Origin: Perkinsus chesapeaki
Lineage: Eukaryota; Perkinsozoa; Perkinsida; Perkinsidae
Reading direction: 5' to 3'
Assembly: GCA_013115145.1 (NCBI GenBank)
Contig: JAAPAO010000207.1
Span: forward strand, 1 to 48,382
DNA length: 48,382 nt
A program made the position numbers and the translations under genes. How positions within the stretch are numbered: position 1 is the stretch's first letter; each line of letters begins with the position of its first letter. The notes beneath the pieces were generated by a model. It did not search any database, was not told where the DNA came from, and was given only the letters and a program-made list of their open reading frames with translations. This document shows, piece after piece, positions 1 through 48,382 of the stretch.

Positions 1-1136
1 CGTAGATGTGAGTTATATTTGTTTTAGGCAGTTGTTATTTGAAACTTACTTTGAGAGTTTCGCTCGTAAGAGCTGCCCCCAGTGATTGTTTCGTCTCATC
101 GATCCCCTCACTGCGTCTACTCCGTTCTGGTTATCGACTCTACTCGGTTATTAGAACGCAGGCCTCAATGGACAAGTATCTGGTTTATTGCTTTGCGCGT
201 TTGAGTTGGTGACAGTTCTACGGAACAGCAGAGGCCGATGAATGTTGCTCGTTCTTCGTGCATATTGGTGAAGACAAAGCGAGAAGGGGATTGACAAAGA
301 CTTCTTACTTGGCACACTTCTGCAAGGAGAAATGGCTGAGCACGTATGTACAACGGAGCCGGTGGCGCACAATGGGTAACACAACCAGGAGAACTAAGGA
401 AATGCCGATTAATCCTTGAAACCTAAGATCTAGTTCTAGAATTTAAAACGAAGATGAAGCAGTAAAAACCACGAGTGATAACAATGGCAGAAAAGTTTCT
501 GGCAGCATCTTGAGATAGCATGGAAGAATGGACAATATGGAGGTGAAAAATAAAGGAGTTGGGGTGAACAGAGCAATCAAAAAGCGAAAGATGAGAAGCC
601 TAATAAGGACAGCAGGGAGGAATAAAAGCGTGGTATAACTATTAATAGACAGAAGAGTAAAACCAGGTTTCGCTCTAGCTGACGCCGTCAGCCTGACGGG
701 TCTGCAGTCGGCAATTCACAGTGATACAGTCGTGTGGCACAACCTAGAGTATTTACCGTAAAACACGACATTACTTTGATTTATATGAAAAATGGGCCAT
801 TTGAGTGACTCCATGTCTTAATACCATCTCTTTAAGTTTCTAGTCCGAGCCTACTACACATAGCAATGAACCGTTAACCCTGGTATTGAGTTAGACCTGG
901 GTTAAAATGCAGTCTTACCGCATAGCTTTAAACAATAAAAAAGTGAGGGCAGATCAGCAGACGGCCTCACATTTGCTCACCAAGCAGAGTCTGGTGACCA
1001 GACACGCTGGCTCGATAAGTCAAGTAGAAAAAGAATATTTCAACAAATTAGTGTTGAAGACCAGCGATTCGACTTGATATTTTCATTAAAGAGGAGCTCG
1101 GAATCAGGATAGGGGTTTTGAGCCATTCCGGCGACA
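1..1136. other. stretch without a supportable gene
   Basis: Only short ORFs with no family features are seen on either strand. No splice-consistent exon chain, tRNA or tandem repeat was found. Confidence 0.5.
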
Positions 1137-1526
1137 TCAGCACTTGCCTTCCACCAGATCCACCATCTTATCTTGAAAATCCACCCTCATAGTTTTATAG
1201 TTGTCAACGGTGAAAAGTATGCTGAAGTCCTCTTTAGAACGAGCTGGTCTCAGGCCACATTGGTCGTATACATTCGCGATATAACCGGCAAGATCATTCT
1301 TGCTGCTAGATTTGATTACAAATGGCTGTTCGACGTATTTCCTGGAATATGTCAATCCAGGCGAACCGACCTGTCGACCTCTGCAGTGAACGACCAACTC
1401 GACTTTCGTTGAGAGCTTAGCTGAGGCATCAGAACTGATTTGTGAGCACTGCTGCTTCTTATCGGTGTACCCCATATAGGTTCTGGTTTCGCATGTTGCA
1501 GACCACAGTATGGATAGCAGAACCAT
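1137..1526 (-). CDS. small putative secreted cysteine-containing protein
   Basis: An uninterrupted 129-residue ORF starts at a true ATG. The first ~12 residues (MVLLSILWSATC) are hydrophobic and could be a short signal peptide. The mature part has spaced cysteines (QQCSQ, VVHCRG, DQCGL and a C-terminal Cys) and no membrane segment, as in small exported proteins of parasitic protists. I do not recognise the family. A short antisense ORF overlaps it but has no signal peptide and looks like a shadow. Function unknown; secretion is inferred only from the N-terminus. Confidence 0.5.
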   Translation of the reverse strand: MVLLSILWSATCETRTYMGYTDKKQQCSQISSDASAKLSTKVELVVHCRGRQVGSPGLTYSRKYVEQPFVIKSSSKNDLAGYIANVYDQCGLRPARSKEDFSILFTVDNYKTMRVDFQDKMVDLVEGKC

Positions 1527-2700
1527 GATGGTTCAACCATCACGCCTAGAATCATGTTATTGTTGTTGAACATTATGGTGTAGGCAGGGTCGAACAGGGT
1601 CGATTATCAAATACGGGGCGAAACAACTAAGTAAAGAAGAAGACTACGTAAAACCTAATCCTTCGATCAGTCTCAGCCTCCATAATATGCCATGGACTCC
1701 ATTGGAGTCCATATGCTCGCGTGCTAAAAGCGCATGCGTGCATCGCCAGGGTGGCGCTATGGCCACGGCTTTGTCTTCGCCGACTCTGAGTATTTTCAGA
1801 ATGTGATAGGTTACGAAGTGTAGCATAGGCATCTACTCATGATAATTACGAATGCTGAAGTCTCATTACTGACCGAATAAGAGAAGGAGTCAACAGGAAG
1901 ATTGCATAACTTCGCCGTGTTCAGTAGAAAATTTGACCTACGCCACGGAGTGACTCCTTTGCAGTCTATGGCGCTCACAGTTGTCATAGCTAAGTGATGG
2001 TTTGTCTAGTTGCACGCTTGGTAATCCTTCCTATTTCTGCCGATCTCGATAGTGATGTGCCATATCACCTCGAGCTTGCAGAGATGCATCAGCAGTGTCA
2101 TCCTCACCTCTCCAGTACTCAGTACTGAGTACTGCATGGATGCCACTGTTCTCCTGGAGATTCTCTAGTGGAGGAGTTCAATGGCGCTTGAAGCTAGCGC
2201 CGGGCGCTAACTTAAACTTGATAACTTTATGACTCATAAATTATGAGGATGATTGAATGTCCATCATCCGTGTACTGTCCCATTGATTCTAGGCAACAAT
2301 CGCGGAGCAAGCGAAGTTTGCACTGCAAACGGATCGGCCCCGTTAGTTGCTGTGTGTGGAATCCACCTCGTTTACTTGTACGGTACAAGTTGTACCTTCT
2401 TGCGGGTACCATTGTGTAGGGTTGGGCCTGCTTGAGGTGTGCCCGACTGCAGAACTCGAGGCCATATTACTGATATGATATTAGTCTCAGAAGAATAGAA
2501 AAACGCTGACTCTCACATTTTTCAATGAATCTAGTTACTAGTCCTTCTACGGACTTGACTAATCATAGCGATATACGCAAGAACAATGGCAATGAGCAAG
2601 CGGCGCGTCACATCTGCGCATGCGTGCGGAAAATGTGCGGACTAGGGAACATCCTAAACTCTCACACATTCTAGCTTAAAATTGTAGCTTTCCGTGGTTG
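1527..2700. other. non-coding stretch with short perfect palindromes
   Basis: No credible gene. It contains strong short inverted repeats: a 9-bp stem with a 3-nt loop at 1692-1712 and a 22-nt perfect palindrome built from AGTACT units at 2113-2134. These may be relics of small hairpin elements. Confidence 0.4.
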
Positions 2701-2702
2701 CG

Positions 2703-2868
2703 TACGGTGCGGCATACGGCGAGTTTATCGAGGTGTTACGGAGTACGGTACGGCGTACGGCGAGTTTATCGAGGTGTTACGGAGTACGGTACGGCGTACG
2801 GCGAGTTTATCTAGGTGTTACGGAGTACGGTACGGACTCCGTACTACGTATTACGGAGATGAGACGTT
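2703..2868. repeat. tandem repeat, 41-bp unit, about 3.5 copies
   Basis: The core GAGTTTATCGAGGTGTTACG begins at 2721, 2762 and (one change) 2803, a 41-bp period. Partial units lie on both sides. An ORF runs through the array but its protein simply reflects the repeat. Confidence 0.85.
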
Positions 2869-3609
2869 ACAGTTCACCTCTGGTGGCCTATGAACGCCGC
2901 GGCGTTCATTGCCGTAGCGGCAATGCCGTTGATGCCATCAACTACAAGAAGGCATTGCTAAGAAGCGTCAGCAGCCAGCTAAGAGGTCCTCAAGTACGCA
3001 GACTGATAACATTTCGCAGCCTGGTGAATTGCTGGCCATTCTCGAGGAGGCCACTGCGGCTCCGAGCCTGCTTCTGAAGCAGGCTTAGCATGCTCAGGTA
3101 CCCCTAAGGCATTGAAGCAGTGCGTCAATGTCCTCCGCACCGCGGTGTCACCATTGATAGCTATAGCACCGTTGGGTGCTTGGCCGGTATCTCTCCTATA
3201 GTTGACGACTTTGCCATCGAGGAGGCCACTGATGTTAAGATAGATGCTCGCTCTGAGGTTGAGGAGAGTACGTCTGAAGTCTCTGTCTACGATACTGAGC
3301 TCTACCCTCAAGGCCCTCGCGACCTGCTTGTCTCGGTTGAGAAAGGCCCGGCGGTGCTCAAGGACGGTACTACCACTTCTGCCAGCCGGATGACTATGCA
3401 GCTACCCTTCATCTTCCCTCAAAAGGGTCCTCCTTTTCGCCTCGAGCAGCTTATTCGGCGAGACTTCGCCCTTCTCAGCAGGCTACAGCAATCAGGCCAT
3501 CTTAAGCTCTATGATAGCTTGATTGATTCTTTCAAGAAGGCTGGTTATATTCGCCCGGTAGCGGTGTCCGATGTCAAGGCTGATGACAGCGGGTGTACCG
3601 CGATTCATC

Positions 3610-3860
3610 CATTATTGTTTCGTCCATGGCATGTTCCGTCCAGGATTGTTTCGCCCAGATCGCAGTTTATCCAGGAGCGTTTCGTCCTCTGTGATTGTGC
3701 TCGTTTCGTACACATTTGTTTCGTCCATGTAGGGTTTCGTCCACGATTGTTTCGTTCATGCTTGCTTCATGCAAAGATGTGCTGACAATGCGCATTTCGT
3801 ACATGACTTTCTCGTCCAATAGACATTCCTCCACGCTTGTTACATTCGCAGAACATGCTG
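3610..3860. repeat. degenerate repeat of TTTCGTCCA-like units (left arm)
   Basis: TTTCGTCC/TTTCGTAC words recur every 10-30 bp. The reverse-complement words (GGACGAAACG, GTACGAA) occur at 4104-4185, so the two blocks form a loose inverted pair around about 240 bp. They sit where the retroelement RT core should be. Confidence 0.6.
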
Positions 3861-4035
3861 GGTCTATTAGAAACCTGGTATGAGATAATAGATAGGATAA
3901 GTAATCTTGAAATAACCCGAATGTTAATTATCCGGTTGAGTGGAATATGCGGAGCGAAGCGCATGATGTTTGGTAGATTTTGATACGTCGCGACGTTTTC
4001 AAACATAACCCGACGAAGAAAGTTGAACTTGAAGG

Positions 4036-4090
4036 TGCGCGTTAGTCCAGTTGGTTAAACGGGACTACAGGTGCCGTCACGGAATCACAT
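4036..4090 (+). other. tRNA D-arm/A-box-like sequence, possible SINE or MITE part
   Basis: TTAGTCCAGTTGGTTAAACG resembles a tRNA A box and D loop. No matching T-arm/B box follows within 60 bp, so it is not a tRNA gene. It lies between the two inverted TTTCGTCC blocks and could be the core of a small non-autonomous element. Confidence 0.3.
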
Positions 4091-4103
4091 ACGTCAAAAA
4101 TTG

Positions 4104-4185
4104 GCGTGGACGAAACGAGCATGTACGAATCGAAATGTCCATGTACGAAGCGCATATGGATGGAACAGGCTGATTTAGAGCGAAA
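4104..4185. repeat. degenerate inverted partner of the TTTCGTCCA repeat (right arm)
   Basis: Contains GGACGAAACG, ATGTACGAAT and ATGTACGAAGCG words, the reverse complement of the words at 3610-3860. Confidence 0.5.
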
Positions 4186-5009
4186 ATGGAAGAAACGGAT
4201 TAATCCAGCCGATGGTCCAACTCGTGCTCGTCTTATCCCCGACCTCCTTGAAGAACGGCGACAATATTTTGAAGCCCTGCTACTGCAGCCCTTTCGCCCG
4301 CTATGCTTCTGGAATACTGCTTATATCTCCACTAGCTTCGCCGAGGCCCCGGAGGATGTAGATACAACTTATGTTGTCCGCTGTAGACAACAACCCGCTT
4401 CCTGGTCCTGATGCTCCCGAACTTCGGGACCCGAAGACTTTTCAAATGATCTTATTGATAAGATCAGGTCCTGCCAAGTGGACGACCCTTTCTGCAAGAA
4501 CATTGTCAAGGCCTTCGAAGGGAACTGTCCGGAGTTCTCTGCTAGCTACCTCAGTAACCTCTACTTGAGGTCCTCAAGAAGTTCTTCCATGTTGGTGACG
4601 ATGGTATCATCTTGCATACTATTGAAGCCCCTGAAGAACGGCCTATATTTGTTCCCTCGGCCCTTGCTGAGGAGGTAGCTGAAGCTGTTCGCGTCTGTGC
4701 TAAGCATCCCGGTCGTGATAGAACCCGTCAGCTTGTTGGTCGCTATTCCTGGTGCAAAGGTCTCTACAAGCTTGTCAACCGTATCGTTTGCTCTTGAGAT
4801 ACGTGCCATCGCGGCAAGTCCTCCAGGTTGCATCGACACTTTCTTGGCCAAGCACGTGTCCGCTCTTCTCTTTCTGGTGAGCTACTTGGTGTTGACTTGC
4901 TCGTTTATGATTCAACTGCTGCTGACAATATTAGCCCTTGGAGTGCCGAAGTTGATACTGCCTTGCAAGCTTCTGGTCTCGGCTCTGAGAAAAACTCTGA
5001 TGCCTTGCT

Positions 5010-5205
5010 AAGTGTACGACTTGAGAGTGTACGAGTAATCTGTAGCATTCGATGCATGAGTATTGTGTGTATGGGTGTTCGATGTATGAGTATTTAGTGT
5101 ACGAGTTGAAAGTGTACGGCTCTTCAGGGTACGGGCTGTAAGTGTACGAGTATTCGAGACATGAGTCGAAGATTTACGAGTTTTCAGTGTGCGAGACGTG
5201 AACAC
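5010..5205. repeat. degenerate short tandem repeat (GTGTACGAGT-like)
   Basis: Words such as AGTGTACGAG, AGTGTACGGC and GATGTATGAG recur about every 12-22 bp. The antisense ORF across it is a low-complexity Thr/Asn/Arg product of the repeat and is not credible as a gene. Confidence 0.6.
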
Positions 5206-5614
5206 CCCCACAGTTGGAGATACCCCCGAGTCCGCGGTAGACTCACCCGGTAGTCTACCCAGTAGACTCACGTGGCAGACTTCAGCCCCAGCCAAACGCA
5301 TTGAGCGCCTTGGAGGAGCTGTCTGGTCCTGAGATAGACCACCATTACCAATATTAAGTGGGTGTTGTTGACCATGCATACAATGTGCTCGTTGAATATG
5401 TGGTTGAACCCGGTTCAATGAACCGTAGATAGAGGGTTGGCGTTAGAGTTGGCCATCCCGGTAGAAAATTCGTTAGTTGAACGCAAGGGATCCAAGTTGT
5501 GGATAAAAATAGCAGTATATGTACTCTAACCAATACACCAAAACAACTGACACTCAACGCAACCATTTCCATTATTAACAACAACGATTGGTAAATAACA
5601 AGCGACATGCAACA
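5206..5614. other. stretch without a supportable gene
   Basis: No exon chain, RNA gene or regular repeat was recognised. Confidence 0.4.
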
Positions 5615-7095
5615 CTACGGCATCGGCAAAGTGCTCATCTTCGAGCCTCCTCCTACTATAGAGGGATGGAGGCCCGACTCGGCTCCTGGTGGGGCCGCTA
5701 GGGATCTTGTCCAGGGACCGCTCGCCATTAAATTCGCCGGCGATGCGTTGGCACCTCCTAAAGAAGATTAATAATGCAATACTAGGTCTTCGTGACGAAG
5801 CGGCGAAGCTCGTTCAGCTGTTATTTTGCTCGTTGTTAGTTCGTCATCACACGCGTAGTGCTTTGGAGGTGCGAGCGAATGATCAAATCGCGCGGAAACG
5901 ATTTAGAGAAGTCGTGGGTTCGAATCTCACAGGCCGCATTTTCCGTCAAATAATGTTTTTGGTAGCTTTCAAAAAATTACTAATTTTCTTGGCATCCCCA
6001 GAGGGAGGGGAGTCTTTTCGTCTACAGGTCATCAGCCAGTTCGCTCTGGTTAACGAGAAATAATTCGTGCGCACGCACGCACGGCGAAATGATCCATCTC
6101 CAGATAATAAGCTCCGCTCGCTTCGCTTGCTCCGCAATTAATCTTACCCAACAGATATCATCTTTTACATATCTTTTTCACATTTAAGTTTTCTCTTTTA
6201 TTCCGAAGAAAGACAAATTTTCCCAACTTTTTCGAAATTTTATAAAATTTTCCGAAAAGAAAGCAATTTTCCTCGTTTTCCCCGCAAGACTCACCCATGC
6301 CTTGAATGCGGATTTCCTGATGCCGCAATTGCCTCTCCTGCTCGCTCAAAAGCAGCTGAGCTTCTCGGAGCTCCCCTGAGATGCAAGCGTCAACCTAAGA
6401 TACCTCGAAAATGCTCTTTACGTTGCAACTGCGTATTGTCCTGAGCAAGGTGATTCGTCGATACAACCAGCTCTTGAAGCTTAGAGTGATACCTGATGCA
6501 CACACAATTTCGCGGCGCGTGACTGTCCACAGCTTTCCAGGTGTTCCTACAAACACAGTGCGAGCGAGAGACGTAATAGCGAACGTAATACGATGTTCCT
6601 CTTTTGATAAATAAAGCGCGAATAACTCCAAATGATACCATCTCCCTGGCCGGTGCACGAGAATCCCGGGAGATTTCTCCAAAAAGGCGACAGTGCTTCA
6701 CCCGACAAGCGACTTGAAGATGACATACCTATCGCTCAAGATTCTCACTTGCAATCCTACTTTGATTGGAACAAAACATCCTATACGAACTAATGTAGAT
6801 TTCATCAAATCAGCCGATCGGTAGTCACACGGACGCTGGAGGCTTTCTCGCCTGCCACTCATGATATCTAGTGCGGGTCTATCCGAGAGCGCTTATGAAC
6901 CATATACGCTCTTTGGCGACGAAATAATTTTTGTCAATTTTCGAGGGATTACACAACAGTTGGAGTCGACCAAGTACTCCACAAATGAGCCTTCGGCTCC
7001 AGAAACCTACTGAAGCACGAAAATTATCACCATTTGACCCAGGGGCTTCGGCCACCTTCGAGGCTCGGGGCGTTAGAAGTTTTCTCCACCCGGAG
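5615..7095 (-). CDS. coiled-coil protein, 3' exons resolved, 5' end uncertain
   Basis: Three consecutive exons join in phase: 6404-6492, 6295-6375 and 5615-5757 (stop TAG 5615-5617). The first two give a charged heptad-like segment (KLQELVVSTNHLAQDNTQLQ, then ELREAQLLLSEQERQLRHQE). The last encodes a Gly/Ser/Pro-rich tail ending STLPMP. Splice sites are GTATCT, GTGAGT and CTCAG/TTTAG. A likely upstream exon near 7025-7095 reads LLTPRASKVAEAPGSNGDN before a GTAGGT donor, but the link is not proven. The gene lies downstream of and co-oriented with the histidine kinase gene, whose tail is also coiled coil; a shared transcript is unlikely because that gene has its own stop at 7254. Its last intron contains a T-arm motif at 5917. 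Function unknown. Confidence 0.5.
5758..6294 (-). repeat. intron with tRNA T-arm motif (antisense)
   Basis: GTGGGTTCGAATCTCAC at about 5915-5931 on the plus strand folds as a 5-bp T stem with a 7-nt loop. It is followed by AGGCCGCATTTT, like an acceptor 3' strand plus T-run. No complete tRNA could be built upstream. Confidence 0.5.
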
Positions 7096-7253
7096 ATAAG
7101 CCGGAAATTACTCCATAAGATATGCTACTTGATTATGAAAGATGTAAAATATACGAAACTAGACTTAAGAAAATAAACATGCAAATTACTAAATTTAACA
7201 TCAAATACATTCCTTCCTATAACATCTAGTTCTCCTCTATCAGTCCCCGTTTA

Positions 7254-10200
7254 TCACCATTCTAGCTCCAGCTGCAAATGTCTACAATCTTGCTGAGTGA
7301 GTAGCAACTCCTGATAGACCTCTTGAGAGGCTCCCCCTCCACCAACCGGGGAGCCTGCCATGCCCATACCACCACCAAACATGCCTCCGCCGCACTGCTG
7401 GAGCATCATATCCTGAAAAAAAGACGAAACACTTCAATCACAAATTTCAAGACGTTTCCAAATAGAATGAATTTTTTCATATCGATACACACATACAGCT
7501 CCATCCAGCCTGACAAGATCCTTGTGACCAAAAGTTCGAGCGCTTTCCCCACGACGAGGTATAGTAAGGAATTTGACAGGAAATTTTTGTCAGTCGTGCG
7601 GAGAAGAAGCATTAAGTACGTCGCGCATGCGCAGCGCAAGAGCGAAGTTTCTTCAAATACACACATTTTGAAGACCTTCATTTTTAACACCGTCATTTTC
7701 GGTACCTTTTTCGAGACTCGTATTTCTAATTCGGCGTAGTTTTGAGATCGTCGTTTCTGGGCGCAGCGGTTATTTCTGATTCTGATCAGCTCATTTTTCG
7801 CCCGAAACGCTTGAAATACTCGTCGAACGAGCGAGCAGCTTCCGAAGGTTTGCTCGAATGATGACTATAGGGCGAATTTCGCAAGAGAATGATAGGAAAT
7901 GCTCGAAAATGGTTCGTGAAAGTCAGGTAAACTTTACACGAAATTTGACATGTGCTGTAAAGAAAAAAATAGCACCCAAAATAACAGAGCCCAGATAGCT
8001 CAGTTGGGAGAGCGCCAGACTGAAGATCTGGAGGTCCTCAGTTCGATCCTGGGTCTGGGCATTTTCATTAAATACTCTTCAAACCTCATATCTGCCTTTA
8101 CTACGTGATACTCTACAACGAATTCACGTCTCTCGAGACGCGTCTCGCCACCACTGAACCGCTACGTCGCACTCGACTCGAGTATCCTCTCATTTCTCCC
8201 CAATTTAGAATATCAGATTTTCCTACAACCTATAGCCCAACGCTGGAGGATGCACTTCTCGGGATTCTCATAATCTCCTCCAAAACTGAAACCGGTTATT
8301 TGTTTTTCTATTAACAATCATCCCTGTCATTTATCACTCTATAACTCCTGTCAAATAATTTTCTTGCTCACCTTCTGAACTATATCCGACTTCAACTTCG
8401 CAATCTCCCTCGTGAGTCCTCCGATATCAATATCGCCGCTCTGCAATAGACACCATAAATTCATCGACGAGAGCTATATGTGCTCAGTCTCCAGAGACGA
8501 GAAGTATTCAGGGTTTCACAAGAAGTATCGGAGAATCTTATTATCAATAATATCGATCCAATTAATAATATATTGATAATAATTCATTATCCATCGTCCA
8601 GTCTTTAGTGGATCGGTCTATCTGGTTTAATGGATCCTGCGACACCTCAAGAAGAGGTTTTGATGTCGTCGGCCCTTGAAAATAATGCAAGTGCTGGATT
8701 AATAGGAAGAAGGTTAGTTGTGGGATGAGCAGTATGATCCATATTAGGTTTTTTGTATGACAGCAATATTCTTAGTATTATGCGGAATACGTCCCCGTCG
8801 AAAAACATTCATGAATGTTAGTTCAGAAATAAATTCGTAAAATACATTTACATTTCATACCAACTTTTCTTCAAAAATACTCGCTGATGCGGCTTTTGCT
8901 AATAATGAATACGAACATGCAAAATTTGATAGAAAATATGTTTCTAATAAAACATCTCTTTTGCGAACATCCAATATTCCTCCTCACCTGGAACCTCGCC
9001 ATCTGTGTGTTTAACTCGGTTATAGTTTGATTCGCTGCACGGATCTCCGCGTCTTTCGCCATCAGTTGCTGCTGCTGCATCATCACATCCATCCCACCGA
9101 CACCTAAACATCACGCTCGTTACCGACTTGAGAAAAAATTCTACCGCGTCGTCGTAGCTACTATACTGGATTTTACCCCAAGTAAAAAAGTCATAATAAT
9201 TTTATAACGGGTAGTATGGATAGTGCAAAGGCTGGCGTATCTCCGAGCTAGACACTTTTAGGGCAGAGGTGTGACGGGGATCAGCAGAGCTAGAAATCTG
9301 CACGCATGCGCTCATGGACAGGAAACAACCAATGGGCATAACTTGTACTACAACAATTTCAGTTATTCATTTAATGTGTCTGGTAAGAAGAAGTTGATAA
9401 TAGTCTGATATATTTCACTAAATATGAAATTCTGGCACGAGCCACTTGAAGGATGCGATGTAAACAGATCGACGGTGTAACACTTGACATTGGTTCATAC
9501 ATCACCATTGCTCCTATCAGTGCACGAGCTGGATTCGTTCGTCGCCGAGAAAAGAAAAAATTCCCCACGGCAGTAAAATGGATATTCCGTGAGTATTGCG
9601 CTGCGCATCAGAAGACCCCAGGTTCGATCCCCGCACCCTGCACCTACCCATCGGATTTGAAGCCAACATGCTCATCCTGGATACCGTCGAAAACGCATCA
9701 GCCGAAGCGCCGGGTGCAGCAGCTCCCGCGCCAAGCGTCATCTGAAAACCCTAATTTCCGACCACCAAAAACCCGGGTTTTCTGTTGCCCACTTTTTGCT
9801 GTTGCACAAACATCATCAACGTCGTATACTGACTCGCCAACTGATCCACAACTTGTTGAATGGACGCCATCTCATCAGCGAGCTCAACGAAATTCGGGGG
9901 ACCGCCTGCGTTGAGAAAATGCAAGATTGCAAGATTTCCGCTTACCCTCGCCCTCTGGGATCTCTCCTGATGCTATCCCAACTGCCTGTATGACATCCTC
10001 TAGGATAGCCGCCATCGATTCACCCTGCTCGGCAGTCAGGCCCATCCGCTGCCCTGAGGGAAAATCTATGCGGTGCGGTCGTTGTGGAATCTTCCGGATG
10101 AGCAAAATCTTCAGGGTGCGCACTTGAGTATATCTTGTCGAGTGTCGGATAGGAAATATCATAGAACAGTCAAAATATATTTTATGAAAAGTAATATTAT

Positions 10201-13200
10201 TAATTATATTAATATTAGTTATTCAATAATTACCGCCAGTTGTTGATTAATACAATTTAAAACAAACAAGAAAAAATATTTGACGCATCGAAGAGGAGGG
10301 ATCACTTCTTGATTCTAACAGTAACATTTTCCGCCGGTTTTCCCATTATATTGTGAGGAGGTAGCAAAATGCCATAGTCCATTCCCCATCTCAAAAAAAT
10401 GACACTCCACATGGCAAAATTTTCCCGGAAAATTTTCCCCAAAATTTTCCTCACCTGTAGCCGAGTCCGTCATGACATTCGCCCGCTGAGCAATCCTATT
10501 GCAGATTCTCAACGACGAGTTCGCAACATCAACAACACTGCACGCACTCGTCATCTCGCTCGCAAGACTCTGTAGCTGCTCACAAACCGGCGGCACCAAA
10601 TTAGCTGACAATGAAAAGCGCGCGCCCGAGTGATCGATTTGCTATTAAAGCCGAAGAACGTACCGGAGCCTTCCTTGGGACCGCCGATGGCCGCAGCGAG
10701 GGAATCAAGAATGCACTCAATTGGCTCGGCGATTGACAGCAGCGCTGTCGGGTAGACCTGGAAAATAAGGTAGATAATTATAAAATATTAAAAGGAAATA
10801 TTATACTACCTATACAAAGGTAATATATATATTAACTTTATAGTAAAAAAATAAAATAAAAGTAAATCTGATGGTGAATTGTAAATCTAAGAGAATTCGA
10901 CAAGTGAATGAAGAACTAAGAAAGAAGGAATGAAGAATTTCGTCCGGTAGGTAAAGTGGTGTGAAAACATAGGTCTCTGTGATGAACAAAAAATCGGAAT
11001 TTTTACCATCAAGTTGAATTCTTCGTGCCACGGACCTTGGCATGAAACGGTTGATCGATTTAGAAAATATTACTGAGTAAGCTTGAAAAAAATAAAAATA
11101 AAATTAAAACTGACAGACCGGGGGCGTATTTTCAAGCAATTAAAACGGAAGAGTCATCTACAATCTCCGATGTTACTCGGTAGCGAAGAATCTTCGAAGG
11201 AGGAGAAGAAAAATAATGGTGATGCGGAGGAGAGAGGGGATAAACTAAATTATTATACACGAAAAATCCTGAATTCCTCATGAAAACTTTCCAAAATTTC
11301 CAAAAAAACTAAATTTTCAAGAAAGTTTCCTGAATTTTATGAAAATTCTCCAAATTTCCTTTACCATAAGAAAACATCAATGCGTTCCTTCTGGGCATAC
11401 TAACATCATCTGATCATCATTCGCCTTCACCATTTCAATACCAAATTAGTAAGACCCGAGAATTCGGTCTCGGTTTTACTTAAATAGGTCCGGAAACGGT
11501 GTAGTTCGAATGCTTCTCACCCTCTTAGAAAAAATTTTAAAAAATCTTCGTAAATTTTCCAAAAATCTCCCAGACTTTGCGAGAATTTCGTAAATTTTCT
11601 TAAAATTCCCAAAATTCTCCTCTTCCTCTAATTCGGATCCTTCTCACCTTCCCCTTGGTCTTCAATTCAGTTTCCAACATACTAGTCTCATCGCTGGTCC
11701 CTTTCATTATTTTAATACGATATTCCAATTCTTTAACTTGATATTCGAACTCGGCAACAGCGTCAGCACCAGAGCCTCCGCCACCGTGACCTAGCAAAAC
11801 CCACATACATCAATCCCGCACAGGTTCGATCCCGGCGGCGACCTACTTCCGGCGAGACCGTTCATTAAGGTTATGTCGAGCATGCTGGACTTGAATTGGG
11901 ACAAGTCTTCTTCAACAGATTCTTTCATCAAGAAGGTCTTTACTCCCCTGAAGGAAAAATTTCATTTTTAGGAAAAATCCCCGAAAGCTTTACGGGAAAA
12001 ATTCCAGGAAGCCGCATTTCTTCGGAACATCGACCAGCAAAGGAATGTATGAGAGCGAATCAGAATGTCAAAATCGATCACGTGATCGATCGACCAAACC
12101 TGCCTACCCTTGTCCTGATTCGTTCGCTCCCAACGTTCCTCGTTCTTCAAACTCATACAGACCGGATCCTTCATATCTATCAATTCGTAATCGAAAGGTC
12201 CCCGGTTCGATCCCCGCGGCCTACTCTTTATCAATTTCCACTTTAGTTGTTTCAGTGCAGTGAACATGGTTACCGACACCCGTGATGGCCATGTGTTTGG
12301 CGAGGTCGACGGTTTCGCCGAAGAACGAGTAACAGGGCATCGTACGACCACCACCAACAATAAGACCACCGTAAGAGAGCCTGAAATTGACATTGCTAAA
12401 TTCTGCGAGCTTATCGATTCTTCCTGGAGCAATCCTCGTTAAGGAATTTCGCGTTCGCTCTCTTATCCCAAAAATCCCAGATTTTTCCCTTTTTCACGGA
12501 AATTTTCCGAGATTTTCTATTTTTTCACAAGAAGGCCAGATTTTTCTCTTTTTCACGGAAATTTTCCGAAATTTTCTTTTTTTCCACAAGAATGCCAGGA
12601 TTTTCCCTTCCCTCCTCTGAAAGGAAAAGAGTCCGATTCTGCCCAATCCTTACCCAGTTGCGACGCCAATCAAAAATTCAACACTCTTGCCGACAACGTT
12701 AATATTCGACTGAGCCAGCCCCGAGAGAACGTCCTTCGCATAGGAGAGAATCTTCTCAACATGGTCCTCTTGTCGATCATGTCCACATACAACCAGTACA
12801 CCAGCACCGTCCATATCGACCTGAAATGATAATCGATCACGTGATCGATTTGATTTCCCACCTTAAAGATGTCATGCGCCTTAAGAAATAAATCGAACGC
12901 AGTTGTCATTTTATTCAGCAGGACGCACAATTGCGAAATCGGCACGATTTGCTGAATGATATCAAACTCCTTCATCATCCCGTACAAGAATGTCACGCTT
13001 TCGAACTTGTTGGCAACCAAACTGCCCTCGTCTGAAAGAAAAATACTTACAAATTAATTACATTAAAATGCCCTCGCCGCGGATCGAACCCGCGACCTCC
13101 TACTTTGCCTGATGCTCGCTAGAACGTTTTGCGGAAGAGTTCTTTGCATCATCTCGTTGGTCACTTTCTTCTCAAAATTTATATCTTCCATCAACTTCCT

Positions 13201-16200
13201 CACCACCAACGCGTGAATCTAAACGCATCCGTCAGGAATCGAACCCACGCCCTCCCGATTGAAAGGCAAACACTATCCCCACCTTAGTTGCCAGTTCTTC
13301 CTTCTCCGCAGGTCGCTGGATAATGTCGTTCGCTAATCGCTTAACCGCCTCTAATCGACCAGCCGGCGTCAGCTCATGTGTTATCATAATCTGAAATGCA
13401 CCCTCCCGGGATCGAACCAGGGACTTTTCGCTTACCACAGGGAGCGACGGGTGAAACTCTCGTCGGATTATATCGAGGACTTCATATCCTGTCATCCCTC
13501 CAACCGACTGTGTTGTCATGCTCGCCGATATCATCAGCATGTCCGGCAACGCGTGGCTCTCCAAGTTCTCGATGCAGTCATAACCGTCCAGACTCCTTTT
13601 GTACTCGAAGCCCGCCTCCTCTGACATGGATGCCTCAATTCGGAGTTGCCTCTTCAATACCAAATCCAACGCATTCGAACTTATTTCTTTCACCGAATTA
13701 ATACTTCCAATCGCTAACCACCATCAGGGCGCTCAAGTACAGCGCCGAAGCGGTCATCGACGGAAACGGTCGATCGATTTCTAACACCCGGCCAGCTTAA
13801 TAGGCACCCGCTTCACGGAAGAAGTTTAGTTCCATGAGAACGATTATAAAATATATCCGTATCACTTCGCTTCCATGCAAGTACGAGCCCGTGCTCTCTT
13901 AGATATGCTGCAACGAACAATCTCGGGAAGAGTCAATCCGATTGACCAGCCATCGCCAGAAAAATGCCGACGGGTTCTCGGCGAGGCCAACCAGGCCAAT
14001 CCCGAAATGAAACTTACTGTCCAGAATACTCTCCAGCGCCTCGTGGTTCTTAACCTCGTCATCACAGTAAAGCACTCTAATCGTGCCAGATTCGGCCAGC
14101 CTCCTCAAAGCTTCCTCCTGGATGGTAACTTCACCTTCATCATCATCAGCATCGCCCTCACTAGCAACTGAGTCAACAACATGTCCGTCTTTCATGCGAG
14201 CGACCCAGGTTCAATCCCCGGTCTCACCATCTGTTTTTCCTTCATCGTCCCCTTCTGCTGCCGCTGTCAGTAATGCCTTGCTTGCTGTGGAGTGCCGCTT
14301 GGACATGCGCGAATCTGAGCAATCCCGTATCGATCACGTGATCGATTTAGACCTCGCAACATCTTCACCCAAAAAAACTCTATCGAGAACGCCAATATTT
14401 TCGAAATTTTCTTGCGACTGTCTCCATGGCCCCGCAGGCTCAACGGCACCACGCGGAATTACGTGGCGCGCGGTTTACACAACAAATGCACTAGATTTAT
14501 CTTCATCGTAGTTTTGGCAACATCGATGTCAAACTGACGGGAGCGTAGTTAGCAACAGCAACTCGTTTTCCGGCAGCCACACAAAATTGCCAAAGGAAAA
14601 TGCTCAGTTCGGATTTTTCACAATCCAACCCACCCGAAAGCATCTAGCGCATCGATCACAGCATATGCCACTCACTCCGGACATTTGCATTTTCGCAAAC
14701 TTACTCTCCATCTGCGCCGTCTGGAATGCCGAACCAAAGCTCGCATGCTTGTTGCCCGCATCCTGGGCCCCTCCAGCCTCCTTCACTTCGTCTGCGATAC
14801 GTTGAGGAAGTCGAACGTAGAACTGCGAACCTGAAGATAGAATCTCCGAAGGGGATCCGACCACGTAAGGTGAGAAAATATTTAAGGGAAAATCAGAATT
14901 ATTTACAGAAAAAATCAGAATTATTTACAGAAAAAGTCAGAATTATTTACGGAAAAAGTCAGAATTATTTACGGAAAAAGTCAGAATTATTTACGGAAAA
15001 AGTCAGAATTATTTACGGAAAAAATTTCAGACTTTTTTGCAAGAGTAGCAAAGTGTGAGATTTCTGAGGGTCTGACACAAAATCTTCACAGTGCATAAAA
15101 GTATCTTTCGAAAATCTCCACAGTGCACAAAAGTATCTTTCGAAAATCTTCACAGTGCACAAAGGTATCTTTCGGAAATCTTCACAGTGCGCAAAGGTAT
15201 CTTTCGGAAATCCTCACAATGCGCAAAAGTATCCTACCTTTTCCAAGCTCGGATTCGACCCATATCTTCCCGCCATGCAGCTCAGTTACTTTCGTACAGA
15301 TAGCCAATCCCAAACCCTAAAGACAAAAAATCTCCCGGGTGCGCAAAGATATTTTTCCTCGATTGTAAGCTTCAAAATATCGTCTTTATACAAGGCAAGC
15401 GAATCCTACTAACCCTTCCCTAGTAGGAAATCTTTGTAAGGGAATCCCCACCAAAACTGCTTCACTGACTTCCCATCATTCGACTCCGATGTAAAAAGCG
15501 CGCGCCCGATTGATCGATTTCTTACCAAACCGCCGCCTTTCCCTTCCTCCTCCTGACCAAAAGCTTCGAAAATTTTCTTCAAGTTTTCCTTTTTGATTCC
15601 TTGTCCAGAATCCGACACGCAAAGAAGAATCGTGCCAGCCTCGGCTTCGAACTTGGAGCCAATTCGAACGAATCCTGATTAATTTAAAAATGCCGCCGCT
15701 GGGATTCGAACCTGCGACCTACCGGATGGCGTGAATTTGAGGGCGTTGTTGACCAGATTAAATACGACTTGAGAGAGCCGCTCTTTATCACCTTCGATGG
15801 TCTGAGTGGACCGCACTGTGAAGAATCTTTGGGAGTATCCTAGCTTACCGGCAGGTCCGAATCACATTCGATTTGAAGCTCGACTGATTCTTTCTTGATC
15901 TTCTTCCCGTTCTTGTCAACCGCCATGTTCATCAACTCCCAGACTTCCTCGCAGATTTCATTGCAATTAACGGTCTTCGTCAAATTCAATTGCATCTTGC
16001 CATCTCGGAGGGCGCTCACATCCATAATCATATTCACCAGTCCGACTAGTCTAACCTGTAGAGCGCTCGAGTTCACTGCGGGACACCCAGGTTCGAATCT
16101 TACTCCGCAGGAATTAATCATTTTTAGATGTTTTGTCCTCCCTTTGTTTTGCTCGGTCTTGATCAACGCGTCCGACAAACCGATGATTCCATTAAGAGGA

Positions 16201-17958
16201 GTACCTTAACAAATAGAAATATGTGTATCTTTTCCCCTCCAAAATGCACGCTTCAACCTACGAAGCTCATGAGCCACTCCGGCTAAGAAGTCCTGCTGCT
16301 GCCTTTCCGCCATCTCTTGTTTCGTGAGATCTTTAATATGCGCCATTAAATAATAGTCCTGCGTGCCCGATTGCTCCGAGAGGTGATTAATGACGATTTC
16401 AACCTGTTAAACAACAGCGTATCTTTGCACGCGCGCACAAGTAACGCACGCGTAAGAATTTCGGCACGAAGCTCAGCCAGGTACGCACGCTCCTATCCGA
16501 ACGTATTGAACATCCGATAAAGCGTTATCTTCGTTTTTAAACTAAATGATAGTTGAGCGTTCTTGATGCCTCATACGGCGCAACATTTTCATGAAGAATG
16601 GCGGAGAGTATATCATCTTTAACCAGAATCATTGTGGCGTTAGTTGATCTATCTCCTACACCATTTCAAGAAATCAACGCGTGTCTCGTCGTTTACTTCT
16701 ACACTTGTCTTTTACTGACTTCATCAAGTCCACTAGGGCCGTGGTGGAGCTATGGAGTCGCCTGGCCGCCGTACTCCGGCCGCGAGCGGGAGAGAGAAAG
16801 GAAATTTCACAATGTACCGATTTGTTTTCAGCTTCCAATAATCAGGTCACGAAATCGTGAAGCACTGTACGAGCTGTGTAACTCATCCTAAGTTGTCCCT
16901 ATCGCCCCCTCTTCCGCAAAGTCATGCTAAATAGTCAGAGATAGACTCCCTATGTCACCCTCCGCGTGTGCTCTCAACTCTATCTGTTTGCTCATACCAC
17001 TTAGCCGGCAATTCGCGTTTAATAAGAAATACACTTCCTATGTCGTAGGACGTAACGATCTTGTCAGTCTTACCGATATGACGCTGCCGTCTTTCTTTTT
17101 AAGTTGCCCTTTGATTGGCTTCACAATCTTGCACACCGTAAAGGAGTTCTTCCTCCTCATCCCCTAAAGCTCAGAATTTCGTAAAACGGCAAAGTCAAGC
17201 TCCGACCTGAGATCGATTTGTATCTGTTTTCGATACGAATGAGTCAACGTGGCTCTGATGGTTTCCGGCGAACTCCTCTGGCATGAGCACCTTGCAAACG
17301 GCAGATTTAGTCAGACAACAGGAGGCTTCTTACCGATACGTTTTGGCCGATCAGTTCGGTCGCGATGTGGCCTGTTAAAATCTCTAAAGCTGCATTAGTG
17401 TGGATCTACAAAGACAATACAGCAAACCTCTACCGGTTAATTTAGCCCAAAGGTATTGCGCTCGACTAAAGAGCGAACAACCCATGGTTCGATTCTCAGA
17501 GCCTCGACCTTCATTTGAGAAATGTCCCATTTTCATCAAATCAATCCAGAATCGATTCCACCATCTTATTTCCCGTTTAGAAAGGAAGTGTGAGACTCTA
17601 CAAGTCTCAAACGACACGATAGTCTCCACTTGCCAAGTCCGTCCTCCCCATTCTGCCGTGCCGCACAAGTACTCCGCGAGTAGTTGGTCACCGCATCTTA
17701 TCGGCGCGTCGTTCACCCTTTAATTTCCGTCCCCCACACCTTACAATGTTCCCTTTTTTATCGGCCAGCACCATCATGTCAGTAAGATTCTCCATAAGCC
17801 CGCGGACACCATCCCAGAAGGGTCCGCTTGCCCCAGACATGGTTGGACAAATCTGTCGCGGTTTGGTGGAAACTTGCGCACTTCCAGACAAAATCGCACG
17901 CCAAATATCGATTAGATGGGCGCACGCTTTTTACAGCGCATCTTGTGGAATGCGACAT
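7254..17958 (-). CDS. PAS-histidine kinase-receiver-cyclase-homology fusion protein, ~32 exons
   Basis: This is a rebuilt gene of roughly 3.8 kb of coding sequence (about 1250 residues). Domains in order are PAS, HisKA, HATPase_c, degenerate receiver, degenerate class III nucleotide cyclase, then a coiled-coil tail. Nearly all joins are supported by reading phase and by continuous family patterns across the junctions; the domain entries give exon positions. The proposed start is the ATG at 17956-17958, which has an in-frame TAA upstream and gives MSHSTRCA before the next exon. An earlier start through further exons cannot be excluded. The stop is TGA at 7254-7256. One junction, between 14705 and about 14400, is unresolved. 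The overall order recalls Dictyostelium AcrA-type kinase/receiver/adenylyl cyclase fusions; the biochemical role here is inferred. The first codons face a divergent gene at 18203. Confidence 0.8.
7989..8061 (+). tRNA. tRNA-Phe(GAA)
   Basis: A complete cloverleaf. Acceptor 7989-7995 (GCCCAGA) pairs with 8054-8060 (TCTGGGC), discriminator A at 8061. The A box is TAGCTCAGTTGG. The anticodon stem CCAGA/TCTGG encloses CTGAAGA with anticodon GAA at 8022-8024. The T arm is GGTTCGATCC-like with a perfect stem, and ATTTTC follows as a short Pol III terminator. No tRNA intron. It lies in the intron 7413-8371 of the kinase gene, on the opposite strand. Confidence 0.97.
9104..9647 (-). repeat. intron with tRNA T-arm motif, antisense to the gene
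   Basis: GGTTCGATCCCCGC at 9621-9634 on the plus strand. The donor GTAGGTGCAG is the complement of the acceptor-side end of the tRNA-like piece. Exons on both sides join in phase. Confidence 0.75.
10605..10663 (-). repeat. intron with GCGCGCGCTTTT module
   Basis: Gene strand carries AATCGATCACTCGGGCGCGC then GCTTTTC at 10614-10640. It shares the AATCGATCA half-site with the palindromic introns. Confidence 0.85.
11791..11846 (-). repeat. 56-nt intron made largely of a tRNA 3' half, antisense
   Basis: GGTTCGATCCCGGCGGCGAC starts at 11823 on the plus strand; read on the gene strand the intron begins GTAGGTCGCC and ends GCTAG. Confidence 0.8.
11948..12107 (-). repeat. intron with ATCGATCACGTGATCGAT palindrome
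   Basis: The 18-nt perfect palindrome is at 12073-12090, about 17 nt from the donor GTAGGCAGG. Confidence 0.88.
12177..12224 (-). repeat. 48-nt intron with tRNA T arm, antisense
   Basis: GGTTCGATCCCCGCGGCC at 12204-12221. AATTGATA occurs both in the upstream exon end and at the 3' end of the intron, which could be a remnant target duplication. Confidence 0.8.
12821..12861 (-). repeat. 41-nt intron built around the same palindrome
   Basis: The palindrome (AATCGATCACGTGATCGATT) occupies 12831-12850, half of the intron. Donor GTGGGAAATC, acceptor CATTTCAG. The flanking cyclase exons join in phase. Confidence 0.9.
13032..13103 (-). repeat. 72-nt intron with tRNA 3' half, sense
   Basis: On the gene strand it begins GTAGGAGGTCGCGGGTTCGA, continues with an acceptor-like GGCGAGGGCA, then TTTT, and ends TTTCAG. 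The variable loop supplies the donor; the T-run follows as in a Pol III trailer. Confidence 0.85.
13219..13282 (-). repeat. 64-nt intron with tRNA 3' half, sense
   Basis: On the gene strand: GTGGGGATAG ... GGGTTCGATTCC (plus-strand 13235-13245) ... GGATGCGTTTAG. It includes what looks like a decayed anticodon-arm segment before the T arm. Confidence 0.8.
13391..13435 (-). repeat. 45-nt intron with tRNA T arm, sense
   Basis: Gene strand: GTAAGCGAAAAGTC, CTGGTTCGATCC at 13408-13419, then GGGTGCATTTCAG. Removing it joins LPV to IMITHE, the expected receiver strand. Confidence 0.88.
14168..14227 (-). repeat. 60-nt intron with tRNA 3' half, antisense
   Basis: GGTTCAATCC at 14209-14218 on the plus strand, one base off the TTCGA consensus. 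It is preceded by a decayed anticodon-arm-like stretch (GTCTTTCATGC) and followed by CCGGTCTCAC, which forms the donor on the other strand. Confidence 0.7.
14315..14352 (-). repeat. 38-nt intron built around the same palindrome
   Basis: Palindrome at 14329-14346. Donor GTCTAAATCG, acceptor TTGCTCAG. The downstream join is in phase; the upstream exon boundary is less certain. Confidence 0.75.
14893..15024. repeat. 22-bp tandem repeat, six copies, in an intron
   Basis: TCAGAATTATTTAC recurs at 14893, 14915, 14937, 14959, 14981 and 15003. Copies differ by A/G changes. It lies in the kinase intron 14831-15237. Confidence 0.95.
15089..15237. repeat. 32-bp tandem repeat, about 4.5 copies, in the same intron
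   Basis: CAGTGC(A/G)CAAA(A/G)GTATCTT recurs at 15089, 15121, 15153, 15185 and about 15217. Together with the 22-bp array it fills most of this intron. Confidence 0.95.
15317..15525 (-). repeat. intron with GCGCGCGCTTTTTA module
   Basis: Module at 15491-15520, sense to the gene, immediately after the donor. GGTTTG lies at both exon-intron edges, a possible target duplication. Confidence 0.8.
15675..15722 (-). repeat. 48-nt intron with tRNA 3' end plus T-run, sense
   Basis: Gene strand: GTAGGTCGCAGGTTCGAATC, then an acceptor-like GCGGCGGCA, then ATTTTTAAATTAATCAG. Splicing joins TPSG to FVRIGS in the kinase ATP-binding domain. Confidence 0.88.
16055..16403 (-). other. HisKA dimerisation/phosphoacceptor domain exons
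   Basis: Exons 16262-16403 and 16104-16204 join through a phase-1 intron to give an intact H box, [16 protein letters not shown], with the phosphoacceptor His. The next exon begins at 16055 and continues [20 protein letters not shown], the usual second helix of the dimerisation domain (canonical IxxILDxSKIExGK). Confidence 0.9.
16056..16103 (-). repeat. 48-nt intron with tRNA 3' half, antisense
   Basis: GGTTCGAATC at 16090-16099 on the plus strand. Gene-strand donor GTAAGATTCGAACC uses the T arm itself; acceptor CTCTACAG. Splicing joins INSCG to VRLVGL. Confidence 0.85.
17074..17852 (-). other. PAS domain exons of the kinase fusion gene
   Basis: Exons 17745-17852, 17334-17405, 17207-17290 and 17074-17163 join in phase 0. 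They give a PAS pattern: VLADKKGNI, then [20 protein letters not shown], then [20 protein letters not shown], then [10 protein letters not shown]. The following exon (16262-16403) completes the fold with [11 protein letters not shown] and [13 protein letters not shown]. This matches PAS sensor modules that precede HisKA. The ligand cannot be deduced. The 670-nt intron 16404-17073 holds several shadow ORFs. Confidence 0.8.
17406..17744 (-). repeat. intron with tRNA 3' half, antisense
   Basis: GGTTCGATTC at 17486-17495 on the plus strand. Upstream, GCTCGACTAAAGAGC (about 17459-17473) forms a short anticodon-arm-like hairpin, so this piece keeps anticodon arm, variable loop, T arm and acceptor strand. 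Confidence 0.7.
17853..17934 (-). repeat. intron with the GCGC module in reverse orientation
   Basis: Plus-strand ATCGATTAGATGGGCGCACG then CTTTTTAC at 17907-17934. On the gene strand the donor is GTAAAAAGCG, so the module is inserted in the opposite orientation to 15491-15520. Confidence 0.7.
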
Positions 17959-18202
17959 CAATGGAAGTTGGCGAGATTACTGGAACTGAGCGGACTCGAT
18001 TATCTGAGCACTTCTTTATTCCTCGTTTATTAACAGTGCCCGAATTTCTGTATTCGAATTGTGCAACGTCTCTCCTTCGGCGAAAGCTCGTTGCGGTTTG
18101 CCTTCTCTTCACTGCTATGCGACCGTAGAGTTTCTCCGCCTATCCATACACTGTTGGTGACTGCCGCAACATTATGAAAATGTTTGCCTAGTTCATCTTT
18201 CC
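17959..18202. promoter_or_regulatory. likely bidirectional promoter region
   Basis: About 245 bp separate the proposed starts of the kinase gene (minus) and the eight-exon gene (plus). No core element was identified. ORFs cross it on both strands, so a longer 5' end of either gene remains possible. Confidence 0.35.
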
Positions 18203-20062
18203 ATGACCAACCACCCTGCACCGCCATCATCCGCAAGCAGCAGAAGTTCAGCAGCCCATCCAGGGCTCTCGGCAATCGACCCTTTGGTGCTTCTCGGTGC
18301 ACAACTACTCAGCTCGGTTAGTGTGAAGGTGCGTTACGATTTCCCTTTCGCTGCCCTCATGCTCTTTTCAGAGTGTCCCTCCCCGTAGTGCGGAAGTCAC
18401 TCCCCCGTCTAAGCCAGAGCTTGCTCCCTACATGGTGACAACTGCTCCCATCTCGCCACCTGCAAATATCAGCGACCAGCCAATTCCTATCGGCAACGTC
18501 CGCGGTGGCGAAGGAGTCAAGATTTGCCACAGTGCAAGTCTGATCCCTCTGTCCTCGCTGCCACCACATTCGGCGAGATGCCTGCGATGTCACGGTCCAT
18601 GGGAGCTTCGGCAGCAGAAGACTGGTTTTATGAAGAGATTCATGCTACCTGTAAATAGTTACGCAATTGTTTTTAATCATTATCATTCCGGTCAGGTTCT
18701 CCGATGTTCATTTGACAAGACCCGCAATCACGATTTGTGGCTGTATGAGGGCCAGTGGGTTTCCCGATGGCAGAAGCGACGGAAGCTGGGCACGAAGGAG
18801 AGGAAAGTCGTAGAGGAAGCGGTAGGCACTTTAACGTGTCAACTGCCTACGGTATCACTTTTCTCTGCCAGATTGCCAACGGTGAGATTCCGCCGCCGAT
18901 AGCGAGGCCATCGAGGCCTATTTCGACTGCTGCGACACCTCCGATCGCCAACGACAACGCGGAAGAAGGCATGGGCAAGCTCCTCACGGTGAGACCAAAG
19001 CAGAAGTTTGCCAATCGATTGTGCCTCTTGCTCGCCGAGAAGACGTCTCGCTGCACCGGGTAAGAATCTCGGACGCCCACGGTTTTATTTTTTATTGATA
19101 CCTTGGCAGGTGCGAGATGTGGCTATCCGGCGTGAAGGTGGAGCCAGACGCGAACGGCTATGTGTTACATCGGGGCAAGACCTGGTGTCATTTGGTGGAC
19201 AAGACAAGGAAGATCGGAGATACTCTTCGGAAGTATCGCTGTTCCGGTAGGGCTTCAGATGATGCCGGCTTGCAGCTGATCATGTATCTCCAGAAACGGG
19301 CGAGAGGCTCACCGTGGCGCGCAACCCATGCGGGACTTGTCTGTGGGCGGGAATGTCGTCGGCACCGGAGAAGTACAGCACTGTGCCGTTGCGAGAGATC
19401 AGACCAGTCCCGCCGATAGAAGGGCCGAAGGAAGATGCCTCAGAGGCGTCTGATAAGGAGGCGACCGGTGAAGGAGTCATCGATCGGCATTACGCTCCGT
19501 TCGCGATGTTCGAAGAGAAGAGAGCGCCTCGCGATGACCAGAGGACCAAGAGGAGCGCCAGTTGTGAAGCTCCACGTGGAAGTGAGTCTTAAGGTTTGGC
19601 TTCAAGTTGGTAGAATCTTTGGCAGATGGAGTTAAGATTCGGCGCGCTGACGAAGAAGGCTTCTCTCTCGACGCTGACAACGACGACCATGCGACCACTG
19701 CCCAAAGTTTCAAGTGGCTGCCGTCTCTCGATCGTGAAGTGAGCAGAGATGATGCAGCGGATCGATGGGATCATTTCGCGAATTTCAGTCGCGGAGTCCT
19801 TCCGAAGGCTCCCGCCGATATGACTCGCTTCTGCCGCAAGGTCTTGCCTCTCTCGGCGATGAGAGTCCTGGCAGTTGCATTTTTAGAGTAGGAAAAATGA
19901 GTGTTCGATTTTCAGCTCCCCGGTTGCCATCAGATTGATACTCCTGGCGGGTGCAGCACCCCGTCGTTCGCCACGGATATGTCGCCATTGACGCAGTCGG
20001 CGACAACCAAGGATCCTGTTAGTAAGCTCTTTGCGCGACAGTTCTGTCATAGTAAAATATAA
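18203..20062 (+). CDS. eight-exon protein of unknown function, about 514 residues
   Basis: Exons 18203-18316, 18372-18650, 18696-18821, 18872-19059, 19110-19246, 19276-19581, 19626-19873 and 19916-20062 (TAA) keep one reading phase throughout. The best introns have strong sites (GTAAAT...GTCAG, GTAAGA...TGGCAG, GTGAGT...TGGCAG). Weaker points are a 29-nt intron (19247-19275) and the GTTGCA donor at 19874. The N-terminus is Pro/Ser/Ala-rich. The middle has cysteine pairs (SRCTGCEMWL, GKTWCHL, NPCGTCLWAG) that could bind metal. The C-terminal part is acidic (DEEGFSLDADNDD). No membrane segment or signal peptide. I do not recognise the family. The minus strand offers no comparable exon chain here. 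Confidence 0.6.
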
Positions 20063-20590
20063 TATATATTTTAATGAGATAAACGATGATATAATAAATA
20101 CATTATCTTCTCATTCAATATGTGTATGCTATTGTAAATTTATATATTATTCATGTGTTACTTTAGCTTAAATTATTATATATATACCATATAGTATTAA
20201 TATCATAAAGTGTGATCAACAAAATAATCGTAGTGAACCACTGACTTGGTGACTGAGCATCCGCCGCTGCTGTCTCCATGTTGTCTTGTGGCTGCTGTTC
20301 AACCTGACAATTGTTTCGCGTTTAGGAGCTCTGGAAGATCTAATGCTACATGAGGATCGTTGAATGTATAATAAGTACATCCTATAATGGATTCTTCATG
20401 CACTACCGAGATTACCTGTCGGTAAATCTCCGTGTAATCGTGTTCTGACGTTGTTAGGCGAAGGCGAAGTTGTGTTGAAGTGAGTAAATAATTGCGATTA
20501 TAATTATTAAAATAATAACTATTTGGTCTGAGTACGGAGCTACAATTTCATTTTGGCAATCAACAAATTTAATAATTATTCGCGGAAGTT
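20063..20590. other. AT-rich intergenic stretch
   Basis: Strongly A/T-rich between 20050 and 20220, with no ORF or RNA gene recognised. Confidence 0.5.
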
Positions 20591-20606
20591 TGATAGTGTC
20601 GCGCGC

Positions 20607-20673
20607 CAGAATATCTGCGCGCTACACAAGTTTGACACAAATGTCAAACTTGTGTAGCGCGCAAGATATTCTG
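20607..20673. repeat. long near-perfect hairpin (about 31-bp arms)
   Basis: Left arm 20607-20637 and right arm 20642-20673 are reverse complements with one indel-type mismatch and a 4-nt loop. The inner core GCGCGCTACACAAGTTTGAC pairs perfectly. Confidence 0.92.
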
Positions 20674-20817
20674 TGCCACACATTCCCGGATATCACCTTC
20701 AAGTCTGATCTTTTCGACGCGTTTTACAAGCCAGTGGGGGGAAATGCACTCAAGAACCTTGGAGGTGTGGCTGGCCTCACAAGGATACTGTGGGACTCGC
20801 TTAGCCATAGCCACTAA
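20641..20817 (+). pseudogene. short ORF, possible N-terminal fragment of a P-type ATPase
   Basis: A 58-codon ORF begins at ATG 20641 inside the right hairpin arm and ends at TAA. Its end (NALKNLGGVAGLTRIL) loosely resembles the N-terminal GG-GL segment of calcium-type P-ATPases. Nothing downstream continues the family, so it is either a fragment or coincidence. Confidence 0.25.
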
Positions 20818-20841
20818 AAGCCCCAGAGGCTGGGCTCATAA

Positions 20842-20866
20842 GGCAAACGTCTAAATGACGTTTGCC
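20842..20866. repeat. perfect 10-bp stem-loop
   Basis: GGCAAACGTC at 20842-20851 pairs with GACGTTTGCC at 20857-20866 around TAAAT. Confidence 0.9.
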
Positions 20867-20981
20867 AAGTTTGATATCATACTGAAGCTCTACATCTACA
20901 CCAGAGAAAATTGCAAGTAGATTTGTGAGGTCAAAAATACCACATGAAAGATTGGCAGATGAACTTGACAGTGACTCCTAA

Positions 20982-21004
20982 GATAGGAGAACCGTTCTCC
21001 TATC
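20982..21004. repeat. perfect 11-bp stem-loop
   Basis: GATAGGAGAAC pairs with GTTCTCCTATC with a 1-nt centre. It directly precedes the larger hairpin at 21010. Confidence 0.9.
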
Positions 21005-21009
21005 TGTCA

Positions 21010-21072
21010 GGGCCATTCTGTTGTCTTGCTTATGGTTCTCGGAGAACAATAAGCAAGACAACCGAATGGCCC
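21010..21072. repeat. long near-perfect hairpin (about 30-bp arms)
   Basis: The left arm 21010-21040 (containing TGTTGTCTTGCTTA) pairs with 21042-21072 (containing TAAGCAAGACAACC), with few mismatches and almost no loop. Confidence 0.92.
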
Positions 21073-22162
21073 ATACCGATCATCGCATACGGAATGGCTG
21101 CTACCGACTAAGTAAAGAAAACACAATTCTTCTCTCAAACTGATAACCGGGTGAGCAGGGGTGGCAGGCAACTTGCGTTCCGAACCTGAATCAAACCAGT
21201 CTGGTATAATTCAGAATCGAGGCTTGTGGGACATTAACGGAAGCTCGTTAAGAGAAATGTGAAAGGCAGCTAGTTGCCCGGCGCCCGGAAGTTTATGCCT
21301 TCTCAGGTTGAGGGGTGGGTGTCATATTCTTGTGCATTTGGTCATTGACCCGGCTTTGCTGCTGAGTTTTGGCCATTCGGTGTACTATACAATAACGAGC
21401 ACTGTCCTTGATATCTCGCACTGTAAAGATTCTATATACTTGCTCGCCTCGGCGAAACCGTGAGATGCATGGACTGACGAACCAATTAACTACTAGATTC
21501 ATCATTACCCTTTACCCTTCAATATTGCGTTTATATCATGACCGATGATCTGCACAGCACATCGAGGAATTCACATTTCGGACCGCATTATCACATGATG
21601 TGGACGATGGTTGTGGTTAATTAAAGTTTTACCATCGGAACGAAGTGTGCTACTTATCCCGAGTGACTTCTGTTGACCAAACGAGAAATGCCCAAAAATG
21701 ATACAACAAAAAGCAAGCACGGGCGGGCGCATGAATGGTTCAATACTGATTGTTAGGACCCAACCCTGCTGGTGAGGTTTAGGCGGTGAATGGTATGGAT
21801 CACAGAATAGGCCGACTTTGAGTAACACGACATGGAGGCGGTAAGCCGAAGGCTTTGCTTATCAAGCATCCCACGTAAACGTGTCGATCCAATGATCGAT
21901 AACTACTACAAAAGCTGTATATCAGCGATCGAGTGCGCCATGAGCAATGTAGTGCACTCGTGAATGCGACACGATGACTAAGGATGATAAGGCGAATCGA
22001 AGAAGTACATGTCTACTCGAAGTCTACCGTAGCTTCTCTACGGCAGCTGTAGGCACACTGAATAAGTACAAAAAGCGAAACCAGAATGACAAGCCTTCTT
22101 TAAAGACACTTGGTAACTGCTCGTAATCCTCCATGGTGAAAACGAAGGTTATTCTTGGGCAA
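21073..22162. other. stretch without a recognised gene
   Basis: Two short minus-strand ORFs (21293-21505 and 21571-21828) have no recognisable family or splice support. It includes the 3' flank of the subtilisin gene. Confidence 0.4.
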
Positions 22163-23491
22163 CTACTGTATAAAGCCAATCTCCCTTAAGTAGCCCTGGA
22201 TGGTTGCTAGAACATCGAGGGCGCCGCTACCATGACGAATCTGATTGCCGTTCCTACTAAGCGGCCTGGCATAGCGCATCAGGAGTGGTTTGATCATATC
22301 ACCATCAACACCCATACCCACGAGGATACCTACAGCAGCAGTAACCAGAGGAGCTGCGTAAGATGTACCGGAACGACGTTCATTTCGGCCAACATAGACA
22401 TCCTCGCCGAAGGCAGCGATATCGACGCTGTCGCCATGATTGCTGAGATCAGCAAGCGTATAATCATCGTCATTGCTCAATGCTCCGACACATATTCCAT
22501 ATTGCATCCCATGAGCACAGGGCATTGTGTCCTTCGCATCAACACCATCATTGCCAGCTGCGGAAATAATGAAGATCCCTTTTTCCTTTACAGCCTTCAA
22601 TGCTTCGTTAAGGACGGGAATCACCTCACCGCCAGTGGGAATTCGTATAGGCATCAGTACAATCTCTGCATCGATATCTATGGCTTTTTGTAAGGCTTTC
22701 AAAACATCACCACCATAAAGGATCTCGAAACTGATAAGTCTCGAATTCCTAGAGGCTCCAACCATTCCATACGAGTTGTTGCCCTCAGCTGCCAGAACAC
22801 GAGCAACCCGTGTAGCGTGGCGATTTCGTATCATTAGCGCCTCAGTGTCGTTGGCGAAGTTCCATGCACCATTTCGTTTTCTTCCGGGTTCGTAGTAGAT
22901 TTGCCTCACCGGCGCGAGGTCTCTATCCGAGAAATCGATACCGCTATCAATAACAACCACCCGAACATCAAGGACGTAGTATTTCTCCAGTAGCCTCCAT
23001 ACTTCGCCCATACGCATACGCTTTAGATGGTTTTGATGTTTAGTATCCGGATCGTTAACATGGAGCTCTGGATCTAGCTCCTTCAGCTCTCGAAGCCTGC
23101 GAGCGGGGCCGTCATTGATGGCTTGTATGGGGGAATCGCTATTGCATTTAACTTGGAGACCAGGGAGAACAGTTACAGCGTGGCCGACATATGCACACAG
23201 CTCACCAGACGACACGCTTGCCGAAGATGTGTGGACGATCTCGAATGAGATTGAGGGCAAGTTGTCAACGGTAGCCATCTTCAAGAAGTCCAGAATTCTC
23301 GGACTCGTTGAGAAGCTAATTTCGCTTTGAAGTAGCCGAGGAAGATCACGAACGCTGATCACCGATTCACCATATTTTATGGAGAGCAAGGTCTTACGGT
23401 CGCCGATTTGCTGAGCGTTTCCGAAGCTGAAGTAGGTTAGCAGTAGAAATCTGAGCATAAGAAAAGAAATGATAACGCTTTCAAAATGCAT
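22163..23491 (-). CDS. secreted subtilisin-like serine protease (S8)
   Basis: An intronless ORF of 442 residues from the ATG at 23489-23491. The frame is open upstream but lacks an ATG there. A signal peptide is clear (about residues 1-26, SVIISFLMLRFLLLTYFSFG). A propeptide-like region precedes the S8 catalytic domain. The catalytic residues are all present: Asp182 (VVVIDSGID), His225 (RNRHATRVARVLA), oxyanion Asn314 (SAAGNDG) and Ser377 (SGTSYAAP). The His motif is unusual: canonical HGTHVAG reads HATRVAR here. The enzyme should cleave proteins outside the cell or in the secretory pathway. Its neighbour at 24677 encodes a secreted aspartyl protease transcribed divergently. Perkinsids are known for extracellular subtilisins, which fits the proposed organism. 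Confidence 0.93.
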   Translation of the reverse strand: MHFESVIISFLMLRFLLLTYFSFGNAQQIGDRKTLLSIKYGESVISVRDLPRLLQSEISFSTSPRILDFLKMATVDNLPSISFEIVHTSSASVSSGELCAYVGHAVTVLPGLQVKCNSDSPIQAINDGPARRLRELKELDPELHVNDPDTKHQNHLKRMRMGEVWRLLEKYYVLDVRVVVIDSGIDFSDRDLAPVRQIYYEPGRKRNGAWNFANDTEALMIRNRHATRVARVLAAEGNNSYGMVGASRNSRLISFEILYGGDVLKALQKAIDIDAEIVLMPIRIPTGGEVIPVLNEALKAVKEKGIFIISAAGNDGVDAKDTMPCAHGMQYGICVGALSNDDDYTLADLSNHGDSVDIAAFGEDVYVGRNERRSGTSYAAPLVTAAVGILVGMGVDGDMIKPLLMRYARPLSRNGNQIRHGSGALDVLATIQGYLREIGFIQ

Positions 23492-24676
23492 TGCCCACAG
23501 TCCGCTCCAGTAGCGGGGAAGGGTCTGAATCAGGAACAACTGAACTACTCAAGAAGCTCAGGTGGAGCGTCACTCCCGCTAAGCGTTTCCGGCGTAGCTG
23601 TGAAGATGCACTCTAATGAATAATTAGTAATGATACAAACTCGGGTAACTTGGATGTGAATCATCTGGGAGATACCGAGTGAAAGAGAGCAATGCGCATG
23701 AAGCACTATATCGGTAGCATTTCAAAATGTGTGCATCACGAGATGATATGTAGACTCTTCTACGGCAGAAGCTCTGCCGGATTCAGAGGTCGAGCTTTGG
23801 CTAAATTAACCAGGCTAATACTTTTCGTAATGCGAAGTTGCCCTCTATCGGTCCATATCTCTGTGGACCAGCTCCGGATCTTGTTCTCGGTCCAGAAGGA
23901 CGAAGGCAAGGCCAGAGAGAGTGAACGGAGGCTTTTCTTCCCCTAGCCTATTCTCTCAAAGGGAATTAATGCAACGGAAGTACAATAGGAGGGTATACAG
24001 TGTACACTGTACACCAAGTTGGTGTCACCAACTCGTCCAGGAGTAAACTGAGGTGAACTCGTGCGCCGGAGATTCCTAGCTTTTTGAGCCACTCCAATCC
24101 TTTCGGGCTTGTGGACGATGAAATGAGTGCATCAATTAGGTTTTTAGTATAAGCTGAGAATGAGGCTGATTCTCCAGGTATAGCTAATTCACTTACCTAT
24201 ACATATAATATAATGTACAGTGAATAGTCGTATGGCCGTTATTATGTACACTGACGCAGAAGAGCGAATGGTGCGCCAACCGACAACTTGCGGCCTTGCT
24301 GTAGTCAGCTTCATCACGACGGTGGAGTAAAGAGAGTGGGTTCGCATAGATATATGCCATTGAGAGTACGCCGCGGCTCGGCCAACGATGCATCGCCTGT
24401 GACGCCGCTCGCAGCAGCCCCAGGCTTGTTCCACAGTACCCAATGCGATGAGACCAACATACTCACAACTTTTCATGGCGACCCTCCATCAGAAGACCTC
24501 ACCTTTCACTTATTATTACACAATGCCGAAACCTGTTGCTTGTTTGCCCCCTAGAGGGTCCGACGCGTGCAAGGATTCTGGAACCGGTGGCTACCGTAGC
24601 TACCGTAGCCAGGCTGCGCTGCATTGGCTGTGTGTTGAGTGCAGTGCCTCACGCTACTGTTGACAACTTAGGCCAT
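23492..24676. other. intergenic region between divergent protease genes
   Basis: No convincing gene. Short palindromes occur at about 23998-24033 (ACAGTGTACACTGT and AAGTTGGTGTCACCAACT). It must contain the promoters of both protease genes. Confidence 0.45.
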
Positions 24677-25762
24677 ATGGCAAGCCTACTACTATATACT
24701 GGCTTGTGCGCTGTCATGCAGCCAGCACTTGCCGAGTTAGTAAAGCTCGATATCTACCGTGAGCTTATGGGCGAAAAGAAAGATCTATCTGTTGCACTAG
24801 CTAAAGTGAAGATTGACGATGAGGAACTTCACCTACTGGTTGATACAGGGAGCCAATACACCTTCGGTGTGTGGAAAACATGGTATGAGGAGAAGGTCCC
24901 AGGCGGCTGTGATAAGCTTATTTACAAGTGCTATGAGTGCAAGCCTCCACCGTGCACTAAAGGCCCTACCAAAACCATTGAATTCGCAGATGGCACCGAG
25001 GCGGATATATTCCAGCAATCGGGCAGTCTGGATCTTAACCAGTTGGGTTCAAAGCTCATCAGTTTCGGTTTGGTATCCCGTTACACCTCGCCCTATTCGA
25101 TACATGCTGGGCTTGGTCTCGGCCCGGCCACTGCCTCCATCAAGCCTTATACGCCAATACTTAAGCAGCTGGAGGGCGTGCTCCCGAGCACTGCTTTCTC
25201 CCTCTATTTGAGGCCCGGGGACAAACCATCTGGTCAGCTGATTCTGGGGGGCCAAGACCCGAGTCTCTATCAAGGCCCTATAGTTAACTTTAATTTCGAC
25301 GAGTTTTATGGAATCCAGCTCTCAGGCTTCCGTGTAGGCGATGACTCTTACTCGGTCGACCCGGCAAGTGGTGATATTGAGATTGACACTGGTGCTTCTG
25401 ACTTCCTCGTCCCCTGGTGGGCCCTCCAGAAGATCGTAGAATACCTCAAAACCAGAGGTACTAAGCAAGTCGAGATCAACAAGATTGACGATGTCTATGA
25501 GGTTGCCTGTGACGACGTGAAATATCTACCACCTTTGACAATCTTTCTCAAGGATTCCATAGGGAAGGACACCCCATTAACCCTCTCCCCCGAGGTGTAT
25601 GTCCTCCCACCTGCCGAGCCTGGTAAGGCCTCCTGCTTGTTGATTATCACGGACAGTAGCAGTGGTGATTGGGTCTTGGGATGCAACGTGCTCGTCGGAA
25701 GATACTTCTATTTCAATTATGACCAGAAGGTGATGGGATTTGCCAGCTTGAAGGAAGGCTAA
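24677..25762 (+). CDS. secreted pepsin-like aspartyl protease (A1)
   Basis: 361 residues, intronless. The ATG at 24677 is chosen because it opens a signal peptide (MASLLLYTGLCAVMQPALA); the frame extends upstream without a better start. Both catalytic motifs of the bilobed family are present: Asp56 in LVDTGSQYTFG and Asp237 in IEIDTGASDF. LILGGQDPSLYQG matches the family pattern of the first-lobe end, and WVLGCNVLVGRYFYFNYD is the typical C-terminal strand. Length is normal for a mature-type A1 enzyme with a short propeptide. Cysteines near residues 78-93 (GCDK, CYECKPPPC) may form local disulfides. Likely role: extracellular or vacuolar protein digestion. Confidence 0.94.
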   Translation: MASLLLYTGLCAVMQPALAELVKLDIYRELMGEKKDLSVALAKVKIDDEELHLLVDTGSQYTFGVWKTWYEEKVPGGCDKLIYKCYECKPPPCTKGPTKTIEFADGTEADIFQQSGSLDLNQLGSKLISFGLVSRYTSPYSIHAGLGLGPATASIKPYTPILKQLEGVLPSTAFSLYLRPGDKPSGQLILGGQDPSLYQGPIVNFNFDEFYGIQLSGFRVGDDSYSVDPASGDIEIDTGASDFLVPWWALQKIVEYLKTRGTKQVEINKIDDVYEVACDDVKYLPPLTIFLKDSIGKDTPLTLSPEVYVLPPAEPGKASCLLIITDSSSGDWVLGCNVLVGRYFYFNYDQKVMGFASLKEG

Positions 25763-26482
25763 TAGTACTTGAGCGCAATCGCTTATTGAAAGTTCACTTC
25801 AGAGTTCTTTAGAATCTCGAGTTAAGATGTTACCCAAAATAGGTTTATTCTTCTCATTGGACCTATCTGTAGTGGGGTGGCTTCGATGTCCACCAACATT
25901 AATTGGCTTATTCGTTCTCAATCTCCCTGTGTTGAGTTGTGACATGACATGTGGGTCTCCGATACGCTCGTAGGTGGTGCAAAAACCACTCAAATCGAAT
26001 GACCTCCGCGATCGCAGAGGGCAAGAGCGGAATGGCCTCCCAAGCTGGAAGACGTGCTTTGATTTTTACAATGTGTTGCTCCTCCGATTAGGAAACTTTC
26101 AATCCGTCATCGCTCTTTAGCGGAATCACTGGCTGGAATTCTGATATGCACTTCACAGTTGGAGTTTGCCAAGAGCTTGTCTTGGTAGTTGTGCACAGGC
26201 CCTTGGATGCGTGAGTGAATTCTGCTAGGAGTAGGATCTCTTGAGACTAGTCACATTCCTCCAAGTGAACCATACAATGACAATAACCGTATAGGTTTTA
26301 AGCTCTTGTTCGAAAGTTGCACATAGAGGGGATAGTCTGACTAAGCCTTCTTCGGCTGGACTATAAACTCACACAAGCCTTCTTCGGCTGGACTATAAAC
26401 TCACACACACCATGAGCTGTACAGCTATAATGGGTTCCGCAACTACTCGTACAAAACAGGATTAACAAGAATGATAAAAATA
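25763..26482. other. intergenic stretch
   Basis: No gene seen. It contains a 32-bp direct duplication at 26343-26406. Confidence 0.5.
26343..26406. repeat. 32-bp direct repeat, two copies
   Basis: AAGCCTTCTTCGGCTGGACT and the next 12 bases occur at 26343 and again at 26375. Confidence 0.92.
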
Positions 26483-27768
26483 TTATTTTACATCTTCATT
26501 TTTCATTTGCAGATCATCATGCTTTTCTATCAACACTCTTCGACCGCCCTCAGAGGCACTGCCGTTCTCGTTCGCAATGGCGCCGACCTGGACTCCTTTA
26601 ATCGCTGTCACCACCGCCTCCGGATTTTTTTCGATTTTTGCATCAGAATCGAAACTTGTTGCCAGCCCCTCGTTCTTGACAATGTAAGGAATGGATTCTA
26701 CGTTATCCAACGCCAGATGGTAAATCCTGGACGAATACGCCCAAAGCTCGCTCAGCTCCGCGTCCCTCCCGATAAAGAGGACCGCCGTCAAGATATGAAC
26801 CAACATTACACCAGCTGAAACTTTGATTCTTCGCTTGGATCTAGAGCTCTTTACCAGCAGATGCAGGTCCTCACACACACCGTGCAAAGATGCCATTGCA
26901 TTACAGAACGGCCCCATAAGCTTTCTAAGCAACAGGAGGGTGATGGGCCCCAAAGAGTGACGATCGTATACGGACTTGAAGAGGAGGAAGAGACCAAGGG
27001 TAATAGCATTTGTTATTATTGTTGAGAGAGAGCTAGCTGGCACCGACGCGAAGAATCCTGTTAAAAACACCGGTGCCGGGAATCGAACCAGGGCGCCTGC
27101 AGCTGCACATACCATGCCAAGAAGCAACAACACCGGTGGTGGGGCGGCAACGTCGACGAACGGATCGATGCTCGTAACTGTTCGCGGTCTGGATGGGTCG
27201 ACCACGCCAACCAGGATGGACCAGAGAAAACAGATGGCGAGAAGTAGAAGGCATGATTTCACATTGCAACCCTTCTTCTCATAAAACGGACGAAAAATGT
27301 ACCATCGATCCTCGGCACTTGACGGTTTCAAAAACATAATCATGATCACCCCGATAGAATATATGCCACCAAGATAGACCGGCGCCCATCGGCCATCAGC
27401 GACCAAACCATCTAGTAGTGTGACGTACTGAGACAGGCAGGCTACAACAGCTAAGCAGGCGGCGCCTCGGACGGGAAGTTCCGTGACCGGGGACGCTGCA
27501 GCTCTGGCGATGAGCGTTGGGGTGGAATCGTCATCGGATAGATCAACCGGGGAAGTAGAAGCCCAAAGGAAGACGCTGGAAAGATTCAACAGGACGAGCA
27601 CCTGCGACAACCAAGTCGCTTGCCACGCGCTCACCATGAGACTCACCCAGAACCACGCCGTTGGCGAACTGGCTGCACTCGGACCGATGAAACAGGCAGT
27701 GACTGCCTCAGTGCACATAGCATGGAGCGCTGCTGGCAACCAGCTAGGGGCAGATGATAACTCCAGTG
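26483..27768 (-). CDS. polytopic membrane protein, unknown function (main exon)
   Basis: A long open frame encodes about eight or nine hydrophobic segments (for example AWFWVSLMVSAWQATWL, YLGGIYSIGVIMIMFL, LLLLAICFLWSILVGVV, AGVMLVHILTAVLFIG). A hydrophilic acidic C-terminus ends QMKNEDVK. The exon opens after a TTTTTTCAG acceptor at 27769; the first ATG inside is at 27718. Upstream exons probably supply the N-terminus (see 27805-28330). I do not recognise the transporter family. The frame contains a tRNA T-arm-like stretch at 27062-27100 that resembles the intron modules elsewhere, yet removing it as an intron breaks the frame. Confidence 0.65.
27062..27100 (-). repeat. tRNA T-arm-like motif inside a coding frame
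   Basis: Gene strand: GGCGCCCTGGTTCGATTCCC then GGCACCGGTGTTTTTAACAG, preceded by a GTATGT donor-like site. Excision of this 55-nt piece would shift the frame into a stop, so it seems to be translated (GALVRFPAPVF). Confidence 0.6.
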
Positions 27769-27804
27769 CTGAAAAAATAATTCATATCATACTTGCTACT
27801 TCAC

Positions 27805-28330
27805 GAGGGGGCCGAGGGGGAGTGGGAATTCAATTCGTCCAGGAGATCGGCCAGCCTCGATGATCTATGCCGCTGCAGATTAATATGTAAAGACAATATA
27901 CGCCCTATGTTGTGTGATCGGAATTGATTCCGCTATTAATAAGATTGCCATCCTTATTTGTCGAGTTGTTTCCCGTATCTGGACGCTGCCTCGATCAGAA
28001 AAGGTGCTTCCCACGATTGGGAAACCAGAAACCGAAGCGCGGACGAGGAATCCTGATCCTCCTCCGCTGCTGAAAGCCGTGGTGCCATAAATGACGTTGC
28101 ACAATGCAGCTCGCTCCACCATTATGAAGAACAGCAAACGAGTTATATCTCAAGATTACAGGACACGTTAAGAAAGTATGCAGACACTTCAGGACTTACC
28201 TATTCTAGGTTGCCCGATCGCCCAGGTCTTCTTCTCCGAGCCCGGTGACCTGTCACCACCATCACCCGTGCTCGAGTAGCCAGTCGATGTCGAGGACGAC
28301 TCAACCCAGGCTGCGTGGCTCGCCAATGGG
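27805..28330 (-). other. probable 5' exons of the polytopic membrane protein
   Basis: Candidate exons are 28200-~28330 (Ser/Gly-rich, SSSTSTGYSSTGDGGDRSPG, ending at a GTAAGT donor), 27985-28069 (EEDQDSSSALRFLVSQ) and 27805-27864 (SSRLADLLDELNSHSPSAP). These three join in phase. The last join to 27768 is off by one base, so either a splice site is different or there is a sequence indel. The start codon was not identified. Confidence 0.45.
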
Positions 28331-28684
28331 GATGCCTCCCCTACCTTCCCAGGTGCTCTTTTGTGCGAGGAAGATATTTTTCAAACGAATCTTTAATAAG
28401 ATCCAGGTTAATTATTCACTCGGATCACCAAATTTCCCCTCCAAAATAATTTTTTCTCAAACAATCACCCACCAAGCATGCAACGCTCCGAACCACTGTG
28501 CTTTGGTGGTGTTTTTTTCAACGACGCCTCCAAATGAGCAGCGGCCCTCCATTTACAAACGCAACGGCGCTCCCCGACCAAACGATAGAAATACTGTATT
28601 GAGATACCCAAGCCTCACAATAGGATACCTTACGTGCAAAATACTCATTAACAAGAATTCATCTTTAATCTACTAGACCATCAT
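28331..28684. other. intergenic stretch
   Basis: A plus-strand ORF (28245-28676) crosses this region but lacks coding character and overlaps antisense exons. Nothing else seen. Confidence 0.35.
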
Positions 28685-29538
28685 TTAGCTGGCTGACGGA
28701 CCGCTATGATCAACCGGAGCATCAATGACGACGTCCAAGAATATTTGCTCATCGCCGTGACCCTCCACATGTGCTTCTTCAACAGCTGCGTCAGCCATTT
28801 CAACTTCATCGTCGCACGAATTGACCGTCTCTCCGACTACTGGCGCCGAAGGAGGGGGAGAAGAAGGAGCTGGCGTTGGATCTGAGCGAAGACACCGTGA
28901 TTCCGGGAAGTCCTGGTGTTACAAGTTCGTGCACGATTTCCCCCATTTTTTCCAAATTTCCCCAAATTTTCCCTAATTTTTCCAAATTTTTCCTAATTTT
29001 TAATAATTTTTAATAATTTTTCCTCAATTTTTCCTCAACTTATGCAAGCCCGTAAAGTCCTTCAAATGTGACGAGATCCTCAAAGTTTCACTCGACGCCA
29101 ATTTCCCGGTACATTTTTTCGGTACACTTCGATGCAACATTTCTATTGAAGCTTCGTCACCCGTTTGGTCTTTGGAATTTCCCCCACTTAAAAGCCTGAC
29201 ATTTCCCAATACCATTGCCTGTCAGCAAATCCCTCCATCGGAAATCTTGCTCACCTGCTTGATCCACGGACGATACCACCTCTCCCTGCGCCTCAACATT
29301 CGCACTGGTTGAAGGCTGCTGCATTTCACCTTCTTCAACAGCAATCGACGTCTCTACCACAGCTGTAGTGGAGCCTAATTGGAAGCGAAGTCACTGCCAG
29401 TAAGCATTTCACCCAAGGCCATTGGAATTTATAGAAGTTTAAAGTCCTCATTCGAATGGTGGTCCATTTGATGCGGCTAGTTCAAGTGTTGTGACTCACT
29501 CGTACGTGGGAGCAAACTCGAAGACCTCCTCTTGCTGT
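28685..29538 (-). CDS. 3' exons of an acidic low-complexity protein
   Basis: Exons 29500-29538, 29255-29374 and 28685-28880 (TAA at 28685-28687) join in phase. They encode NSKRRSSSLLPRTS, then VETSIAVEEGEMQQPSTSAN, then PTPAPSSPPPSAPVVGETV and an acidic tail (DDEVEMADAAVEEAHVEGHG). A basic KRR cluster suggests nuclear location. These may be the last exons of the chromodomain gene just upstream on the same strand, or a separate gene whose 5' end I could not find. No enzymatic motif. Confidence 0.45.
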
Positions 29539-30064
29539 TCCTGGAAACGCGTATCAAAAATTAGTATTTTTTTCCGAGTTTCTGAAATAGACTATTACTG
29601 GTAGGTAATAAACCCACAGTTGGATGCTCGCCAGGTGTCATCCGGAGCCCAAAACACTTTCAGCAGCAGTGGTGTAGCTGGCGAGGGGGCGGTAGCCCTC
29701 CCTGCAGCGGTGCTCGCCCCCACGCTGGCAAGTATGGGTGCTGTGGGGTATGGGTTTTGGGGACAGTAATTGACCCTTAGCGGTGTGGGTCCGCCCCCAC
29801 CTTGCCCTCCCCCACTGTCAAGTATTCAGCAGTGTCAGATCCACACACTGTGAAAACCCGGAGTTAAAAATATCGAAATAATTATGTACAGTAACAATAG
29901 TATAAGTAATAATTTCGCGCATCTGCAGAAGAAGAGGCCGTTGTTCTTCCCGGGCAGTTGATCGACACAATCTGTCCCCCTCAGTTGCAGCGGCAAAATA
30001 TCAATTGACTTCGGGATCGCCTGGAGCTAGGTGTCCATTATCGCTCGACAAGATTTTAAAGCAA
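29539..30064. other. stretch with no resolved exon
   Basis: It may be an intron or intergenic DNA between the acidic exons and the chromodomain gene. Nothing specific recognised. Confidence 0.35.
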
Positions 30065-32191
30065 TCAAGGTTGGCATATAGATTCCAATACTTCCCATGA
30101 AACCGTAAGATTCCTACTAGTAGCTTTCCCAGATTCTTCAGAGTGCGCAGCCGCCTCAACTTGACCTACAAGATACCAATCTGCCCCACTACACCCTATC
30201 CACCTACCTTCCTTCGACGCTCCCTCCAGATTTTGATTCTCCGAATCCTTGTTCGTCGACCTGTTGCTCCTCGGCACAATCAAATAAGCTTGCTTCTGCC
30301 GACACTGCCTACACGTAAAAAGCGCTCGCCATCTTGATCGATTCATAAATGATTATTACTCTAACTCAGCAGGCTCCACACCTGTGAGGTTGGCCAGTGG
30401 CTCCCAGGTGTTATCAGCGGGTGGATAGTCCTTCCACTTCACCAGAAATTCTTCTCCTGAAAAGTTGATTTTTTGGCTAAGTTGCAAAACGTTTAAAATA
30501 CAGGCATAAGTTAGTACTCTCAATCGATAAACCTTGGATGCCATGTCCAGAAGGAGAACACTCGACGCTTTATTCGGGTCGAGGGACATATTTTATAACC
30601 ATTATTACTATAACTTTTATGCGGGCTTAATCTTATATATTATTGTTCATAACCTCATAAAATGATTCCGTCACCAGGGACACCTTACGCTTTCCCAGCA
30701 ACACAGTCCCGCGAGGCTTGTCTGGGGGCCCAACGCGGCCGACCTTGCCAAGACCGAACAACAACACTACTTCGGACGTGGTATTATCAAGAAGCAGACC
30801 CTTCAACAAAGAGACTGGATCTTCATTACGAAGACAACGATATAAACCAAATATATTATGATAGAAAAATATAATTAAACATATTAACTGGGATTCGAAC
30901 CTTCAACCCTGATTGCGCACAAAACGAGCGCAAATCTTCAACGTGCCATAATTTCTGCCGCGGTCATCACGGACGGTAAGCTATACAGTTCCGAGCTCCT
31001 TAAACGCCGGATAGTTCAAATCCATCGTGAATGTGCCGTGTCTTAAATCCCATTCCAGCCCCGTCTCCGATCACCTATATGATGTATAGAAATATTGATA
31101 TTAGGATTTACTAATAAGAAATATAAGAATGGCAAATTAACATGTCGTTGAGTATTGTACAGGCACGAAGCAGCAGTAAGTCCGATATATTAAAACCAGA
31201 ATCTATCTCAAAATGAAAGCAAATAATTAAACCGATATTAATAATAATTGTAATCCAACCCTTCAACAGTTTACAGCTATCGTTTACCACGTGAAGCAGT
31301 GTACTTTAATAACAAATCATTCCCCAAAATAATAAGTCCCTTAGCCCGCCCAAGCTACTACTTTTTCCGACCATCCTGACATCCAGCAGGCACTCCACCT
31401 CGTATTCCTGATCCTCATCTTCCTCCTCATCTCCATCCAGATCTTGAGCCTCGGCCCGCCGAGCTGCATTATTACGATAAATATAGTTCTTACGGTAATT
31501 TCTGAGCAGAAAAAATTCCCATTGAAAATTTCAATTTTTTACTTCAATTTTGAGATCGCGGTTTGATTTCCAGTTACGTTCTCCAGACGGATCCACCAGT
31601 TCTCCAAAGGCCCAGCACTCCCGATTTTGCCGGTAATCAAATACTGCTCCTCCTTCTGCTCAACACGATAATCGCTGACACTGTGAACGCTCTTCACGCC
31701 GATTTCCTTCGACAACACCGGGAAGTTCGCTTTCGCTTCGCTCGGAGTCGGCGATTCTACCGACTGAAAAGACAAAGATTTTTTAATGCCATTAACGTCT
31801 CCTTACTATCGTAGAGTTCGACTACCCCCAGGTTTTCAGACACTTTTTGCGCCACATCTTGAACGTTACTTATATGACCATTTCCGCAAGTGTCTACTAT
31901 TGAGAAATTTTCAAACAGAGACTATCAACAGACTCTTCAAAACCGATACGAACAACAAACGTTTGCCCTTAAGCCTCCCGAGGGAATAGTACATCTCCAT
32001 TTCTTTCAGGGGCCTCCACGGCGACCTTCTTCTGTGGTCGAGTGTCAATAGAAGTTGACACACGACGCTTCTTCGGCGAGGCCGTCGTATTTCTACCTGA
32101 GCAGGTTCCATAAAATTCCTCATTTTTTCGATTTTTTACCTGTTTGGGAATTGCCCTCCTTGGCGGCCTTGGCACGGTGTGATGCACACAT
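30065..32191 (-). CDS. double chromodomain protein (HP1/CDY-like organisation)
   Basis: Exons 32140-32191, 31993-32096, 31543-31763, 31362-31501, 30360-30456, 30208-30308 and 30118-30165 join in phase. Reading through the last donor reaches TGA at 30065. The linker is basic (ASPKKRRVSTS). Chromodomain 1: VHSVSDYRVEQKEEQYLITG, then NWWIRLENVTG. An acidic run (DLDGDEEEDEDQ) precedes chromodomain 2: EYEVECLLDVRMV, then EEFLVKWKDYPPADNTWEPL. The second domain keeps the aromatic positions expected for methyl-lysine binding; the first is diverged. The protein likely reads histone marks in the nucleus. The ATG at 32191 is the latest possible start: the frame is open upstream (WRVNISSTAQAYIEASKWFL), so the exons at 32343-32790 may be its 5' end. 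Introns carry a T-arm module and a GCGC module. Confidence 0.78.
30309..30359 (-). repeat. 51-nt intron with GCGC module
   Basis: Gene strand AATCGATCAAGATGGCGAGC then GCTTTTTAC at 30315-30343, a diverged copy of the module in the kinase gene. Splicing here converts an apparent stop (GAGTAA) into an intron donor. Confidence 0.75.
30457..31361 (-). repeat. 905-nt intron with tRNA 3' half, sense
   Basis: Gene-strand GAAGGTTCGAATCCCAGT at about 30887-30904. It is preceded by TTGCGCTCGTTTTGTGCGCA, an anticodon-arm-like hairpin with a 5-6 bp stem. Confidence 0.7.
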
Positions 32192-32342
32192 TCCTAGGAA
32201 CCATTTCGAAGCTTCAATATACGCCTGAGCAGTTGAAGAAATATTCACGCGCCACGAAATGGGTGTGGGATAATAGAACCGAACTTATATATTTTCAGGT
32301 GGTCGGCTATTCTTAACTTCGCAGAAATGAAATTTTCGGCAT

Positions 32343-32790
32343 CTAACAGACTTTAAGCGTTACTGGAAGAACCACACTGAACATTAAGAGCCTTATTAAT
32401 ATTATAGGAAGCCACTGAAAAGTTGGCTGGTCAGTTACCTGAAAATTATTATTACTAAATTGATAGTCTTGGGCATTTGTTAATTAATAAATAGATTAAT
32501 AATATTACCAGTGCGTCACTGTTACCTGTTCAAAGGGATAGTTCGGGACTTTGACTCCACTTAATATTGTATCATTTGTATTATCACGTTTGGTCGGAGA
32601 GGCGACCTTGTTCGGGAGAGGAAATATGTTTATAGTATTTCCATATTTGGCCATCCATTGGTTAGCTTCAAAGTCGAAGCTGACTCCAACTAAGGCCTAA
32701 AATATCTTTTTTCAAGCTTAATGCGGGCTTCAAGTTAGGATACTATCTTACCTTGGAAATATTGTCGATTCTATCCCTCGATAACGACAT
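32343..32790 (-). CDS. small spliced ORF or 5' exons of the chromodomain gene
   Basis: Exons 32752-32790 (ATG), 32526-32696 and 32343-32438 join in phase 0. The central exon reads LVGVSFDFEANQWMAKYG and looks like a short beta-strand module, with weak similarity to AP2-type DNA-binding domains of alveolates. As a stand-alone gene it ends at TAG 32343 (101 residues). The last exon in that frame is hydrophobic and less convincing; another frame (SYNINKALNVQCGSS) would lead into the chromodomain gene. The two models cannot be separated by reading alone. Confidence 0.4.
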
Positions 32791-33070
32791 ACCCAATAAA
32801 TAGGACGATTCGTATGAACGTACGCAAGTTCACGATAATTTTGTGGCGCGTGACTCTGGACAGCTCTCATTCCTCACTCCCATCTAAGCTCGATCCCTTG
32901 TTGAGGAGTCTTTGTTTTATCTTCAAAATGAATTGTAGAAATGACCGAAGGAACGTTCCGAGACATTAGACGTAAAGTAAATTCTTAAGATTAGTGAGTG
33001 CTATTCACTACTAGTACAGGACTTTGGAAGCTATTTTGCGGCAGTTAGTATATCATTTATGGTATAAATC
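32791..33070. promoter_or_regulatory. short divergent intergenic region
   Basis: 280 bp between the minus-strand ATG at 32790 and the plus-strand ATG at 33071; likely shared promoter space. No motif identified. Confidence 0.3.
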
Positions 33071-33784
33071 ATGGATCATTCTTTCCCCACTCAACAGTCC
33101 TTCAGCGACTCCGAGACCTCCACAGTCGAATCAAACACCGAGGTTGAAACTCGGGTCTCGCAAAAAGAGTCGCCGCCAGACTCTGCCATTCTCTATCACA
33201 ACGCTGGTACTTTAAGAAGATGCTTCACCAAGATTCCTGCGCTCCTCATTACACTTTTCCTGGAGCTAATTCCAGCTTTGGTCTACTCGAGCGGTTACTC
33301 TCTACTGGAGCCTTATATTGGTCGAGAGAAGTCTAACCTGTTCATTGCTCTGAACGCTCTGGTCGCCGCGGTGGCCGGCAATTTTGCGCTTCAAAACAGC
33401 AGCAACATGTCCAGGGCTATCTCCATGAAGATCATCACAAAACATAAATGGGCCTCCCACGCCTGGAAGGAGTTCTTGGTTGGCTGCGCGCTCTCTATCG
33501 AGCTTGGTGTCCTATTCTTTATCATCACCGGCTTCATTCTCTGTCCTATTCTTTTCCACGGCCAAGTTGATCCAACATTCGGTGGAGTGCTGGGTCTGGT
33601 ATTTCTGGTCTCTACCACTATAGGGTCATTTTCGGGCCTAATCACGCCCCCTGTACTTTATTTCGGCCTTGGCCTCGATCCCTCCGCATGTGCCGGTCCG
33701 GGAGAAACTTGCTTCCAAGATGTGGTTGGCTCGGTTGTTATGGTCTACTTGGCGCAAGGAGTCTTCTCGTTGAGTAAGCGATAA
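33071..33784 (+). CDS. MgtE/SLC41-type divalent cation transporter membrane domain
   Basis: An intronless ORF of 237 residues with a polar N-terminal tail (~50 residues) then about five hydrophobic segments. The stretch GNFALQNSSNMSRAI corresponds to the signature GN-G-Q-SS---RA of the MgtE integral membrane domain. KEFLVGCALSIELGVLFF follows with the expected WKE-VG pattern, and the late segment GSFSGLITPPVLYFGLGLDP resembles the pore-lining end (canonical PxxxxxxxxDPA). It has one MgtE unit and no CBS domains, so it would have to dimerise as bacterial MgtE does, or be half of an SLC41-like transporter. Predicted role: magnesium or similar cation transport in a membrane that cannot be named from sequence. 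Confidence 0.75.
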   Translation: MDHSFPTQQSFSDSETSTVESNTEVETRVSQKESPPDSAILYHNAGTLRRCFTKIPALLITLFLELIPALVYSSGYSLLEPYIGREKSNLFIALNALVAAVAGNFALQNSSNMSRAISMKIITKHKWASHAWKEFLVGCALSIELGVLFFIITGFILCPILFHGQVDPTFGGVLGLVFLVSTTIGSFSGLITPPVLYFGLGLDPSACAGPGETCFQDVVGSVVMVYLAQGVFSLSKR

Positions 33785-33965
33785 GTGATGACGTTTACTG
33801 GTTGAATAGAACGCTTCTGAAAGGCTGTAGAATAACCTTCATTATATTGTTGTTTCATGTCACCCTTGCCGTGTTGCGCACTACGAGTATCTAAGGTTGA
33901 GGCGTGCAAGATACAAAATAGGTCAGATTGAGCGTATGGTTGCGTCATCTTCCACTGCCCTGTCA

Positions 33966-35617
33966 ATGACATGGCCCGGTATGCTCCCTTCTCTATCAAT
34001 CTCAACAATAACCACTATCAACCCCCGAAGTATCTTCTCCCTATTCGTGGTATCTCGAGACGGTTCCTTACTTTACGACTATGATTCTGGCTCAGCTGAA
34101 AAGCCTTTGTCCGCGAACGACAAGATACGGTGGAGCAGCACATTTCACACTCTCTCAGCAATTGCGGCCAGTCTATCACCGGTAAGATGCACCCTTCGAG
34201 GCGTCCGTTGCACTTGCTTAATTAAGACCACCGTACTTTTGTCTACGCCTATTTGATGAATAGTAACTTCACTTTCGCTGGCCCCTTCAAATAGGCTTTG
34301 AAAAGGTGTCCGTTCTTCCAGTTATTTAAAATATGAATTTTGTTTTACACAGTGGAAAATGAAAAGTTTACGAACTGTACTGTTATGCATGGTGCTGCAA
34401 AAAAAGGGCCGGAAAATCGTATGGCGTAAAAACTCTTGAACGAGCGGCAAAATCTCAAAGGTAAAAGAACGTTATCCGTAACGCCGTATAAATTAATTTG
34501 AGATTTGAATTGGCTGGGCAAAGATATGACCACTTAGAAAAATAAGCTACCGTATTTGTATCGTCGCTAAACAAGGAGCGGCTTGAGCGATACTTCATAT
34601 CTTTATGTTATTTACTGAATACTGGCAAGCAAGGATCTGAGCATTGTTACGTACTTCATTTGCGTATAATATTGCTTATATTCATAGGCAAGTATAGACG
34701 CTCCTCTTGAGCGGAGAAGTCCGACCTGCCTTGGTTTTTTGAAGAAATCTGTCCGTTCTGATGGCAGGGACTGTTTTTTGCAGCACTATTTATATCCAAT
34801 TATAATTCTAGACAGCCGTAGACTTTCCTCTAGAGAGGCTCTACCCCTTGTACTGAACTTATCTTTTTCAGACTACTTCGACTTCCGGCCATGGCTCGGC
34901 AGGAAGCTCTAGATTGGAGTATCTAAACCCTCGAGGGATCAGAACGATACGGGGAGATGCGTACAGTGTGCACTGTATGACTGTCATTTCCGGTGAGGGA
35001 AGTTTGCGGGAAATTATACTATATTCTGCATCTCCGTTCATCGACTAATGTAGCTGTCTATCGGACTTGAGTTATCGTACACATCTCATCTAACAGTGTA
35101 GATGATTGATGAGACAGACCTCTCCAACCTAGCTGATATCAGTTCGACTATTTTGGAGCAACGTCCTCGATATCGACCGGTTCCATGATAGAACTAAAGT
35201 CGAAATGATAAAGATATAACTCACACAAAACCATTAAGAATTGTTATCCAACATTTCTGAGAATCATTCTTAATAATTGTACGTATTAAACTGAGCACGG
35301 TTAAGTCGAAGCCGGGTGCCCACCAGCGTAGCCGGTTCTATCGTTCATTTTTTAGGTACGAAAATCTTTGCGGTTTGCGCGCCAACGTTCCCGGAAAGTG
35401 TTGCACAGGAGATACTAGCTCAGATGTAACGGCTAAAAGATATTTTCGAGCTCAGATTGCTGTCCTCAGTTTCATTTTTTTCTGCGATTATGTTATGAAG
35501 AATCCTTTCTATGAGTTGGGGATGCCGGCGAGATGCAAGCAATTCGATCGACGAGTGCAACAACTCTTATCCGGGTGCGTGATCTGCTTTTCAGCAATCT
35601 CAGAATCACCGCTTTAG
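33966..35617 (+). CDS. TRAPPC4: TRAPP complex subunit 4 (sybindin family)
   Basis: Four exons: 33966-34181, 34872-34992, 35356-35425 and 35470-35617 (TAG), all in phase, about 184 residues. The N-terminal longin-like strand is IFSLFVVSRDGSLLYDYDSG, followed by RWSSTFHTLSAIAASLSP, which matches TRAPPC4 (canonical FHxxxAIxxxLSP). Exon 2 has the family's SGGSSGIE-like stretch (GSAGSSRLEYL) and YSVHCMTVISGT. Exon 4 has the hallmark DYVMKNPFYELGMPARCKQF. The known role is vesicle tethering at the Golgi within TRAPP. The start is uncertain: ATG 33966 gives 24 extra residues before IFSLF, ATG 33936 slightly more. The loop between strands is shorter than in animals. Intron 1 is 690 nt. Confidence 0.85.
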
Positions 35618-35919
35618 GTACAAATAATTTACACTTTGTCGAGAAATATTTTCCCATTGATCCGAGTTGCGTCGAAAAAATATAAATTAATTCATTCATT
35701 CGGTGGCACAGTTTTTCGGGAAGAGTAGTGCAACTGTATTATGTGTCGCGATGGTGGCACGCAGGTGGGATTCTCCGGTCTGATAAAAATAAATCAATTT
35801 CATTGTATAATACTTATTTCCAAATAAATATGATATATAACATATTTATGATATTATAATTTTTATAATAACCTTTTTAAATAATAAAGCCCCTCGCGGA
35901 TGAGGACGAACCCGTCCCG
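35618..35919. other. intergenic stretch
   Basis: AT-rich from 35780 to 35890; nothing recognised. Confidence 0.4.
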
Positions 35920-36435
35920 CTATTGGTGGCATTCACGCCTACTATTGCTTTCCGGCTCCTTACCAGGCCCGTCTGGTTCGACCCCGCTCCTCCGCTTGGC
36001 TCTAGAGACGTATCTATATTCGCTTTGGTAACTCATCCCCGAGATGCTTGTAGCTAAACGCCCACCGTTACCGCTGGGAGTGCGGTCGATGTTTCTTGCT
36101 GATCCTGAAGAATGTGTATCACAGTTAGTCTCGATAACTGATGAACGACACGGGATTGTCTTGGACTCGCATAGGAACATCGGAGCCCAGGAGGGATGCG
36201 CTTTTGCTTTAGGAACATATTTCCTATTACCATCTGAATAGCAACTCGGCATTGGGAACATTTTTGACCCTCCAGGAGCACATTTCGGTGAGGCTAGATG
36301 ACATCCTGGGGATTTCGGTTGAACCACCACCACCTTCTCATCGATGCTGATGAGACTATATCTCTCTCGCTTTGTGCCAGATTGTCTCTGCCTACTGCTT
36401 GCACTCCATACTACAAGTTGGATGTGACGTTCCAT
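35920..36435 (-). CDS. hypothetical Ser/Arg/Pro-rich ORF
   Basis: An uninterrupted ORF of 171 residues starting at a real ATG. It has low complexity, no signal peptide, membrane segment or recognised domain, and a basic C-terminus (AKRRSGVEPDGPGK). It may be a real small gene or a chance ORF. Confidence 0.3.
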   Translation of the reverse strand: MERHIQLVVWSASSRQRQSGTKRERYSLISIDEKVVVVQPKSPGCHLASPKCAPGGSKMFPMPSCYSDGNRKYVPKAKAHPSWAPMFLCESKTIPCRSSVIETNCDTHSSGSARNIDRTPSGNGGRLATSISGMSYQSEYRYVSRAKRRSGVEPDGPGKEPESNSRRECHQ

Positions 36436-37403
36436 TGGTCACGTCCGGGCAGACACTCCTTCCTACGGCATAATTGTATTAGACAGTAACTATTGGCTTG
36501 TACCATCATCGAATATGTTGTGTTGAGTTGATATTGTGATAATGCGTATGACCTAAGTCACCAAACTTCTTTATGATCAACGAAGATGATCTGATGATGA
36601 ACTTTCCCACGTATCCAGTTCCACCAGAGCATCACGATCGGGTATCAGGGATCACGTTTTCGCGAAATTTGGTGAAGTTACTACTGCATCAAATCAGCAG
36701 TCTGATATTATTTAAAATGTTCTTCACCTCCTCTCCTACCTTTGTGCGGCCGATGTTCCTGCCGTATTTCTCCAAGAAAACCGGGTAAGCTTCGTAACGT
36801 GCTTTTCACAACCCGCTCGCTCTGTGTAAATGGCTTTCGGTCGGACTGGTCGAATTCGTCTGTTCCTGGGACCTGCGGAGACCTGTAGCAACACAAGTTC
36901 CTGTCGCGGCCGTCCAGGCTGATGTCGGATTTGATGGTCGTTCTGAAAGCTCTGAAGATTTCATCTGTTATCCGAAGCAATTTCTGACACTCCATCACTT
37001 TTCTCAACAATGCTATGACGGAGCGTTGAGGAGGCGTATCGACTGCTAAGCTCAGAGAGCGGCAAACATGAAGTTTCGGAAAGTGCGAGTTTCCCAACTC
37101 GCTGCACGCTTGCCCAGACATCGACCGGTATGACGAACCAAAGAGCTCCAATTAACCGTCTGACTTGCTGAGCTGGAGCTAAGCGCTGTATTGCTCACTG
37201 GTTCATCATCATTCTCACCAGCCGGGTTCGGATAGACTTCTGTTGGCTCTTTTAAAATGGAGTCTGACTTTCTAATAATAGAGTGCTTCGCAACTCCGCG
37301 TGAGTTTCAGGCATATCTTCCCGATGATAAGGTGGTCTTTCGACGTTGAAAAATGAGTTTCTGTAGAATTTCCTGGCGCGTGACGGATCTTATACATCCT
37401 CAG
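36436..37403. other. stretch with no resolved gene; may hold 5' exons of the S16 gene
   Basis: A minus-strand ORF (36708-37151) has some helix-like character (SVIALLRKVMECQKLLRI) but no family support. The S16 gene must have an upstream exon because its first identified exon begins mid-frame. Confidence 0.35.
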
Positions 37404-38192
37404 AGCGCCTCGCCTGCGACTCCAACTGATGGGAAAGAAAGGTCGAAGATTCTACAGAATGGTGGCATGCAACCAGAAAGATCCTCGGAACGGCAAACAC
37501 ATGGAGGTGGGGGTATCTTCGCACCGCAAAGAAAATCGCGTTGCTCTTTATTACAGAGCGATCGCATATTTGTATTATTAATATATTTCGCCGATCAAGA
37601 AGATTCTTTCTGGAATTTCCCCACATTTGCGCACCTCACGATTGCCGCCTTGCTTGGCTTAATAATGAACCCCATCGAGTCCGGGTTTTCCCTGCTGCTG
37701 GTTTTGCAAGAACCTACCGGAAATTTTGTACGGAACCTCTTAAAACTGAGTGGTGCCAAATTTTACCATTTTCTTCCGTTCGTTTGCATGTCCCTTGTTT
37801 GCTTCGACTGCAGTTGCTGATCAGGTTCTGGGAAGTTTCGCTCCCAAAGTGAAGTCCGGTGTGAAGGAGATTCGTCTGCGTTTTTCCCGATCGAAATTTT
37901 GGCTTGGCGTCGGAGCTACGATGAGTCCTCAAGTTGAGTAAGCATACGAAGCTGCGGGAAATTTTTATGGCTCCAAAATTTTCCTCGATGAAACCGTTTT
38001 TTTGTCAGGCACATCCTTGCCCTGTCGAATTTGATACCGCCTCCTCCGCCCGCGTACGGGAGACGGACCAAAGGTAACGGCGATGAGAGAGTCGTAATTG
38101 AATCTAGACAAGGAGGTCATCTCGTGTTCATCGGGAATCGTAGAAAAGTGCTCCTAGCGCGGAGATATAATTGCAATTTGTTACTAGATTGA
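37404..38192 (+). CDS. MRPS16: mitochondrial ribosomal protein bS16m (5' exon missing)
   Basis: Exons 37404-37506, 37825-37937 and 38009-38192 (TGA) join in phase. The first gives APRLRLQLMGKKGRRFYRMV and NQKDPRNGKHME, the S16 start (canonical IRLxRxGRKxxPFYRIV--D-R-PRDGR-IE). The second gives VLGSFAPKVKSG then RSKFWLGVGATMSPQVE, the canonical YWLxVGAQPTDTV. The third adds a tail with PPPPPAYGRR. This protein sits in the small mitoribosomal subunit. The residues before AP and the targeting peptide must lie on an upstream exon I could not place. A further intron after 38073 (GTAACG) is possible, giving another C-terminus. Plastid S16 is an alternative. Confidence 0.82.
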
Positions 38193-38506
38193 AAAGAACC
38201 ATCAGAACTGGTTGACAGAGGGAGACAATGTGCTTCTCTGTGGGCCAACTCTACCGGAGTTAGGTCAAACTTCCTCCGTTCTACTCGACAAAACATTCGC
38301 GCGGGAAGCGCAAAGGATTCTACCCTTCCACGGGGAGGGTTCCGAGCTCCATCTCCGCACTCATTCCTGCACGGCCCCGGACTCGCTCATGACTGTGCCC
38401 ACATCTATCACCGTTCAAGTCTGTCTTATATAGAGTACGTCGTATCAACTTTGTAAGTTCGTGCGGCATACTCCGACCGAGGCATTTTCGGCGCGGATCT
38501 TGGCCC

Positions 38507-39080
38507 ATGTTTACCACACCCGAAGGATGTCGCAGTGTGAACTACCGCATGAAATCACTCGCCCTCGTTCGGCGAGTTCTCCGTCTCTCGGAAATGCGCC
38601 GATTCATCGATTATGTCCAAATATGTCGCCGTTCATTACAGTTGTGGCGAGCACTCGCTCGTCGATTTTTTAGATTATGTCATGACAATAACATTCGTTT
38701 GCTCCGCATCATATCTATATAGATATGATCGAAATAATTGGACATGTTGAAGGAAAGCAGCTTTTTCTCTTCTACCAAAAAACTTCGAATGCGGCCACTC
38801 TCCAAAAACAATTTGGAAAATCTCCTCGAACAATTTACCGTCGGACTCAATAGGAGATATAATTTATGTCACTTTGTGTTCTCCGTACTCCAGGCCACTA
38901 CGAGTTGCTTAGCCAAGTTCTGGAGGAGCGGCAAAAAGCTCATCAGGCAGCCATTGAGGTAGGACGACCTCTCAGTTTCGCTGGCTCCTCTCGAGGGCTC
39001 CCGACCGCCTGGTGGGATATTGCCGATCTCTTCAGGTATTCAACAAGTTGGGACGACAACAGAAAGTTGTATTTACTTAG
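38507..39080 (+). CDS. small basic protein of unknown function, four exons
   Basis: Exons 38507-38696, 38723-38839, 38894-38958 and 39036-39080 (TAG) keep phase at every junction, giving 138 residues. The N-terminal half is Leu/Arg-rich and helical (SLALVRRVLRLSEMRRFIDY), as in organelle-targeted proteins. The C-terminal half reads GKQLFLFYQKTSN, then HYELLSQVLEERQKAHQAAI. The first intron would be only 26 nt, which lowers confidence. It lies close downstream of the S16 gene on the same strand. Family not recognised. Confidence 0.45.
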
Positions 39081-40829
39081 CAGCCACATGAGTCCATTGC
39101 GCACGTTTCCGAGCGAGCATTTTGCCTCTGAGTTGTAACCTTGTTTCGTGACTGAGTGAATCTTCTCCGTGAACATCCGCTGGGTTCGTGGTCAACGATT
39201 AACTCCTTCGAACGTGGATGCGGTCGCCTACGCAAGTTGGCGAGGAAGCAATATTGGTCTATCTTTTTGCCTTTCGAAACTCAACGGAGGGAAGGCTGCG
39301 GATGTCTAATCGGTTCTGTGATGGCATCGCACGAGTCAGCTCTTTTCGACACGGGATTACCTTTGATATATGATTCAGCGATTATAGATATACTGCCTGA
39401 CAAAAACACTCTCTTGCGAAATCTTAATTCTTGTTGTGGAAATAATCCCCGAGTGACGAAGTTCGGCATGACCTACTTTCCATCATGGAAAATAATATTT
39501 CATAAATCGATCAACCGTTTCATGTACGGCCTCCAGGATGTCGGAGCGTGGAAAAACTTGCCCGTCGACAGCAATATTTTCTACTCTTTATCGACGTAAC
39601 ATACGACGTATGGTGCGTTATTTGGCACATTTTCATCTTCAAGTGTCAACAGAATCTTCAATTACATTTCGGCAGATGTTCGCATTTGTGATCTCACTCG
39701 TCAGCATTCGCTCTGTTGAGGCCGTCAGCGCTCAATGCCTTTCCGCTTGGACCGCAATGGTAGGGTAACTGCCCCGCACGAGTAGACTCTTTTCCAGACC
39801 AAATCGTACGAGTTTGATTTCTGGTACCAACGTGAAAGACAACTCTGTTATACGAAGTTGCAGAACTCAGTCGCCAGTTGTTGTGGTGAGGTGAGGATGC
39901 TGTGCGATAAGAGACCATCGCATATTTTCCGATTTAAAGCTTGGATGGAAGCTTCCTCTGTCAAACGCTTGACTCGAAGCTTTCTCTCTCAAACTGTCCC
40001 ACATACCGGACTGAACTCGGCCGGTTGCGAAGAACCTGAGCGCTAAGAGTTGCAAATTCGCTCCTCGCGGCGACGTCAAGGGGATTGTAGGGAAATATCA
40101 GATTTAATATTATACTGTTTCTGCGACCGAACTGTATAATTGCCGACATGTATGGTGGGTTTTATGCGCATATTCATAGACACAGCGCAGCGCACATGAA
40201 GATATGCGTTTGAAAGTCCCCTCGTCAAGCGCAGACCGAAGATAGCTACAGTTCTATAACACGTAGCGGTCACGAGAGGCGCGAGAGCCCTTCGCTTCGG
40301 CTATCGCTGGTAGAAACGAATATAAAAACCTTTTGGGAAGCAACGGTCCATGGCCACCAACTGTTCTAGGAAAAGGTGCCCAACTCGATACTTTTTAGAC
40401 TTCCTACCCAGGTTGTCATCTAGCCTCACGGGAAGGCATTTCTGAGAAACTTGTCCCTAATGAAAGCGAATATGTTCCCAGTGTGGAGGAAACAACAGAC
40501 GAATTTCACCTGGGAAGATCTAGGGTGTCCTTGTGACCTGCGAAATCGGAAGGCCCTTCCGTCTCTCCCAGGTGGACTATAGCGATCATCGTTTCGAGGA
40601 CTGCGATTCGAGCTGCAAGATTGACTGCCGATATGGTGGTCGCTGGGACCAAGCCTGTTCCAAAAATTTCGGTGAGGCGTTTCTGTCTTAGAAATTGACG
40701 ATTTTTGTAGGTCGGATGTGCTCGCTTACGTCTGTGCCGTCGGTGTACAATCCTATTGAGATCGTTTCGAGCATGTGCCTGCCGAAAGAGTGTGACAACA
40801 GTGGTGATCGGTCGAGAATTATCAGAGAC
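39081..40829. other. stretch with no resolved gene
   Basis: A plus-strand ORF at 39156-39599 has a fairly natural composition (DSAIIDILPDKNTLLRNLNS, FGMTYFPSWKIIFHKS) but no recognised domain; it could be an exon. Minus-strand ORF 40506-40859 has no similarity to the mucin-like genes next to it. Confidence 0.35.
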
Positions 40830-42912
40830 GTTATGCATGGTGACATGCGAAGATATCAAAGTGTGAGTGCTTTCCCATTCGGTGTGGGATAATGTGGTAT
40901 CTTAGCTCCACGCATACATCTGGCCTTGTGAGAATGTGTTATTCGAGGCCAGAAAAGTGTTACTTGGGCAGTGCTACGATGGAAGGCGTTTCAGGGAATA
41001 TGCTCCCATCGCGAGGAATGACTTCTCGGTCGTTGTCTCATTGCCGTTATCAAAGTTGACAGCTCGTCGCTCATCGGTCTTCTGTAACCGTTTTTATACT
41101 TGGATAGCGTTCTGCTGCACCTTTTTGAACTGTCAAATCTGATGCTAACTTCTCTCTATCGCTCTTCAGGTCACTTGCCCCTCCGATACTCTCAGTAAAG
41201 TCTTCACAGCTTTGCTGATAATAATTTCGACAGCTCTAGTCGGTCTAGCAACCTAGTAAGAATCCTTTCTCGATGCTAGTTACCGTATCTTTCCAGTTTG
41301 GTACTAGTACCACCAACGAGAACCGCTGCCCTGCTGGCATCGGCAAGCTCCCTGAAGGGCAGCACGAGAAAGACCCTCAACAGGCTTTTCGGCAGCGTGA
41401 GAAAATAAGTAAAGAACATGTGCAGCGATTGTTGATCAACAGAAGATGTGTTTTGTGTTTCACTGGAAGTTCGGGCGAGAAAGAGATAAAAAATGCTCTC
41501 TGCCAAACGAAACACTAACACGTCTCGAGTCAGAACTTTGAGCAAGATATGGGCAATTATAAGAAGGCGGTTTACTGCCAACGAGTTGCGTCCGTGATGC
41601 CAATAAAACTTGTGTGATACGCTCTCTCTTTTGAACGTCGAAGGGAACCTTACGGCACCGTGTGATCCCTCCGAGGGATGGCAGGACAACTCAGAGTAAA
41701 GTGCGTTTGGCACGCCGTGAAGGCTGATGTTTTGATCGATTGACAAACTGAAACCCAATACTGATATATAAAAGATGATTCAGCTATCTCTGGCTGCCAA
41801 AGGTTACAGTCTTAAACGAGCTGCGATAAAAACTTCTCTCAAAACTACTAGTAAATAGTTAAGAGTTGAGAAGGGAAAATTTTACTTGAAGAAACAAGCG
41901 CATCTCGTCGTCGTCCCTGTCGCGTGGCCACCAACACATTTACCGAATACGCGGCTGTTGGGGTACCTCTCGCAGACACTTCCCTCATACAAAGAAGCGC
42001 AGAACATATCACCTCCACCACATTCGACATGAGGTTTAGTTGGCTCAGCAGTAGTAGGTACTGGAGTCGTAGTGTTGTAAGGACTCGGAGTGGTTGTTAC
42101 CGGCTCGGTCGGGCAGGGGGTTGTTGTAGGGCAAGGCGGTTGAGTGGGACAAGGTGTAGTCGTGGGACACGGTGGGTAAGTGCTTGAAGTGGTAGTCGTA
42201 GTTGTATTGGTAGTTGCCGTTGTAGTCGTAGGACAAGGCGGTTCAGTAGTTGTGGTGGTTTTAGGCTGAGGTGGGCAAGGTGTAGTTGTAGGGCACGGTG
42301 GGTAAGTGCTTGAAGTGGTAGTCGTGGTAGTTGTGGTAGTTGTGGTAGTCGTGGTAGTCGTGGTAGTTGTGGTAGTCGTGGTAGTCGTGGTAGTCGTGGT
42401 AGTTGTGGTAGTCGTCGTTTTCGTTGTTGTGGTAGTTTTAGGCTGAGTTGGACAAGGTGTAGTTGTGGGGCACGGCGGGTTAGTGCTCGAAGGGGTAGTC
42501 GTAGTTGTGGTCGTGGTTGCCTTTGTAGTAGTTGTAGTCGTAGGGCAAGGTGGTTGAGTTGTAGTCGTCGTGGTCTGGGGCTCGCAACTCGGAGTGGTTG
42601 TCGTCGGCCCGGCGCAATCACATCGGATGACTCTGGTATCCTTAGAATCCAGAAGTTTGCAAACTCGTCCCGCGGGGTCAAACTGGTAGCCCTTGCAGTA
42701 GGAACCGTAACCTATTTTCTCCACACAGAGCGCATCGCCGCAGAGGGGCTCGTTGGGAATGACACCAGCGGTAACAAAAGTGTTGGACACAGCAACAAAA
42801 GCGGTAACAGCGACGGCCTTATAGAGCATTGGGACGACTCTACTAGTAGAAGAGATAAAACGAGACGCTTGGGAGGGGGGGGGTGAGGGCGAATGAGACG
42901 CGACGCGAACTT
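40830..42912. repeat. tandem duplication unit 1 (gene plus flank)
   Basis: Shared markers with unit 2 include GTGTGGGATAAT at about 40881 and 42983, ATGCTAGTTACCGTATCTTT at 41273 and 43348, and TTCTCTCAAAACTACTAGTA at about 41834 and 43920. The unit holds one mucin-like gene and about 1 kb of its 3' flank. Confidence 0.9.
41882..42829 (-). CDS. secreted mucin-like Thr-rich protein with two six-Cys modules, copy 1
   Basis: The ATG at 42827-42829 (MLYKAVAVTAFVAV) is preferred because it opens a signal peptide matching copy 2; the frame is open farther upstream. The product is 315 residues. An N-terminal module has six Cys (CGDALC, SYC or KGYQ-type loop, RVC, RCDC). A long linker is almost only Thr and Pro with PPCPTTTPCP units, a likely heavily O-glycosylated stalk. 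A C-terminal module has six Cys (ECGGGDMFC, SVCERYP, KCVGG, RCAC). No membrane anchor is seen, so it is probably a surface or extracellular mucin-like protein. Long antisense and shifted ORFs here are products of the repeat. Confidence 0.88.
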   Translation of the reverse strand: MLYKAVAVTAFVAVSNTFVTAGVIPNEPLCGDALCVEKIGYGSYCKGYQFDPAGRVCKLLDSKDTRVIRCDCAGPTTTTPSCEPQTTTTTTQPPCPTTTTTTKATTTTTTTTPSSTNPPCPTTTPCPTQPKTTTTTKTTTTTTTTTTTTTTTTTTTTTTTTTTTTTTTTTTTSSTYPPCPTTTPCPPQPKTTTTTEPPCPTTTTATTNTTTTTTSSTYPPCPTTTPCPTQPPCPTTTPCPTEPVTTTPSPYNTTTPVPTTAEPTKPHVECGGGDMFCASLYEGSVCERYPNSRVFGKCVGGHATGTTTRCACFFK

Positions 42913-42921
42913 GGGAGTTCT

Positions 42922-45366
42922 GCAAGGAGACGTTATGCAAGGCGACATACGAACATATCAAAGTATAAGTGTTTTCCCACTCTGTGTGGGATAATTTGGT
43001 ATCTTAGCTCTACGCATACATATAGCTCCTTGAGAATGTGTTGTTCGAGGCCAGAAAAGTGTTACTTGGGCGGTGCTGTGATGGGAGGCGTTTCAGGGAA
43101 TATGTCCCTTCGGTATTTTTCTGGTTGCCGCTCCTACAGGCTGACGCTTATCGGTGACTGTTTTCTATACAAACTTCGATATCGTCCTGCTGCACCTCTT
43201 TGAAGAGGCAAGTCGCATGTTAACTTTCTTTCATCACTGCTCAGGTCATTCGCCCCTCCGATACTCTCAGAAAGGTCTTCACAGTTCTGCTGATAATAAT
43301 TTCGACAGCTCTAGTCGGTCTAGCGACCAAGTAAGAATCCTTTCTCGATGCTAGTTACCGTATCTTTCCAGTTTGGTACTAGTACCACCAACGAGGACCA
43401 CTGCCCTGCTGGCATCGACAAGCTCCCTGAAGGGCAGCACGAGAAAGACCATCAACAGGCTTTTCGGCAGCGTGAGAAAATAAGTAAAAAACATGTGCAG
43501 CGATTGTTGATCAACAGAAGATGTGTTTTGTGTTTTATTGGGAGTTCTGGCGGGAACGAAAAGATATTGGGCAAGCAAACACGAGCAAGTCCCAAAGCAG
43601 AACTTTCGGCAAGATTCGGCGCAATTCTGGTCCAGTACTCCTGGAGGAGTCCTTTTACTGCTAATGGGTTGTGTCCGTAATGACAATAATACTTCTCGAC
43701 TTGTGGTCCCTCTGGAACGTCGAAGGCAACCGTATGATCACTTCAATGGATGCTAGGGCAAATCAGCCTTGGCACGACACGAGCGTTTGGCATGCCGCGA
43801 GGGCTAATGCTAATGCTGTGGTCTTTTGACAAACTGAAACTCAATACTAATGATATGAAGGATGATTGAGCTACCTCTGGCTGTTAAAGATTACAGTCTT
43901 GAAGAAGCTGCGGTAAAAACTTCTCTCAAAACTACTAGTAGATCGTTAAGAGTTGAGAAGGTGAAAATCTTAATTCCAGAAACAAGCGCATCTCGTTGTC
44001 TTCCCTGTCGCGTGGCCACCAACACATTTACCGAATACGTGGCTGTTGGGGTACCTCTCGCAGACACTTCCCTCATACAAAGAAGCGCAGAACATATCAC
44101 CTCCACCACATTCGACATGAGGTTTAGTTGGCTCAGCAGTAGTAGGTACTGGAGTCGTAGTGTTGTAAGGACTCGCAGTGGTTGTTACCGGCTCGGTCGG
44201 GCAGGGGGTAGTTGTAGGGCACGGCGGTTGAGTGGGACAAGGTGTAGTCGTAGGGCACGGTGGGTAAGTGCTTGAAGTGGTAGTCGTGGTAGTCGTAGTT
44301 GTGGTAGTCGTAGTTGTCGTAGCTGTGGTAGTTGTCGTTTTCGTAGTTGTGGTGGTTTTAGGCTGAGGTGGGCAAGGTGTAGTTGTAGGGCACGGTGGGT
44401 AAGTGCTTGAAGTGGTAGTTGTCGTAGTTGTGGTAGTTGTCGTTTTCGTAGTTGTGGTGGTTTTAGGCTGAGGTGGGCAAGGTGTAGTTGTAGGGCACGG
44501 TGGGTAAGTGCTTGAAGTGGTAGTTGTGGTAGTCGTAGTTGTGGTAGTTGTCGTAGTTGTGGTAGTTGTCGTTTTCGTAGTTGTGGTGGTTTTTGGCTGA
44601 GGTGGGCAAGGTGTAGTTGTAGGGCACGGTGGGTAAGTGCTTGAAGTGGTAGTTGTGGTAGTCGTACTTGTGGTAGTTTTGGTAGTCGTAGTTGTCGTAG
44701 TTGTCGTAGTTGTGGTAGTTGTCGTTTTCGTAGTTGTGGTGGTTTTAGGCTGAGTTGGACAAGGTGTAGTTGTGGGGCACGGCGGGTTTGTGCTTGAAGG
44801 GGTAGTCGTAGTTGTGGTCGTGGTTGCCTTTTTAGTTGTAGTCGTAGGGCAAGGTGGTTGAGTTGTCGTAGTAGTCTTCGGCATTGTCGGGCACGGCGTT
44901 GTCGTAGGGCGAGGAGGTTGAGTCGTCGTAGTAGTCTTCGGCATTGTCGGGCACGGCGTTGTCGTAGGGCAAGGTGGTTGAGTTGTAGTCGTAGTGGTCT
45001 GGGGCTCGCAACTCGGAGTTGTAGTCGTAGCGGTCTGGGGCTCGCAACTCGGAGTGGTTGTCGTCGGCCCGGCGCAATCACATCGAATGACTCTGGTATC
45101 CTTAGGATCCAGAAGTTTGCAAACTCGTCCCGCGGGGTCAGGCTGATAGGACTTGCAGTAGGAACCGTAACCTATTTTCTCCACACAGAGCGCATCGCCG
45201 CAGAGGGGCTCGCTGGCAACAACACCAGCGGTAACAAAAGTGTTGCACACAGCAACGAAAGCGGTAATAGCGACGGCCTTATAGAGCATTGGGACGACTC
45301 TACTAGTAGAAGAGATAAAACAAGCCGCCTGGGGGGTGAGGGCGACTGAGACGCGACGCGAACTTG
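42922..45366. repeat. tandem duplication unit 2 (gene plus flank)
   Basis: Same organisation as unit 1 but about 370 bp longer, mostly from expansion of the Thr codons. Similarity of the upstream flanks ends abruptly at GCGAACTTGGG (about 42912 and 45366), marking the breakpoint. Confidence 0.9.
43970..45289 (-). CDS. secreted mucin-like Thr-rich protein with two six-Cys modules, copy 2
   Basis: 439 residues from the ATG at 45287-45289 (MLYKAVAITAFVAV, signal peptide). Same architecture as copy 1: N-terminal six-Cys module, Thr/Pro stalk, C-terminal six-Cys module ending CACFWN (CACFFK in copy 1). The stalk is longer, with several imperfect units of the type TYPPCPTTTPCPPQPK plus poly-Thr runs. 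At its N-terminal side extra PTMPKTTTTTQPP units appear. The terminal modules are nearly identical between copies, so the duplication is recent and length change is confined to the stalk. No introns. Probable role: secreted mucus or cell coat. Confidence 0.9.
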   Translation of the reverse strand: MLYKAVAITAFVAVCNTFVTAGVVASEPLCGDALCVEKIGYGSYCKSYQPDPAGRVCKLLDPKDTRVIRCDCAGPTTTTPSCEPQTATTTTPSCEPQTTTTTTQPPCPTTTPCPTMPKTTTTTQPPRPTTTPCPTMPKTTTTTQPPCPTTTTKKATTTTTTTTPSSTNPPCPTTTPCPTQPKTTTTTKTTTTTTTTTTTTTTTKTTTSTTTTTTTSSTYPPCPTTTPCPPQPKTTTTTKTTTTTTTTTTTTTTTTTTTSSTYPPCPTTTPCPPQPKTTTTTKTTTTTTTTTTTSSTYPPCPTTTPCPPQPKTTTTTKTTTTTATTTTTTTTTTTTTTTSSTYPPCPTTTPCPTQPPCPTTTPCPTEPVTTTASPYNTTTPVPTTAEPTKPHVECGGGDMFCASLYEGSVCERYPNSHVFGKCVGGHATGKTTRCACFWN

Positions 45367-46851
45367 GGGGTGACGCGGGCGAGCTCCGCCATCATCCCAA
45401 TTGCGTTGAGGGGAAACACGCCGAAGCGATATAGGTAATGACCGTATGCTCACCTTCTGAGAGTTCGTACCGCTTATAATTGAAAACCCTTAGAGACCAA
45501 GACGAGTTTCGGTGACTTTTACCGCTTATCACAGCATTCGCGATCGATTAATCGCGCGGCCCCCTTAGAATTCTAGCGCAATTTAGCGCCACGCCGCTGT
45601 GCGCTATAAGCGCAGCCGTAAGAACCGCCTCAAGCAGCTAGTACAGTGCTTACAATGAACAATAGCCTCGATTATACAACAAGCTCAGTCTTCGAACCTG
45701 GAATTTTCGATACGGGGTTCTGGTAACGGGGATCTCCCTGAACTCCAAACCTAGTTTGATGGAGCCAAACTGCTCCGTTAGCGGCAGCGGACTGTGAGGC
45801 TTGCGGAATGAAGGTTAGGGCATCAAAAAGTCTTGCTGACTCCGAGGAGTGGAGCCTTATCTAGTGTATCAGTGCTCCAAAACTCAATAGTTAGATTAAT
45901 GTCGATGACCTTCTTGTGGCGTCGCACCTCAAGAACCACTGCGCCGTGTAGTTGCACAGGGGCTCTCGGTTTGAGTGAATCCTGCTAGGTTGAGGAGTGG
46001 TATCTCGCGACACTAATTATATTCCTTTGTGGTAAAGCTGATTGCCATATGGTGGCAATCACAGTATAGGTATTAATTTAATACTGTTAAACCCTCTCGG
46101 GAGCCGCGGGAGTTCCTCGGAAACCTAACACTGGCCAAAGTAAGCACTACTGGGGGGCCCCCACTGGGGGTTGTTGTTGCGAAGCCTTGCTTTATCGGAC
46201 TGGTGGCATCGATCCGGCGCTCTTGGCAACTTAACGGACAACCTTAACTACACGAGGATCGTAGTCAGGAATTCATCTGGCATCGCGGAATGTGTTACTC
46301 TGGCATCGAGAATGGCTTATAGGGCGGAGTACAATTGATAGAGAGTACTTCTTTAGAGCAAAACGACACACCAAATATAATCCTTCTGGTAACATCTGAT
46401 GGACTAGTCGACAAGTAAGTTGAACCAATCGTGGAGAGTCTGATATACCAGTTCTATGTTACGCTAGAAATGTCATTTAGGATAGTATTCGCCTGCTCAA
46501 TCGATTTAGACAGAGTGCAATGGCACATCGCAGTGCCCTCATTCAGTCTCGCCATCGGAGAGGCGTGCTTGCAGCCTGCGAAACTAGTCTCGTGCGATAT
46601 CCCAACCTGGGCGCCTCCAAGGTGAGCCTCACCCTCTGCAAGGTGCGAATCGCAACCTCACCCGGTGAGGTATATGGCTTCGTTGGGTTGTTCAGAACTT
46701 GCTCTTCGTAATTATTGAACGCTGCTTGTATCCCACGCGCAGGTGATCCGAATTATCGCTGCGTAACGATTTCATTTCTACTAAAACAAAACAGATAGAG
46801 GTAAAAGCACGTATGAACATTGAGCATGAGTCATTGCAGTTAAAAGATATT
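45367..46851. other. intergenic stretch
   Basis: No gene or RNA recognised. Includes a G/C palindrome near 46145-46170 (GGGGGGCCCCC). Confidence 0.45.
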
Positions 46852-47748
46852 CTAGTTCTTAGCTCGGTTGTCCAGTCTCTCCTGAATTGCTTTCCATGCC
46901 ACCGAGAAAAACATGCCTTGCAGCCCATTGGTGATTATCCTCGTTTTCAGCCCTCGTCCGAATAGACCGGACACGCCATCTTTGGCAATGATCATCTTGT
47001 ATGCATCGCGGTATGTTATCGGTTCGACGGAAGTTTGCTTGGTGGTTTTCAAAACTCTCAACGAGTTGGAGATGCAGTCTGACACGAACGACGAACAAAA
47101 TCCAACAAACGCATTGCGGACATATTTGCCTGCCGGCACACCGTCGAAGTGCGGGAGATTTTGGGACAGATAATTGTGTGTTACGAACCAAGGATAGTGG
47201 CCTACCCATGTGGCGCTCATCGCACCTAGGGAACCGTGCCAGAGTTTGGAGACACCGTGTTGCTTAACTTTATCAATAAGGACCTTCATGCCAGCCTGTC
47301 CCTCGACTTGCTTTGTAGTTTTCCATGCATCGATAGGCATCAGAGCTACTCTGAAGCAAGCAGCGCCAGATGAAGCCACAGCAGTTTTAACGCCCACGGG
47401 AAGATCTTTGGTAGCTAGGTTGCTGTCTAATAGGGCCAGCACGCCCACGTTCGCAGCGGTGTCACCGAATCTACTCAACGGGGCTTGCATGAGAGCCGGA
47501 ATTAGACCTCTGTAAAATCTAGGGATACCGCCTTCACCATAAAGCTTCTTGAAAACCTCGAGGAGGCCACCACCATAGCGGTATTGATAGTTCATCGTGG
47601 TTCTCATCCACATCAGAGCGAACACGTTGACAACTTGCGCGGAGGCCCCTGCGATCCCACCGCGAAAGGCGGCCCCGCTAGCCTTGGCGAGAACTTTCGC
47701 TGGTGTTAGAGGTGCACAATCGCCCTCAGGAGTTGTTGGAACTGTCAT
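46852..47748 (-). CDS. mitochondrial carrier (SLC25) family protein
   Basis: 298 residues, intronless coding region, ATG at 47746-47748. The tripartite carrier layout is visible: GGIAGASAQVVNVFALMWMR (repeat 1), SGAACFRVALMPIDAWKTTK (repeat 2, with the canonical PxDxxK motif) and GFCSSFVSDCISNSLRVLKT (repeat 3, degenerate). GGIPRFYRGLIPALMQAP and GLFGRGLKTRIITNGLQG match the family's loop and even-helix motifs. Normal length (about 300). Only repeat 2 keeps the full signature, so substrate and even transport activity are uncertain. Location: mitochondrial inner membrane or related organelle. An intron in the 5' UTR carries a T-arm module. Confidence 0.88.
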   Translation of the reverse strand: MTVPTTPEGDCAPLTPAKVLAKASGAAFRGGIAGASAQVVNVFALMWMRTTMNYQYRYGGGLLEVFKKLYGEGGIPRFYRGLIPALMQAPLSRFGDTAANVGVLALLDSNLATKDLPVGVKTAVASSGAACFRVALMPIDAWKTTKQVEGQAGMKVLIDKVKQHGVSKLWHGSLGAMSATWVGHYPWFVTHNYLSQNLPHFDGVPAGKYVRNAFVGFCSSFVSDCISNSLRVLKTTKQTSVEPITYRDAYKMIIAKDGVSGLFGRGLKTRIITNGLQGMFFSVAWKAIQERLDNRAKN

Positions 47749-47779
47749 GTGAACCCACGATACGAGACGGATGAGAACT

Positions 47780-47850
47780 GGAAAAATACGGAGAAATGGA
47801 ACGACCGGGGATCGAACCGGCGACTTCGGAGACGAATCTGACCGCGGAGG
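47780..47850 (-). repeat. 5'-UTR intron end with tRNA 3' half, sense
   Basis: Gene strand: GTCGCCGGTTCGATCCCCGG, then TCGTTCCA, a T-rich tract and TTTTTCCAG at 47780, 31 bp before the ATG of the carrier gene. The donor end was not fixed. Confidence 0.65.
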
Positions 47851-48270
47851 TTAACACACACAAATCCGACAGCGGATAGTGACGGGCTTTCGAGCCTATT
47901 TACATGGACAGTTCTCTTACTCCGACTGCCATTCCACGTAAAGTAGGAATCCGCAATTACATTACGAAAGTTTCTGCACGCGTGCACACGTGCAGAACTC
48001 CCTGTACAGTTGCTCACGGAAGGTCACCTCGTTCTCGTGCTTATTCACACGGAGTAGATACCTCAATGAGGCTTCAGCAGGGTGTTTGAGATGCATGGTT
48101 CTGTGATGGAATTTTATTAACGGGCTCAGTTACGAGATAGATCCCTCGGTGAACTCACTCCACTGGGTGGTGAGCTTTGGTAGGCTATGCTTAATCCGTA
48201 GGAGCTATTGAGTTTCTCGCTGTGACTCAATAGCCTTACGTCGGCAACGGAGCTCAGATGCATGAAGCAT
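47851..48270. other. stretch without a recognised gene
   Basis: Upstream region of the carrier gene; contains short palindromes such as GCACGCGTGC but no ORF worth calling. Confidence 0.4.
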
Positions 48271-48382
48271 GTGCAACGTCTATTTCGACATAAACTACAG
48301 CGAATACTCTGTGCAACGTCTATTTCGACATAAACTACAGCGAATACTCTGTGCAACGTCTATTTCGACATAAACTACAGCG
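48271..48382. repeat. 40-bp tandem repeat running off the window end
   Basis: GTGCAACGTCTATTTCGACA begins at 48271, 48311 and 48351 with identical spacing; the visible copies look identical. The array continues beyond the last base. Confidence 0.97.

Follow-up and report, generated by a model that had tools for sequence, protein, structure and literature searches.

tRNA-derived SINEs are dispersed short repeats that carry a B box and a T-run. The repeated element described here, from the clam parasite Perkinsus chesapeaki, has the B box and T-run in common with them but is only ~36 nt long, without a clear A box or a shared 3' tail; it resembles tRNA genes and pseudogenes along linear columns 42-73, but no cloverleaf was detected in it and its T-stem is unpaired. 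Introners, according to the main text of a 2022 survey (Gozashti et al. 2022, PMC9860276), are many similar introns at unrelated sites, with splice sites that lie at or near their ends or come from the target site; family median lengths run from 30 to 654 nt, most introners were traced to DNA transposons, and one family was without a transposition signature. The words tRNA, SINE and Perkinsus are absent from that main text, and among the open-literature matches listed, no title or abstract opening presented a tRNA-based introner. The non-canonical introners of Amoebophrya, a related lineage, likewise comprise many repeated introns, but are described as having inverted repeats and non-GT-AG ends (PMC7789003), whereas the introns of the kinase gene treated below are all GT-AG.

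The window, i.e., the whole 48,382-nt stretch of DNA that was analysed, contains a kinase gene in which the initial annotation had proposed that many introns are made of tRNA 3' halves. We consider that these T-arm introns probably form one old, diversified introner-like family, and a tRNA-like, Pol III-type ancestry is the best reading of its sequence. The family shares with the surveyed introners (PMC9860276) the occurrence of many similar introns at unrelated sites; it differs from them, as they are described there, in a body that resembles a tRNA 3' end plus a Pol III-type T-run, in being spliced in both orientations, in a variable 4-nt block, and in showing no excess of target duplication.

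T-arm introns of the kinase gene

A protein search returned FOL47_003452, a predicted hypothetical protein of Perkinsus chesapeaki from NCBI, whose model was built independently of this analysis. All 1289 residues map exactly onto the window, with 32 introns, and GT-AG ends are found in 32 of 32. The T-arm motif is present in 11 introns (four sense, seven antisense), and six further introns carry AATCGATCA. The initial annotation had counted about 31 introns in the gene; the stretch 9104-17744 contains 27 of the 32, ten of them with the motif. All ten sites that the initial annotation listed exist and lie within introns by exact protein mapping: GGTTCGANNCC is exact at six (9621, 11823, 12204, 13235, 13408, and 15702) and one base off at four (13080, 14208, 16090, and 17486), with four sense and six antisense relative to the gene. 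Over the whole window, ten exact GGTTCGANNCC sequences occur versus 0.44 expected, the maximum in 100 shuffles being three. Of the 17 FOL47_003452 introns of at most 75 nt, 8 carry the motif.

Intron predictions were also obtained with a gene finder trained on protein-kinase exons (Pfam PF00069) and three intronless window genes, with no T-arm knowledge given. Its models of splice sites and of length were, however, refined with introns that it had itself predicted in the kinase loci and in the window, so that some T-arm introns contributed to them. With this motif-blind procedure, a 25-exon model was obtained at 17840-11476, nine of whose 24 introns contained the T-arm motif; among the 23 introns of the window's three remaining multi-exon models, none did.

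The introns described here are on the minus strand, with antisense cores on the plus strand, and each is given by both the gene finder and protein mapping unless otherwise indicated. The 339-nt intron 17406..17744 contains a weak antisense element (core 17476-17511; GGTTCGATTCT, one base off; 6.0 bits), and the 48-nt intron 16056..16103, whose flanking exons fall within a single HisKA match, contains a weak antisense core at 16080-16115 (2.2 bits), the last twelve bases of which are exonic. The 48-nt intron 15675..15722 is itself a sense element (core 15687-15722; GTAGGTCGCAGGTTCGA..GGCATTTTT..CAG; 46.8 bits) flanked by exons within a single HATPase_c match; the 45-nt intron 13391..13435 (core 13393-13428; 39.6 bits) is another, its flanking exons lying within a single Response_reg match. 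Between these is the 60-nt intron 14168..14227, with an antisense core at 14198-14233 (last six bases exonic; 15.3 bits). Sense cores are found at 13220-13255 (32.1 bits) in the 64-nt intron 13219..13282 and at 13065-13100 (44.9 bits) in the 72-nt intron 13032..13103. The 48-nt intron 12177..12224 is an antisense element (core 12194-12229, last five bases exonic; 33.5 bits) placed by protein mapping; the gene finder fused it into a longer intron, and its flanking exons lie within a single Guanylate_cyc match. The 56-nt intron 11791..11846 has an antisense core at 11813-11848 (last two bases exonic; 13.5 bits), and the 544-nt intron 9104..9647, placed by protein mapping beyond the gene-finder model, has one at its donor end (9611-9646; 23.1 bits). 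The eleventh motif, at 5917, is in the last intron (5758..6294, 537 nt, protein mapping), where the element (5907-5942, plus strand; 33.9 bits) lies inside a dispersed repeat of ~390 bp; counting this copy, that repeat (window 5780-6140) matches 18 places in the genome, several of them partially.

Against the family matrix, the four sense copies among the ten span 32-47 bits and the six antisense copies fall from 33.5 to 2.2, scores that are somewhat inflated for window copies that had entered the matrix. The copies at 17476 and 16080 are weak members of the family because they reach only 6.0 and 2.2 bits, respectively. A P. olseni protein is colinear with FOL47_003452 over the T-arm junctions to residue 844, apart from one missing or extra residue (a one-residue gap) near the junction at residue 437, and has one additional residue at junction 1078 and two near junction 1242; a P. 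marinus protein covers the junctions to residue 623 and has the same one-residue gap near 437. The gene also holds an intact tRNA-Phe gene (7989-8061), antisense within the 959-nt intron 7413-8371.

Outside the kinase gene, the motifs annotated at 30887 and 47811 are indeed present. The weaker element 30876..30911 (minus strand; 22.9 bits) straddles an exon edge predicted in the gene model 29882-32790, and that at 47793..47828 (minus strand; 35.1 bits) is immediately upstream of a mitochondrial carrier ORF recognised by a Pfam match. A strong element at 27064..27099 (minus strand; 36.6 bits) lies within an open reading frame and was called exon by the gene finder; the adjoining GTATGT and TTTTTAACAG could form a candidate 55-nt intron, and an intron may have been missed there.

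A second intron-associated family, AATCGATCANNNNGGCGNGCGCTTTT, has 202 occurrences genome-wide when two mismatches are allowed, compared with 0 for the control, and its N block varies in a subfamily-like manner; exact copies lie in window introns at 15494-15519, 10614-10639, and 30318-30343. The palindrome AATCGATCACGTGATCGAT, half of which also opens AATCGATCANNNNGGCGNGCGCTTTT, is found within three other introns (window 11948-12107, 12821-12861, and 14315-14704). Because both AATCGATCANNNNGGCGNGCGCTTTT copies and the palindrome are in introns, the genome may hold several intron-forming families. Elsewhere in the window (41882-45289), two similar ORFs of 345 and 439 aa have a signal-like start in common and no Pfam match.

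The repeated unit and its copies across the genome

The unit shared by the copies is ~36 nt long, RRAGGTCGYRGG-TTCGA-NYCC-YRG-NNNN-GGYA-TTTT, and is in register with tRNA positions 42-73, followed by the T-run. In 115 non-tRNA copies, of which 91 are exact and 24 are one mismatch away (12 copies called tRNA by ARAGORN were left out of this and the column analysis), conservation spans positions -10 to roughly +26 relative to the motif and fades beyond. Similarity between copies is mostly confined to ~40 nt; leaving aside overlapping windows and the 390-bp repeat, none of the alignments listed is longer than 52 nt. Across the genome (35.4 Mb), GGTTCGANNCC occurs 1877 times versus 287 for the reversed control, and the T-arm with an exactly spaced TTTT occurs 520, 1457, and 3037 times at zero, one, and two mismatches, versus 0, 42, and 826 for the reversed controls. 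The ratios of these counts imply that each site departs in ~12% of copies, which extrapolates to a family of roughly 2,700 copies, some real tRNAs included. Copies are clustered, 29 of 93 listed places having a neighbour within 3 kb versus 7.3 expected (the set being the 100 listed copies minus six tRNA genes and one other copy, C94). No source element for the T-arm family was found.

When the gene finder was applied to 106 copies outside the window, in loci picked for holding a copy and mostly on the first contigs rather than sampled at random, 48 fell in introns, 5 in exons, and 53 in neither, versus 205, 256, and 420 of 881 control positions (Fisher: intron versus exon, 3.2e-11; intron versus the rest, 3.2e-6). 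In the loci sampled, the copies are thus enriched in introns, in agreement with the initial annotation. Among the 48 predicted T-arm introns, the unit makes up most of the intron in 32, as these are only 38-71 nt long (median 48 in each orientation); the other 16 are 82-380 nt. Sense outnumber antisense 34 to 14 because selection required the T-run, compared with 4 to 7 in the kinase gene, and one GC donor was seen among the short ones. Good splice sites at both ends (score of at least 8) accompany 60 of 115 copies, compared with 11.4 when the flanks are shuffled. The pattern GTANGTCGYRGGTTCGANNCC (the GTARGTCG loci) occurs at 27 places; ten of the 16 examined are predicted introns, all sense, of which nine measure 39-51 nt and the tenth 281 nt, and the other six loci have no gene model.

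The position matrix gives 20-45 bits for family copies (5th-95th percentile, leave-one-out; lowest 11). In two intron sets from loci not selected for copies, both limited to introns of at most 120 nt, the element was found in 0 of 60 and 1 of 79, and the remaining 138 of the 139 entries scored -11 bits or less; with overlapping loci merged, the sets reduce to 57 and 73 distinct introns, and the element is in 1 of 130. At element loci, 36 of 175 introns reach at least 16 bits, and another two score from 0 to 8 bits. The kinase gene is an extreme case of T-arm intron load, given these frequencies of 1/130 and 36/175. Exons joined across a T-arm junction fell within one Pfam match in 4 of 10 cases tried (L069, L070, L208, and L215); among the same ten, there was no match for the P4-ATPase, L089, and L182, and matches for L056, L195, and L198 were weak or did not span the junction. 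Overall, as in introners, similar intron sequences are found at many unrelated gene positions, and the boundaries of element and intron nearly coincide.

Resemblance to tRNA

The description of these introns as tRNA 3' halves stands in part, as a resemblance. Across 23 freely varying columns, the family correlates with the tRNA columns in register at r 0.717 (the top of 5000 permutations was 0.515), and the four positions that directly follow base 73 each have T in 58-69% of 89 fragments that had been picked for GGTTCGANNCC alone. T-stem bases 49-51/63-65 are paired in 163 of 345 cells. A shift by one or two columns gives 105-147, and in an ARAGORN tRNA catalogue 188 of 189 are paired, partly by construction because ARAGORN selected that catalogue. 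Relative to shuffling of the 115 copies, none of the three pairs was significantly above expectation, and the 49-65 pair was lower (39/115 versus 48.3); the commonest 49/65 combination in the first 50 copies is G49/G65. Rfam returned no tRNA in the kinase region or at 20 element loci (E up to 10 and 5), and no cloverleaf was detected; weak matches were obtained to tmRNA (four, at 9.7-12.5 bits, of which two cover 13 T-arm bases) and to a plastid tRNA-like 5' UTR (one, at 13396). The B box is present and an upstream A box is in no clear excess (4/50 versus 2.4 shuffled), and no conserved RNA fold was evident in the 36-mers (mean z -0.18). Split tRNA genes were considered as a source and dropped because the T-stem is unpaired.

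The acceptor ends vary as the initial annotation had stated, 92 being different among 100 listed copies, but its suggestion of repeated origin from several tRNAs was not supported: acceptor strands of only 8 of the 100 are in a tRNA catalogue that is incomplete, and 7 of those 8, which match over the whole 3' end, are the catalogue's own tRNA 3' ends. Rfam scored 63 of 3361 first-look candidates for the motif and gave a lower bound of 62 tRNAs. Positions 66-69 are nearly random, and conservation peaks in the B-box core, which was part of the selection pattern. The elements are thus not verbatim copies of the catalogued tRNAs, and matches to tRNAs outside this incomplete catalogue may exist; either the fold would already have been lost in the ancestor, or two halves would have been reshuffled. 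Columns in the 115 copies associate mostly with close neighbours on their own side of the loop, and 2 of the best 25 pairs span it, an unexpected pattern for a family spread by simple copying.

Origin of the T-arm introns

Removal from protein models, use of both orientations, copy number, and separation from other introns are directly supported. By contrast, we infer both that the T-arm introns were created by insertion and that they descend from a tRNA-like sequence of Pol III type in which the tRNA fold had already been lost. The element of ~36 nt is near the normal intron length of this genome, and therefore an inserted copy would itself be the intron. In the sense orientation, a GTAGG or GTAAG donor lies inside the segment corresponding to tRNA bases 42-47 or immediately ahead of it, and the T-run with the following AG supplies the acceptor; in the antisense orientation, the complement of the T-run gives a GTAAAA donor, or an altered end gives GTAGG. 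It is possible, although we put this forward only tentatively, that Pol III-type tRNA-like transcripts ended by a U-tract seeded ready-made introns. The donor would come from the tRNA variable region, and the terminator would serve both as acceptor and as polypyrimidine tract; in reverse, the terminator would supply the donor of the other orientation. This would constitute a tRNA-based introner class spliceable both ways.

The insertion event itself was not seen: target duplication in 40 T-arm introns was no higher than the AG/GT pattern of 107 ordinary ones, and terminal inverted repeats were not found (by eye, in the consensus only). Gain and loss were compared in one paralogue set, the P4-ATPases, with five exon pairs searched as protein. 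Paralogues C88a and C88b have a T-arm intron in common, C665 has at the same place a 42-nt intron without a recognisable T-arm, and the more distant C112 and C2 are without that intron. This pattern fits either decay in C665 of an element inserted long ago or a sequence change in an older intron. In a separate observation, the tandem P4-ATPase genes L214 and L219 are near-identical over the T-arm intron and the next exon and divergent upstream, as after gene conversion. Several further points count against the introner-like explanation: an unclean separation from other introns, with two kinase copies at 2.2 and 6.0 bits and two of 175 element-locus introns at 0 to 8 bits; the 53 of 106 copies assigned to neither introns nor exons; and the placement of the strong copy 27064 in an exon.

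Ordinary introns might instead have gained a selected linear motif in place, e.g., a TFIIIC-type B box plus terminator or a splicing signal, so that the copies reflect convergence and not copying. The unpaired T-stem, the nearly random positions 66-69, the better conservation of the B-box core (itself part of the selection pattern), the P4-ATPase intron position common to a paralogue without the motif, and a few intermediate matrix scores would all agree with this; however, a motif of such length and exact spacing, in both orientations, would be hard to reach convergently, just one of the 130 distinct comparison introns contains the element, and the copies at 20-45 bits are far removed from the 138 of 139 comparison entries at -11 bits or less. 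We regard it as unlikely. A more doubtful proposal is that the elements are true tRNA fragments or pseudogenes from many independent insertions of many tRNA genes. Such an origin would account for the column profile in register (r 0.717), the T-run directly after base 73, and the varied acceptor ends, but not for T-stem pairing at chance when the core departs by only ~12% per site; nor does it sit well with weak tmRNA T-arm matches in place of any Rfam tRNA match in the tested elements, with an unclear A-box excess (4/50 versus 2.4 shuffled), or with acceptor strands that go unmatched in the incomplete catalogue.

SINE-like elements that landed in pre-existing introns would explain the 390-bp dispersed repeat with its T-arm in the 537-nt last kinase intron, the 16 of 48 predicted T-arm introns of 82-380 nt, and the two kinase introns of 339 and 544 nt. 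The other 32 of 48, in contrast, have a median of 48 nt, near the 44-46 nt medians of the comparison introns (of at most 120 nt), whereas a 36-nt insert would give ~80 nt; such landing is unlikely for the short T-arm introns, and as an account of the copies we give it little credence. Chance matches and mis-annotated tRNA genes do contribute, in that ~15% of bare GGTTCGANNCC matches are expected by chance (287 of 1877) and 14 of 91 matches examined are tRNA genes, but for the family as a whole this explanation is refuted by the longer pattern (520 versus 0) and by the exact mapping of FOL47_003452.

Returning to the introner-like family, P. olseni and P. marinus proteins are in the databases, and gain or loss of its introns should therefore be checkable upon genome comparison. 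The origin of new introns is a long-standing question. Introns built on a Pol III-type body, and as small as a minimal intron, would point to a different source, and they would explain how a single sequence can be spliced in both directions.
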